Shown: piece after piece, positions 1-47,936 of the stretch | Layout of the letters: each line of letters opens with the position of its first letter | Numbering within the stretch: position 1 is the first letter of the stretch | Virus record (IMG/VR): IMGVR_UViG_3300022870_000002 | Location: 1 to 47,936 of that record | From: a virus | DNA: 47,936 bases | Strand: one strand, 5' to 3' | Program-made: the position numbers and the translations under genes | Notes under the pieces: model-generated | What the model was told of the DNA's origin: nothing | Databases searched by the model: none | The model's input: the letters and a program-made list of their open reading frames with translations, nothing else

Positions 1-1153
1 GGAGCTTGGGGTTCGCCGCCATCGCCAGCGCCATGGACACGCGAAGCTGTTGCGCCCCGGACGCCTGCTCGAACGGCTCGCCGTCGAATGTGACGAGGAG
101 GTCCTCCCCGAACGTCCCGAACGACAGGCCCTTGACCGGCATCTCGGCCTCCGCCAGCGCCTTTTCCCGCAACGCGGCCCTGTCGGCCATCGCCTTGGTG
201 AAGGCCTCGGACTTCGCGCGGAGGTCCTCGAATTCCTTCGAAAGCCGCTCCTTCTCCGCGACACGATCAAGGAGCGCGATGTCGCGGGCCGCCTGTGCAA
301 GCCGCTCGCGGACCTCAGTCGTATCGACGGGCTGCTCCAGTTCGGGGAGCGCCTTGAGCGTGTCGCGAGCTTCGTCCGCCTTCCTTTCCAGCGCATCCGC
401 TTCTTGATCAGCAAGCATCGCCTCGGCGCGGAGCTGCTCTGCTCGACGCCGGCATCCCTCTACCGCATTTTCGGTTGCGACGATTCGGCCCGAGACATCC
501 TCCCGGCGGAGACGCTCGCGCTCAATCGCCGTGTTCTTGTCCGCTGCGCCGGCAAGCTCCGCCTCGATCGCCTCGCGGTCGGGCTTCACCTCAGGCACGA
601 TCCCGGAAACCTCGATAGCGTCGATTCGAGCGCGTAGCGCCTTGCCATCCCGGTTTATGTCGCGCCGCGCCGCCGTGTCCTCCCGGTCTAGCTTGGCGAG
701 GCTGTCGAGGTCGAGGGGAACGCGCTTGCCCTCGACCTCGTGCGTGATTGGCACGAGACGGCGCAACTCGGCGGCCTGCGCCGCAGGCAGCATCCGCGCG
801 AAGGCGAGAGGGTCGAACGCGATCCGGCCGACGAGCGCATCAAGCATCGTCTGGCCCTTGGTGAAGACAGCGCCTTCCGCGTTCTCGACGCGGAGCATAT
901 CCCCTTTGTCGTCGAAGTAGCGCGTAACTTTCACGTCGCCCATGTCGAGCTTGATGATGGCGTATTCCTCGCCCGTGCGGACGGGCTTGATAGGAGCCGC
1001 AGCGGCACCGCCGAGCGCGGCCATGATCGCATCCAAGACGGACGTCTTGCCCTGAGCGTTCTTACCCCGGACCTCGACGAGGTCGCTTCCGGGCGTGATG
1101 TCGACGGCAACGAGGCGCTTGAAGCCCTCGGCCTGTAGGCGAACGATCTTCAT
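1..1153 (-). CDS. SbcC/RecF-like AAA ATPase, N-terminal part (cut by the left window edge)
   Basis: The first 384 residues of a P-loop ATPase of the SMC/RecF/SbcC (AAA_23) type. A Walker A motif, GKNAQGKTS, lies at residues 30-38. A long charged helical (coiled-coil) section follows from about 130 to 320. Near the edge an ABC-signature-like stretch, SGAQQLR, precedes AMAANPKL. The Walker B strand expected next is not in this piece. The ATG at 1153 has an AAGG ribosome site about 8 nt upstream. Relatives act in DNA end processing and phage recombination; here the gene belongs to the leftward recombination operon. The reading frame continues at the right window edge (see 47581-47936), so this gene spans the point where the genome was opened. 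Confidence 0.88.
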   Translation of the reverse strand, partial: MKIVRLQAEGFKRLVAVDITPGSDLVEVRGKNAQGKTSVLDAIMAALGGAAAAPIKPVRTGEEYAIIKLDMGDVKVTRYFDDKGDMLRVENAEGAVFTKGQTMLDALVGRIAFDPLAFARMLPAAQAAELRRLVPITHEVEGKRVPLDLDSLAKLDREDTAARRDINRDGKALRARIDAIEVSGIVPEVKPDREAIEAELAGAADKNTAIERERLRREDVSGRIVATENAVEGCRRRAEQLRAEAMLADQEADALERKADEARDTLKALPELEQPVDTTEVRERLAQAARDIALLDRVAEKERLSKEFEDLRAKSEAFTKAMADRAALREKALAEAEMPVKGLSFGTFGEDLLVTFDGEPFEQASGAQQLRVSMALAMAANPKL

Positions 1154-1178
1154 ATGACAGCCTTTCGAGAGATATGAA

Positions 1179-1382
1179 TTAGAGCGACAGACGAACCACG
1201 CTCGGCGGGTTCGTGTGGTCGATCACGGCGAGGATAATCGGATGGCCGTCATTGGCTTCGAACCGAATCTCGTCGACGCCGACAAGCTTGGTCGGCTCAC
1301 CGGTAGCGCGATCGGTCCCATAAACCGTGATCCCCCACCGGCCCGCGTGGGCCTTCCAATTCGTGATAACCTGAGCGTGCAT
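1179..1382 (-). CDS. Hypothetical protein, 67 aa
   Basis: Small protein starting MHAQVITNWK and ending in a beta-rich stretch (IILAVIDHTNPPSVVRLSL). I do not recognise a family. It sits 25 nt upstream of the ATPase gene in the leftward operon. A longer frame extends upstream to 1493 but would run through the previous gene's stop region, so the ATG at 1382 is preferred. Nothing in the sequence shows function. Confidence 0.6.
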   Translation of the reverse strand: MHAQVITNWKAHAGRWGITVYGTDRATGEPTKLVGVDEIRFEANDGHPIILAVIDHTNPPSVVRLSL

Positions 1383-1452
1383 CGTGATTACTCTGTCTGG
1401 TGTTTGGCAGTAGCGCCAAGCGGGGCCGATCGCACCGGCCCCTAGTCGGGCG

Positions 1453-1671
1453 CTACCCCTCGTTATGGGTGAAGCTCGACGGCCCCCGATCATTCTCCGA
1501 GATGCAGCCCGCGAGGCGTTCGGCCGCGTCCGCGATCCGCTTCACGTCGCCGAGGAAGTCAAACAGCATATCGATACCGTCCGCGATTGCCGCCTCCTGC
1601 TCGAATTTCGTAGGTTCGATCCCGGCGAGAGACGCGGCGATGGCGTGCTTGAGCATGTCTCCCCGCATCAC
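1453..1671 (-). CDS. Hypothetical protein, 72 aa
   Basis: Short acidic, mostly helical protein (MMRGDMLKHAIAASL...). The start is GTG at 1671, whose GTGA overlaps the stop of the preceding gene; an ATG follows as the second codon. The overlap implies translational coupling in the leftward early operon. No family recognised. Confidence 0.6.
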   Translation of the reverse strand: MMRGDMLKHAIAASLAGIEPTKFEQEAAIADGIDMLFDFLGDVKRIADAAERLAGCISENDRGPSSFTHNEG

Positions 1672-1982
1672 TTCACCGCCTCGGCGGTCGTCTTGGCCTT
1701 CGTCTTGGCCGCCTGCTCCTCAAGGACGGCCCCGACGCCAAGCTTGTCGCCCGGCTCGCCCTCGCCCTCGCTCTTGTTGGCGCCCTCGCCCTCGCCCTGC
1801 GATTCGGCCTCGGCCGCCGCGCTGGCCTTCTCCAGCTTGACCCCATCGTCCATGAGGTCCGCCATCCGCTCCGCCGTCACGCTCGTCGCCTGGACGACGT
1901 GATTCCGCGCGGCGGCGGGGGTTGCCGCCTTCACCAAGCGGGGCTTGTCCGACCCCGCAACCTTCAATTCATAGACCGGCAT
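1668..1982 (-). CDS. Hypothetical protein, 104 aa, first gene of the leftward operon
   Basis: The N-terminal half (MPVYELKVAGSDKPRLVKAA) looks like a small folded domain of the kind phages encode near recombination genes. The C-terminal half is low-complexity Gly/Glu/Lys (GEGEGANKSEGEGEPGD), encoded by a local gccctc-type repeat. A strong AGGAGG ribosome site lies 8 nt before the ATG at 1982. This makes it the likely first gene after the divergent promoter region. Confidence 0.65.
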   Translation of the reverse strand: MPVYELKVAGSDKPRLVKAATPAAARNHVVQATSVTAERMADLMDDGVKLEKASAAAEAESQGEGEGANKSEGEGEPGDKLGVGAVLEEQAAKTKAKTTAEAVK

Positions 1983-2092
1983 TCGACCGTCCTCCTAGAT
2001 TTGTGCAATGTCCTTGCAACGACTGCTATGGGGCTAGACGGCGACCCGGTCAATGCCTATCAGTGTCATCGCATTGCACGGAGATTGAATAA
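1983..2092. promoter_or_regulatory. Divergent promoter/operator region between the two genome arms
   Basis: A 110-bp gap separates the leftward operon (start 1982) from the rightward operon (start 2093). It carries a perfect 8-bp inverted pair, GTGCAATG at 2003-2010 and CATTGCAC at 2072-2079, plus a TTGCAA at 2014-2019. I could not pick convincing -35/-10 boxes for either direction. The divergent layout and the inverted boxes suggest an operator region, possibly bound by the HTH protein encoded at 2093. That assignment is inference. Confidence 0.5.
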
Positions 2093-2296
2093 ATGGACAA
2101 GGTTGCGGAGGTGGCTCGCATTGAGCGCGAAGCGGTCGAAGTGAGGCTTATGCCGGCGGACCTTTGCCGGCTCGCACAGGTCAATCCATCGACGTGGTGG
2201 CGGGTCAGGCAGAAGCCGGAAAAGCTCACGCTTAGGGTGCTGGGCAAGCTGGAGGTTGCGATTCGCAACCGCCGCAAGGAGCTGGCGGACGCGTGA
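2093..2296 (+). CDS. Small helix-turn-helix DNA-binding protein, 67 aa
   Basis: The segment LMPADLCRLAQVNPSTWWRVRQ fits a compact helix-turn-helix, and the protein is basic. The ATG at 2093 has GGAG 9 nt upstream. It is the first gene of the rightward operon and sits beside the divergent intergenic region with inverted repeats. It is therefore a good candidate for a regulator of that region. It overlaps the next gene by GTGA. No close family assigned. Confidence 0.7.
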   Translation: MDKVAEVARIEREAVEVRLMPADLCRLAQVNPSTWWRVRQKPEKLTLRVLGKLEVAIRNRRKELADA

Positions 2297-2988
2297 CGCG
2301 GAACAAGCATCAAGGCGACGCCTACGCCGAGGACGAACATGGATGGTATCGCGAGCCGCGAAGCTGCGTCGAGCAGCTGTTCGATGCCGTCGATTTCCGG
2401 GGCGGCCTGATCTATGACCCATGCTGCGGCGTCGGGAATATTCTCGATGTGGCAAAGGACCGCGGTTTCGCGACGATCGGTTCGGACATCGTCCAGCGCG
2501 GCGCGCGTCACCCCTTCACGAGGGGCAATTTCCTCAAGCTCACCCGGTTTCCAAGGCCGATCGATCGCCCTCTCAACATCGTCATGAACCCGCCCTTCAA
2601 CACGCCGCCGGGCTCTGCCCTCGCTATCGCGTTGAAGGCAATCGAGTTCGTCCCGTTCTGGCGATTTGCCATGCTCGTGCCGCTTGAGTTCGTGTGCGGA
2701 CAGGATCGGTATGAGGACCTGTTCTCCAAGCATCCCCCATGGGGAGTGGCGTATTGCTCGCAACGCCCATCCATGCCGCCCGGAACGGAGGTCGAGGCCT
2801 TGGCCCTCTTGGGCAAGGATTTCCGAGGCGGCAAAGCCGATTTCGTATGGATCATTTGGGAGCGCGACTATCGCGGCCCGACCCGATCCATTTGGTTGCG
2901 GCCCGACCGGGTCGCGGCTCCCCTATCCGACCGGCGCATCCGCCGGGGATCGCGTTCGCCGAGCGTCTCGGCCCAAGGAAGGAAATGA
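2293..2988 (+). CDS. DNA adenine N6-methyltransferase (NPPF type)
   Basis: The S-adenosylmethionine motif I (DPCCGVGN, residues 42-49) comes before the catalytic motif IV (NPPF, 99-102). That motif order and NPPF are typical of amino-group N6-adenine methyltransferases. The start is GTG at 2293, overlapping the HTH gene stop as GTGA; the end overlaps the next gene as ATGA. Length is 231 aa, with a basic Arg-rich C-terminal tail of unclear role. Likely function is modification of phage or host DNA, for example to evade restriction. The target sequence cannot be read from this. Confidence 0.85.
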   Translation: MTRNKHQGDAYAEDEHGWYREPRSCVEQLFDAVDFRGGLIYDPCCGVGNILDVAKDRGFATIGSDIVQRGARHPFTRGNFLKLTRFPRPIDRPLNIVMNPPFNTPPGSALAIALKAIEFVPFWRFAMLVPLEFVCGQDRYEDLFSKHPPWGVAYCSQRPSMPPGTEVEALALLGKDFRGGKADFVWIIWERDYRGPTRSIWLRPDRVAAPLSDRRIRRGSRSPSVSAQGRK

Positions 2989-4004
2989 CGATGGCACGAA
3001 CGCCGAAAGGCAAAGCCGCTGCACCCGATCCGATCGCCGCTCTCGCGGTCGGCCTCGCAGCGGATCACAAGGCGGAGAAGGCCAAGGCCGTGGAGAACGG
3101 CGAGGATGCCGACCCTGAGCCGGCGGTCGAGGGAAATGGCGATGCGCCGGAGGGTGCGGAGGCCTCGGCCGCCGATACTTCCAGCTCGGATGCGGTCGCT
3201 GATCCCGTGCCGCCCGCGCCGGGCGAGGACCATGAGGCGGTTTTCAACCGTCGCTTGGACCGCCTGACGACGCTCGTCGAGGAGGCCGAGTTCGAGAGCG
3301 GCACGGCCTTGGGCGACATGGTCGAGACGATGACGGAGCTTTTCAAGCATCGTCCCGCCGTCTGGAGCGCAATGTCCGCCAGCGATCAACGCGACGTCGT
3401 GCGCCACCTCCAAGACGTGTGCAAAAGCATCCTGCGCAAGGTCGTCCTCGTCATCGCCGAGGAGGATAGCCACACGATCCAAGGCACGCTCATGCCGGCA
3501 TTCGCGGTCAAGGGCGAAGCTATCGAGGGCAAGCTCAAGATCGAAGGCGTCAACGACGACGTCATGATCGATGTCTATCGCCTCGCCGGGCATCGTGTCG
3601 TGATCGTGTCGGCCGACGACAAGCGGTTCTCCTCGGCGCGGCGAGAGCCGCAAATTATGCCGGACCAAAACGAGATGCGGTTCGCCGACGATGGCGGCGG
3701 CAAGCCGTCCGCGCCGAGCGAAATTCGCTCCGAACCGCCCAAGCCCCCGGCCGACGACGCGGACCTCGCCGACGAGGAGGGGACGTTCGGCGTCCATGAT
3801 GCCGGGGCGGACGAATGGCTCTCACAGGACCGCGAGAGCTGGACGGACGTGAAGGCCGACGCCGGCAAATGGTCCAACGAAGTCGCGAAGGGACTCGCGA
3901 AAGAGCTGGGCATGGAGGAGGACTCGCTCGACGTGGTCGACCTCGTCGATTTCGGTTCGGCCTTCGCCGAGCCGATCGGCGGCGACGAAGAGGACGGCGA
4001 GTGA
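2985..4004 (+). CDS. Acidic hypothetical protein, 339 aa
   Basis: The protein has an Ala/Glu/Asp-rich disordered N-terminus (to about residue 85). A central folded segment follows (FNRRLDRLTTLVEEAEFESG... to about 235), then a disordered linker and an acidic C-terminal tail ending EEDGE. No family recognised. The start is set by ATGA overlap with the methyltransferase stop and an AAGGAAGG ribosome site at 2976-2982; ATG 2991 is an alternative. The frame is open further upstream, but that part is a shadow of the methyltransferase. Confidence 0.65.
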   Translation: MTMARTPKGKAAAPDPIAALAVGLAADHKAEKAKAVENGEDADPEPAVEGNGDAPEGAEASAADTSSSDAVADPVPPAPGEDHEAVFNRRLDRLTTLVEEAEFESGTALGDMVETMTELFKHRPAVWSAMSASDQRDVVRHLQDVCKSILRKVVLVIAEEDSHTIQGTLMPAFAVKGEAIEGKLKIEGVNDDVMIDVYRLAGHRVVIVSADDKRFSSARREPQIMPDQNEMRFADDGGGKPSAPSEIRSEPPKPPADDADLADEEGTFGVHDAGADEWLSQDRESWTDVKADAGKWSNEVAKGLAKELGMEEDSLDVVDLVDFGSAFAEPIGGDEEDGE

Positions 4005-4270
4005 TGGCGCCGCTTCTCAAGCTCAAGGGCATCGACGGTTCGCCGTGCTGGGTCGACCCGCTTTGTGTCATCATGGTCGCCAAGGGCGTCATCGGTGGGC
4101 ATGGCGGGATCGGCAAAACCTGCACCATGATCGCGACGAACGTCCCCGGCGCTGCTCTCAATGTCGAGGGTAAGCCCGAGGAGGTCGCCGCCGCGATCGA
4201 CAAGGCTCGGGAGGCGTCGGACTATGTCACGTCGACGCTCTCCTCGGCTCTCCCTTCCATCGATATCTGA
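4004..4270 (+). CDS. Hypothetical protein, 88 aa
   Basis: Starts by TGATG overlap with the previous stop. The layout is a beta-strand-rich N-terminus (MAPLLKLKGIDGSPCWVDP) followed by a helix (EEVAAAIDKA). It weakly recalls the small FlbD-like fold. It also contains GGHGGIGKT, which matches a Walker A pattern by eye, but the protein is too short for a P-loop ATPase and has no Walker B. Function unknown. Confidence 0.6.
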   Translation: MAPLLKLKGIDGSPCWVDPLCVIMVAKGVIGGHGGIGKTCTMIATNVPGAALNVEGKPEEVAAAIDKAREASDYVTSTLSSALPSIDI

Positions 4271-4281
4271 CGTCCCCGTGT

Positions 4282-4302
4282 CCCGGCGCCGCGTGCGCCG
4301 GG
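4282..4302 (+). other. Perfect hairpin in the gap before the RusA gene
   Basis: CCCGGCGC and GCGCCGGG form an 8-bp stem with a 5-nt loop (CGCGT). No T-run follows, so it is a weak terminator candidate or a processing/translation-control hairpin. It lies in one of the few true gaps of the rightward early operon. Confidence 0.4.
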
Positions 4303-4329
4303 GCATTGATGACGACAGACGGGGTCAAG

Positions 4330-4812
4330 ATGAAAATCGGGTTCACAATTCCAGGCACGCCACAGGGGAAGGGCCGCCCGCGCTTCGACGGCCGAGGCGC
4401 TTTCGTGCGTGTTCACACGAGCGGCGACGACATCAAGCGGGAGAAGGAAATCCGCCGGATCGCCCGCGAAGTCATCGCCGGCACCCACGAATATGAAGGG
4501 TATCTCCCTACCGTCCTGCCCGTCCGCGTGACGATCGAGGCGACGTTCGAGGTAACGCCGAGCTGGACCAAGAAGCGGAAGGACGAAGCGCTCCAAGGCG
4601 TCTATCACGTCACCAAGCCCGACGCCGACAACATCGCCAAGAGCGTGCTGGACGGCCTCCTCGCCGGGCCGAAATCGAAGCGCGATCCCGACCCCAAGCC
4701 GTGGCTGATCGTCGACGATACACAGGTCGCGGAGCTTCTGGTCCGCAAGCGCTATGGATCGCCAGCCCGAACGGAGGTCGTGGTCGAGACGATCGGGGCG
4801 GGCTTGCTGTGA
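4330..4812 (+). CDS. rusA: RusA-family Holliday junction resolvase
   Basis: The family signatures are clear: an N-terminal strand followed by GTPQGKGRPRF, then KPDADNIAKSVLDGL, then DDTQVAELLVRKRYG. These Asp residues form the metal site in RusA. The protein is 160 aa, slightly longer than Escherichia coli RusA (120 aa). I chose ATG 4330 because it places the first strand (MKIGFTIPG) as in the family; a TTG at 4306 and an ATG at 4309 are in frame upstream. It resolves branched DNA during phage recombination or before packaging. The last codon overlaps the next gene as GTGA. Confidence 0.92.
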   Translation: MKIGFTIPGTPQGKGRPRFDGRGAFVRVHTSGDDIKREKEIRRIAREVIAGTHEYEGYLPTVLPVRVTIEATFEVTPSWTKKRKDEALQGVYHVTKPDADNIAKSVLDGLLAGPKSKRDPDPKPWLIVDDTQVAELLVRKRYGSPARTEVVVETIGAGLL

Positions 4813-5579
4813 TCGCTCGCGAAATCGGCCGCGCTCGCCTTTTCCTCGGCGATGCGCTCGACACGATGGCGACGCTTGAGCCCGGATCGGTCGACGCCGT
4901 CATCTTCGATCCGCCCTATTGCTCGGGGTCTGTAAGCGAAGCGTCGCGCACGTCAGCGAACGGGCAGGGCTTGAGGTCGGAGAACCTGACGAAGTTCGGA
5001 TGGTTCGTCGGCGACAACATGGGGACCGCCGGCCTCGTGTTCCTCTTGAGGTCGATCGCATTCGAGGCGATACGCGTTGTCAACGGCAACGGGTCGATGA
5101 TCGTTTTTTGCGATTGGCGCATGGTGCCGAACCTTGCCCCGGCAATCGAAAGCGCCGGGTGGCGATATCAAAACATGATCGTTTGGGATAAGGGCGCGAT
5201 GGGCCTCGGCGCAGGCTTTCGCGCGCAACATGAAATCGCGCTCCACTTCACGGCTGGAAGCCCGACCTATCACAATAAAGGGACGGGCAACGTCATCAAG
5301 GCGCGGCGCGTCACGGCGGCCGAGCGCGAGCATCAAACGCAAAAGCCGCTCGACATTATGCGGCAGCTCATTGACGTCGTCTGCCCTCCCGGCGGGATCG
5401 TATGTGATCCCTTCATGGGGTCCGGGTCGACCGGCGTTGCAGCCATGCAGATCGATCGAGGCTTCATAGGTATAGAGCGCGACCCCGCGCATATCGAGAC
5501 AGCCGCCCGCCGAATTGCCGAGGCACAATCCGACGTCCAGATTCCGAAAGCCGATCGAGCGCAAGAGTCCATGATATGA
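4809..5579 (+). CDS. DNA methyltransferase, beta class (N4-cytosine or N6-adenine)
   Basis: The catalytic motif DPPY (residues 34-37) comes first. QKP (178-180) and the S-adenosylmethionine motif DPFMGSGSTG (200-209) follow, then GIERD (221-225). This permuted order defines the beta class, which includes CcrM-like and N4-cytosine enzymes. The start is GTG 4809, overlapping the rusA stop; the end overlaps the next gene by ATGA. Length 256 aa is normal for an orphan phage enzyme. No restriction partner is visible, so self-protection or epigenetic control is the likely role. Confidence 0.93.
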   Translation: MIAREIGRARLFLGDALDTMATLEPGSVDAVIFDPPYCSGSVSEASRTSANGQGLRSENLTKFGWFVGDNMGTAGLVFLLRSIAFEAIRVVNGNGSMIVFCDWRMVPNLAPAIESAGWRYQNMIVWDKGAMGLGAGFRAQHEIALHFTAGSPTYHNKGTGNVIKARRVTAAEREHQTQKPLDIMRQLIDVVCPPGGIVCDPFMGSGSTGVAAMQIDRGFIGIERDPAHIETAARRIAEAQSDVQIPKADRAQESMI

Positions 5580-6796
5580 GCGACCTTCCGCCACCACTCA
5601 CGCCCCCGGATTGCGACCTCCGCGACTTCTCCCGGATGATGCTCGATATCACGCGGCTGCGACAATCCAGCTTCGATAGCATTGTCGACGATGCCGCATG
5701 GAGAGCCGGGTTCAATCTTTGGTTCTCGGCGTGGCATAGCGTGCCCGCCGGATCGCTTGAGAACACGGACGCAGCCCTTGCCAAGGCGGCCGGCCTTGGC
5801 CGCGACGTCCGCACATGGGGAGCCGTCAAGGCGGACGCCTTGCGCGGTTTTGTCGAGTGCAGCGACGGGCGTCTCTACCATGACACCGTTTCCGAGTTCG
5901 CGCTTGAGGCATGGATAGAGAAGCTCATTCAGCGCATAAGTTCGGGCGCTGGCAACGCGAAGAGATGGGGCGTAGAGTTCGACGCGAGCGCGATCGAGGA
6001 GGCTCTTTCCCACTCCGCCGCGCTCCTCGCGAACCTCGCGCCTAACTCGAAGTTTCTTTCCCGATTGCGCCGCAAGCGTCCCGGTGGGAAAGCAAAACCA
6101 TCCCACCCGGACCAAGAAGCCCTCCCGTTGGGACCGGAAAACGTCCCGGTGGGATCGCAAGGGACAGGGACAGGGACAGGGACAGGGATAATAGAAAAAC
6201 ACCCCCTACCCCCTCGCGAGCCCGAGGCCCCGATCGACGACGATGATGGTGGGAAACCCGATGACTTGGTCGCCCGCGCCAACCGCTTCGCCCGGCTCGG
6301 GGGCGTGAACCTCAACTCCGCCTATCCCAAGCCGTTCGACCGCGAGCTTGATTTCGTGCGCGCCTGGACCACGGACGCCATCCCCGACGCGCTGATCGAA
6401 GAGACGATCAAGCGGAAGCTGGACCAGCTCAAGGAGGGCGACAGCGTCTCGACGTTCCGGTTCTACGACGGCGCGATCCGGGCCGCCTTCGCACGCAAGC
6501 GGCCCAAGTCGAGCGGACCCATGGAGCAACGCCGCGCCATCCGGGTCAACGACGGCACGGACACGCGCATCCCCGAGATGCGGAAGCGGTTGCGGGAACG
6601 GGTCGGGGCACGATCCTACGACAATTGGCTCGGAACCAACGTCTCGCTCAGGGTCAACGGCTCGGGCCTTGTCCTGACGGCGACGTCCGACTTCATCGCG
6701 AGCCACGTCGAGGCCAACTACGGCGATGTGATCCGGGCCGAGGCCGTATCGCTGTTCGGGATGGACAGCATCGCCTATCGAGCCGAGCCGCAATGA
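5576..6796 (+). CDS. Replication initiator: DUF1376-like N-terminus plus DnaA_N-like C-terminus
   Basis: Residues about 5-120 resemble DUF1376 (YdaU-like), a winged-helix family found in phage replication genes. A Pro/Gly-rich linker (about 150-245) follows, containing GTGTGTGTG. The C-terminal part from about 344 (ARSYDNWLG ... TATSDFIASHVEANYGDVI) resembles the DnaA N-terminal domain, which recruits DnaB helicase in bacteria. The protein is 406 aa and has no ATPase domain. The linker-coding DNA holds four regularly spaced palindromic boxes (6079-6154), much as phage lambda keeps its origin inside gene O. Likely role: bind those boxes and load host helicase. Both flanking junctions are ATGA overlaps. 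Confidence 0.8.
   Translation: MSDLPPPLTPPDCDLRDFSRMMLDITRLRQSSFDSIVDDAAWRAGFNLWFSAWHSVPAGSLENTDAALAKAAGLGRDVRTWGAVKADALRGFVECSDGRLYHDTVSEFALEAWIEKLIQRISSGAGNAKRWGVEFDASAIEEALSHSAALLANLAPNSKFLSRLRRKRPGGKAKPSHPDQEALPLGPENVPVGSQGTGTGTGTGIIEKHPLPPREPEAPIDDDDGGKPDDLVARANRFARLGGVNLNSAYPKPFDRELDFVRAWTTDAIPDALIEETIKRKLDQLKEGDSVSTFRFYDGAIRAAFARKRPKSSGPMEQRRAIRVNDGTDTRIPEMRKRLRERVGARSYDNWLGTNVSLRVNGSGLVLTATSDFIASHVEANYGDVIRAEAVSLFGMDSIAYRAEPQ
6079..6154 (+). repeat. Four iteron-like boxes inside the initiator gene: candidate replication origin
   Basis: The 11-mer TCCCGGTGGGA occurs at 6079-6089 and identically at 6144-6154. A 10/11 copy lies at 6123-6133, and an inverted 10/11 copy at 6101-6111. Start-to-start spacing is 22, 22 and 21 bp, about two helical turns, so all boxes would face one side of the DNA. 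A short A+T-rich patch (about 6186-6200) and a GGGACA repeat follow. The arrangement matches initiator-bound iterons within a replication gene. Function is inferred from layout. Confidence 0.65.
6161..6190 (+). repeat. Hexanucleotide tandem repeat (GGGACA)4 plus GGGATA
   Basis: Four exact GGGACA units at 6161-6184 and one GGGATA at 6185-6190 encode the Gly-Thr run in the linker of the initiator protein. The repeat lies directly after the iteron-like boxes and before a short A+T-rich patch. It may be a slippage-prone spacer or part of the origin. Confidence 0.85.
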
Positions 6797-7182
6797 GCCG
6801 CCCTCCCACCGTCATCGTCGACCGCTTGGGCGCCGCCAACGCGGCCCGCCTGTCGCTCGTGGTGGGTGGGCGTCGTCTCTCCGTGCCGGGACGCCTCGCC
6901 AACGCCGGGAGGCTCAAGGCTCTCCTCGGCCACGACCTCGCCGTCCTCGTCGTCCTCCATTTCGGCGATTCCCGTATCTACGTCCCTCGCGGTGAGCGTT
7001 CCGCCCCCGTCGACGCTAGACGCGTGGCTCGCCTCACAAATCGCGGCTGGAGCGCTTCCCGCATCGCCGAGCATCTCGGATGCTCCGACCGCACCGTACA
7101 CGCCAAACGAGCGGCTCACCCGTCACGCTCGACACATAAGCGAAGTTCAACGACGGGGCATGATGGAGGGCGCGAGCCATGA
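6793..7182 (+). CDS. Mor-like / HTH transcription regulator candidate, 129 aa
   Basis: The segment LVVLHFGDSRIYVPRG, followed by a helix-turn-helix-like region (RVARLTNRGWSASRIAEHLG, then CSDRTVH), recalls the Mor/C regulator family of Mu-like phages. In that family a beta-strand with a YIP-type motif precedes the HTH. The tail is basic. The start overlaps the initiator stop (ATGA) and the end overlaps the next gene (ATGA). It may activate the following packaging and structural genes. A generic HTH protein is the alternative. Confidence 0.55.
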   Translation: MSRPPTVIVDRLGAANAARLSLVVGGRRLSVPGRLANAGRLKALLGHDLAVLVVLHFGDSRIYVPRGERSAPVDARRVARLTNRGWSASRIAEHLGCSDRTVHAKRAAHPSRSTHKRSSTTGHDGGREP

Positions 7183-8474
7183 CGAACACACGAGGGACGG
7201 CGAGGGATGGTGGTAGCGGGCTACCACTTTTCCACGATTTGAGGGCCATTGCGAACCGGCGGAGTGACCTCGCCGTGTTCGAACAGGCGGCCACGACGGC
7301 GGTGGGGCTGTCGAATGCGATCGTCTATCTGAGCCTCGAAAAGCTCAATCCGGAGGCTGGACTCAAGCTGGCGCGTGACTGCGAGGCCGTGATCCACGCG
7401 CTCGCGGTTGCGCTGGACGCCTGCACGACCCGGCCGCAGTTCTTTCAGGTCGCCGGCATGGTCGAGACGGACCTCAAGGAGCGCTATGAGAGCTTAGTCG
7501 AGTCGTTCGACGCGGTGCAGGCCGATCGGCGCAACGCGGCGGCGGAATTCGAGGAGGTCGCGAGCGAACGCAACGAGGCCTTGCTCGCGCTGGACCGGCT
7601 CCGCAAGGATGCGAATGGCGCGAAGCTCGAATATCATCCGGCCACGAACCGCGTTTCCTGCGACATCGGCGCGATGCGGCTTTGGCTCCAGCTTCCCGCC
7701 GACGATCGCCTCGCGAAAGTGACGGCCGAGCGTGATGCGTTGGCGGAAGCGGCCGACAAGCTGGCCGAGGCGCTCAACCCTAAGCTCGACGTGAGCAAGC
7801 CCCCGAGCCTCGGGCAGGACGTTGCCATCACGATCAACGTCCTCGACAGGTTCGGCCATGGTGATGGCGTGTTCGTCAAGGCCGATGGGGTCCGCGCGCT
7901 GGGCATTGTGCGCCGCATGTGGACCGCGTTGGGCCATTGCAACACGGAGTGCGGCAAGCTCGCCAGCCGGGTCGCGGTGCTTGAGGGTGAGCTGTCCGGG
8001 ATGACGCTCAACCGCGACAACCTCCGGACATATCTCGACGAGCGCACCAAGGAGCGCGACGCGGCCCGTGCCGACGCGAATGGGGCCGATACACGCGCCC
8101 GCAGGTCGCGCCGGATCATGGAGGCCGTGATCGACGCGGTCCACCGTCCGGCGCCCGATGGCTCGCTGCTCATGACGACGCCCGAGATGCACGGGCGCTG
8201 CCTGCGCCTGGTCGACGAGCTGGCGACCATGACGGACCTCGAATGCGAGATGCTCGACGGCATCGAGCTTCGGTCGATCGCGCTGCTCCACCGCGTGCCA
8301 GATGCGAAGGGCGAGCGGGTGCCGACCGTGCCGAGGGTCTACACGGAGGAAGATCGGAAGCGGGCGCGCGATGCGATTTTGCGGTTGCCGCCTTGGAATG
8401 TCGGGCCGGACAGTGCGAGCCTTTGGGTCGACGCGGTCGCCGATGCGCTCGGGATGCGGAGGGCGGGCGCATGA
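7179..8474 (+). CDS. Coiled-coil hypothetical protein, 431 aa
   Basis: Two extended charged heptad-rich regions (about residues 95-150 and 180-200, and again 265-310, e.g. LRTYLDERTKERDAARADA) suggest long coiled coils. Helical N- and C-terminal domains flank them. No enzymatic motif seen. It lies in the overlap chain between the regulator and the small pre-terminase genes, joined to both by ATGA. Possibly a scaffold for a multi-protein complex; function unknown. Confidence 0.6.
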   Translation: MTNTRGTARDGGSGLPLFHDLRAIANRRSDLAVFEQAATTAVGLSNAIVYLSLEKLNPEAGLKLARDCEAVIHALAVALDACTTRPQFFQVAGMVETDLKERYESLVESFDAVQADRRNAAAEFEEVASERNEALLALDRLRKDANGAKLEYHPATNRVSCDIGAMRLWLQLPADDRLAKVTAERDALAEAADKLAEALNPKLDVSKPPSLGQDVAITINVLDRFGHGDGVFVKADGVRALGIVRRMWTALGHCNTECGKLASRVAVLEGELSGMTLNRDNLRTYLDERTKERDAARADANGADTRARRSRRIMEAVIDAVHRPAPDGSLLMTTPEMHGRCLRLVDELATMTDLECEMLDGIELRSIALLHRVPDAKGERVPTVPRVYTEEDRKRARDAILRLPPWNVGPDSASLWVDAVADALGMRRAGA

Positions 8475-8644
8475 AGAAATATCGGGAAATCGCCGACCTC
8501 GACCCGCCTCACCGTGGCGTCAACGGCGAGCGGTTCGCAGTCATCGAAATAGACCCGTCGCAGCGTGCCGAGGGCGGATGTCGGGCAACCGTCATCTCCC
8601 TGCACCATGACCGCGACGCGGCCGAGCGGGAGCGCCACGCATGA
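8471..8644 (+). CDS. Hypothetical protein, 57 aa
   Basis: Small hydrophilic protein starting MKKYREIADLDPPHRG. Its start and stop both overlap neighbours by 4 nt (ATGA twice), which supports translation despite its size. No family recognised. Confidence 0.6.
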   Translation: MKKYREIADLDPPHRGVNGERFAVIEIDPSQRAEGGCRATVISLHHDRDAAERERHA

Positions 8645-9006
8645 CGGAGGATCAGGTCTACGGGGAGGCGGCTCGGGTGGCCGCCTCGCCCATGCTCGAC
8701 ATCAGGGAGGACGACCGCAAGGCCCTCGCCGTCGGCATCACGATCCGGGGCTATGCCGCCGACCGCGCCCGCCGGATGCTGTTCGACCCCTCCGACCCGG
8801 AATACGTCCCGGACAACGACGGCGCGCTCCAGATGCTCGCCCGGCACCGCCGCCCGCTGGCCCCCGATGTCGTGCAACTCGTCATCGCGGCCCGCGAGGT
8901 GACGGACATGGGCGTCAACGACGACAAGACACGCGCCTTGCTCGTCGCCGTCGAGGAGTTCTCGTCGCGCGTACCCTACGATGATGAACCCGAGGTGCAG
9001 CTATGA
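8641..9006 (+). CDS. Hypothetical protein, 121 aa
   Basis: Acidic helical protein (MTEDQVYGEAARVAASPMLD). It is joined to both neighbours by ATGA overlaps in the block upstream of terminase. I see no recognised motif. Confidence 0.6.
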   Translation: MTEDQVYGEAARVAASPMLDIREDDRKALAVGITIRGYAADRARRMLFDPSDPEYVPDNDGALQMLARHRRPLAPDVVQLVIAAREVTDMGVNDDKTRALLVAVEEFSSRVPYDDEPEVQL

Positions 9007-9272
9007 GCCTCCTCGACCAACTCAAGATGCGCTCGGCCGATGCGATGGACGGCATCGCCCGCTATGCCGCGCACTACGGGGCGGAGACGGTGATTTCGAT
9101 CGTCATCTCCCACCCCGGTACGGCCGAGGATTCGTTCGTCGTCGGACAGCACACGCCCGACGAGCTGTTCGCGATCCTCACCCGGTTGCAGACGGGTCCA
9201 TCGGTGGAGTGCGATGTCACGTCGACGGACGTCGGCCCGAATGAGCCGGGCCAGCCGGTGAGCGGGCAATGA
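9003..9272 (+). CDS. Hypothetical protein, 89 aa
   Basis: Alpha/beta-looking small protein (MSLLDQLKMRSADAMDG..., then ETVISIVISHPG). Both junctions are ATGA overlaps. No family recognised. Confidence 0.58.
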   Translation: MSLLDQLKMRSADAMDGIARYAAHYGAETVISIVISHPGTAEDSFVVGQHTPDELFAILTRLQTGPSVECDVTSTDVGPNEPGQPVSGQ

Positions 9273-9475
9273 GCAAGCTCTCCCCCACCACGCTAGGCGT
9301 CTTGCGGCGCCTAGCGGAGGGGCCACTCCGGTGCGACGGCGTGACGGATCAGCAACGCGACGCGATCCGCTTCCTCAAGGAGGTCGGTGCGGTGCGGGTC
9401 CACGAGGGCGAGGTCCCGCCCGGCCACCCGTGCAAGCTCTACGTCATCACCGATACCGGGATTGCCGCGCTATGA
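9269..9475 (+). CDS. Small winged-helix-like protein, 68 aa
   Basis: TTLGVLRRLAEGPL at the N-terminus and KLYVITDTGIAAL at the C-terminus give the helix-helix-wing look of small winged-helix proteins, where a final wing ends in T-x-x-G. The central VTDQQRDAIRFLKEVGAV could be the recognition helix. The start overlaps the previous gene and its TGA overlaps a 17-codon frame that leads into terS. Confidence 0.5.
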   Translation: MSKLSPTTLGVLRRLAEGPLRCDGVTDQQRDAIRFLKEVGAVRVHEGEVPPGHPCKLYVITDTGIAAL

Positions 9476-9525
9476 AACGAGCGGACTCCACCATGCACGC
9501 GGATTGCGCTAAGGTTGCACCGTGA
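9472..9525 (+). CDS. 17-aa micro-ORF bridging into the small terminase gene
   Basis: A 17-codon frame (MKRADSTMHADCAKVAP) starts by ATGA overlap with the stop of the previous gene. It ends by GTGA overlap with the GTG start of terS, so it exactly fills the 46-nt gap and preserves the operon's overlap chain. This suggests a translational-coupling leader rather than a functional protein. It could still be chance. Confidence 0.45.
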   Translation: MKRADSTMHADCAKVAP

Positions 9526-10031
9526 CGACGGAAAAAGACGATATCGGCCTTGAGCCATGGGAGGCCGCACTCCGCCCCGACGATCGCGAGTTCGTGCGCG
9601 AGTATCTGATCGACCTCAACGCGAAACAGGCGGCCATCCGGTGCGCGTACTATCCGAGCCCGCAAAGCGCCCACAAGAACGCTTGGCGGATCATGCGCCG
9701 GGGCGTGATCCTCAAGGCCATCGCTCAGGCCATGGCGGCGCGGGCCGAGGCGCTCGGCATCACGGCTCAGACGATCCTGTCCGAGGCGTTCCGGTCCTAC
9801 CTCCTCGCGATCGAGGCGCGCAATTTCACCGCCGCCGCCCGGTTTCTGGAGATGGCGGGCAAGCATGTTGACGTACAGGCGTTCCGCACGAATATCGGGG
9901 TATCGGGGCCGGATGGCGGGCCTATTCAGGTGGAGGACTTGTCCGTCCTCGACGACGACGAGCTAGAGGCATATGGCCGCATTGCGCGAAAGCTCGCTGG
10001 GCGAGCTGCGAACGACAGGGAAGCGGCCTAG
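9522..10031 (+). CDS. terS: Terminase small subunit
   Basis: 169 aa. The N-terminal DNA-binding part (REFVREYLIDLNAKQAAIRC, then PSPQSAHKNAWRIMRR) has the helical recognition pattern of the Terminase_2 small-subunit family. A central helical oligomerisation region and an acidic C-terminus (VLDDDELEAYGRI) follow, the latter of the type that contacts the large subunit. The start is GTG 9522. It lies directly upstream of, and overlaps by 59 nt, the large subunit gene. It recognises phage DNA to start packaging. Confidence 0.85.
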   Translation: MTTEKDDIGLEPWEAALRPDDREFVREYLIDLNAKQAAIRCAYYPSPQSAHKNAWRIMRRGVILKAIAQAMAARAEALGITAQTILSEAFRSYLLAIEARNFTAAARFLEMAGKHVDVQAFRTNIGVSGPDGGPIQVEDLSVLDDDELEAYGRIARKLAGRAANDREAA

Positions 10032-11757
10032 CCTCACCGCCTATGAGCATGAGGTTGCGCGTCGCAGGGCGGCGAGTGACCGCGCCCGGATCGCCAAGGA
10101 TGCCGACGCTATCCGCGACCGCTGCACAAGCCTGATTGGCTTCGTGCGGGAGTTTTGGGGCATCCTCGAACCGGGGCGGGACTTCGTGTGCGGGTGGGCG
10201 GTCGAAGCCATCGCGCAACACCTTGAGGCGGTGAGCGACGGCCTGATCCAATATCTCCTGATCAACGTGCCGCCGGGCATGATGAAATCCCTCCTCGTGT
10301 CCGTGTTCTGGCCCGCGTGGGAGTGGGCCACGCGCTCGGGCTCGCTTGGCTTCCTCGCCTCGTCGTTCGGCCTGGACAACGTCCTCCGCGACAATCTCAA
10401 GATGCGCCGCCTCGTCGAATCCGACCTCTACCAAGGCCTGTACGGGGCCAAGGTCGCGGCGGCGAAGAAGTGGGGCGGCCGACGGTTCGAGAACATGGCG
10501 CAGGGCGTGCGCGAGGGCCGGTCGTTCAAGCGGATGACGGGCGGACGCGGCGACAGGGTCATCATCGACGATCCCCACGACGTCGACGCGGGCGAATCCG
10601 ATACGCAGCGCCCGGCGGCGGTGAAGACGTTCCGCGAGGCCATCCCCGACCGGCTCAACGACATGTCGAAGTCGGCAATCGTCGTGATCATGCAGCGGCT
10701 TCACGCGAACGACGTGTCGGGCACGATCCTCAAGCTCGGCCTGCCCTACGTCCACCTCAACCTCCCCATGGAGTTCGAGGAATACCGCGAGGAGGGCGGG
10801 AAGCGGATCGACGCGCGATGCCGCACATACCTCCAGCGGGATATTGGCCCGGACGGCAAGCCGATCCCCGGCGCTACCCCGTTCTTCACCGATCCGCGCG
10901 AATACGACGGGGAGTTGCTGTTCCCCGAGCGCTTCCCGCGCGAAGTGGTCGAGGGGCTCAAGAAGGCCAAGGGTTCCTACGCCTATGCGGGCCAGTATCA
11001 GCAGCGCCCCACGGCGCGCGAGGGCGGCTTGTTCAAGCGGGCGTGGTTCGCGGGAAAGATCATCGCCAAGTCGTCCATGCCGCGCGGGCACTTGACCCGG
11101 TGCAGGGCGTGGGATTTCGCCGCGTCCGAGGCTCTCGCCGGCACCGATCCGGACTGGACCGCCGGGCTCAGGCTGGCCCGTCACGGCGTGGATTATTACA
11201 TCGAAAACGTGGAGCGGGACCGCCTGAGCCCCGGCGCGGTCCAGAAGCTTGTTCGTGCCGTGGCCGAGCTGGACCCGGTCGGCACCGTGGTTCGCATCCC
11301 GATCGACCCGGCACAGGCCGGCGTTTTCCAGACGAACAGCTATGTCACGGCGCTTGCCGGCTTCCCGATCAAGGCCGAACGCCCCGGCGGCAAGGAGCAG
11401 CACGCGAAGGTTGCCCGAGCCCTCCCGTCCACGATCCAAGCCGAATATGGGCATGTCTACCTCGTCAACTCAGGGCCGCCCGACGAAGGCGTCGACCCGT
11501 GGATCGAGCTTTTCCTCGACGAGCTATGTTCCTTCCCGACCGGCGCCCACGACGATCAGGTCGACGCGTTCTCCGACGCGTTCAACGAACTGTCCGTCGC
11601 CAACGATGGCCCGTTCGAGAGCGCCAGCGCGGGGCGCAGCACGACGCTTGCCGTTGCGGAGCGTGACTCGCGATACTCATTCGGCGATAACGAGCCACAG
11701 GCGGCGGGCGCCGGGTTCGGGTCGGCCGGGTCAATCTTGCGAGGGATTTTAGGGTAA
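9973..11757 (+). CDS. terL: Terminase large subunit (packaging ATPase/nuclease)
   Basis: 594 aa. The N-terminal ATPase has a Walker A-like NVPPGMMKS (residues 98-106) and Walker B RVIIDDPHD (195-203). The C-terminal RNase H-like nuclease has CRAWDFAASE with the first Asp and GAHDDQVDAFSDAF with the last metal ligands. It pumps DNA into the prohead and cuts it. The start is ATG 9973 with AGAGG close upstream, inside terS. The stop overlaps the portal start as TAATG. A long open frame on the other strand here is a high-G+C shadow. Confidence 0.95.
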   Translation: MAALRESSLGELRTTGKRPSLTAYEHEVARRRAASDRARIAKDADAIRDRCTSLIGFVREFWGILEPGRDFVCGWAVEAIAQHLEAVSDGLIQYLLINVPPGMMKSLLVSVFWPAWEWATRSGSLGFLASSFGLDNVLRDNLKMRRLVESDLYQGLYGAKVAAAKKWGGRRFENMAQGVREGRSFKRMTGGRGDRVIIDDPHDVDAGESDTQRPAAVKTFREAIPDRLNDMSKSAIVVIMQRLHANDVSGTILKLGLPYVHLNLPMEFEEYREEGGKRIDARCRTYLQRDIGPDGKPIPGATPFFTDPREYDGELLFPERFPREVVEGLKKAKGSYAYAGQYQQRPTAREGGLFKRAWFAGKIIAKSSMPRGHLTRCRAWDFAASEALAGTDPDWTAGLRLARHGVDYYIENVERDRLSPGAVQKLVRAVAELDPVGTVVRIPIDPAQAGVFQTNSYVTALAGFPIKAERPGGKEQHAKVARALPSTIQAEYGHVYLVNSGPPDEGVDPWIELFLDELCSFPTGAHDDQVDAFSDAFNELSVANDGPFESASAGRSTTLAVAERDSRYSFGDNEPQAAGAGFGSAGSILRGILG

Positions 11758-13973
11758 TGGCGACCCCCGAGGACTATCGGCGCGACGCGAAATACAAGTT
11801 CGATTCCGCACGCGGCACGATGCTGGCCCCGATCGGAGGGCAGGCCGTCGTGATGCGCGGCCCCGAGGCGGTCGGCCCGATTCGCGAAGGCTCCCCGAGC
11901 GACGACGAGGCCAAGCCGACCATCGCCGGCATGGTGAGCCGTTCCGGGGACACGGCGTGGCTCCCCAACTCGTGGTTGCAGGCCATCGCCGAGAATGACG
12001 ACGTCATCCTCAAGCGCGAGGGCGGACAGGGCCTCGCCCTCTACGATCGCCTGCTCGACGACGACGCCGCCGCGAGCGCGATGCAGCAACGCCGGCTCGC
12101 GATCACGTCGAAGGACTGGGAGGTCGCGCCGGGCGACGACAAGGACCCGCGCTCCGTCCTCGCCGCCGACGAATTCCGTCAGATGCTCAAGGAGATCGAT
12201 TTCGACCGGGTGACGGGCGGGCTCCATTGGGCGGTATGGTTCGGGTACGGCGTGGGCGAAGGCATGTACGATATGCGGGTCTACAAGGGCCGCAACATCG
12301 TGTGGCTCACGGATATTATCATCCCTGATCGGCGATGGTTCGGGTTCACCATGGAGGGCGAGTTGCGGCTCGTCTCCACGCCTTACGCCGGCATCACGGG
12401 GCAGCAACTTCCGCCGAACAAGTTCGTCTCTCTGAGAACCGGCGCGACCCACGATTTCGCGTTCTACGGCCTCGGGCTGGCCCATTGGTGCTACTGGCCG
12501 ATCTTCTTCAAGCGGGCCGCGCTCCAGTTTTGGGCGCTCTACCTCGAAAAGTTCGGGATGCCGACCGTCGCCATCGAATTCCCGGCGGCCGAAAAAGACG
12601 ATGCGCGGGCGAAGAGCGACCGCCTCGCAGCCGCCGTCGCCGTGGGACAGGACAGGGCCGTCCTTGTCCCCGAGGGCACGCTCTCGAACAATATGCTCCA
12701 GCTTATCGAGGCGGAGCGCAGCGGCGCGGGCTCCAGCTCCTACAAGGACTTCGTCGGGGAGCAGAACGACGCGATTCGGTGCGTTGTGCTGGGTCAACCA
12801 GGCACGTCGAGCCGCATGGCGACGGGCTTGGGCTCGGGTCAATCCGACGTACAGGACGACGTGAAGGACGAAATAGTCAAGGCCGACAGCGACCTAATCT
12901 CGGCCGCGTTGGGTCGCACCTTCGCGAAGTGGTTGACCCGGTGGAACCATGGACCGGACGTTGCTCCGCCGACCGTCTTCCGCGTGTTGGACGATCCCGA
13001 GGACCTCGGCGCCGTGGCGACGCGCGACGCGACCCTCGACGGCATCGGGATCAAGCGGACGGAGGACAGCGTCAAGGAGGTCTACGGCGACGGCTATGAG
13101 CTGGACCGCCTGAGCGAGGCCGACAAGGCGGACAACGCCGCGAAGCTGGCGCAGGCCAAGGCGGTGCCGGGACAGCCACCGGTTGCGGCCAACGAGAACG
13201 GGGACCGGGCGAAGATTGCCAAGGCCAAGCTCACCTTCGACGTGGGCGATACAGCACCGCTCTACGTCTCCCGCAAGCTGCTCAACACGGCCGACCTGAT
13301 CGCATGGGCCAAGTCTCAGGGCTTCGAGTCGCCCGTCCCGGCGGCGGTTATGCATGTCACGGTCCTCTACTCCCGGACCCCGGTCGATTGGTTCGACATG
13401 GGCGCGCCGTGGCAGTCCAACGAGGACGGGACGCTCAACGTGGCGCCGGGCGGGCCGCGCGCGGTGTGCGCCCTCGGCGACGACGGCGCGATCGTGCTGC
13501 GGTTCTACTCGCCGGACATCCAGTATCGCCACGACAGCATGGTCGAGCGCGGCGCGTCGCACGATTTCGACGAATATGCGCCCCACGTCACGTTCACCTA
13601 TGACGGCGCGAGCGTCGACCTCGCGAAGGTCGTTCCCTATGCCGGCGAGCTGCGGTTCGGCCCCGAGACGTTCGAGCCGATCAAGGCCAGTTCGACCGAT
13701 CCCGCAACCTATGCGTTCTCGGCCGCCGACGAGCAGGCGATCGACCGGCTTATCTCCAAGCTCACGGAGGAGGCCGATCCCGTGTTCGAGGCCATGGGCG
13801 AGGTGCTGCGCCAGAACCTCCAAGGGGTGACGACGATCGAGGGCGCCCGGATCGCCATCCTCGGCGCCATGGAACAGCTCCCGGTTGACCGGCTGGCCCG
13901 GCTCACCGCGCTCCCCATGTTGGCCGAACGGGCTGGCGCGGCGATCGGCGCCGAGGAAGAGGTCACGGCGTAA
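11757..13973 (+). CDS. Portal protein (Mu gp29-like, DUF935) with an inserted Acb1-like anti-CBASS 2H phosphodiesterase domain
   Basis: 738 aa; Mu-like portals are usually near 500. Residues about 60-470 are the DUF935 portal core (e.g. HWAVWFGYGVGEGMYDMR, then PDRRWFGF). Residues about 500-640 form a second domain: LYVSRKLLN, IAWAKSQGF, MHVTVLYSRTPVDW with H533-V-T535, GASHDFDEYAPHVTFTYD with H610-V-T612. Two H-x-T motifs 77 residues apart, and the surrounding sequence, match the Acb1 family. Acb1 enzymes cleave the cyclic nucleotides that trigger CBASS immunity. After this domain the helical DUF935 C-terminal tail resumes (ADPVFEAMGEVLRQ), so the enzyme is inserted rather than appended. The portal ring is a virion component, so each particle may carry about twelve copies. 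Enzyme activity is inferred. Confidence 0.9.
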   Translation: MATPEDYRRDAKYKFDSARGTMLAPIGGQAVVMRGPEAVGPIREGSPSDDEAKPTIAGMVSRSGDTAWLPNSWLQAIAENDDVILKREGGQGLALYDRLLDDDAAASAMQQRRLAITSKDWEVAPGDDKDPRSVLAADEFRQMLKEIDFDRVTGGLHWAVWFGYGVGEGMYDMRVYKGRNIVWLTDIIIPDRRWFGFTMEGELRLVSTPYAGITGQQLPPNKFVSLRTGATHDFAFYGLGLAHWCYWPIFFKRAALQFWALYLEKFGMPTVAIEFPAAEKDDARAKSDRLAAAVAVGQDRAVLVPEGTLSNNMLQLIEAERSGAGSSSYKDFVGEQNDAIRCVVLGQPGTSSRMATGLGSGQSDVQDDVKDEIVKADSDLISAALGRTFAKWLTRWNHGPDVAPPTVFRVLDDPEDLGAVATRDATLDGIGIKRTEDSVKEVYGDGYELDRLSEADKADNAAKLAQAKAVPGQPPVAANENGDRAKIAKAKLTFDVGDTAPLYVSRKLLNTADLIAWAKSQGFESPVPAAVMHVTVLYSRTPVDWFDMGAPWQSNEDGTLNVAPGGPRAVCALGDDGAIVLRFYSPDIQYRHDSMVERGASHDFDEYAPHVTFTYDGASVDLAKVVPYAGELRFGPETFEPIKASSTDPATYAFSAADEQAIDRLISKLTEEADPVFEAMGEVLRQNLQGVTTIEGARIAILGAMEQLPVDRLARLTALPMLAERAGAAIGAEEEVTA

Positions 13974-14158
13974 TGTCCCGGCTCCAAGGCGGAACCGAGG
14001 GCATCCTCTCCGCCTTGGAATATGGGCGGCTCGACCCGCGCAATGGCACGCTGGCGGAGGACGTGCCCGTCCCGTTCATCCGAGGCTCTGACAGGCGCCG
14101 CATGATCCGCCGGGAGCGCGCCCGCCGAAAGAGGCTTGAGCAGCGCGATCCATTCTGA
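13973..14158 (+). CDS. Hypothetical basic protein, 61 aa
   Basis: Starts by TAATG overlap with the portal stop. It ends in an Arg/Lys-rich tail (RRRMIRRERARRKRLEQRDPF). Possibly nucleic-acid binding or a head-assembly accessory; no family recognised. A terminator follows 40 nt downstream. Confidence 0.55.
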   Translation: MSRLQGGTEGILSALEYGRLDPRNGTLAEDVPVPFIRGSDRRRMIRRERARRKRLEQRDPF

Positions 14159-14197
14159 CACATAGGCCGGGCCTTTAGGCATCCTCTCCTTAAAACT

Positions 14198-14236
14198 GGC
14201 CCGGCAGTTCTCGGACTTGCCGGGCCGTTCTTTGTC
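14198..14236 (+). terminator. Rho-independent terminator after the terminase/portal block
   Basis: GGCCCGGCA (14198-14206) pairs perfectly with TGCCGGGCC (14218-14226) around an 11-nt loop, followed by a T-rich tail (GTTCTTTGTC). It ends the early/packaging transcript before the tRNA. Confidence 0.75.
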
Positions 14237-14630
14237 TGGCACAGGATGCGCAAGCGTTATGCTCCATCGTGCGGGGCGAGGCTTTGAAGTCGGAACAGCG
14301 CGCGACGTGATGGCGACAACGGCTCGGGATGAAATGCCCAAGAGCGAACAGCCAGCCGAGCGAGGGGACAGGGCGGTAGGCGGCCCATGCAGAAATCCCC
14401 TCGACCAGAGATAACCCCCGAGAGCGGGGCGGGACAGCAGACGGCGGCGCGATCCGCATGACGTTGGCCGGGACGCCGGCCTAACCGCCCCTTTCGGAGA
14501 GTTTCGGGACAGGGCGGCGGCCCTCTATACGGGAGGAGGGGCGCGGACGCGGCGCTCACCGCCAGACGGAGCGACCGGATTAGATACCCGGCTTTCCTCC
14601 CGTCCCATCATGAGCTATGTCGACCCGGTC
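14237..14630. other. Non-coding stretch of about 390 bp between terminator and tRNA
   Basis: No open frame here has a plausible start, ribosome site and protein-like content; the open frames present look like high-G+C shadows. A TATACG near 14537 could be a -10 box for the tRNA but has no clear -35 partner. The 13-mer GGATTAGATACCC at 14577-14589 coincides with a universal 16S rRNA segment, but no rRNA context surrounds it. The stretch could hold a promoter, packaging site or small RNA. Confidence 0.5.
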
Positions 14631-14707
14631 GCCGGGGTGGAGCAGTCCGGTAGCTCGCCAGCCTCATAAGCTGGAGGTCGCGGGTTCAAATCCCGCCCCC
14701 GCCACCA
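14631..14707 (+). tRNA. tRNA-Met (CAU anticodon), initiator-like body
   Basis: 77 nt with encoded CCA. The D stem is GAGC/GCTC, the anticodon stem CCAGC/GCTGG with loop CTCATAA (anticodon CAT), and the T arm GCGGG-TTCAAAT-CCCGC. The body (TGGAGCAGTCCGGTAGCTCG, with A11-T24) resembles bacterial initiator tRNA. However, position 1:72 is a normal G-C pair, the three consecutive G-C pairs of the anticodon stem are absent, and there is a C-C mismatch at 2:71. It could be an elongator Met, a lysidine-modified Ile (CAU) or an altered initiator. Confidence 0.85.
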
Positions 14708-14724
14708 ATTCAGGGAGATTGCCC

Positions 14725-15006
14725 GTGTCGTATTCGTTCGCAGCCCGTGGCAAGGACAAGGCCGAGGCCAAGGCCGCCGTCGCCGCCGAGCTGGACAAGG
14801 TCGTCCAGGCGCAACCGATCCACGAGAAGGACCGCGCCGCCGCTCAGGCCAACGCCGACGCGTTGGTCGACCTGTTGCCCGACGACGAGAGCCGCGACAT
14901 CTCCGTCTCCGTGTGGGGCAGTGTCAGCGCGGTCGACGAGATTGTCTCCACGATCACGGCCGGCGCAACCGCTTCGCTCGCCGAGCGTCTTCCCGAGGTC
15001 GAGTGA
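14725..15006 (+). CDS. Hypothetical protein, 93 aa
   Basis: Alpha/beta small protein starting at GTG 14725 (SYSFAARGKDKAEAK) with AGGGAGA 6 nt upstream. A longer frame from 14617 would run through the tRNA and is rejected. It lies just downstream of the tRNA, and the C-terminal part ends in TASLAERLPEVE. Similar small proteins occur near phage head genes, but I cannot name a function. Confidence 0.65.
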   Translation: MSYSFAARGKDKAEAKAAVAAELDKVVQAQPIHEKDRAAAQANADALVDLLPDDESRDISVSVWGSVSAVDEIVSTITAGATASLAERLPEVE

Positions 15007-15080
15007 TTCCGAGCGAAACCGGCCTCATTGATCCGCCGACGCGAGATGCGGGAGCGGGGAGAGGCCGGGAGTAGGCGATA

Positions 15081-15104
15081 GCATGGAGAGCGGTCACTCC
15101 ATGC
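15081..15104. repeat. 8-bp perfect inverted repeat in the 15007-15174 gap
   Basis: GCATGGAG (15081-15088) and CTCCATGC (15097-15104) form a stem with an 8-nt loop, with no T-run after it. The 168-bp gap also has CCGCCG/CGGCGG complementarity further on (about 15121-15150). Possible operator or transcript-processing hairpin; no gene seen in this gap. Confidence 0.45.
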
Positions 15105-15174
15105 GCCATTCGCGAACATAGCCGCCGGTTGGGCCTCGCTGGAAACGGCGGGGCCTTTCGCGTATCTAGGCCCC

Positions 15175-15411
15175 ATGGCCGACCCCGTAAGCCTCATTCA
15201 ACAATCCGACCCGAGTAAGGACGCGATCCGCATCCTTGAGCAAGTCCTCGCCGACGCGAAGGCGGGCCGGGTCCGCGCCGTGGCAATTGCGACGGTGGAC
15301 CATGAGGGCATGACTGACGGGGTATGGAGCCAACCGCCGTTCTCCAATGCGCTCGTTGGAGCGATCGAGGCGCTCAAGTTCCGGTTCTGCTACGCGTGGC
15401 TGATCCGTTGA
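15175..15411 (+). CDS. Hypothetical protein, 78 aa
   Basis: Starts MADPVSLIQQSDPSKDAIRI, with a beta strand (RVRAVAIATVDHEG) and a helix (SNALVGAIEALKF). Small phage proteins of this pattern are common but have no assigned role. Its stop overlaps the next gene's TTG start as TTGA. Confidence 0.6.
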   Translation: MADPVSLIQQSDPSKDAIRILEQVLADAKAGRVRAVAIATVDHEGMTDGVWSQPPFSNALVGAIEALKFRFCYAWLIR

Positions 15412-16262
15412 CGCTGTTTCGCGCCCCGGCTGGCAACCTCCTCCCGCTACAGGTGGGCGCGGCCGATATCGAGGAGTGGCTCCTCGCCAAGGAGCCGCAG
15501 GCCATCGGGTCTTACAGGGACCTAGCGCCGCAGGAATACGGCCGGGCCTTCACTGCGGCACAGACGGCCGGAACCGACATCGCCGACGACCTCTATTTCG
15601 CCCTCGTCGACGTGGTGGGCCGATCCGGCACGGAGGAGGATTTCTCCAAGCTCGTCACGCCGATCCTCAAGCAAAAGGGATGGCTCAAGGGGGACGACGG
15701 CTCCATCGCTACCCGCGTTGCCCTGATCTACGACACGAACCTCCGCTTGGGCCGCGCCGCCGGGCGCTGGAGCCGGTATCAGTCGACCAAGGCGGCGTTC
15801 CCCTACCTCCGCGCCTTCACGGCCGAGGACGACCGGGTCCGCCACCCACCCAAGTCGCCCCATAGCGATCATCGGGCATGGGATGGGATCATCCTGCCCA
15901 TCGACCACGACTTTTGGACCCGGTGGTTTCCACCGCTCGGCTTTCGGTGCCGGTGTGGCGTGGTGCAGATGACCCGGTCGCAGCTCGCCCGCTACAAGGA
16001 CGGGATCACGAGCGACGAGGAGCTTGCGGATCGCGAGGCGCGTCTAGGCGAGCCTGTGTTCGCCTCCCCGGCGCTCCCGTTCGGGCAACAGCTCGTCGAC
16101 GCGGTCGCGGGCACCAACCAATCCCTCATGCCCGGTATGCGCCCTGTGGACCCGGCCGCGACCTATCAGCGCGGGCAACAGGCATGGAACGCCGAGCTTG
16201 CGGCGCAAGCGCTCGACCAAGTCACGGCGGCGATTGCCAAGCTGTTCGGGATCGGGGCTTGA
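15408..16262 (+). CDS. Minor head / head morphogenesis protein (Mu gpF-like)
   Basis: 284 aa. The N-terminal region (EEWLLAKEPQAIGSYRDL ... AFTAAQTAGTDIADDLYFAL) and the C-terminal Phage_Mu_F core match the Mu gpF / SPP1 gp7 family. The core includes STKAAFPYLRAFTAEDDRVR, then a His-rich segment, HDFWTRWFPPLGFRCRCGV. These proteins sit on the portal and help assembly or DNA ejection. TTG 15408 overlaps the previous stop; GTG 15396 is an alternative start. The opposite-strand cassette begins directly after it. Confidence 0.88.
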   Translation: MTLFRAPAGNLLPLQVGAADIEEWLLAKEPQAIGSYRDLAPQEYGRAFTAAQTAGTDIADDLYFALVDVVGRSGTEEDFSKLVTPILKQKGWLKGDDGSIATRVALIYDTNLRLGRAAGRWSRYQSTKAAFPYLRAFTAEDDRVRHPPKSPHSDHRAWDGIILPIDHDFWTRWFPPLGFRCRCGVVQMTRSQLARYKDGITSDEELADREARLGEPVFASPALPFGQQLVDAVAGTNQSLMPGMRPVDPAATYQRGQQAWNAELAAQALDQVTAAIAKLFGIGA

Positions 16263-16267
16263 GCGGT

Positions 16268-16341
16268 TGGAGCCAGCGGCAGGAATCGAACCCGCGTCGT
16301 CGTCTTACGAAAGCGATGCTCTACCATTGAGCCACGCCGGC
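16268..16341 (-). tRNA. tRNA-Thr (CGU anticodon)
   Basis: 74 nt with encoded CCA. The acceptor GCCGGCG pairs with CGCTGGC (one G-U). The D arm is GCTC-AATGGTA-GAGC, the anticodon loop TTCGTAA, and the T arm GCGGG-TTCGATT-CCTGC. The loop matches threonine tRNA(CGU). The anticodon stem (TCGCT/GACGA) has a C-A mismatch and a T-G pair next to the loop, so it may be weakened or decaying. The discriminator base is T. It lies in the 3' part of the reverse-strand cassette transcript. Confidence 0.75.
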
Positions 16342-16351
16342 TTGTGAGGGT

Positions 16352-16386
16352 GAGCCGGCCCCCGGAAGGGGCGTGGGGACCGGCTC
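16352..16386. terminator. Hairpin at the end of the reverse-strand cassette
   Basis: GAGCCGGCCCC (16352-16362) pairs with GGGGACCGGCTC (16375-16386) with one internal mismatch. There is no T-run on either side, so it is a weak terminator or a processing hairpin between the last cassette gene and the Thr tRNA. Confidence 0.35.
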
Positions 16387-16444
16387 GGGCTCAAGGTGGA
16401 CGGGCACAGGGGGATGAAACCCGCCCGCAACGTCAATGCACGAT

Positions 16445-16753
16445 CTATAGGACGTAGTAAAGCCGGACGTCGTACTCATTTTGCGGCTTCGACCAGCGGG
16501 TCGTTTCGGCATCCCATCCGAGCTTGGAGTCCGTGTTGACCGGGGTGTCACCGTGGACCCGGCCATTCTCCAGCATCACGACGACGCGCTTCCCCTTGGC
16601 CTCCTCGGGCAGATGGCCGGGGTTGCGCTTCCATGGTAGGCGCTTGGGCGCGGGAGTCGGCGGTGCCTGGACAGGCGGTTTCGGCTCAGGTTGCGCAGCG
16701 GGCTTTTCCTCGGCCGGGCGCACCGCGAACAGGTCGTCGTCGAAATCGCTCAT
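16445..16753 (-). CDS. Hypothetical protein, 102 aa, last gene of the reverse cassette
   Basis: Acidic start (MSDFDDDLFAV), then a long Pro/Ala-rich linker (to about residue 40), then a small folded C-terminus (KRVVVMLENGRVHGD ... YDVRLYYVL). The start overlaps the upstream stop as ATGA. No family recognised. Confidence 0.6.
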   Translation of the reverse strand: MSDFDDDLFAVRPAEEKPAAQPEPKPPVQAPPTPAPKRLPWKRNPGHLPEEAKGKRVVVMLENGRVHGDTPVNTDSKLGWDAETTRWSKPQNEYDVRLYYVL

Positions 16754-16989
16754 TTCCGGGACGCCTTCCATGCTTCAAGGGCGGACACATGGTCCGGGCA
16801 TATGTCTTTGTCCGGGGCCGGCTGTGTTGTGCAGCGATCGCATATCGGTCGATCGCACGTACCCGACTTGCGGCCCGGAACCTTCCAATCGCAGAGCTTC
16901 GTCGCCCGCCGGCCGCAACGGCAACGGCGGGTCGTCGAGCATACGATCGCAGCTTGACCACCGGGCAGGGTGACGCGCTCGCATGTCAT
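16750..16989 (-). CDS. Cysteine-rich, probable zinc-binding protein, 79 aa
   Basis: Cys residues occur in pairs typical of zinc ligands: CRCGRRATKLC, then GTCDRPICDRC, then a C-x-x-H (CPDH). It probably folds around one or two zinc ions. It may bind nucleic acid or protein. ATG 16989 overlaps the previous stop as ATGA, which excludes the longer upstream frame. Confidence 0.65.
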   Translation of the reverse strand: MTCERVTLPGGQAAIVCSTTRRCRCGRRATKLCDWKVPGRKSGTCDRPICDRCTTQPAPDKDICPDHVSALEAWKASRK

Positions 16990-17225
16990 GAGCGTCGGAT
17001 CACAAAGCCGCCCGAGGCGGGGAAGGGCTCGACATCCCACCCCTCGAATCGGGTGAGGTCGACGTCAGGGCCGAACCTCCCGCGCATGTCGGCGACGAAC
17101 GCATCCCATGCGTAGACCACAAACACGGCGCGGAATGGCGGCGAGAAGCCGGGAATGTGTCGCTTAGCCGCGTGCGCCTGTCGCTCGCGGATCAGCGCTG
17201 CGGCCATGTCCTGCACGATCGTCAT
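16986..17225 (-). CDS. Hypothetical protein, 79 aa
   Basis: Basic N-terminal helix (MTIVQDMAAALIRERQAHAA), then aromatic-rich strands (FRAVFVVYAWDAFVADMRG). It is joined to both neighbours by ATGA overlaps. No family recognised. Confidence 0.55.
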   Translation of the reverse strand: MTIVQDMAAALIRERQAHAAKRHIPGFSPPFRAVFVVYAWDAFVADMRGRFGPDVDLTRFEGWDVEPFPASGGFVIRRS

Positions 17226-17410
17226 TGCCGGCGAAACCAGCGCTCGGCCGTGCAGAACGGCGCCTCATGTTCGGCCTGAGCGTTGAGAGTCGCCGTCACC
17301 TGTCGCGCGACAACCGGGCTGTCCGCCACGAGGAGCGCGGCCGGCCGGCGCTTGGACCACACCTCGCGGCCGATCGCCACGAGCGGGAAATCGACCTCCT
17401 CAAGGATCAT
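17222..17410 (-). CDS. Hypothetical protein, 62 aa
   Basis: Small protein (MILEEVDFPLVAIGREVWSK) with alternating strand-like segments. Both junctions are ATGA overlaps. No family recognised. Confidence 0.52.
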   Translation of the reverse strand: MILEEVDFPLVAIGREVWSKRRPAALLVADSPVVARQVTATLNAQAEHEAPFCTAERWFRRQ

Positions 17411-17874
17411 AGCGACAGGTAGGACACGGTCGCGCCCATCTCTTCAAGCCAATCGGCGTGGGAGTTATCGGCGATGATGCTATGCATTTTCGCGATGGAC
17501 ACTACCTCGGGCCGGATATCGACGTTCCCAAAGCCCTCCTTGAGGCCACGGATTTTCCGCCAGTCCCGAATAGAGGTGCGGTCGCGTCCGACGATGCTTC
17601 CGATTTGCCGATCGGTGAGGTTGCTGGCGAGCAGAATCCGCCGCCGTTGGTCCTCGTCTCTGTCGACGAAATGCCGGTGAGGGTTCCAAGCGTAGTTCGG
17701 CTTGAGGCCGCGCTTTTCTCTCCACGATGCGATGGTCGCGGGATGGAGCTGGAGTCGGCGGGCAATCTCCCGGTCCCCGAGGCCCTCGTCGTACAGCTCC
17801 TTGCGCTCGACGTTCTCCTTGTCCGAGATGCGGGGCCTAGGACGGCCCATGCAGGCCCAATTGACCTTCGTCAT
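17407..17874 (-). CDS. Tandem helix-turn-helix protein, 155 aa
   Basis: Two successive HTH-like repeats are visible: LYDEGLGDREIARRLQLHPA followed by TIASWREKRGL, and LASNLTDRQIGSIVGRDRT followed by SIRDWRKIRGL. Both have the homeodomain-like pattern seen in transposase/resolvase HTH modules, but there is no catalytic domain. It is therefore a likely DNA-binding regulator. The start at 17874 is fixed by ATGA overlap. It may control its own cassette. Confidence 0.7.
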   Translation of the reverse strand: MTKVNWACMGRPRPRISDKENVERKELYDEGLGDREIARRLQLHPATIASWREKRGLKPNYAWNPHRHFVDRDEDQRRRILLASNLTDRQIGSIVGRDRTSIRDWRKIRGLKEGFGNVDIRPEVVSIAKMHSIIADNSHADWLEEMGATVSYLSL

Positions 17875-18161
17875 GCGTGTGTCCTCGCGACCTCGGCGAG
17901 CCCTTCCTTGAACAGGGCCAGCCAATCGACGTGGTCCTCGCGCGCGTCGGCCGCAGCGAGGTATCGCTCGATAGTTGCGATCGGCCAATCGTTGATCAGC
18001 GCGGCCGAGACAACGAGCCGGCGGACCTCGCCGAGCCGGACCACGAAACGCACCGGGGCGAGGTCGTCAACGATCCTGAGCGAAAGGAGGCGCTCCTCCC
18101 GGTCCAGCTTGCCGAGCCTGAGCATCCACTCCAGCGCGGGCGGCGTGCGTCCCTTCGTCAT
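17871..18161 (-). CDS. Hypothetical protein, 96 aa
   Basis: Helical protein (ALEWMLRLGKLDREERLLSL) with a strand region (APVRFVVRLGEVRRLVVSAA) and C-terminal helices. The start overlaps the RNase H stop; the end overlaps the HTH gene. No family recognised. Confidence 0.55.
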   Translation of the reverse strand: MTKGRTPPALEWMLRLGKLDREERLLSLRIVDDLAPVRFVVRLGEVRRLVVSAALINDWPIATIERYLAAADAREDHVDWLALFKEGLAEVARTHA

Positions 18162-18661
18162 GTCGCGGCTCCCATGAGCTTCTTGGCAATCGAATGATGC
18201 CGGCGGGCCGTGGTCGGCCGGGGCAGAGCTCGGGCTTTGGTCGCGAGCGCGTCGCACCGTCGGTTCCACACCGCGCGCGGATCGGTGCTGTTCTCGGGTT
18301 GATGACCCTTCACCCATTGCGGGATCAGCACGAGGCCCACGGCCTGCGCCTCGATCGCCGCGAGCGCCTCGGCCATGCGCGGCGTGGTCCGCTTGAAGCT
18401 CTGGCCCTTGATGCGCTCGACCGCATGTTTGCAATCGGTGATGACGCGGACCTCTGTCCCCGACACGACATATCCAGAACGCTTGAGCCGGTGCAGGGCA
18501 TTAGCGATCGTGCGCAACTCGGCCGTGATGGCGCACGCCAGCCCGTCCTTGCGGAATCGGCCCGATGCCTCAATCGGTTCGACCCCCGGCACGACGAGGA
18601 CGAAGGCCCACGTCCCGACGCCGTTCTTGAGGCCCGCGTCCGTGTAGAGGTCGACCGTCAC
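18158..18661 (-). CDS. Ribonuclease H (RNase HI fold)
   Basis: 167 aa. It shows the RNase HI pattern: DLYTDAG with D8, AITAELRTIANAL with E48, VITDCKHAV with D76, then KGHQPENSTD with H120 and RRCDALA with D137. It would cleave RNA in RNA/DNA hybrids, for instance primers or R-loops, during phage replication. GTG 18661 overlaps the previous stop. It is the only clear enzyme in the reverse-strand cassette. Confidence 0.88.
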   Translation of the reverse strand: MTVDLYTDAGLKNGVGTWAFVLVVPGVEPIEASGRFRKDGLACAITAELRTIANALHRLKRSGYVVSGTEVRVITDCKHAVERIKGQSFKRTTPRMAEALAAIEAQAVGLVLIPQWVKGHQPENSTDPRAVWNRRCDALATKARALPRPTTARRHHSIAKKLMGAAT

Positions 18662-19347
18662 TCCTCGCCCTCGTCGAACGTAAAGTGGACCCCCTCGGCG
18701 GCCCACCGCTTCAAGTTTTCTGCCCGAACCTTGGCCTCGGCACGCTCAACCTCGCGATCGGCGACCCTCTTCCAGAGCGCAAGGAGCTGTGCGTGTGTCG
18801 CGTGTTCCGTGCGTCCCTGATAGGTGACATACCAGCCGAGCCGGGAAGTGACGGTCCCGCCGAGCGCCGTCACGACGAACCCGCGCTTGCTCAGCTTGTC
18901 AGCCGCGTCCAGCGCCGCCGCTTGTTGGCTCTGTTCCGCTTTGCGCTTCAAGGGTTCCGTCTGCTCGCGAAACCTAGCTGCCTGGGCCTGTCTGGAGCGT
19001 TCGACCTCGGCCGGATCAAGGCTCGCCGCGCGCGCGAAGCTGCGCATCGCCTCCGCCCATGCGTCACCCTCGCCCATATGGCGAGCCACCTCAGCGAACA
19101 AGTCGTCGGCGGTCTGGGAACGGCTCCGCGCCCCATATTCGTGCGTCCGGGCATAGCTGAAATTGGCGCGCTCGAATCGAGCCTCCACCTTGGGCTTAGC
19201 CCGGCCGGGCACCTCGAACGTCGCCTTGTCGAGGCCATGCTTGTCGCAGATCGCGTCGCCCCGGCCGATGGCCGCGTCGCGCTCTCCCGCGTGTTCGGTC
19301 GACCGGGCGAGCCGATAGCAGGCCTCGGCTTTTTCGCGCGGGGTCAA
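18658..19347 (-). CDS. DUF2786-like protein, 229 aa
   Basis: The N-terminus (EKAEACYRLARSTEHAGERD ... DAICDKHGLDKATFE) follows the DUF2786 pattern. In that family a helical repeat with an E-A-x-x-A core ends in K-y-G-L. A long charged coiled-coil middle (about 100-150) and a C-terminal alpha/beta part follow. TTG 19347 overlaps the previous stop (TTGA), and this excludes a longer upstream frame. Function of DUF2786 proteins is unknown. Confidence 0.6.
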   Translation of the reverse strand: MTPREKAEACYRLARSTEHAGERDAAIGRGDAICDKHGLDKATFEVPGRAKPKVEARFERANFSYARTHEYGARSRSQTADDLFAEVARHMGEGDAWAEAMRSFARAASLDPAEVERSRQAQAARFREQTEPLKRKAEQSQQAAALDAADKLSKRGFVVTALGGTVTSRLGWYVTYQGRTEHATHAQLLALWKRVADREVERAEAKVRAENLKRWAAEGVHFTFDEGEE

Positions 19348-19601
19348 GGCTTCTCCTCCTCGGGAACGTGTTGCACGAAGATCGTGCGGGGCGGGAGCGC
19401 TGCAATCTCGTCGATGACGTGACGGAAGTTCGCGTCCGCGCGGGTGACGGCGGTGACAATCTCGCGGGCGATGTCGCGGGCGTAGATCGTCGGATTGAAG
19501 CCGATCGGATCGACAAGGAAGCCCTGCGCCGCGAGCTGATCGAACATCATCGCGAGCGCAGGAAACTCCCGACGCTGATCCGGGGTCAGCTCGGGGCTCA
19601 T
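19344..19601 (-). CDS. Hypothetical protein, 85 aa
   Basis: Starts MSPELTPDQRREFPALAMMF; mostly helical. Joined by ATGA upstream and TTGA downstream. No family recognised. Confidence 0.55.
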   Translation of the reverse strand: MSPELTPDQRREFPALAMMFDQLAAQGFLVDPIGFNPTIYARDIAREIVTAVTRADANFRHVIDEIAALPPRTIFVQHVPEEEKP

Positions 19602-19930
19602 TTCTTGAGGGCCTTGGCGATTTCCTCGGCCGCCATCTCACCCGCGACGCGGCGCATCTCGGCCGCCATCTCGCCGCAGATGCGGCCCATGGCCTCCAAC
19701 TCGTCGGCGGTCGGGAGGAAGACGAGCGAAGCGACCCCGGATGCGCTGTCGATGATCACGCCGGGCCTCGCCTCCCCGGACGCATATTTGAAGATGTCCA
19801 AGCTCATGGACTTGCCGGGCAGAAACGACACGAGGCGGCCGAACCTGTTGACGAGGTGGGGCGTGATGACCACGCGTTGATCCTCGGAACGGAGGTCGAC
19901 CCGCTCGGGGAAATATTTCCAGCGGCTCAA
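19598..19930 (-). CDS. Hypothetical protein, 110 aa
   Basis: Strand-rich N-terminal two thirds (QRVVITPHLVNRFGRLVSFL) and a helical, Met/Glu/Ala-rich C-terminus (GRICGEMAAEMRRVAGEMAA). The start is TTG 19930 overlapping the previous stop as TTGA. No family recognised. Confidence 0.55.
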   Translation of the reverse strand: MSRWKYFPERVDLRSEDQRVVITPHLVNRFGRLVSFLPGKSMSLDIFKYASGEARPGVIIDSASGVASLVFLPTADELEAMGRICGEMAAEMRRVAGEMAAEEIAKALKK

Positions 19931-20124
19931 CGACCGATCCTCCGCACGCGCTCGATTTCCTTCATCGCGTGACGGACTCGCCTTTCGTGGAGCTGGAGGG
20001 GCGTCTCGCGGAGCAGCGCCGAGACGATGCTAAGCCGGAACGTCCACAGGCAATAGCCGATGGTGAGGAGGCTGCATCCGAGCATTGAGCCGAATGCGGC
20101 GGTGAGGATCAGGTGGAGGATCAC
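19927..20124 (-). CDS. Single-pass membrane protein, 65 aa
   Basis: The hydrophobic N-terminal half (LILTAAFGSMLGCSLLTIGY) forms one membrane segment. A basic cytoplasmic tail (LHERRVRHAMKEIERVRRIG) follows. GTG 20124 overlaps the previous stop. It could be an inner-membrane accessory, for example for exclusion. No family recognised. Confidence 0.6.
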   Translation of the reverse strand: MILHLILTAAFGSMLGCSLLTIGYCLWTFRLSIVSALLRETPLQLHERRVRHAMKEIERVRRIGR

Positions 20125-20294
20125 AGGCTTTCCCTTTCGATTGAGTGAGGTGTCGAACCGGCGAGAGCCCGAGCCGCATCGCGCGCGGACTCGACCGTCT
20201 CGTATGGGATATTTCCCCAATGGCCGTGAAGGCTCAGACGGGCTCCGGACAACCTCCGGTGGGTCGTGATGATGAACCGGAGCCCGTCGCGCAT
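20121..20294 (-). CDS. Hypothetical protein, 57 aa
   Basis: Basic small protein (MRDGLRFIITTHRRLSGARL). The start is the ATG in a TGATG overlap with the previous stop; a GTG three bases upstream is equally possible. No family recognised. Confidence 0.5.
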   Translation of the reverse strand: MRDGLRFIITTHRRLSGARLSLHGHWGNIPYETVESARDAARALAGSTPHSIERESL

Positions 20295-20497
20295 CACGCC
20301 GCGCGGCTCGCGTAGGACCGGGCCAAGTCGGCCTCTTGGAGGGCGAGTTCCTCCTCCAGCGTGGCGGCGAGGCGCAGCGCATGGGCCAGCCGATCCGCGA
20401 TCCGGGCGACCTCCAGCTCGCGGGCCATCCGATAGCCGGTCGAGCAACCCGCGACGTGCCGCGCGCGGGCGCGCATGTCGTCGACGAGGCGGCTCAT
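20294..20497 (-). CDS. Hypothetical helical protein, 67 aa
   Basis: Arg/Ala/Glu-rich, probably one or two long helices (ELEVARIADRLAHALRLAAT). Joined by ATGA to the cassette's first gene. No family recognised. Confidence 0.5.
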   Translation of the reverse strand: MSRLVDDMRARARHVAGCSTGYRMARELEVARIADRLAHALRLAATLEEELALQEADLARSYASRAA

Positions 20498-20799
20498 ATG
20501 TCCATCTCCCCGTCATGGAACGCCGTGTCGATGCAGGGCGTGTCGGGCGGGGTGTCACGGTCGCCATAGTGGACGGCCTCCTCGGCGTTGAAGTCGTCGA
20601 TTTCTTCGAGCAGGCCCGCAAGCGTGTCGTGATAGCCGAAATGAGCCATCACGCCGCGCGAACCATGGAAGCCCTCTTCCGGATCGAGACGGACCACGAC
20701 GCCACCATACACGTCGAAGCCGGACGGGTTTTTGGTCCACAGGAAGCGACGCGAGCCGACCGGCTCGGCCGCGCGGACCAGTGAAATCTGAGACGACAT
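20494..20799 (-). CDS. Hypothetical protein, 101 aa, first gene of the reverse-strand cassette
   Basis: Acidic protein with a central strand-rich section (GGVVVRLDPEEGFHGSRGVM). ATG 20799 has a strong AAGGAGG site 8 nt upstream. Almost every downstream gene of the cassette lacks such a site, so this is where ribosomes load on the transcript. Function unknown. Confidence 0.62.
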   Translation of the reverse strand: MSSQISLVRAAEPVGSRRFLWTKNPSGFDVYGGVVVRLDPEEGFHGSRGVMAHFGYHDTLAGLLEEIDDFNAEEAVHYGDRDTPPDTPCIDTAFHDGEMDI

Positions 20800-20922
20800 A
20801 TCCTTTTCCTCCTTGAGCAAGACAGTGCGTACATCGTGCATTGGCATTGCGCAAGAGGCCAAAGAGGTGCGCCAGTTTCTTTCAGCCTTACGACCGCTCC
20901 GCGCGCGGGGTAATTCTCTGGC
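20800..20922. promoter_or_regulatory. Divergent regulatory gap between the cassette and the capsid genes
   Basis: The gap separates the leftward cassette (20799) from the rightward head genes (20923). It contains GTGCATTG (20836-20843), CATTGCGC (20845-20852) and the palindrome TTGCGCAA (20847-20854). These are close to the boxes at 2003-2010 and 2072-2079. TTGCGC read leftward could be a -35 box, but no good -10 is visible. It probably holds promoters for both directions. Confidence 0.45.
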
Positions 20923-21882
20923 ATGGTCGAGAAAGAAATCGAGTTGTTCCGCGTGGGCGGAAAGGCGTCTCGGGGCATCACCCCGGAGATACTCGCCGAG
21001 GTCGCGACGCAGGATTGCGAAACGGCCCCTGCGGCGGTTTGCTTCGGGCACCCCAAGAGCGACACTCCGGCGGCTGGCATTATCCGCAAGCTCCGCGCGG
21101 TCGGAAACAGCCTGTTCGGCACGGTGAAGCTCAACGAGGTCGCGGAGCAGGGCGTCGCCAATGGCGAATGGCTCAACCGCTCCGCCGCGTTCTTCGACCC
21201 GACCCACGAGGCGAACCCGCGCCCCGGCAAGTGGTCCTTCCGTCATCTCGGCCTGCTCGGCGCCGCCGCCCCCGGTATCCCCGGCATGGGCACGCTGCAA
21301 AAGGCGCTCGCGTTCGATGCAGCAACCGACGAGCTGCTCGTCGACGGCGACCCGGCCGATGCCGTCGTCTTTTCCGGGGCGCCGACCCCGGTCCACTACC
21401 AGTTCGCCAGCAAGGAAAACGCCACCATGGACAAGACTCCCGAGCAGATCGCCGCCGAGGCCGCCATCAAGGCCCGCGAGGAGGCCGCCGACGCGCGCGA
21501 AAAGGAATTCGCGGCCCGCGTGAAGACGCAGTTCGAGGCGTCGAACGCCACCGCCGTCGATGCGCTCGTCGCCGCCGGCAAGGTCCTCCCGGCCGAGGCG
21601 CCCAAGCTCAAGCTCGTGTTCAACGCGCTCGACCAGGCGGAGCTGGAGTTCGCGGCCGACGACAAGGGCCAGCCCTCCGCCGCGCTGGCGCGGTTCCTGA
21701 CGGACGCGCTCCCCAAGCGCGCCCCGATCGGCGACAAGCCGGCATCGCCCTCGGGCGAGTTCACCGCCACGGGCGACAAGCCCAAGACGGCGGGCGAGCT
21801 GACGTCGGCCGCCAAGGCGCTCATGGAGAAGGACAAGTCTCTCTCCTTTGAGGCCGCGATCGAGCAGGTTTCGGCCGCCTAA
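20923..21882 (+). CDS. Capsid maturation protease/scaffold fusion (Mu gpI/Z-like)
   Basis: 319 aa. The N-terminal part (IELFRVGGKASRGIT ... AAVCFGHPKSDTPAAGIIRK ... HLGLLGAAAPGIPGM) matches the protease-like region found just before phage decoration and capsid genes. The C-terminal half from about 169 is charged and helical, as expected for a scaffold (EEAADAREKEFAARVKTQFE). An internal ATG at 21427 with AAGGA upstream could give a separate scaffold. The position before decoration and capsid genes supports the call. Catalytic residues are not identified. Confidence 0.75.
   Translation: MVEKEIELFRVGGKASRGITPEILAEVATQDCETAPAAVCFGHPKSDTPAAGIIRKLRAVGNSLFGTVKLNEVAEQGVANGEWLNRSAAFFDPTHEANPRPGKWSFRHLGLLGAAAPGIPGMGTLQKALAFDAATDELLVDGDPADAVVFSGAPTPVHYQFASKENATMDKTPEQIAAEAAIKAREEAADAREKEFAARVKTQFEASNATAVDALVAAGKVLPAEAPKLKLVFNALDQAELEFAADDKGQPSAALARFLTDALPKRAPIGDKPASPSGEFTATGDKPKTAGELTSAAKALMEKDKSLSFEAAIEQVSAA
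21427..21882 (+). CDS. Possible in-frame internal scaffold product, 151 aa
   Basis: An ATG at codon 169 of the protease/scaffold gene is preceded by AAGGA about 10 nt upstream. It opens the helical, charged scaffold part (MDKTPEQIAAEAAIKA). Mu and lambda make their scaffolds from such nested starts. Support is the start context and family precedent only. Confidence 0.45.
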   Translation: MDKTPEQIAAEAAIKAREEAADAREKEFAARVKTQFEASNATAVDALVAAGKVLPAEAPKLKLVFNALDQAELEFAADDKGQPSAALARFLTDALPKRAPIGDKPASPSGEFTATGDKPKTAGELTSAAKALMEKDKSLSFEAAIEQVSAA

Positions 21883-21918
21883 ACCCCGCCTCTCAACCTC
21901 GCGCTAGGAGCGACGATC

Positions 21919-22287
21919 ATGGGTCAGACGACCGGTTTCCTCACCAAGTCCCTCACCGCGACGACCGCCATCTTGGCGCGTCGCTTCGTCAACTATGGCG
22001 CCGCCGATGGCACGGGCATCCCGGCCGTCGACGGCTCTAAGCATATCGCGGGCGTCTCGGCGGACATCGATACGGCGGTGGGCCAGCGGTGCAGCGTGTT
22101 CAAGATCGGGAACATCGCCGACATCGTCTATGGCGGCACCGTCACCCGTGGCGATCCGCTCACCTCGGACGCCTCGGGCCGCGCCATCAAGGCGACCGCG
22201 ACCGGAACCTTTTGCGGCGGCTTCGCCGAGGTGTCCGGCGTCGTCGGCGACATCGGCTCCGTCGAAATCGCCCCGTTCATCCTCTAA
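21919..22287 (+). CDS. Head decoration protein (DUF2190/gpD-like)
   Basis: 122 aa, beta-rich (NYGAADGTGIPAVDGSKHIA ... IADIVYGGTVTRGDPLTSDA ... SVEIAPFIL). This is the look of DUF2190-type decoration proteins, which stabilise the capsid. TAGGAG lies 9 nt before the ATG. It sits between protease/scaffold and major capsid genes, the usual place. Confidence 0.8.
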   Translation: MGQTTGFLTKSLTATTAILARRFVNYGAADGTGIPAVDGSKHIAGVSADIDTAVGQRCSVFKIGNIADIVYGGTVTRGDPLTSDASGRAIKATATGTFCGGFAEVSGVVGDIGSVEIAPFIL

Positions 22288-22317
22288 CCCCGCTCACCGT
22301 TCGAAAGGTCGATCGCA

Positions 22318-23289
22318 ATGGCTCAGGCCCCCTTTGTTATCACTCCCGCGCTCGTCGCCATCGCGATCGACTATAGCGCGGTGAACGCCGCCGCTCGCGG
22401 CTATGTCGCCGAGAGCGTGGCGCCGCGTATCTCCGTCGACGCTCCGTTGTTCCGCTACCCGGCCTTCAAGGTCGAGGACGCGTTCACCGTCTACGACAAC
22501 CAGATCGACCGGCTCGGCCGACTGAATGAGATCGTCGACAGCGCGACCGAGATTGCCGGCGAGACGCTGGACTACGGCATCCTCAAGAAGGTGCCGTTCC
22601 GCGACGAGGCGGCGGCACGGGGGCAGTCGATCCCCTTCCCGCTCAAGGCCCGCGCGGTGCGTCAGGTCATTGACCAGAATCAGCTGAACCGGGAAATCCG
22701 GGTGGCCTCGCTGGCGATGACGCTGGGCAACTATACCTCGGGCTATTCGACCGATCTTTCGGCCGGCACCAAGTGGACCGATTTCGCCAATTCGGACCCG
22801 GTCCAGGCGGTGACGGATGCCGCCGCCACCATGCTTATCCCGCCGAATGTGGGCGTCACGTCGCGGCGTGTCATGAACGTGCTGCGGCGGCATCCCAAGG
22901 TGGCGGTGGCGCTCGGCGGTTCGCTGGAGAGCGGGCGCCGCGTCTCCGACGCCGAGGTCGCCAACGCGTTCGGCCTCGACCGCATCATCGTGGGCAACAC
23001 GATCAAGCAGACGTCGAAGCGGGGCCAGACGCTCACCACGGGCAACATCTGGCCCGACTCCTTCGCCCTGCACTATCAAGGGCCCATGGGTCCGGACGGC
23101 ATGGGCCTGAGCGTCGACTCCCCCAACTTCCTGTCGACCTTCCAATGGGGGTCGATCGTCTCGGGCGAGAACGCGTATCGCCCCGGCGAGATGGGCCTGT
23201 GGGGCGGTGTGGGCGTGTTCACGGGCGAGAGCCTCGTCGAGAAACTCGTCGCCCCGTTCGCGGGTTATCTGTTCAATTCGGTTATCTGA
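22318..23289 (+). CDS. Major capsid protein
   Basis: 323 aa. Position (after protease and decoration genes) and length fit a major capsid protein. Family-like stretches include AARGYVAESVAPRISVDAPL, a central helix near VTDAAATMLIPPNVGVTS and a Gly-rich C-terminus (GVFTGESLVEKLVAPFAGYL). It shows no long scaffold-like N-terminus, as the scaffold is encoded separately. A GAAAGG ribosome site precedes the ATG. Confidence 0.85.
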   Translation: MAQAPFVITPALVAIAIDYSAVNAAARGYVAESVAPRISVDAPLFRYPAFKVEDAFTVYDNQIDRLGRLNEIVDSATEIAGETLDYGILKKVPFRDEAAARGQSIPFPLKARAVRQVIDQNQLNREIRVASLAMTLGNYTSGYSTDLSAGTKWTDFANSDPVQAVTDAAATMLIPPNVGVTSRRVMNVLRRHPKVAVALGGSLESGRRVSDAEVANAFGLDRIIVGNTIKQTSKRGQTLTTGNIWPDSFALHYQGPMGPDGMGLSVDSPNFLSTFQWGSIVSGENAYRPGEMGLWGGVGVFTGESLVEKLVAPFAGYLFNSVI

Positions 23290-23299
23290 TCTTCCGGGA

Positions 23300-23321
23300 G
23301 GGCGGTCCAGCCGGGCCGCCC
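23300..23321 (+). terminator. GC-rich hairpin directly after the capsid gene
   Basis: GGGCGGTCC pairs with GGGCCGCCC (one T-G) around a 4-nt loop, 10 nt after the capsid stop. No T-run follows. It may be an mRNA-stabilising or attenuating hairpin for the highly expressed capsid message. Confidence 0.4.
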
Positions 23322-23357
23322 CGACGATAAGCTCAGGCTCACCAAGGAGAACCCGCT

Positions 23358-23888
23358 ATGGATCGCAAGCCGCTTTACGCTCAGTTCGACGGCGACGAGG
23401 TCGACGACACGGTTTACCGCCTCGGCGACCCGCTCGACGAAAAGGTCGATTCCGGCACGGTCCAATATCTCGTGACGACGGGCCGTTTCTCGGCGTCTCG
23501 GCCCGCCAAGACGATCGTCATCCCGGCCGGCGGCTTCGACAAGGACATCGGTTCGATGACGCGTGCCGAGCTGGAGACGGAAGCGCTTTCCGCGACCGCC
23601 GCCCATATCTCCAAGGTGAGCGACGACGAGCTTCGTTCCGTGATCGAGCGCCATCGCGAGACGCAGGGCGAGGACGCCGTCGGGCAGGACGACGTCGAGG
23701 ACGATGTCTATGCGGATATCAAGGACCTCCCGCTCGACAAGCTCAAGACGGACCAGCTCAATGCCGTGGCGCAGGCCGAGGGCGTGACGTTCGACGAGAG
23801 CGTCAAGACGAACGCTCAGCGCGCCGCTGCCATTCAGGCGAAGCGCGACGAGGCCGCCAACGCCCCCGAGCAGAGCGGCGGCGCCTAG
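23358..23888 (+). CDS. Hypothetical protein with a C-terminal HeH/LEM-like motif, 176 aa
   Basis: The N-terminal beta-rich part (DTVYRLGDPLDEKVDSGTVQ ... KTIVIPAGGFDKD) leads to a helical C-terminus (LPLDKLKTDQLNAVAQAEGV) that fits the small HeH/SAP-like helix-extended loop-helix pattern. It ends the capsid transcript, before a strong terminator. Such proteins often sit between capsid and connector genes; the role is unknown. AAGGAG precedes the ATG. Confidence 0.65.
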   Translation: MDRKPLYAQFDGDEVDDTVYRLGDPLDEKVDSGTVQYLVTTGRFSASRPAKTIVIPAGGFDKDIGSMTRAELETEALSATAAHISKVSDDELRSVIERHRETQGEDAVGQDDVEDDVYADIKDLPLDKLKTDQLNAVAQAEGVTFDESVKTNAQRAAAIQAKRDEAANAPEQSGGA

Positions 23889-23914
23889 ACCATCATCGAT
23901 ATGTGATCCTCCAC

Positions 23915-23948
23915 GGGGGTCGGCCGCATCCCGGCCGGCCCCCTTTTT
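23915..23948 (+). terminator. Strong rho-independent terminator after the capsid block
   Basis: GGGGGTCGGCCG (23915-23926) pairs with CGGCCGGCCCCC (23932-23943; one T-G) with a 5-nt loop, followed directly by TTTTT. It closes the head-gene transcript. Confidence 0.88.
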
Positions 23949-23963
23949 CGTGAAAGGCCTGTC

Positions 23964-24863
23964 ATGGCGCGTATCTCTTTCCGATCCATCTTCGCCGGCC
24001 TCGCGGCCCTCGCGCTTGCCGTCCCGGCGGCGGCTCAAATCACGGTGACGCAACCGAATTACGTCTCGCCGAGCGGGACACCTAAGTCCGTGGCCCCGGT
24101 CAACATCGTCCTCCCGGACGGCTCCATCTTCGCCGGGAGCAGCGGTGGAGGTTCGGGTGGCGCGGTGACGGCGGTGTCCGGCGCGTTCGCCACCGGTTCC
24201 GTGGTCGACATCGGCGCCGCCGCCAGCCCGGCCGCCGGTACGCTGAATGCGCGCATCGAACAGGTCCGCGCCCTGCTCGCCGCGCCGCTCGTCACCGGGA
24301 GCAACATTATCGGCCGGGTCGGGATCGACCAGACCACGCCGGGAACGACGAATGGCGTGGTCGTGAATTCGTCGGCTCTCCCGGCCGGCGCGTCGACCGA
24401 AACCACGCTCTCGGGGCTGTCTTCCAAGATCCCGGCGAGCCTCGGCGCCAAGACGGGAGCTACCTCGCTTTCGGTCGTCCCGAACAGCGACACACAGTTC
24501 CCGACGCTCAACACGCCGAGCGCGACCGCCGCCTATGGCATCGCCGCCACGACGATCGCAAATGCGTCGGCCGACCCCCTCAAGGCCAGCGCCGGGAACG
24601 TCTACAGCGTCAATCTCGTGAACGGGACGACGGCGGGCTTCGTGGTGCTGTACGATTCGGCGACCACGCCCACCGGCGGCGCGGCACTCACTGCGTCGTT
24701 GACGCGTTATTGCTATCCCGTCCCCGCAAGTAATGGGTTCGACAAAGCATGGCCTATTCCGCTCGGCTTCACCGCAGGCGCGCAATTGCTGTTCTCGACG
24801 AGCTGCACGTCCTACGCGATCCCCGCCACCCTGCCCGTGATCCTGTCCGGGCAAGTCAAATGA
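23964..24863 (+). CDS. Secreted-type virion-region protein with Sec signal peptide, 299 aa
   Basis: The N-terminus is a textbook signal peptide (basic MARISFRS, hydrophobic core, AAAQ cleavage site near residue 25). A Gly/Ser/Thr/Ala-rich beta-type body follows (GSSGGGSGGAVTAVSGA). Two Cys pairs near the end (YCYPV, STSCTSY) fit an oxidising compartment. It lies between two terminators and is coupled to the next gene, which has a second signal peptide. It may be exported to the periplasm or surface of the infected cell, for example in exclusion, or it may be a virion protein. No family named. Confidence 0.65.
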   Translation: MARISFRSIFAGLAALALAVPAAAQITVTQPNYVSPSGTPKSVAPVNIVLPDGSIFAGSSGGGSGGAVTAVSGAFATGSVVDIGAAASPAAGTLNARIEQVRALLAAPLVTGSNIIGRVGIDQTTPGTTNGVVVNSSALPAGASTETTLSGLSSKIPASLGAKTGATSLSVVPNSDTQFPTLNTPSATAAYGIAATTIANASADPLKASAGNVYSVNLVNGTTAGFVVLYDSATTPTGGAALTASLTRYCYPVPASNGFDKAWPIPLGFTAGAQLLFSTSCTSYAIPATLPVILSGQVK

Positions 24864-25378
24864 TCCGGGGCGCAGGGCTCGCCGCGCTGGCGTTGCTCTG
24901 CGCCGGCCCGGCTCTGGCACAGGCGACCGTATCGGGGCTCTTCGCGCCCGCGACGCAGTCGGATATCGCGACGGTGCAGGGGCAAATCCCCACCGTCGCC
25001 ACGACCACTCCCACATGCATCGCCGACACGGCCTCCATCGGGACGGCGATGAACCAATTCGCGCCGGCCAATCACACGCATTGCTCCAAGATAAGGAAGC
25101 AACGCGTCACGGGTGTCGCGACCTCCTCCTATGCGTGGACCTATCCGACCGCGTTCCCGGCCGGGGTCGTGCCGGTGTGCCAAGCCTTGGTAGAGGACCC
25201 GAGCGCATCGACCTCGGACAGCTACAACGTACAGGTGAGCGGCGTGCCGACGAACACACAGGCGACGTTCCGCATCATCCGCCAATCAACCGGCCTCCTC
25301 GCGCTGCTCACGGGGGCGCTGTCGATCAATCCGACGCCGGGCAATATCAACCTGCATCTAAGCTGTTTCGAGCCCTGA
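24860..25378 (+). CDS. Signal-peptide protein with tail-fibre-like C-terminus, 172 aa
   Basis: MIRGAGLAALALLCAGPALA is a signal peptide, cleaved after ALA or ALAQ. The C-terminal half (YAWTYPTAFPAGVVPVCQAL ... PTNTQATFRIIRQSTG) resembles the small beta domain found at the ends of phage tail fibres. Its start overlaps the preceding gene by ATGA and a terminator follows it. A tail-fibre-like domain with a signal peptide is odd. The pair may be secreted. Confidence 0.6.
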   Translation: MIRGAGLAALALLCAGPALAQATVSGLFAPATQSDIATVQGQIPTVATTTPTCIADTASIGTAMNQFAPANHTHCSKIRKQRVTGVATSSYAWTYPTAFPAGVVPVCQALVEDPSASTSDSYNVQVSGVPTNTQATFRIIRQSTGLLALLTGALSINPTPGNINLHLSCFEP

Positions 25379-25408
25379 CGAGGCCCTGCGGAGGCCGATA
25401 GGCAAGGA

Positions 25409-25440
25409 GGGCGCTTCCGGATATAGCGGAGGCGCCCTTT
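25409..25440 (+). terminator. Rho-independent terminator after the signal-peptide gene pair
   Basis: GGGCGCTTCCG (25409-25419) pairs with CGGAGGCGCCC (25427-25437; one T-G) around a 7-nt loop, followed by TTTCTC. It separates the signal-peptide pair from the SGNH gene. Confidence 0.78.
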
Positions 25441-25455
25441 CTCGCGAGGTTCTCC

Positions 25456-27786
25456 ATGGCATCGGCTCCGCCTGACAATCCCCTTCTTGTTCCCCACAAC
25501 ACCTCTGACGCCTTCGTCAATGTCGTTTTGGGCCTCGGCGACCTCGCCATGGACACAACCCTTGGGGCGCTGCGCCTCGGGGACAATGCCACCTTGGGCG
25601 GGCGAGTTTTCGCCGATGCGACGACAATCAGCGGAATAGTCGTCGCCAATGTACAACCTCTCGTCGACCAGGCTCAAGCAAGCGCGACCGCCGCAGGCGT
25701 CACTGCGGCAACTCTCTCCACAGCGCTACAGAGCCAATCCGACAATCAGATCGTTGGAATTCCCGCCACGCCCGGCGTTACCGGGTCGAATGCGAGCAAG
25801 TTGACGCGCGCGATTGCGACCCCCGCAGCGCAGGCCGGACAGGTCACAAGCGTTTTTGGCTTCAATCCTCAGGTTGCTAGTGCGACGTTCCCGCTCAAGA
25901 TTTTGAGCAAGAGCGGAAACACCTTCACAGAAGTCGGCACGGATGTTGCCGTCACCGTTCCGCCGGGGGCATTTGACGTCACGCTTCCCACGCCGATTCC
26001 GATCGCCGCCGGGCAATTCGTTGGCTTTCATCCGGGAGGTTCGTCGGGCTCGTCGGCGGACTCCGCCCTTACCTTTACCGGCCCATCTGGGTTGTCATAT
26101 TATGAAAACAGTGTCACCGGCAATGTTTCGAGTTTTACTTCGTCGACGCCGAATAGCGGCATCACGGTCCAGCTCGGCGTCCGGATCAATTACCTCGCGG
26201 TAAACACCTCGCGAGTGAAGGCGATTGAGTCCACCGCCAACAGCGCCAAAGTCGAGGCTGATACGACCGCCACCGCGCTCACGGGCGTTGCCGTTGTGGG
26301 GCGTCCGGCTAACTCTACTGTCAACGGGACAATCGTTGATACGCAATCGTATTTCTTTGCGACCGGCGCGCCATCGGCCGGAATTATCAAGAGAGTGCGA
26401 GGTAACAATCCTCAAACGACATCGAAAACGATGTATCTACGTCAGGCGACGGCGGCGGGGGCGATCACAGGAGTTAATATTCCTATCGTCGTCCCGAGCG
26501 GCGCATTCAATCTTGACCTAGTCTTGGATTGTGGGCTCGCTTCCTACCCCACGATAGCCGCCGGGAACCTGCCCGGCTTTCATCCCGGCGCCGCGACGGC
26601 GGGAGCAAAATTGACTGACAACGTCGTTACTTACATTTCAGGGCCGGCCGACAGCGGCGGAATGTACAACAATGGACAATCTAGCCCGACATCGACGGTC
26701 GGATTCACGCCGGGGAGTCCGGCAACAGGTAATCAGTTCCAAATCGGCTTCGACATCGAATATATCGCGGTCACCGATGCCCGGATTCGGGTTATCGAGA
26801 CAGCACTTGCAAATTCGACTTCATTGACGCCGCTAGGCGGCTTCTACGCCGCAGGCGATAGCCTGACCTATGGCGCCGAGCTTCCGAGCCCGACGACGCA
26901 GCGTTGGGACGTCCTGCTAGCCACGATGCTGGGCAAGCCAATAACCAGCTGGGGCACCTCGGGGGCGCGCACAGACGAGATTGTTATGCGTGCCGGAGGG
27001 CTCAACGCGGTAGGCACCGTCGCAGGCGGCGTAATTCCGGCGGGCGGCGGATCGGTAAATCTTACCGGTTTGTCTATCCAGCCGTTGAGAGGGGCCGGGA
27101 GTACGTCGGCGGATCAGCTAACCCTTGTGGTCGATCTAAGGCTCTTCGACGGGACCAAGGTTAGAGGCACAATCTCCCGCGTCACGCCGACGCCAAGCGA
27201 TACCGACGTCGTCTTTACCCGCTCCTCCTCGGGGGCCGCGATCAGCGTGACGAGCCTAGTAGAAATCATTCCATTCACCCCGCAGGCTTCTTGGAATGGG
27301 ATTATGTTCCTAGGCGCGGGTCGTAACGACCTCGGGCTCATAGCGAGCGGCACCCGGTCGATGGATGATATTTTCGCATGGTATCGTGCTCAGTCTGAGA
27401 CGATGCGGGCGCACGGCGGACGATTGCTTCCTTGGGGAACCCTAGATGCAGGAATGAGCGAGGCTCCCGGTACAGCAATGGGGAACCGGATCGCGCAACT
27501 TGAGGCATGGCTCGACAGTGAATTCGGGGTATTCAACATTCCGTCCCGGAAGTACCTTGCTTCATCGAGATCGCTCGCCGACGCCGCAATAATCCAACCG
27601 GGATTTACCCCGACCAGCAACGACTATGCGGCGGTCGCGGCGGGGATTGTCCCGCCGTCATATCAGTCGACGCAAACAACTCCCGACGTTCATCTCAACG
27701 TCCTCGGCCATCAACTTGATGCGCGTTTTAAATATCGCTGGATCACGCGCCCGCAGGTCGCATCCGCTCTTGGGCTTGTGTTTTGA
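25456..27786 (+). CDS. Large tail/receptor-binding protein with C-terminal SGNH (GDSL) hydrolase domain
   Basis: 776 aa. The C-terminal third carries all SGNH blocks: AAGDSLTYG with nucleophile S469, GTSGARTDEI, GAGRND with N624, and DVHLNVLGH with D744 and H746. The N-terminal part is beta-rich, with two copies of a repeat-like unit (AGQFVGFHPGG and AGNLPGFHPGA), suggesting a fibre or spike stalk. Such enzymes deacylate surface polysaccharides, so this is a likely receptor-binding or depolymerase protein. The DNA is visibly richer in A+T than its neighbours and has terminators nearby, suggesting recent acquisition. Confidence 0.82.
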   Translation: MASAPPDNPLLVPHNTSDAFVNVVLGLGDLAMDTTLGALRLGDNATLGGRVFADATTISGIVVANVQPLVDQAQASATAAGVTAATLSTALQSQSDNQIVGIPATPGVTGSNASKLTRAIATPAAQAGQVTSVFGFNPQVASATFPLKILSKSGNTFTEVGTDVAVTVPPGAFDVTLPTPIPIAAGQFVGFHPGGSSGSSADSALTFTGPSGLSYYENSVTGNVSSFTSSTPNSGITVQLGVRINYLAVNTSRVKAIESTANSAKVEADTTATALTGVAVVGRPANSTVNGTIVDTQSYFFATGAPSAGIIKRVRGNNPQTTSKTMYLRQATAAGAITGVNIPIVVPSGAFNLDLVLDCGLASYPTIAAGNLPGFHPGAATAGAKLTDNVVTYISGPADSGGMYNNGQSSPTSTVGFTPGSPATGNQFQIGFDIEYIAVTDARIRVIETALANSTSLTPLGGFYAAGDSLTYGAELPSPTTQRWDVLLATMLGKPITSWGTSGARTDEIVMRAGGLNAVGTVAGGVIPAGGGSVNLTGLSIQPLRGAGSTSADQLTLVVDLRLFDGTKVRGTISRVTPTPSDTDVVFTRSSSGAAISVTSLVEIIPFTPQASWNGIMFLGAGRNDLGLIASGTRSMDDIFAWYRAQSETMRAHGGRLLPWGTLDAGMSEAPGTAMGNRIAQLEAWLDSEFGVFNIPSRKYLASSRSLADAAIIQPGFTPTSNDYAAVAAGIVPPSYQSTQTTPDVHLNVLGHQLDARFKYRWITRPQVASALGLVF

Positions 27787-27853
27787 TGGTTAAGGTGCGC
27801 CTGAGAAAGCCTCGTCGTGCTATGGTCGACGGCATTTCAAGGAAGGGTTCCCG

Positions 27854-28366
27854 ATGGGATATGTGACCGTCCAAGAATATGTCTCGCTCTTCGGAGAGCG
27901 CGAGACGATCCGGCTCACCAACGAGGTCGCGCCCGGTCCCGGCGACGCGGTGACGTATGACAGCGCGAAGGTTCAAGACGCGCTGGACGACGCAAGCGAG
28001 GTCGTCGATTCCTACATCGGCAAGCGGTACGTCACGCCGGTCGCGAGCCCGCCCCGCATCATCAAGGGGTGGGTCCGCAACCTCGCGCGGTATCAGCTCC
28101 ATGTTGACGTGAACCGCGTGACGGACACCGTCCAGGCGGCGGCGGACCTCGCGCGGGCGCAACTCAAGGACGTGGTCGCGGGCAACCTTACGCTCCCGAT
28201 CGAGGAAGGCGGCACCGCGCCGGACCCCGTGACGGGCGCGCTCGGCAACGCTGCGTCGAGCAACGACAGGAATCCGCCCGTGTTCGCCGGAACGGGTTCG
28301 ATGGACGGATACCTCTATCCCTTCGTCGGCGGCCCGGCGGGGGCGTGCTGGCGCCGGGGGACCTGA
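27854..28366 (+). CDS. Head-tail connector (Mu gp36-like, DUF1320)
   Basis: 170 aa. MGYVTVQEYVSLFGERETIR, then VQDALDDASEVVDSYIGKRY, then a helical KGWVRNLARYQLHVD match the DUF1320 adaptor family, which binds below the portal. The acidic/Gly C-terminus (YPFVGGPAGACWRRG) is extended. AAGGAAGG precedes the ATG. The Mu-like order (gp36, gpG-like, gp37-like) follows downstream. Confidence 0.88.
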   Translation: MGYVTVQEYVSLFGERETIRLTNEVAPGPGDAVTYDSAKVQDALDDASEVVDSYIGKRYVTPVASPPRIIKGWVRNLARYQLHVDVNRVTDTVQAAADLARAQLKDVVAGNLTLPIEEGGTAPDPVTGALGNAASSNDRNPPVFAGTGSMDGYLYPFVGGPAGACWRRGT

Positions 28367-28369
28367 GCC

Positions 28370-28957
28370 ATGGCCGGGTTCTCCGCCGAGGTCGAGGTCC
28401 ACGGGCTGGACGACGCGCTCAGGGTCGCCCGGCGCCTGACGAACCTCGGCGAGCACCCGGCGCCGCTGCTCGGGATCGCGGGCGCCGTGCTGGAGGCTTC
28501 GACGCTGCGACGCTTCGACGAGGAGAAGGGGCCGGGCGGGGTGCCGTGGCCCAAGTCCCGGCGAGCCGGCGGATTTTCGGTCGGCCGGCGAGGGCCGCGC
28601 CAGCCCCGCGCCGGGCTGGGAAAGACGCTCACGGATACGGGCGACCTCCGCGATTCGATCCGCTATGAGGTCCGGGACAACGAGGTCGAGATAGGCTCGG
28701 ACGGCCTGAAAAACCCGGTCAAGGCTCTTGCCAATCAATTCGGCTCCCACCGGCAAACCGTCGTGGTGCGGCACACGCGGACCATAAATTCCGCGTTCGG
28801 CGTGCCGCTGCCCAAGCCTGTCACCGTGACGGTTAGGGGCCATGGCAGGATCACGAACCTCCCGGCCCGTCCCTTCATCGGCATTGACGACGAGGACCGG
28901 CGGGACCTAGGCGAGGCGTGGAACGATTATTTGGTGAGCCTGTTCGATGGCATCTGA
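28370..28957 (+). CDS. Virion morphogenesis protein (Mu gpG-like, tail completion)
   Basis: 195 aa. VEVHGLDDALRVARRLTNLG, RRFDEEKGPGGVPWPKS, KTLTDTGDLRDSIRYEV and NLPARPFIGIDDED are hallmark segments of the phage virion morphogenesis family (PF05069). Relatives help join tail to head. Its end overlaps the next gene by 11 nt. Confidence 0.92.
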   Translation: MAGFSAEVEVHGLDDALRVARRLTNLGEHPAPLLGIAGAVLEASTLRRFDEEKGPGGVPWPKSRRAGGFSVGRRGPRQPRAGLGKTLTDTGDLRDSIRYEVRDNEVEIGSDGLKNPVKALANQFGSHRQTVVVRHTRTINSAFGVPLPKPVTVTVRGHGRITNLPARPFIGIDDEDRRDLGEAWNDYLVSLFDGI

Positions 28958-29384
28958 TCCTCTCGATTTCGCGGTCGACCTCGACGACGTCCGGGACCGG
29001 CTCTTGCTGCTCCAATATTTCGTATCGGTGACGGACGTGGCCGACGCGGTGCAGGCGATCGAGGATTTCCCCGCCGTTCCGCCCGCCGCATATGTGAGCA
29101 TCGCCAGCGAGACGGCGCAGCCCAATCAGCTCATTGGCGGCCACGCGCAGCGCGTCCTGACGACGATTTCCGTTCTCTTCTGCGAACAGGCGGCGAGGCA
29201 GGATCGCGACACACGCGACCGCATGGAGGCGACCCGGAAGGCCATCATTCGGCAACTCATTGCGTGGACCCCGAACCGCGCCGCTGGCCCGCTCCAGTAT
29301 GCGCGATATCTCCTCCGCGCCTCGGGCGATGGCCTCGTGTGGGGCGAGGTCCTATTCTCGACCTCCTATCGCGTCTCCATCTAA
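28947..29384 (+). CDS. Tail terminator-like protein (Gp37 family)
   Basis: 145 aa. The N-terminal helix region (DDVRDRLLLLQYFVSVTDVA) and strands (AAYVSIASETAQPNQ, TTISVLFCEQ) fit tail-terminator proteins. So does the final region (LLRASGDGLVWGEVLFSTSY). These cap the tail tube. It follows the gpG-like gene, as in Mu-like gene order. Confidence 0.75.
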   Translation: MASDPLDFAVDLDDVRDRLLLLQYFVSVTDVADAVQAIEDFPAVPPAAYVSIASETAQPNQLIGGHAQRVLTTISVLFCEQAARQDRDTRDRMEATRKAIIRQLIAWTPNRAAGPLQYARYLLRASGDGLVWGEVLFSTSYRVSI

Positions 29385-29390
29385 CGGGTT

Positions 29391-29406
29391 TCAGCCTTAC
29401 GGCTGA
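29391..29406 (+). other. Small perfect hairpin in the gap before 29458
   Basis: TCAGCC and GGCTGA form a 6-bp stem with a TTAC loop, 7 nt after the stop of the tail terminator gene. No T-run. It may stabilise the message or reduce expression between tail genes. Confidence 0.3.
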
Positions 29407-29457
29407 TCCATGCGGCCCGTATTGTCCGGCTCGACTTCCCCGCAAGGAGCTTGGACG

Positions 29458-29868
29458 ATGGAAATCCCCGAAACCGCCCCCGACGCGCCCGTCGACGAGC
29501 AGCCGAGCGCCGCTCCCGAGCCCGTCGAAACCGGCGCTCTTCCCCTGCCCGAGACGAACGCGCAGGGCTTTGCCATGCTGGGGGGCTATCCCGTCAACCT
29601 CCGTCTCCGCGCCGAGGCCCTGTCGGATGCCGGCGAAGCGTCGGACCCGAACGGCCTTGTTCCGGACAGCTTCATCGCCGCCGCCGGGACGCGCCTCGCG
29701 GCCGAGCGCGCCGAGGAAGCGGCCAAGCATCCTCCCGTTTCGGAGCGGATGACGCGCGACCAGCTCGTCGACCAGGCGGGCAAGGAAGGCGTCGCGGTCG
29801 AGGACGGCCACACGAAGGCCGACATCGTCGCCAACATCGAAACCGCGCGCGGCGCGGATCAGCAGTAA
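29458..29868 (+). CDS. Hypothetical protein with HeH/LEM-like C-terminus, 136 aa
   Basis: A disordered Pro/Glu/Ala-rich N-terminus (to about residue 35) leads to a middle part (AMLGGYPVNLRLRAEALSDA) and a helix-extended-loop-helix C-terminus (RMTRDQLVDQAGKEGVAVED). That pattern resembles the end of the protein at 23358. AAGGAGC lies 8 nt before ATG 29458, which I prefer to an upstream start at 29410. It sits just before the tail tube gene. Confidence 0.62.
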   Translation: MEIPETAPDAPVDEQPSAAPEPVETGALPLPETNAQGFAMLGGYPVNLRLRAEALSDAGEASDPNGLVPDSFIAAAGTRLAAERAEEAAKHPPVSERMTRDQLVDQAGKEGVAVEDGHTKADIVANIETARGADQQ

Positions 29869-29880
29869 GGAGCGCTCGCT

Positions 29881-30852
29881 ATGCCCGGCACGAACAAGGA
29901 TTGGTTCTCCAAGGTCATCCTCATGAAGTTGGAGACGACGGAGGGGACGGACGCGGCGCCGACCGTGGGCGCCAATGCGCTCCGCGTCCTCAACTATCAG
30001 CCGCAGTTCATGGACGCGGACCAGAAGGTCCGGAACATCGAAAAGGCGTTCTTCGGCGCCGATCCGGTGGCGATGGCGGCCTTCAAGCGCGGCGCTACCT
30101 TTGACATGGAAATCCATGGAGGCGGCAACGCGAACGGCCTCACCATCCCGCCGTGGATGACGCCGCTCCAGATTGCCGGATTCGGCGCTCCGGTCGTCGG
30201 CGCGTCGAGCGTGTCGATCAGCCCGATCACGTCGGGCATCAAGTCGGCCACCCACTACGGGTATATCGACGACCTCCTCATGATCGCGATCGGCGGCCGG
30301 GCCAGCGTCGGCTTCACCATCACGGACGACGAGTTCCCGCTCTTCAACTTCAACTATCTCGGCCGCCCGCCGGCCGCGCTGGCGTCTCAGGTCGTGCCCG
30401 GTAATCCGACCATCACGGGCTATATCGACCCGGTCCTCGCCTGCACGGAAAACACGACTATCACCATCGACGGGTATGCGTGCGGCGTCCGGTCCTTCAC
30501 GATGAACAGCAACTCGGACCTCCAATTCCGGTCGCTGATTAACCCCTTGGACCGGGTCAACTATCGCAACCGTGGTTGGAATGGGCAGCTCGTCATCGAA
30601 ATCCCCGACCTCACCACGAAGGATTACTTCCAGAAGGTGAAGCCCTCGACGCCGGGCACCGCCGCGCCGACGATGGTGGCTCAGGTCGTCCATGGCGTGG
30701 TGGCCGGGAATATCGTGCAGATCGATATCCCCAAGCTCCAGATCACGGGCAACATCGAGTTGTCCGAGGAGCAGGGCAAGACGATGGGAACCTTCCCCGT
30801 GACTGCACTCCCGAACACGGGTAATGACGAGATCGTCTTTACCTCGAAATAG
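29881..30852 (+). CDS. Major tail tube protein
   Basis: 323 aa, beta-rich. KLETTEGTDAAPTVGANALR opens it, a common start for phage tail tube proteins; RGATFDMEIHGGG and VGFTITDDEFPLFNFNYLGR follow, with repeated strand-turn units. It lies directly upstream of the tail chaperone frameshift pair and tape measure, the standard position. It builds the tail tube by polymerising around the tape measure. Confidence 0.85.
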   Translation: MPGTNKDWFSKVILMKLETTEGTDAAPTVGANALRVLNYQPQFMDADQKVRNIEKAFFGADPVAMAAFKRGATFDMEIHGGGNANGLTIPPWMTPLQIAGFGAPVVGASSVSISPITSGIKSATHYGYIDDLLMIAIGGRASVGFTITDDEFPLFNFNYLGRPPAALASQVVPGNPTITGYIDPVLACTENTTITIDGYACGVRSFTMNSNSDLQFRSLINPLDRVNYRNRGWNGQLVIEIPDLTTKDYFQKVKPSTPGTAAPTMVAQVVHGVVAGNIVQIDIPKLQITGNIELSEEQGKTMGTFPVTALPNTGNDEIVFTSK

Positions 30853-30861
30853 GGAGTTTCC

Positions 30862-31278
30862 ATGTCCACGTTCGACCTCACCGCCCGCCCACTCTTGTGG
30901 ATTCCCGTGACGTGGCCGGGGCTCAAGCCGGGCGGTGAGGATGGCGACGGGCTCGCCGAGATGGTCGAGCATACGATCGAGCTTCAAGTCGAGTTGGTCG
31001 ACGCTACCGATGCCGTCCCGCTGATCAGCCCGGACGACGACAAGCCCACGACCAAGCTTGAAGCCTTCATGATCTTCGTCAAGAATTGGCGGAAGATCGG
31101 GAATGCGGGTTCGCCCGCGCCGTTCAACAGCGACAATGCATCGCTTCTCCTCAACCGCTTCCCGGCGTTCTTCGACGCGTTCCGAATGGCCTATCTCAAT
31201 GCCCTCGTGGGCAAGGTCGAGGTCCGGGAAAAAAACTCCGACGCCTCGCCCGCCAATGGGCAAGCGGGCGCGGCCTAA
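30862..31278 (+). CDS. Tail assembly chaperone (gpG-like)
   Basis: 138 aa. The helical core (KLEAFMIFVKNWRKIG ... LLLNRFPAFFDAFRMAYLNA) is typical of the chaperone that binds the tape measure before tail assembly. Near its end lies the slippery heptamer A AAA AAC (31230-31236) in the correct phase for -1 slippage, so a fraction of ribosomes make the longer product. GGAG precedes the ATG. Confidence 0.8.
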   Translation: MSTFDLTARPLLWIPVTWPGLKPGGEDGDGLAEMVEHTIELQVELVDATDAVPLISPDDDKPTTKLEAFMIFVKNWRKIGNAGSPAPFNSDNASLLLNRFPAFFDAFRMAYLNALVGKVEVREKNSDASPANGQAGAA

Positions 31279-31619
31279 AGCGCGATAGCGCGGGTCGGGA
31301 AACCGACACCAAGACACCCATGGAAAAAGATTGCGAGCGGTGGGGCATCGACCCCGCCGCTTTCAACTATCAGCGCGGCGACGAGGGCGGCGCTATTCCC
31401 GTCTGGCCCGACATGCAAAACCCGTTCGCCCTGTTCTGCGATGCCCCATGGAATTGGGTGAGCATCGGAATGGCGGGCATCTTGCGCACCAATATCAGCC
31501 GCACGGAGCTGGAGGCCTCGGCCCGTCTAATCGGGATTGAGATGACCCCCGCGATTTTCCACGACATTCGCGTTATGGAGGACGAAGCGATCAAATATTG
31601 GAGCCGCCGCCGTGGCTGA
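30862..31619 (+). CDS. Tail assembly chaperone frameshift product (gpGT-like), 252 aa
   Basis: Translation reads 125 codons of the gpG-like frame to AAC at 31234-31236, shifts -1, and continues from C31236 for 127 codons to TGA at 31617-31619. The extension (LRRLARQWASGRGLKRDSAG ... WGIDPAAFNYQRGDEGGAIP ... SARLIGIEMTPAIFHDIRVM) has the small helical T-domain content. An internal ATG at 31320 could also express the last 99 residues alone. Lambda-like tails need both forms in a fixed ratio. The tape measure start overlaps this stop. Confidence 0.8.
31230..31270 (+). promoter_or_regulatory. Programmed -1 frameshift site: slippery heptamer plus stimulatory hairpin
   Basis: The heptamer A AAA AAC at 31230-31236 is in frame as GAA-AAA-AAC, so both decoding tRNAs can slip back one base. 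Ten nt downstream, CGCCCGC (31247-31253) pairs with GCGGGCG (31264-31270) around a 10-nt loop. Slippery site plus close hairpin is the classic arrangement for gpG/gpGT. Confidence 0.82.
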
Positions 31620-34600
31620 TTTCGACCTCTCTATGGTAATCAAGGCGGACGGGTCGCAAGCCGCGTCCGAGGGCCAGAAGTTCGAGACGTCCCTTGAGGG
31701 GATCGCGGAGGCGCAAGAGCGCGTCGCCGCCACGGCTGGCGACATGAAGGCGGCCACGACCAGCGCCAGCGCCGCGACAGAGGGGCAGGCCAGCGCATCG
31801 GAGGACGCGGCCCGCGCGGCTCTCGACCATCAACAGGCCATGTCGAAGCTCGCGACGGAGTTGGCCGCCGTCAAGGCGCAGCTCGGCGCCACGGTGTCCA
31901 GCCTCGACGCGGTTCGGGCCAGCGAGAAACTCGCGTCCGACGCCGCCGCCACGTTGCGCACCGCACAGGCCGCCCTGTCGACGCAATTGAACGACAGTCA
32001 GCAGACGATTTCCGCCCTCACGACGAAAATCGACGTCCTCGAAACCCGCCTGTCGAAGCTCGGCGGCACGGGTTCCGGGGGCGGGGGCGGCTTGGGCGGC
32101 GTGGCAAAGGGCTCGGCTCAGGCTCGCGCGTCTATGCAGGACTTGGGCTATCAGGTGTCCGACCTCGGCACGTCGATCCTGAGCGGCAACGGCATCCTCC
32201 GGTCCTTTACGCAACAGTCGGGACAGGTGGCTTTCGCCCTGTCCGGCATGGGCGGCACGGCGGGCAAAATCGGGACGTTCTTCGCCGGGCCTTGGGGCGC
32301 GGCGATCCTGATTGCCGGCGAGGCCCTGTCGATCTTCATCCCGAAACTGCTCGAGTCCTCGTCGGAGACGGAGAAGCTCCAAAAGCGGCTCGACGCAGCG
32401 GTCCAGTCGGCCGACTCTTTCGGCAATGCGGAGAGCCAGCTCGGGAAAATCATCGACCTCACCACGGGCAAGCTCAAGACGCATAATCAGGTGCTGTTGC
32501 AGACTGTGCTGCTCCAACAGCAGCTCAATCTTGCCAACGCGCAAAAGACCATCGACGCGGCCGGGAAGCCCAAGACTATCTCGGGGAGCGGCTCCTCGGC
32601 CGCTGCGTCGGGCGGCGGCATCGGCGGACAGGGCAGCATTGACGCCGCCGTCCAGGCGGACAAGCTCGCCGACGCGCAGCAAAAGGCATACGACGCGATC
32701 AAGTCCGCGCTTGCCGGCACCGTCTCGAACAACGCCCTCGCCAACTCCGATCCGCAGGCCTTCGCGCAACAGGTCGGCGGCGCGCTCAAGCTCGCCATCT
32801 CGAACCTCGACCAGATCGCGCGTAGCGGCAAGGTCGCGGGCAAGTCGCTCACGGATGCGAAGCTTGACCTGATCGCGCTGGCGCAGGCCGGGACGGACAA
32901 GGCGGCGGCGCTGGAGGCTATCAGCGTCATCGGCGGCGGCCCGGTGCCCGACGACCTCAAGCCCTACGCGAAGGACAAGAAGCCGCGTAAGCCCAAGAAG
33001 GCGCCCGACACGAGCGGCCTCGTCAACAGCGTCACCAACGATATCGCGACCATCACGGCACAATTCACGGATGCGCCCACGTTCGTGGAGAAGGCCGACG
33101 CGGCTGTCCGCAAGTTGGATCAGGACATCGCGGCGCTCCAGAAGAAGAAGCCGCCGAATTTTCAATCGCTGATTGATCAGGCCGAGGCGGCCAAGGACAT
33201 CATCCGCGACAACATCGCGAAGCCGTACAATGACTTCATCAAGGATCAACAGCAGTCCTTTGAGGTTTCGAAGCTGGCGGCCGAGGGCCACACGGACGAA
33301 GCCAACGCCCTCAAGGTAATCTTCACGCTCCAAAAGCAGATGGGTCCGCTCACGGATCAGCAGAAGCAAGGCGTGCTGGACACGGTGCAGGCTCTTCGCC
33401 AAGAGCAGGCCGCGCAGGAAGCTTTGACCAAGTCCCGGCAACAGGACTTGGACGCGCTCGGAAAAATCCAAACGTCGATCGAGGGCCTGTTCACCGGTAC
33501 GACGAAGATTGCCGACATCCCCAAGCAAATCCAGCAAGCGTTCCGCCAGCTCGCGGGACAGCAGCTATTCGACAAGCTGTTCGACGGCGCCCTGTCGAAG
33601 CTCAAGGATCAGATCAACGGCGTTTCGACGGTGCAGAACGCGTCCGACAAGATGGCGTCGGCCATCTCGACGACGATCAAGCCGCTCGACGACCTCGCCT
33701 CCGCCGCGAAGGGCGCCGCCGACGCGGTGAGCGGACAAGCCTCCCTGATCGCCGGCACGTCGCGCTCTCAGGTTTCGAGCCTTGCGGGCGACGCGAAGGC
33801 ATTCATCGGGGCGAACGACAATCTGTTCTCCTCCGACGAGGTTTCGTCGGCGAATGAGATTGTCGTCACCGCGTCGAAGCAAATCAAATCCGCCTCGACC
33901 GATTTCCTCGGGGCGGTCGACCTGTTCAACAAGTCCGGCAAGTCCTTCGGCGCCAGCCTGGACAAGCTCGTCGATCCGGGCTCGGGGTTCTTCTCCAAGC
34001 TCGGGAGCCAACTCGGCAACGTGTTGCAGGGCTTTACCCTCGGCTCGACCGGCGGCAAGGCTGGCGGCGTGGTGGGCGCTCTTTCCGGCCTGCTCAAGGA
34101 TGGTTCGGTTCTCGGGACCTCGGGAATCGGCGGCTCCATCACGAGCCTTGCCGGGAGCGTGTCCAGCTTCCTCCCCGCCTATGCCGCCGGGCAGACGATC
34201 GACAATGCGATTGCCCCGATCATCAAGGGGCTCGGCGTCAAATATTCGAAGACGGGGCAAGCCATCGGCGGCCTCTTGGGCGGGATCATCGGTGGCCTGT
34301 TCAAGAAGTCGAAGAAGGGCGGCGCCACGATCACGGACACGACCGGCGACGCCACGACGTTCGGCAACTCGGCGAGCCGGGAAGCCACGGCCGGGACGTT
34401 GGCCGGCAACGTGCAGTCCGGCATTGAGCAGATTGCGCAACAGCTCGGCGGCATCGTCGGGAGCTTTAGCGGGATCACGATCGGCCAGTACAAGGACAAA
34501 TACCGGGTCAACACCGTCTCGAATAAGCTCGGCGGGTCGTCCAGCCCGGTTGCCGGCCTGACGAGCTATGACACGCCCGAGGAAGCCGTCTCGGCCGCGA

Positions 34601-35379
34601 TCCAAGCGGCTATCGCAAAGGGTGCCGTCTCGGGCCTCGACGCGGCGGTCCAGAAAGCGCTTGGCTCGTCGAGCGACATCGACAAGGCTTTGACGGAGGC
34701 CCTCAACGTCCAGAAGGTCGAGGCCCTGATCGGGGGCGTTGGATATGCGCTAAAGCAGACGTTCGAGACGTTCGACGCGCAGGCCAAGGCGAACCTCGAT
34801 ATCGCCAAGAAGTACGGGCTGGACGTGGTCGCGCTGGAAAAGGCGACGGCGGATCAGCGCACGAAGCTCATTTCCGACACGCTCAAGCAATCCGTGGGGT
34901 CGCTGCAAGACTTCCTCGACTCCGTGAAATATGGCGACCTCGCCGACGGTTCCGCCTCGGATAAGCGGCAAGCCCTGCTCGACAAGATCAGCGACACGAA
35001 GAAGCTCGCGGACACGGGCGACCAAGACGCGATCAATCAGCTCGCCGACCTATACCAGCAACTCGTTTCCACTTCGAAGGATGCTTTCGGCACCGCTGGG
35101 CCGGAATATTCGAGCGACAAGAACCTCGCGGTTACGGGCGCGCAACAGGTCATTCAGATGGAAACGGATCGGATCAATCAGGCGGCGGGGGCGGGCGGTT
35201 CGTCGGCCGCGACGACGGCGGCGGTGCAGGCCAACAACGACCTCACCAACGAGACGAACGACCTCCTCGCACGGCAGAACACGACGCTGGGCAACATCCT
35301 CGGGGCATTGCAGGGCGCTCAGGTTAGCGGCGGGATGCCGGTCATCTCCATCACGGCCCGCCCGGCGGTCGCCGCGTGA
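31612..35379 (+). CDS. Tape measure protein
   Basis: 1255 aa. The N-terminal coiled coil is rich in Ala, Gln and Ser. Hydrophobic, probably membrane-active segments follow (near FAGPWGAAILIAGEALSIFI and later AIGGLLGGIIGGLF), with a long Ala/Lys/Asp helical body. The start is GTG 31612 with GGAG 8 nt upstream, 8 nt inside the chaperone product's end. By the usual rule of about 1.5 angstrom per residue this predicts a tail near 190 nm. Its end overlaps the next gene by GTGA. Confidence 0.93.
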   Translation: MADFDLSMVIKADGSQAASEGQKFETSLEGIAEAQERVAATAGDMKAATTSASAATEGQASASEDAARAALDHQQAMSKLATELAAVKAQLGATVSSLDAVRASEKLASDAAATLRTAQAALSTQLNDSQQTISALTTKIDVLETRLSKLGGTGSGGGGGLGGVAKGSAQARASMQDLGYQVSDLGTSILSGNGILRSFTQQSGQVAFALSGMGGTAGKIGTFFAGPWGAAILIAGEALSIFIPKLLESSSETEKLQKRLDAAVQSADSFGNAESQLGKIIDLTTGKLKTHNQVLLQTVLLQQQLNLANAQKTIDAAGKPKTISGSGSSAAASGGGIGGQGSIDAAVQADKLADAQQKAYDAIKSALAGTVSNNALANSDPQAFAQQVGGALKLAISNLDQIARSGKVAGKSLTDAKLDLIALAQAGTDKAAALEAISVIGGGPVPDDLKPYAKDKKPRKPKKAPDTSGLVNSVTNDIATITAQFTDAPTFVEKADAAVRKLDQDIAALQKKKPPNFQSLIDQAEAAKDIIRDNIAKPYNDFIKDQQQSFEVSKLAAEGHTDEANALKVIFTLQKQMGPLTDQQKQGVLDTVQALRQEQAAQEALTKSRQQDLDALGKIQTSIEGLFTGTTKIADIPKQIQQAFRQLAGQQLFDKLFDGALSKLKDQINGVSTVQNASDKMASAISTTIKPLDDLASAAKGAADAVSGQASLIAGTSRSQVSSLAGDAKAFIGANDNLFSSDEVSSANEIVVTASKQIKSASTDFLGAVDLFNKSGKSFGASLDKLVDPGSGFFSKLGSQLGNVLQGFTLGSTGGKAGGVVGALSGLLKDGSVLGTSGIGGSITSLAGSVSSFLPAYAAGQTIDNAIAPIIKGLGVKYSKTGQAIGGLLGGIIGGLFKKSKKGGATITDTTGDATTFGNSASREATAGTLAGNVQSGIEQIAQQLGGIVGSFSGITIGQYKDKYRVNTVSNKLGGSSSPVAGLTSYDTPEEAVSAAIQAAIAKGAVSGLDAAVQKALGSSSDIDKALTEALNVQKVEALIGGVGYALKQTFETFDAQAKANLDIAKKYGLDVVALEKATADQRTKLISDTLKQSVGSLQDFLDSVKYGDLADGSASDKRQALLDKISDTKKLADTGDQDAINQLADLYQQLVSTSKDAFGTAGPEYSSDKNLAVTGAQQVIQMETDRINQAAGAGGSSAATTAAVQANNDLTNETNDLLARQNTTLGNILGALQGAQVSGGMPVISITARPAVAA

Positions 35380-37487
35380 GCCGCACCATCCTAGTCGAGG
35401 CCTCGCCCTGCGATGCGTCGACGGGCATCGTCGTGCCGGTGCGGCTCGCTGGGGGCGGGTCGAAGCCCTATACGCACCTCGGCCATGTCGATTGGCGCTC
35501 CGGTGTCATGGACTTGCCCCGGTTCCAAACCGCCCTCGGCTTTGACGATACCGGATGGACCGGCGGCGCCGTGCCGCAAAGCGCCGCGCTTGTGTTCATG
35601 TCCGGCGATCCGCTCCTCGTGTCGGACCTCGGCAACCTCTATTGGAAGGACGCGGCCCTCACGGTGAAGGTCGGGGATGATGCCCCGGACGCGCCCACTT
35701 TCGCGCTGCTCATGACCGCGACCGTTGCCGCGATCGACGTGAGCGACGGTCGCCTCACCCTGACAATCGGGGATATGAGTGTCGCCCTGAGCAAGCCCCT
35801 TCTCTCGACCTATTTCGCCGGGACCGGCGGCATCGAGGGAGACGACAACGCAAAGAACCGCATCAAGCGGCGGTCGTGGGGCCGCGTGTTCAATGTCGAG
35901 GGCTTCATTCTCGACGAGGCCAACAATATTTGGGAGTTCGGCGATCCGGCCCACCCGCTGGAGGAGTTCGAGATTGTCCGGGACAAGGGCCGGGCCGGCG
36001 ATATCAACCTAATCGCGTGGCAAGGCACGATCGACACGACCCTTGCGGCGCTTATAGCCGCTGTCCCGCCGCAGGGCGGCGCCTCCGTCGCGCCGTCCAT
36101 CGCCTGCGTCAAATGGTGGACCACGCCTTCCGGGCCGCTCACGGCGGATATCAGGGGCGAGATTGGCTCCGCCTATGTCGACCGGGTCGGCAGCATCGCG
36201 GAGCGGATCGTCCAATCCGTCACCGGCCCGGCGATCGTCGACGCGGCTGGCGCGGATGCCCTGCGACCCTACGAAGTCGGGATCCACTTCAACGATGATT
36301 CCGAGACGATCGGGTCCGCCCTCGATCGCCTGTTCTTCGGCGTGTCGCTCATTTGGGCGCTTGGGGCGGACGGGACTATTGGCATCTCGCCTTGGTCATT
36401 CGAGACGGGATATAGCTCTCCGCTCTGGACCGGCACCGGCTCGGGCTCGCCGACGTGGGTCTATGCCTCGGGCCGATCCTCGCCAGTGTGGGCCTATCCC
36501 GACGTCGACGTCGAGCTTGTCGAGAGCGAATCCGTGTCTCGCAAGGCCAGCTATGCGCCGATGAAGACGCGCAGGCTCGGGTATCAGAAGAATTACCGGG
36601 TCCAATCCGATGGCGAGATTTCGGCCGCGATCCTCGCCAGCGACACGTTCTATCCGGACGGGACGAAGGTGTCGGACCTTATGCCGCAAGAGCCGGCGGC
36701 ACAGGTGTCCCGCAACATCGACGCGGACCAGTCGGCTTATGCCTTCACCACGACCGGCGGAGTTGCATCGCCTGGACAATTGCCGTTCACGTTCCGCGCC
36801 TATGTCACGGCCGGCGCGGCGGACGTTTCGATCCTGACAGATTGGTCCGTCACGACGACGGGCGGCGTCACCGCGACCATCAACAACACGGCCGGGGATG
36901 CGAACCGGGGTGTCGTCACTATCACCGGCATCACGGCCGATGGAACGATCGTGATCCACGCGACGGAAGGGACGGCCGAGCTTCAAAAGACCGTCACCAT
37001 CTCGACCAAGGGCATCTTGGCCGACCTGTCGAACGTCGGAACCGGCGACATCAACGCGGGCTCCGTCGCCGGCATCCTGTCCTATTCAGGGTCGGACGTC
37101 GTCACCACGACGAGCGAGGGGACGATCTACGAATCCCCCTCCGCCTTTGCCATCGGCGACAGTGTTTTCGGCGTCGCGCTCGCGACGATTTCCTTCGTTC
37201 ACGACGCGAGTGCGATCAAGGACGCCGCCTTTACGATCCGGGTCTATGTCGACCTCGGCGACGGGGCGGGATACATCAAGGTCATTGAACAGGTGCAGGG
37301 CATTCGGGCCAACAACGGCACCGATACCTATCTCGCGTTCCCCGCTTCGTTCCCGATCGCGGTGCAGTCGACCCACCCCATCAAGGTCAAGGTGACGCAG
37401 CAATCCGTTGCCATGTCGGGGGGCACGAACAAGGACGGAATTTGGCTCCGCAACATTCGTCTAACCGTCATCAAAGGGGCTCGCTGA
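35376..37487 (+). CDS. Tail tip/baseplate hub-type protein, 703 aa
   Basis: It follows the tape measure directly, the place of distal-tail and hub proteins. The N-terminal part (RTILVEASPCDASTGIVVPV ... VDWRSGVMDLPRFQTALGFD) and middle (LTIGDMSVALSKPLLSTYFA, KRRSWGRVFNVEGFILDEAN) are strand-rich. Repeated aromatic strands occur near 345-375 (YSSPLWTGTGSGSPTWVYAS). The C-terminus looks immunoglobulin-like (VTATINNTAGDANRGVVTIT). It probably forms the baseplate core or host-contact tip. The exact family is not resolved. Confidence 0.65.
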   Translation: MSRTILVEASPCDASTGIVVPVRLAGGGSKPYTHLGHVDWRSGVMDLPRFQTALGFDDTGWTGGAVPQSAALVFMSGDPLLVSDLGNLYWKDAALTVKVGDDAPDAPTFALLMTATVAAIDVSDGRLTLTIGDMSVALSKPLLSTYFAGTGGIEGDDNAKNRIKRRSWGRVFNVEGFILDEANNIWEFGDPAHPLEEFEIVRDKGRAGDINLIAWQGTIDTTLAALIAAVPPQGGASVAPSIACVKWWTTPSGPLTADIRGEIGSAYVDRVGSIAERIVQSVTGPAIVDAAGADALRPYEVGIHFNDDSETIGSALDRLFFGVSLIWALGADGTIGISPWSFETGYSSPLWTGTGSGSPTWVYASGRSSPVWAYPDVDVELVESESVSRKASYAPMKTRRLGYQKNYRVQSDGEISAAILASDTFYPDGTKVSDLMPQEPAAQVSRNIDADQSAYAFTTTGGVASPGQLPFTFRAYVTAGAADVSILTDWSVTTTGGVTATINNTAGDANRGVVTITGITADGTIVIHATEGTAELQKTVTISTKGILADLSNVGTGDINAGSVAGILSYSGSDVVTTTSEGTIYESPSAFAIGDSVFGVALATISFVHDASAIKDAAFTIRVYVDLGDGAGYIKVIEQVQGIRANNGTDTYLAFPASFPIAVQSTHPIKVKVTQQSVAMSGGTNKDGIWLRNIRLTVIKGAR

Positions 37488-37874
37488 ATGCCCGTCATTA
37501 CTCCTCCGGTCGACGCCGGGCTTGCCGCATGGCTCAAGGCCGATGCGCTCTATGTCGCGGCGGCCGACGCCTCGATCGCCACGACATGGGGCACGAAGGC
37601 GACCGAAACGACGATCATCTCGCCCATCGCCTTGGAAGCCGACGCGGACACGGAAGCGGCTCGCCAACTCCGTTTCTTTGAGGGGCCGCTCGTGGCGGAT
37701 CAACACATCGTGAAGGGCTTGCGTCATGACCTGATCGGCAAACTTATCCGGGTGAAAACGCGCGCGGTCCAAGCGCTCGGGTACGACACGGCCCAATTCG
37801 TCTTTGTGATCGCGGCGGCCGAATCGGATACATCTGACACAACGACGCTCACCGTGTTAAAGCGCCTGTCATGA
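37488..37874 (+). CDS. Hypothetical tail-region protein, 128 aa
   Basis: Starts MPVITPPVDAGLAAWLKADA; it contains Ala/Thr-rich segments and a strand-rich C-terminus (QALGYDTAQFVFVIAAAESD). It begins directly at the previous stop and ends in an ATGA overlap. It lies among tail-tip genes. Function unknown. Confidence 0.58.
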   Translation: MPVITPPVDAGLAAWLKADALYVAAADASIATTWGTKATETTIISPIALEADADTEAARQLRFFEGPLVADQHIVKGLRHDLIGKLIRVKTRAVQALGYDTAQFVFVIAAAESDTSDTTTLTVLKRLS

Positions 37875-38635
37875 AGACGCTTTGCATGGTGCCGCCGGTT
37901 TCGATTGCCGCGATCACGGCATCGCGGGGGTCCGATCCGTCCCGAATGCTCACGAATGACCCCAAGGAGGTTTGGGTCGACTCCCTCGCCGGGTCCGCCG
38001 TGACGTTCAACATCGATCTTGGATCGCCGCAGTCCCTCGATACCGTATTCCTTGGGTTCACCAATGCGGCCGATGCGGCAACGTGGACCGTGTCGTCAGG
38101 GGTGGCCGGCCCCACCGAACAGGTTTGGACCTCGGCCGCCGTCTTCCCGTCTCCGTACAAGATCGCGGCTCGCCCCCGGCATGGGTTTGTCCAGCTCGCG
38201 GGGGCCGCCATGGCTCGATATGTCCGCATCACGATCACGCAACCCGCCGGATCGCAACCGCTCTATGCCGGCGTGGTGGCCGTCGGCGCCGCGTTCGTGC
38301 CGACGTGGGGCCGAGAATATGGATCGGGCCGAACCCCGATCGACACGGGGAGCCGGGAGCGACTTCCCTCGGGCGGGTTCGGCATTTCTCCCGGCGCGAT
38401 AAAGTCCTCTTGGTCGTGGACCATGGGCGACTTGCTCGACGACGAGGTCGACACCCTGTTCGCCATGGCGATGGCGTTCGGACAGTCCTATGCGCTTCTG
38501 ACGATCGAGGACCCGGACAGCACGCCGGGCTTGGCCGAGCGCATCCATTGGGGCGTGTTCGACAAGCTGGAGGCCTATGAGCGGCTTGCGCCCGGTGCGA
38601 CGAAGTGGGCCTTCACCGTAGAGGATTGGGTCTAG
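37871..38635 (+). CDS. Tail-region protein with discoidin-like features, 254 aa
   Basis: The section VWVDSLAGSAVTFNIDLGSP ... TVFLGFTNAADAATWTVSSG ... ARYVRITITQP has the jelly-roll pattern of F5/8 (discoidin) carbohydrate-binding domains. Aromatic C-terminal strands follow (SWSWTMGDLLDDEVDTLFAM, KWAFTVEDWV). It may contribute to receptor binding at the tail tip. Assignment is by pattern only. Confidence 0.6.
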   Translation: MKTLCMVPPVSIAAITASRGSDPSRMLTNDPKEVWVDSLAGSAVTFNIDLGSPQSLDTVFLGFTNAADAATWTVSSGVAGPTEQVWTSAAVFPSPYKIAARPRHGFVQLAGAAMARYVRITITQPAGSQPLYAGVVAVGAAFVPTWGREYGSGRTPIDTGSRERLPSGGFGISPGAIKSSWSWTMGDLLDDEVDTLFAMAMAFGQSYALLTIEDPDSTPGLAERIHWGVFDKLEAYERLAPGATKWAFTVEDWV

Positions 38636-38654
38636 TCCCGGATTGAGGTAGGCG

Positions 38655-38798
38655 ATGGAAGCCGTTATTTCAGCGGTCCTCTTGATCCTCACCGGAGACA
38701 TGATGATGGCATCTGCGCCACCCGACCCCAAGCCGACCCCGCAGCCGGATACCGGAGGCATTCCGATCAAGCCCCCGCCCAAGCCGCCGGGCAACTAA
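38655..38798 (+). CDS. Small membrane-anchored Pro-rich protein, 47 aa
   Basis: A short hydrophobic start (MEAVISAVLLILTGDMMMAS) is followed by a Pro/Lys tail (PPDPKPTPQPDTGG). GAGG precedes the ATG. It begins the lysis/membrane-protein region and may be a secreted or membrane peptide. There is no lipobox cysteine. Confidence 0.5.
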   Translation: MEAVISAVLLILTGDMMMASAPPDPKPTPQPDTGGIPIKPPPKPPGN

Positions 38799-38801
38799 GT
38801 C

Positions 38802-39257
38802 ATGCCGTTGGAGGTCGTCATAGCGGCGATGGGGATTTCGGTCGCAACCGTGGCCGTGATCCTTGTCGAGGATGAAGACTGGCATCCCGCCACCTTCTTG
38901 CTCGCGTCGCTCGTCGCGGGCTGGGCGGCCTCCAACACTGCGTATCTCGCCGACCATATCGACTTATTGCTCTGGATTGATGGGCTCGTCGCAATTGCCG
39001 CTGTATGGGTCAAAACGGAGCATAATCGACCTTGGACCCGGTCCTATCTGGCCCTATGTATCGCCCAAGTCGTTCTTGACACTGGAAATGAAGTCCTCGG
39101 GAATGGGACTTATTCCGGCTTCGCGATCGTCTCTTATCTCATCTTCGTCGGGCAGCTAGTGACGCTGTCAAGAGCCGGGGGCCGAAATGTGGGGAGTGGT
39201 GGTGATGGCAGTGATAGCGATGACTTTGGTCCGCCTTCACCAGCACAAGCGCGATAG
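38802..39257 (+). CDS. Multi-pass membrane protein, 151 aa (holin candidate)
   Basis: About four hydrophobic segments (VVIAAMGISVATVAVILV, FLLASLVAGWAASNTAYLA, LLLWIDGLVAIAAVWV, FAIVSYLIFVGQLVTLS) followed by an acidic/Gly tail. The size and place just before the endolysin suggest a holin or antiholin. The DNA is somewhat richer in A+T than the surroundings. Confidence 0.58.
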   Translation: MPLEVVIAAMGISVATVAVILVEDEDWHPATFLLASLVAGWAASNTAYLADHIDLLLWIDGLVAIAAVWVKTEHNRPWTRSYLALCIAQVVLDTGNEVLGNGTYSGFAIVSYLIFVGQLVTLSRAGGRNVGSGGDGSDSDDFGPPSPAQAR

Positions 39258-39263
39258 GAAACG

Positions 39264-39794
39264 GTGAGCGGGGTAACGAATTTTATCGGCGATATCCTCG
39301 CCGCATTGAAGGGATGGGGCGGGTACACGACGACCGCCGCCATCCTCGCCCTGTACTGGAAGGGCATTCCCCCAATCATCAAGGTCGTGTCGGACACGCT
39401 GGATTCGTGGTCCAAGCGGCGCGACGGATTCGAAGGGCGGATGCGCCAGCTTCTCGCCGACGCCGACACGCGCTATAACGCGGCCGAGGCCCGGCATGAT
39501 GAATGTATGCAGGGCCAGACCAATCTACGTTCTGAGATGCGCGAACAGGCCAAGCTGCACGACGCGGAGAAGCGCGCTCAGAATGATACATTGGACAAGG
39601 TCTATCGGATGCTCGGCGAGATGCGTCGAGAACATGAGCGCGATAGGTCCGAGTGGATGGACGAAAGAGCGTCGTTGCGTCGCCAGCTTTCACAGTATCA
39701 GGACACTATTCCGAGCCTTGCGCGACGGATTGGCGCCGATGAAACAGCGGAAAGTATCGAGCGAATGAAGGATAATCCCGATGGATTGGTCTAA
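39264..39794 (+). CDS. Membrane-anchored coiled-coil protein, 176 aa
   Basis: GTG 39264 start. One N-terminal hydrophobic segment (GYTTTAAILALYWKGIPPII) is followed by a long charged coiled coil (about residues 50-150: AEARHDECMQGQTNLRSEMR ... LGEMRREHERDRSEWMDERA). This is the architecture of an i-spanin or a holin-associated protein, but a better i-spanin lies at 41366. It overlaps the endolysin start by 14 nt. Confidence 0.58.
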   Translation: MSGVTNFIGDILAALKGWGGYTTTAAILALYWKGIPPIIKVVSDTLDSWSKRRDGFEGRMRQLLADADTRYNAAEARHDECMQGQTNLRSEMREQAKLHDAEKRAQNDTLDKVYRMLGEMRREHERDRSEWMDERASLRRQLSQYQDTIPSLARRIGADETAESIERMKDNPDGLV

Positions 39795-40497
39795 GACGCA
39801 GAAGAATATCGGGGCTCGCCCCGATGGCGACCCCGGCCGGGAGACGTGGGGCAAGCTCATTCTCAAGGTCGGCACGCCAGACGCGTCGACGCTGGAGCGA
39901 GTGGCGCAGGGATGCGCCAAATATTGCTCGGCTTATGGGATCGACACGCCGGCTCGGATCGCCGATTTCCTCGCGCAGATGGCTCACGAGACGCAGGGCT
40001 TTACGCGGTTCGAGGAGAACCTCAACTATTCGGCGCAGGGCTTGGCCGACACATGGCCGAGCCGGTACGCCGTCAATCCGTCCGCCAAGCTACGCACCCC
40101 GAACGCCAAGGCGATCGCGTTGGCGCGCCGCCCCGAGGCCATCGCGAACGACACCTATGCGCTTCGCATGGGGAACCTCGACCAGGCGCACGACAACGAC
40201 AATCACCCGGACGGGTGGCAGTATCGCGGGCGCGGCCCGATGATGCTCACGGGCAAGGATCAGTATGAGGACGCCTCGGCCGTCACCGGCCTTGACCTTG
40301 TGGGGATGCCCGACCTCGCCGCCGACCCCTTCACCGGTATCCTGATCGCCTGCGCCTACTGGAAGAAGCGCAACATCAATGCGGCGGTCGACCGGGGCGA
40401 CTTCTCCGCGTCGCGGAAGCTCGTCAATGGCGGGCTGATCGGGCTCGCCGACGTCGACTCGCGTAGGACGCCCCTGTTGAAGGTCCTCGCGGCATGA
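39781..40497 (+). CDS. Endolysin, GH19-type lysozyme/chitinase
   Basis: 238 aa. The first part (SKTQKNIGARPDGDPGRETW) resembles a short peptidoglycan-binding repeat. The catalytic domain has FLAQMAHETQGFTRFEENLN with E70 and E79 as candidate acid/base residues, and WQYRGRGPMMLTGKDQYED, a signature of glycoside hydrolase family 19. It would degrade the host cell wall at the end of infection. It has no signal peptide, so it needs a holin. Its end overlaps the next gene by ATGA. Confidence 0.9.
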   Translation: MDWSKTQKNIGARPDGDPGRETWGKLILKVGTPDASTLERVAQGCAKYCSAYGIDTPARIADFLAQMAHETQGFTRFEENLNYSAQGLADTWPSRYAVNPSAKLRTPNAKAIALARRPEAIANDTYALRMGNLDQAHDNDNHPDGWQYRGRGPMMLTGKDQYEDASAVTGLDLVGMPDLAADPFTGILIACAYWKKRNINAAVDRGDFSASRKLVNGGLIGLADVDSRRTPLLKVLAA

Positions 40498-40880
40498 ACC
40501 CGAAAGCGGAAAAGATCACGGATCGCGTTGTCTTGCTGGCGATTGTGGTCGGATGCGTCGCTATCCTGCTCGCGGTCGTCGCCGGCATCGTCTGGACCGG
40601 CCGGCGGCCCGGCGAGCTTCCCCTCCCGAATTGGGCCGAGAATGTCCTCGTGGCTCTGTCCACCGCCGTGGCACTGATCCTCAAGGAGGCCCTGTCCACT
40701 CTCGTCGCGCTGGCGTCGGGGAAGCAAGTCGCCACCCTCGGGACGCAGCTCGCGAACGCGGGGCCGCCGCCCACGCCGATCAGCGACACGGGTGAGCCTG
40801 CCCCGATCCCGGTGAAGATCGACCAGCCCAAGGACGAAGCTATCCCGGTCAAGTCCGCCGAGGGGCCGCAGAAGGATTAA
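40494..40880 (+). CDS. Two-segment membrane protein, 128 aa (holin candidate)
   Basis: Two hydrophobic segments (VVLLAIVVGCVAILLAVVAG and ENVLVALSTAVALILKEALS) are followed by a Pro/Ala/Lys tail. It is coupled to the endolysin by ATGA. Position and topology fit a class II-like holin. Convergent with the next gene, with a 4-nt overlap of the stops. Confidence 0.58.
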   Translation: MNPKAEKITDRVVLLAIVVGCVAILLAVVAGIVWTGRRPGELPLPNWAENVLVALSTAVALILKEALSTLVALASGKQVATLGTQLANAGPPPTPISDTGEPAPIPVKIDQPKDEAIPVKSAEGPQKD

Positions 40881-41254
40881 CGGTTCCGCTTGCGGTCCAC
40901 GTAGAGGAAGCCTGTCGCGAACAGGGACTCCATGTAGTCCGTCGCCGGGGGCCGGCCTGCGGCCCGGTCCTCGTCGATGAAGTCCCGCACGATTTGCGTG
41001 AGTTCGCGCATCGCCTTGCCGGCGACGGGGTGGGCAGGCGTGTTCCCTCCGCCTTTTCCTTCAATCCACGCCATGACGTAGGGCATCACGACCACGCCTC
41101 GCGACGTGGCCCGGTTGCGGAACGTCACCTGACACGGCGAGGGCTTCCCCGCGACTTTGGACGGGCAGAACCGTGCATCATCGCGCGAAGTTTCGAACGA
41201 TGCCCCACAATCGGCGCAAACCGCTCTCCTAGCCTCTTGGCGCTTCCTACCCAT
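40877..41254 (-). CDS. Zinc-finger-like protein, 125 aa, on the opposite strand within the lysis region
   Basis: Four Cys fit a zinc site: CADCGASFETSRDDARFC, then C in SPC. The remainder is helical (GKAMRELTQIVRDFIDEDRA). It is a lone leftward gene inside the rightward lysis region, with its own promoter (41287-41315). The 125-aa start is ATG 41254; a longer frame to 41326 would include promoter sequence and is rejected. Possible DNA- or RNA-binding protein. Confidence 0.65.
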   Translation of the reverse strand: MGRKRQEARRAVCADCGASFETSRDDARFCPSKVAGKPSPCQVTFRNRATSRGVVVMPYVMAWIEGKGGGNTPAHPVAGKAMRELTQIVRDFIDEDRAAGRPPATDYMESLFATGFLYVDRKRNR

Positions 41255-41286
41255 GTCACCCTTATCCCGCCCCTGTGTTGCGTCCC

Positions 41287-41315
41287 CACATAATGCGGTC
41301 ACGTCACTTTTGCAA
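41287..41315 (-). promoter_or_regulatory. Promoter for the lone leftward zinc-finger gene
   Basis: Read leftward: -35 TTGCAA (41310-41315), exactly 17-bp spacer, -10 TATGTG (41287-41292). The gene starts 33 nt further on. TTGCAA is also palindromic and may serve the rightward spanin gene. Confidence 0.5.
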
Positions 41316-41365
41316 CGTCGCCGCATGGTCTATGGAAATGCTCGCAACGCGCTCATGGAGGCTCC

Positions 41366-41752
41366 ATGCCTGTCACCCTATCCGCAAAGATCATCGCCGG
41401 CCTTGTCCTCCTAGCCGTCATCGGATCGCTTCTGATTTTCGGCCCGAGCTATTGCCACAAGCTCCAGAGCGAAGCGGCACAGAGCAGGGTCGACGAGGCG
41501 GTCGCGAATGGACAGGTCCAGGCGGCGCGGGATGCAACCGGGATCACGGCGAACACAATGACGGGAGCCGCCGCGATCGATCAACAGACGAGGACGAACG
41601 ATGCGGAAATCCACAATGCCCAAGGTGCGAGCGATCCGGTCGGCGCTGGCGTTGATGATGCTGGCCGGCGGGCTCTGTGCCTGCGCCGCGCCTATCGCAA
41701 TCAACCGGGCTGCGTTGCCCTGCTCGGGCCTGATCCCGCCGCAGCTAAGTGA
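41366..41752 (+). CDS. Rz: i-spanin (Rz-like), inner-membrane spanin subunit
   Basis: 128 aa. An N-terminal membrane anchor (IIAGLVLLAVIGSLLIFGPS) is followed by a helical periplasmic part and a Cys-containing C-terminus (CLRRAYRNQPGC). The Rz1 gene is embedded in the +1 frame from 41601, the usual spanin arrangement. It links inner and outer membrane for the last step of lysis. Confidence 0.78.
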   Translation: MPVTLSAKIIAGLVLLAVIGSLLIFGPSYCHKLQSEAAQSRVDEAVANGQVQAARDATGITANTMTGAAAIDQQTRTNDAEIHNAQGASDPVGAGVDDAGRRALCLRRAYRNQPGCVALLGPDPAAAK

Positions 41753-41948
41753 CGATGTCCCCGGCGCTGACATACCATCGGGCAACAGCGCCGGGGATTG
41801 GATCGCGTTCGGCGATGCGCAGACGGGCCAGCTCGACAAGGCGAACACGTACAAGAGCGGGGCAATCGCGATCGTGAAGGCGTGCGAGGCGCGGGACGCT
41901 CAGGTCGACGCCATGCTCCACCGCAAGAAGTTCCTCGGCCTGTTCTAG
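41601..41948 (+). CDS. Rz1: o-spanin (Rz1-like) lipoprotein, overlapping the i-spanin
   Basis: 115 aa in a different frame from Rz; the first 152 nt overlap it. It has a basic start, a hydrophobic stretch (AIRSALALMMLAGGL) and a lipobox L-C-A-C with Cys28 as the lipid-bearing residue. A longer tail than lambda Rz1 follows. An outer-membrane lipoprotein partner of the i-spanin is the best reading. Confidence 0.75.
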   Translation: MRKSTMPKVRAIRSALALMMLAGGLCACAAPIAINRAALPCSGLIPPQLSDDVPGADIPSGNSAGDWIAFGDAQTGQLDKANTYKSGAIAIVKACEARDAQVDAMLHRKKFLGLF

Positions 41949-42148
41949 GCCTCGTCGGGAAAAATGACCCCCGGCGCCTCGGGAAGGGCGCCGGGGTCAT
42001 TCTTTCGGATGCCCTGATATACCGCGATGGCAACATCGATCGCCATCCGCCTATCCACACAGTTTTCCCCGGATGCGAGGAGCTTGCGATCCTCGTTGAA
42101 GATCATCCATGCCCAAGCCGCGCTCCAGCCTTGGCCGATTTCGATCAT
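41945..42148 (-). CDS. Hypothetical protein, 67 aa, last gene of the leftward arm
   Basis: Starts MIEIGQGWSAAWAWMIFNED; a small alpha/beta protein. It is joined by ATGA to the C5-methyltransferase gene. Its C-terminus (DPGALPEAPGVIFPDEA) is encoded by the bidirectional terminator stem. It ends 4 nt inside the o-spanin end, where the two arms meet. Confidence 0.6.
   Translation of the reverse strand: MIEIGQGWSAAWAWMIFNEDRKLLASGENCVDRRMAIDVAIAVYQGIRKNDPGALPEAPGVIFPDEA
41963..42001. terminator. Bidirectional terminator between the converging genome arms
   Basis: AATGACCCCCGGCGCC (41963-41978) pairs with GGCGCCGGGGTCATT (41987-42001) with one bulged C and an 8-nt loop. Read leftward, the stem ends in ATTTTT. 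Read rightward, it is followed by CTTTC. It serves both converging operons and also encodes the end of the 41945 gene. Confidence 0.8.
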
Positions 42149-43083
42149 GGCAAAGAGGCTACGACGGCTCTGAGGAATGCTTCCGCTTGGCCGAGCGTGA
42201 TCGCGTTACCCGCTCCCCGCAGTAGGCTACGGCGGTTGCGAAAGGCCCCAGCATCAACCAGAGGGAATGTATCGGGTTGAGTTGGCCGCCATTTTTCGTC
42301 TCGGCCGTATATCCACTCGGCGTTCTGCCATAGCCCGCGTGTCGGACCATCATCACCGCGTCGGAAAGGTCTGACGACCTCTCCGATGATAGGTATCGGT
42401 CCCCGACTCCCCCTCCATTCCCATCCTTTACCGTAGGCGTCGGCCACGTCGACAGGATCGAAGCGCATGTCATTCCCAGTGTCATGCCAAAGCCATTGTT
42501 GCCTTGGCTTTCGCGCAGCGCGCTCCGCCGCTTTTCCATCGCTTCGACTGATTGTATCTCGAATTCGTTGGCCGAGGGCGTAGGCCACCCAATAATTTCG
42601 TGCCCGGATATGAGGCGCCCCGAAGCCCGCAGCGCAGGTTTCAACAGCCCCGAAGGCATAACCCGTTGCGTCCATGTCAGCCGATACAAGGTCGAGCCAT
42701 AGATCGCCGCCTGATCCCGCAACTTGCTCGCCAGTGACGAGCGCAGGGCGGCATTGTTCGATGAGATAGTGGTATGCGGGCCAAAGGTGCCGCTCGTCAG
42801 TAAATCCCGCTCTCTCGCCTGCTTGGGAGAAAGGTTGGCAAGGCGCTGATCCTGTCCATAGGGGCGTGTCGTCGCTGATTCCCGCTTGGCGCGTTGCGAG
42901 GCTCCAAACGCCGATTCCGGCGAAGAAGTGACATTGCCGAAAAGGTCTAAGGTCATTGGGCGTGACATCCTCAATCGAGCGCTCGTCGACCTCGCCGGGA
43001 GCGATTAGATCATCTTTGATGAGTTCGCGGAGCCATGCGGCGGCGAAGGGGTCGTGTTCGTTGTAATACGCGGCGGGGATCAT
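42145..43083 (-). CDS. dcm: C5-cytosine DNA methyltransferase
   Basis: 312 aa. Motif I is HFFAGIGVWSLA (52-63), motif IV GSAPCQPFSQAG with catalytic C82, the motif VI Glu sits in LVTGEQV (E119), motif VIII is HIRAR (158-162), and motif X is LLRGAGNAITLGQAEAFL. All key motifs are intact, so it should be active; the recognition sequence is unknown. Both ends overlap neighbours by ATGA. A second protein family is encoded in the +1 frame over most of its length (42159-42956). Confidence 0.92.
   Translation of the reverse strand: MIPAAYYNEHDPFAAAWLRELIKDDLIAPGEVDERSIEDVTPNDLRPFRQCHFFAGIGVWSLATRQAGISDDTPLWTGSAPCQPFSQAGERAGFTDERHLWPAYHYLIEQCRPALVTGEQVAGSGGDLWLDLVSADMDATGYAFGAVETCAAGFGAPHIRARNYWVAYALGQRIRDTISRSDGKAAERAARKPRQQWLWHDTGNDMRFDPVDVADAYGKGWEWRGSRGPIPIIGEVVRPFRRGDDGPTRGLWQNAEWIYGRDEKWRPTQPDTFPLVDAGAFRNRRSLLRGAGNAITLGQAEAFLRAVVASLP
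42159..42956 (-). CDS. Nested overlapping gene in the +1 frame of the methyltransferase, 265 aa
   Basis: Lies wholly inside the C5-methyltransferase gene, same strand, different frame. It matches a phage protein family often found with such methyltransferases. Visible features are MTLDLFGNVTSSPESAFG, an ANLSPKQARERDLLTSGTFG start, NAALRSSLASKLRDQ, GSTLYRLTWTQRVMPSG, ALRASGRL, two WPTP motifs (GWPTPSANE and TWPTPTVKDGN) and GGQLNPIHSLWLM. Shadow frames would not show these conserved blocks. ATG 42956 is chosen by family start; ATG 42968 and TTG 42974 are possible. The role is unknown; a partner or specificity factor of the methyltransferase is plausible. Confidence 0.75.
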   Translation of the reverse strand: MTLDLFGNVTSSPESAFGASQRAKRESATTRPYGQDQRLANLSPKQARERDLLTSGTFGPHTTISSNNAALRSSLASKLRDQAAIYGSTLYRLTWTQRVMPSGLLKPALRASGRLISGHEIIGWPTPSANEFEIQSVEAMEKRRSALRESQGNNGFGMTLGMTCASILSTWPTPTVKDGNGGGVGDRYLSSERSSDLSDAVMMVRHAGYGRTPSGYTAETKNGGQLNPIHSLWLMLGPFATAVAYCGERVTRSRSAKRKHSSEPS

Positions 43084-43460
43084 CGGCGGAGCTCCACCTC
43101 GAACGCGAGTTGGCCGGCCTTGTCGAGGATGCGGCGCCGTTCCTGCTCCCGGCGCTCTCTTAAGCCGGCTGCGCGCATCGGCGCATCATAGCGATTGTGG
43201 CAAAGCTGGCAGGCGTGGAACATCCGGTCGATGCTCGTTTCCTCCAGCAGAACGCCATGCTCGTGGGCAAGGGTGAGGACGACGATAGAAGCGGTGACGG
43301 GATGGGGTTCACCGTTGATGGCGGCGCATCGGCCGCCCTCGTGTTCGGTGCCGCATTTCCCGTCGCACTCGCACCGGCCGCCGGATCGCCGCGCCGCCCG
43401 TGCGACCATCTGGCGCCATTGCTTGGGGTAGCGGGCGCGGTTCTCCGGACGGATGGGCAT
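43080..43460 (-). CDS. HNH-type nuclease-like protein, 126 aa
   Basis: Cys pairs (CECDGKC, then RC) and a His/Cys core (VLTLAHEHGV ... MFHACQLCHNRYD) follow the HNH/zinc-ribbon pattern of small phage endonucleases. The end overlaps the methyltransferase by ATGA and the start overlaps the upstream gene by TGATG. It might nick DNA or only bind it; some phage members are not active nucleases. Confidence 0.75.
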   Translation of the reverse strand: MPIRPENRARYPKQWRQMVARAARRSGGRCECDGKCGTEHEGGRCAAINGEPHPVTASIVVLTLAHEHGVLLEETSIDRMFHACQLCHNRYDAPMRAAGLRERREQERRRILDKAGQLAFEVELRR

Positions 43461-43780
43461 CAATCGAAACCCCCATCCTCGTCGAGAGCAAGCCGCCACG
43501 GCTCTTTCCCGACTTCGCGGTAATCGTTCGGGTCGTCGATCACGACGCGATCAGCGGCCTTGCCCGAGAGCTTTTCGGTGTCCAGCGGCGCCGGGCCAAG
43601 GATGGGCTTGGTTTCAAATCGCGGCGCCTGGTCGGACACCGTCGCGACCTCCAAGCTCTGCCAGCCATCGCGACCGTTGATCTTAACCCGGTCGCCCACC
43701 GCGACGGGATCGCCGTCGTTGTGATAGGTGTAGAGCTGGCCGCGCGGCCGGAACCGGACGCCGATGTATTGCCGGGTCAT
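43460..43780 (-). CDS. Hypothetical protein, 106 aa
   Basis: Beta-rich N-terminal half (QLYTYHNDGDPVAVGDRVKI) that resembles small SH3-like barrels, then an acidic, Pro-rich tail. Overlaps on both sides (TGATG and ATGA). Function unknown. Confidence 0.58.
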   Translation of the reverse strand: MTRQYIGVRFRPRGQLYTYHNDGDPVAVGDRVKINGRDGWQSLEVATVSDQAPRFETKPILGPAPLDTEKLSGKAADRVVIDDPNDYREVGKEPWRLALDEDGGFD

Positions 43781-44520
43781 TGTGCGCCCTCCGCGCTCTG
43801 GGGCTGATCGAGGGCGGCGCGGGCGATGTCGCGAATACTGTTGAGCATGTCGCCGTACATCTGCGCCGTGTTCGATCCACCGCCGCGCGAATGGTCCACG
43901 TTGCCTATCAGGGAATTGATACCGGCGAGCGCGCTCCTCAACCTCTCTGCCGTGGGTGCGGAGGCGAGGGCTTTAGGAAGCGCTGCATAGGCTGCATCAA
44001 AGGCATTCTTTGCGCCACCCGGCCAAGCTGCATCGAAGGCAGATCGGCAGCGCTTGATGATTGGAGCCGCTACCCAACCATCGTTGCCATCCGTAAGATA
44101 GTCATCCTCGAACTCGGACCACTTGTCGCGCTTGGCTTCGTCGTCATTTTCTTCCATCCCCGGTGATGCGTCGGGGATGGCGGAGAGCATGGCGGCCTTG
44201 TCCCAAGCATTGAGAGCTTTCCCGAGATCGATCGTCCCGGAAAAGCCCCGCTGATAAGAACGCGCCTGAGCCGCTAGCCGGTTTCCAGCCTCTCTAAGCT
44301 CCCCACCCTGCGCCTGCGAGGTGAGCGAGGCGAGGGCTTCGGTGACGGCTGCGAGGACGGTCGAAGGCAGTATTTGCCGATCCGAATCTTGTTCGCGCTC
44401 AAGCGTAAGTTCCATCTCGCATTCGGTGTAATACGGGTGCTGCGGAAATAGGTGACGAAAGACAATCCGTTTCGCCTTCTCAATCCGCGCCCTCGCCTCG
44501 GCGGTTTCGGATTTAGACAT
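43777..44520 (-). CDS. Hypothetical protein, 247 aa
   Basis: Helical throughout (KAKRIVFRHLFPQHPYYTEC ... VLAAVTEALASLTSQ) with an acidic central part (GMEENDDEAKRDKWSEFEDD). No family recognised. It is in the leftward operon with recombination genes. Its first codons overlap the previous frame by 8 nt. Confidence 0.55.
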   Translation of the reverse strand: MSKSETAEARARIEKAKRIVFRHLFPQHPYYTECEMELTLEREQDSDRQILPSTVLAAVTEALASLTSQAQGGELREAGNRLAAQARSYQRGFSGTIDLGKALNAWDKAAMLSAIPDASPGMEENDDEAKRDKWSEFEDDYLTDGNDGWVAAPIIKRCRSAFDAAWPGGAKNAFDAAYAALPKALASAPTAERLRSALAGINSLIGNVDHSRGGGSNTAQMYGDMLNSIRDIARAALDQPQSAEGAQ

Positions 44521-44707
44521 GGTCGATAGCCTCCTCGTGCGCGGCCCGGCCGATGGTGGTGAAGCGCGGGGCGCCGAGACGGAGGCCGCGCCCGGCGCAG
44601 CGCGGGAGGCGATCCCACAGGTTCATGACGGGGGCGGGGCGAACGAACACGTTGTGCCAGTTCACCGCCTCAATTTCGGCTTTCCAGCCGGCATAGATAT
44701 CCTTCAT
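44513..44707 (-). CDS. Hypothetical protein, 64 aa
   Basis: Starts MKDIYAGWKAEIEAVNWHNV, with a basic C-terminal half. Coupled by ATGA to the RecA-like gene. No family recognised. Confidence 0.55.
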   Translation of the reverse strand: MKDIYAGWKAEIEAVNWHNVFVRPAPVMNLWDRLPRCAGRGLRLGAPRFTTIGRAAHEEAIDHV

Positions 44708-45768
44708 GGGTTCTCCTCCGGAAAGGCGTCGTCATCATCGTCGACCGTCTCCTCGATCGGCGGAGACAGCTCTCGGAACCGCCGGCCATTGGCTTCGACG
44801 ATCCGATCATATTCGGCCGGATGCCGTTCCTTCATGGTGGCGATCCAAGCGGCCCGGCGCTCGTCGGCCTGATAGCTGCGGAGCGCCTCCAGCGTTGCCA
44901 CGACTTCGTTGTTATTGATGGCCGAGATATAGGCGTCGACCATCTCGCGCGGTGTCCGCTTCGCTCCGGTGCCGTTGCTCTGTGGCGCGGCCGGCGCTGA
45001 CTTGCCCATCTGCCATCGCGCCAGCGCCTCGCCCACGTCCTCGCTCAGGGGCGAGCCCTGTTGCACGAACGGAGCGAGATAGAACGGGAGCTTGATCGCG
45101 AAGTCCTCGCCCGCCTTGTCGCTCGACCATGTCGCCACGCCGTTGGAGCGCGGCGGCAATAGGCAAAACAAGTCCATGATCCCGAGCAATTCGTCGCCCG
45201 CGATCGGGACATAGCCGAGCGCAACAGGTGTCTTGCTGCCCGGCTTCGTGGTCGTCTTGGGCCGGGCGCGAAACGTCATGATGATCGGCGTCTTGATTTG
45301 CTGCACCCCGGCCGTGAGGATGCGGCGGCTTGCCTTGGGCTCATTCCATGCCGCCCACTCGTTGCCACCCATCTTGGGGACGTTGATGTCGTGCCACTCC
45401 AGCACGCCGCCGGGTCCCTCATGCTCGTCGCTGCCATTGTCGACGATGATGGCTGACGGGTTGAGGCGAAGAGCCTGATTGATCGCGTCGAGGAAATGCG
45501 CGGGGACGAACGGCGGAGAGAATTGGATATAGTCGAAGTCGAACCCATTCGGGTTCCGGCTGACGTGATACTTCCGCGCCCGGCCCGCCTCCGTGTCGAT
45601 GACGGCGGGCTTCCCGCCCCGCACGCGCGACATTCCGTTCGCGATCCTGAGCGCGGACACCGTCTTCCCGCTGCCCGGTGGCCCCCCTATGCCAAAGCAT
45701 AGGGGTTCCGAACCGTCGTCCGGCGGGTTGACTTCGAAGCCTCGGACCTCCCTCGGACCCTTTGCCAT
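44704..45768 (-). CDS. RecA-like P-loop ATPase (Sak4-type, AAA_24) of the phage recombination module
   Basis: 354 aa. Walker A is GGPPGSGKT (28-36), followed by AVIDTEAGRARKY and Walker B-like SAIIVDNGSD (about 106-113). The C-terminal part is charged. Phage Sak4-type ATPases have this compact RecA core and assist single-strand annealing. It is directly downstream of the PD-(D/E)XK exonuclease gene, joined by TAATG. That pairing is typical of phage recombination pairs. Confidence 0.8.
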   Translation of the reverse strand: MAKGPREVRGFEVNPPDDGSEPLCFGIGGPPGSGKTVSALRIANGMSRVRGGKPAVIDTEAGRARKYHVSRNPNGFDFDYIQFSPPFVPAHFLDAINQALRLNPSAIIVDNGSDEHEGPGGVLEWHDINVPKMGGNEWAAWNEPKASRRILTAGVQQIKTPIIMTFRARPKTTTKPGSKTPVALGYVPIAGDELLGIMDLFCLLPPRSNGVATWSSDKAGEDFAIKLPFYLAPFVQQGSPLSEDVGEALARWQMGKSAPAAPQSNGTGAKRTPREMVDAYISAINNNEVVATLEALRSYQADERRAAWIATMKERHPAEYDRIVEANGRRFRELSPPIEETVDDDDDAFPEENP

Positions 45769-46745
45769 TACGCGATCCCCGCCAGCTCGGCGGCCTCGCG
45801 CTTCTTGGCCTCCCACACCGGGAGTTCAATCGTCGCCTCCTCCTCGAAACCGGGCCAGCGGCCGGCATAGAGGCATTCCGCGAACACATGCATGGCGCGC
45901 TCGCATTGCTTGAGCGCGGACCAGTGCCACGCCTTGTCCAGCTTCACGACGCGGCTCGTATAAGGGGCCTCGGGCTTCACCATAAGCTCACGGAACCGGA
46001 CCCGGCCCGCTGCCTGGTCGCCAAGGATTTGGCCGACGGCGTGGGGGTAGAGGGCGGCCTGTCGATCCCATCCCATGTTGAGGACGTGGCGGCCGATCGT
46101 CGAGTCGTAGAGCTGTCCCGTTATCTTGGGGTCAAGAATGAGGAGCTTCTCCTCGCACCACACGTCCATGAGGCCCCGGACCCACACGGGACCGCTCGGG
46201 GTCATTTCCTGATACAGGAACGCGACCTCCGTCTCATAGGGCGATCCGTCGACCGCTTCCTCGATCCGCTCCTTGACGACATCCGCCATGACCTCGGCCT
46301 CTTCGAAGTCCTTGAGCTTGATCGGCACCTTGCCAGCCGCGACGGCGGCGTCTCGGAAGGCCTTCGCCTCCTTGGTGCGCCAATCGGCATAGTCGCCGAT
46401 CGCAAAGCCCCGGCCCTTGCCGAGCGCGAGTTGATGGACGACATCGCCCCGGCGCGCCGCGACAGTCTCAAGGACCTTCTGGAGCGCGTCGGGATTGAGC
46501 TGGGGATGGTTGAAAGCGAAGTCGAGGGGCGTCTCCTCCAGCAAGCGCCGCATGGCGCCTTGGGAGAGCGTGACGTCCTCGGGCTTGAGGCCGGGCAGCT
46601 TCCCGAGATGGTAGGCCTCGATATCGATATCGGGGAACAGGCCCCAACGGCTCCGGTCAATGAGCGGATGCTCGGCCTTGCCCTTGCCGGGCGCGGGTTC
46701 ACGGCCGATCGCGGCGAACAGGGGGTTTTCGTCGTTCATCGTCAC
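45768..46745 (-). CDS. PD-(D/E)XK exonuclease (RecE/exonuclease VIII-like)
   Basis: 325 aa. Signs of a RecE/Cas4-type nuclease: RRGDVVHQLALGKG with His, GLMDVWCEEKLLILDPK carrying the metal-binding Asp and the D-x-K catalytic pair, and DRQAALYPHAVG (Q-x-x-x-Y motif). It would chew DNA ends for the annealing protein. The start is GTG 46745, overlapping the previous stop as GTGA; an ATG lies two codons later. Confidence 0.85.
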   Translation of the reverse strand: MTMNDENPLFAAIGREPAPGKGKAEHPLIDRSRWGLFPDIDIEAYHLGKLPGLKPEDVTLSQGAMRRLLEETPLDFAFNHPQLNPDALQKVLETVAARRGDVVHQLALGKGRGFAIGDYADWRTKEAKAFRDAAVAAGKVPIKLKDFEEAEVMADVVKERIEEAVDGSPYETEVAFLYQEMTPSGPVWVRGLMDVWCEEKLLILDPKITGQLYDSTIGRHVLNMGWDRQAALYPHAVGQILGDQAAGRVRFRELMVKPEAPYTSRVVKLDKAWHWSALKQCERAMHVFAECLYAGRWPGFEEEATIELPVWEAKKREAAELAGIA

Positions 46746-46885
46746 TTCTCCACATTGGGCGATGCGTCGTGCATCGCCTTCCAAATCTTCGCCCATGTGA
46801 GGCGTTTGCCCTCGGCCTTTGCGCACGTCGCAGCGGCCTCCATCATCTCTATGGTGGGCTCTCGCGGTACGCGTTTAGCCGTCAC
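46742..46885 (-). CDS. Hypothetical protein, 47 aa
   Basis: Basic helical small protein (TAKRVPREPTIEMMEAAATC, ending TWAKIWKAMHDASPNVEK). Its GTG start and its stop both overlap neighbours by GTGA, so it fits the operon chain. Function unknown. Confidence 0.6.
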   Translation of the reverse strand: MTAKRVPREPTIEMMEAAATCAKAEGKRLTWAKIWKAMHDASPNVEK

Positions 46886-47214
46886 CGTCCAGCCTCTAAA
46901 CAATCAATTAAGTCATCTAGATCGGCAACTTTCCATTCATCCCGAAAGCGCTTAGCAGCACACAATAAATCTCTCATTCGAGATAAATGCTTTGCGGCTT
47001 TGATTTCCAAAGCTCGAAAGCCCTCGTCGTTGACGAGACAACGACGGTGATGAGTTACAAATCTCCAATCCTCTTGAGGGTCAGGTTTCTTAGCTGATCG
47101 ATAATCCTCACTCTCATTACAGATTGGACCGCGACAAGACGCGCAAATCATTTCGCCAAATCGGCTTCCCGATGGAGCGAGGTGAAATTGCACGTCGTAA
47201 GAGCGGCCCGTCAT
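46882..47214 (-). CDS. Hypothetical protein with Cys pairs, 110 aa
   Basis: Contains CASCRGPIC, a later THHRRCLV and further Cys, which could bind zinc, followed by a helical C-terminus (LLCAAKRFRDEWKVADLDDL). The DNA is visibly A+T richer than its neighbours. ATG 47214 overlaps the previous stop. No family recognised. Confidence 0.6.
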   Translation of the reverse strand: MTGRSYDVQFHLAPSGSRFGEMICASCRGPICNESEDYRSAKKPDPQEDWRFVTHHRRCLVNDEGFRALEIKAAKHLSRMRDLLCAAKRFRDEWKVADLDDLIDCLEAGR

Positions 47215-47348
47215 TCTCCATCGCCCTTGTTGATCGTCACCTTGACCGGCCGGAACGACCCGGCAACGCAAGCGACGATGGTGAACACCCACCACGCGGT
47301 AAACGTGTGCCACCACGAGGCCGCGATCCAGTCGAGCAGCCCGATCAC
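47211..47348 (-). CDS. Small single-pass membrane protein, 45 aa
   Basis: A Trp-rich hydrophobic segment (WIAASWWHTFTAWWVFTIVA) with a short basic tail (RPVKVTINKG). GTG 47348 overlaps the previous stop; the end overlaps the next by ATGA. The hydrophobic span fits one membrane crossing. Confidence 0.6.
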   Translation of the reverse strand: MIGLLDWIAASWWHTFTAWWVFTIVACVAGSFRPVKVTINKGDGE

Positions 47349-47584
47349 AGGCTAAGCCCAATCTGTGCCGCGCGGCGCCGCAACTCGGCCTCGCGATGGT
47401 AGATGTCGTCGAGCAAAAGCGCGGCGATCTTGGGAATGATCGCTTTCGAGGCCTCGACATACCGGGACGACGGCTGGCACCGAATGCCAGCCTTTTCCGG
47501 GTTCGCCAGCGCCCGCCGATCAGCCGCCAGCTCGCCGAGCTTTTGGACAATCACTTGAGCGGTGGAGAGGTCGACGGCCTTCAC
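47345..47584 (-). CDS. Hypothetical protein, 79 aa
   Basis: Helical protein (STAQVIVQKLGELAADRRAL ... AALLLDDIYHREAELRRRAA). GTG 47584 overlaps the ATPase stop as GTGA. No family recognised. Confidence 0.58.
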   Translation of the reverse strand: MKAVDLSTAQVIVQKLGELAADRRALANPEKAGIRCQPSSRYVEASKAIIPKIAALLLDDIYHREAELRRRAAQIGLSL

Positions 47585-47936
47585 GAGTCGCCCCCGAACA
47601 GGTCGCCGGGCCTCGGCGTGGTAAACTCGCGCATGGCGGCGGGCTTGCGGCGGGACACCGCCTCGGCCACCGGGGCGGCCTGTTCCGGCGTGGTATGACG
47701 GACGCGCTCGGGGCTCGCCTCTGCCGCGCCGTCCGTCTCATTCTGCTCGGCGCCCTCGGCCTCCGCCTTGGCCCGGCGGCGCTTGGGCGGTTCGACGCGC
47801 TCGGGCTCCGGAGCCCCACGCACGACGCCGGCCTCCATCACGATCCCCGCTCCGCCGTCGCCGACCGCCTCCATCCAAACTTGATAGTCGCCGCTGGACG
47901 CCATCTCCTTGACGAGCTGGAGCCCGTCCTCGTCGA
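47581..47936 (-). CDS. C-terminal part of the SbcC/RecF-like ATPase (cut by the right window edge)
   Basis: The frame enters from the right edge as DEDGLQLVKEMASSGDYQVW, then MEAVGDGGAG. That is how the distal part of this ATPase family reads after its Walker B strand. A Glu/Ala/Lys/Arg-rich disordered tail follows, ending FGGDS. It continues the gene that starts at 1153 and runs off the left edge: the lone base at position 1 completes a codon with 47936-47935 in the same frame. About 9-10 residues seem to be missing across the join. Confidence 0.8.
   Translation of the reverse strand, partial: DEDGLQLVKEMASSGDYQVWMEAVGDGGAGIVMEAGVVRGAPEPERVEPPKRRRAKAEAEGAEQNETDGAAEASPERVRHTTPEQAAPVAEAVSRRKPAAMREFTTPRPGDLFGGDS

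Follow-up and report, generated by a model that had tools for sequence, protein, structure and literature searches.

The phage represented by the window, by which we mean the whole stretch of 47,936 nucleotides analysed here (IMG/VR record IMGVR_UViG_3300022870_000002), encodes a Mu-type (DUF935) portal protein in which, as judged from sequence comparison, an Acb1-like 2H phosphodiesterase domain interrupts the linker that joins the portal core to the C-terminal tail. The reading that we favour, and hold to be probable though well short of certain, is that the inserted domain destroys CBASS signals late in the cell that is producing the virus, and that it is afterwards cut off or left on a flexible tether.

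The portal gene and its neighbourhood

The portal is encoded by an open reading frame (ORF) of 738 amino acids on the plus strand, and its match to the Pfam family Portal_Mu (PF06074) spans profile positions 2-335 of 336, with 248.8 bits against a cut-off of 23.9. The features to which the text refers are the following:

9973-11757 (+), large terminase subunit (PHROG 38, E 1e-66), directly upstream of the portal gene, its stop overlapping the portal start
11757-13973 (+), portal protein, Mu-type (DUF935), with inserted Acb1 domain (Portal_Mu E 1.2e-73, Acb1 E 3e-38)
12036-13088 (+), portal core, residues 94-444 (PF06074)
13089-13256 (+), variable linker from portal core to Acb1, residues 445-500, the least conserved segment
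13257-13691 (+), Acb1-like 2H phosphodiesterase domain, residues 501-645 (PF23474, 131.2 bits)
13353-13361 (+), first predicted catalytic motif, H533-V-T535, aligning to H44/T46 of Acb1
13584-13592 (+), second predicted catalytic motif, H610-V-T612, aligning to H113/T115 of Acb1
13719-13970 (+), C-terminal helical tail of the DUF935 portal, residues 655-738, by homology to the tails of Acb1-less portals
15324-16262 (+), MuF-like minor head protein (PHROG 220, E 1e-42; Pfam Phage_Mu_F just under its cut-off)
20923-21882 (+), head maturation protease (PHROG 976, E 5e-39)
21919-22287 (+), head scaffolding-type protein (PHROG 673, E 4e-22)
22318-23289 (+), major head protein (PHROG 1005, E 4e-60)

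The 738-aa ORF is the sole portal detected between the terminase and MuF genes, and in all likelihood it serves the phage as its functional portal, since it sits between the terminase and the MuF-like gene, which are followed by the protease, the scaffold and the major head protein. In the PHROG search it matched, besides a portal family, phrog_755 ("RNA ligase"), which is the family that Acb1-type proteins match, and phrog_146, a second portal family whose own C-terminal end aligns with the Acb1 part of the window ORF; the search against NCBIfam gave no match. A structure model of the full-length portal, built on 10 sequences, reached a pLDDT of 38.

Two tRNA genes were detected by ARAGORN and Rfam in this region, tRNA-Met (CAT) at 14631-14707 (+) between the portal and MuF genes and tRNA-Thr (CGT) at 16268-16341 (-) within the head gene block. 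The four ORFs scanned in the approximately 4 kb between the MuF and protease genes (16633-20784) had no PHROG match. Elsewhere the window carries two DNA methyltransferase genes, at 4701-5579 (+) and 42145-43083 (-) (Pfam N6_N4_Mtase; PHROG 363).

Identity of the inserted domain

The similarity to Acb1 that the earlier note had proposed is borne out by both profile and fold. The Pfam match to PF23474 has a curated cut-off of 27 bits, so that by its sequence score the similarity is far above chance, and it extends over 13257-13691; the note had placed the domain at 13224-13691, of which the end holds and the start lies about 11 residues upstream of the Pfam extent. The two H-x-T motifs are present in the 738-aa ORF as they had been quoted, 77 residues apart. 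A profile of 59 such domains matches the portal of phage Pam3 (8hds, E 1.6e-47), the Acb1 of phage FBB1 (7t26, E 4.4e-19) and the BCSR5 phosphodiesterase (9q2g, E 1e-6). The AlphaFold model of the domain (pLDDT 87.9, pTM 0.83) provides the check for a 2H fold that the note had suggested: its two best Foldseek matches are 7t26 and 7t27, both FBB1 Acb1 (E 1.5e-8, TM-score 0.72 by target length), ranks 3-5 are the BCSR5 phosphodiesterase and LigT comes next, LigT and Usb1 being weaker matches.

The catalytic tetrad of Acb1 consists of H44, T46, H113 and T115 (PMC9117128), with which H533, T535, H610 and T612 of the window protein align. Three further Acb1 residues, Y12, E141 and W147, touch the ligand without defining the family. 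The counterpart of Acb1 Y12 is the conserved Y503, and that of E141 is either E637 or E640, a glutamate standing at both positions in the window. The lid tryptophan, W147 of Acb1, is without a clear counterpart in the window protein; a tryptophan is found at this position in many relatives, including two Mu-type fusions from Sphingomonadales. Cleavage of 3'3'-cGAMP and cAAA was seen with T4 Acb1 and with each of nine other Acb1 proteins (PMC9117128). A long branch of about 2.4 changes per site separates the window domain from the T4-like enzymes with measured activity, and the free T4-like proteins form a distant outgroup to the domain.

Insertion site

The Portal_Mu match stops at residue 444, and Acb1-less Mu-type portals continue beyond this point with a further C-terminal helical tail. 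A profile made from the last 88 residues of each of nine Mu-type fusions finds such Acb1-less portals in hmmsearch, namely those of Lsp-JY19 (E 8.6e-6), B3 (1.2e-4) and YPCBV-1 (9.4e-4). The tail match reaches 15.7 bits, none of 1000 shuffles scoring higher than 7.1, and the profile-profile comparison of the tails by hhalign gives E 3.2e-6; tblastn with the tail alone against phages gave no significant match. Residues ~655-738 are thus homologous to the C-terminal tail of portals that lack Acb1, and it follows that the Acb1 domain is an insertion, with DUF935 sequence on either side as the earlier note had stated.

Conservation and selection

Among 82 aligned domains, which are related so that the counts are not independent, both catalytic histidines (H533 and H610), T535 and E637 are invariant, and the position of T612 is occupied by T in 75, S in 6 and A in 1. 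Conservation within the domain is strongest at the active site, in a family whose identity to the window goes down to ~32-40%. In five pairs, dN/dS of the Acb1 domain was 0.20-0.38, close to that of the portal core (0.12-0.28) and under most values of the linker (0.18-0.70). These substitution ratios argue that purifying selection acts on the domain, and together with the retention of both histidines throughout the alignment they suggest that what is being selected is probably an active enzyme.

Distribution and history of the fusion

Close relatives of the domain were found at 56 loci of IMG/VR. A Mu-type portal with Acb1, organised as in the window, was recognised by combining the domain search with a portal search in nine viral contigs (L008-L011, L014, L016, L018, L040 and L050, of which L010 and L011 are incomplete). 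Nearly all other IMG/VR loci encode proteins of portal size with Acb1 at the C-terminal end, and those scanned against Pfam belong to Phage_portal_3 (DUF1073). A third type of carrier is a head protease with the domain order ChaB, Acb1 and XkdF-like prohead serine protease (L062:581-1744, L064:2755-3834 and L065:2779-3837), the order being assigned by Pfam for L062 and L064 and by similarity for L065. A head scaffolding gene lies downstream of the fusion in L062, and upstream of the fusion in L064 there is a separate Mu-type portal stretch within which no Acb1 domain was found. Our literature search found no paper combining "Acb1" and "XkdF".

Two further proteins with Acb1-like sequence are worth recording. 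L058:1-5481, another of the IMG/VR loci, encodes a multidomain protein of 1826 aa with a thioredoxin-reductase-like domain, Acb1 and further parts, which resembles the polyvalent proteins of Iyer et al. The second, gp129 of Roseobacter phage DSS3P8 (L006:3992-4444), is a free Acb1-like protein that matches the Acb1 domain over almost its full length despite being annotated as "prohead protease, HK97 family".

Among 398 Sphingomonadales genomes the Acb1 family is present in 8, and every match found lies in a portal gene or directly adjoins one: seven cases form part of a portal ORF, of Mu type twice and of Phage_portal_3 five times, and the eighth is a short reading frame that overlaps a Phage_portal_3 ORF at its end. 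In the two Mu-type fusions (G086 and G401), whose cores are 34-35% identical to that of the window, the domain occupies the same junction and is followed by the "FAE" motif of the family and the tail. The tree of portal cores places both in the window clade, along with L116, a portal that lacks Acb1; in the tree of domains they fall outside the window clade, a single Mu-type clade not being rejected (p-AU 0.56). L116, from genome G227, is a Mu-type portal that groups with these two fusions and whose C-terminal region is different and shortened. The domain therefore behaves as a module that was gained or lost at least once among close portals, and either loss or repeated gain of Acb1 may have occurred in DUF935 portals.

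CD-NTase (SMODS) genes scored over the cut-off in 36 of the 398 genomes and in 2 of the 8 with an Acb1 domain. We considered a link between Acb1 and CBASS in hosts on this basis and set it aside, as these numbers are too few for a claim and could be background.

Fate of the domain in the virion

Portals stay with the capsid, so that a portal-borne enzyme by itself cannot act in a newly entered cell. The virion structure of phage Mu does not contain the last 124 residues of the portal, gp29, for which its authors infer cleavage by protease I (PMC11915804). Residue 388, where gp29 ends in that structure, aligns with residue 431 of the window portal, which precedes the Acb1 domain; the window linker, Acb1 domain and tail thus all correspond to the segment that is missing in Mu. 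In the Pam3 portal the Acb1 domain is present in the sequence at 462-619, and the deposited chain of 8hds has 442 of 621 residues resolved and 179 not. Although 8hds was present in the Foldseek library and its sequence is very strongly similar to the window domain, it was neither among the 50 matches listed for the domain model nor among its matches with E <= 0.001. Probably, then, the domain is cut off or too mobile to be seen in the virion, and by analogy with these two phages the virion evidence leans against a packaged and delivered domain. The earlier note had envisaged that each virion carries about twelve copies and that protection begins immediately on entry; the former is unproven given the Mu and Pam3 structures, and the latter finds no support in a protein class that remains with the capsid and in a segment that is absent from the Mu virion.

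Proposed role and alternative explanations

In the mechanism that we favour, the portal with its Acb1 domain would be made late, together with the head proteins, and the domain would rely on HxT/HxT acid-base catalysis, as in Acb1, to cleave the cyclic di- and trinucleotides of CBASS while still inside the producing cell. Anti-CBASS activity would then climb in step with head assembly, to the presumed benefit of the phage, and in the finished particle the head protease, for which the product of 20923-21882 is a candidate, would remove the C-terminal segment, unless a flexible tether remains.

The principal alternative is that the enzyme acts in the next cell: the head protease would free Acb1 inside the procapsid, and the fragment would be ejected with the DNA and protect the genome from the first minute of the next infection. 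Such delivery has been proposed by Iyer et al. for portal and MuF proteins that are fused to a 2H domain (PMC5512222, PMC9503650), and it is in keeping with the joining of the domain to three procapsid proteins (two portal families and the ChaB-XkdF protease), with the loss of the matching segment from Mu virions and with the head protease gene in the window. However, the model of the Pam3 portal shows no such domain, and a fragment once cut off could equally exit the procapsid; we therefore regard delivery as unlikely. Somewhat less doubtful, yet still only tentatively put forward, is a broader view in which Acb1 is a mobile module placed in protease-removable segments of several procapsid proteins (before the tail in the Mu-type portal, at the C-terminal end in Phage_portal_3 and within the ChaB-XkdF head protease), by which the enzyme would be made with the heads, freed and possibly carried onward.

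The other explanations concern what the domain does rather than where. It might open 2',3'-cyclic phosphates of RNA or be an RNase, and so not be directed at CBASS, as its 2H relatives do act on RNA, LigT and Usb1 appear among the weaker structural matches, and an RNase role was considered by Iyer et al. in 2017 (PMC5512222). Yet Acb1 is the best match in both sequence and structure by a wide margin and no RNA ligase was recognised among the window genes scanned, which makes a role on RNA distinctly improbable. That the domain stems from an old fusion and persists in the C-terminal segment of the portal for spacing or assembly, with no enzymatic use, could be argued from its place in a variable and apparently removable part of the portal and from related portals that do without it (L116, B3 and YPCBV-1); this we consider very improbable indeed, because the active site is the best conserved part of so divergent a family and dN/dS is well under 1. 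Destruction of CBASS signals in the producing cell thus remains the explanation that we prefer.

Relation to known systems

With phage Acb1 (T4 gp57B; FBB1 Acb1, 7t26/7t27) the window domain has in common the 2H fold and the HxT/HxT tetrad, and apparently also the stacking tyrosine at the N-terminal end and a glutamate near the C-terminal end. T4-like Acb1, however, is a free protein of ~150 aa encoded away from the portal gene, whereas the window domain is a portal insertion on a separate and distant branch and has no clear lid tryptophan. Closer to it are the Acb1-bearing Phage_portal_3 proteins of Pam3 (8hds), phiPSA1, RHEph04-06 and Synechococcus phage Ssp-JY40, whose Acb1 domains belong to the same wider clade, reach 63% identity to the window domain and stand after the portal core as in the window; yet theirs is a different Pfam portal family in which Acb1 forms the C-terminus, whereas in the window the DUF935 tail follows. 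Phage Mu has the DUF935-type core in gp29 and the gene order terminase-portal-MuF-protease-capsid in common with the window, but its portal has no Acb1.

Portal and MuF proteins that bear a fused 2H domain, with a role against nucleotide-based immunity, were proposed in 2017 (PMC5512222) and 2022 (PMC9503650), and the window protein shares with those fusions the joining of a 2H enzyme to a head protein. The accessible text of these two papers assumes packaging and injection, and does not specify which portal family is involved, where the domain is inserted, how well it is conserved or whether it is lost from the virion. The earlier note had ranked this locus as a candidate for an undescribed system, which cannot be upheld in view of these papers and of the Pam3 portal, which carries the same domain. 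Our literature search, for which the full text of subscription journals was mostly out of reach, found neither a paper on the Mu-type Acb1 fusion nor an enzyme assay of a portal-fused Acb1. What is new here is the Mu-type portal as a carrier, the exact insertion site and the doubt over persistence of the domain in the finished particle.

The conserved fusion offers a handle for annotating the C-terminal part of many portals, at present labelled hypothetical, and the Mu-type Acb1 fusion is of moderate interest because it is directly testable. Its apparently removable position frames the question of whether the enzyme does its work where the virus is made or travels to the next cell, and its attachment to three types of procapsid protein makes delivery to the next cell somewhat more interesting. 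If the domain is active, an anti-CBASS function would be tied to an essential head protein and thus be hard to lose, and it would be made just when heads, a reported trigger of some bacterial immune systems, appear in the cell.
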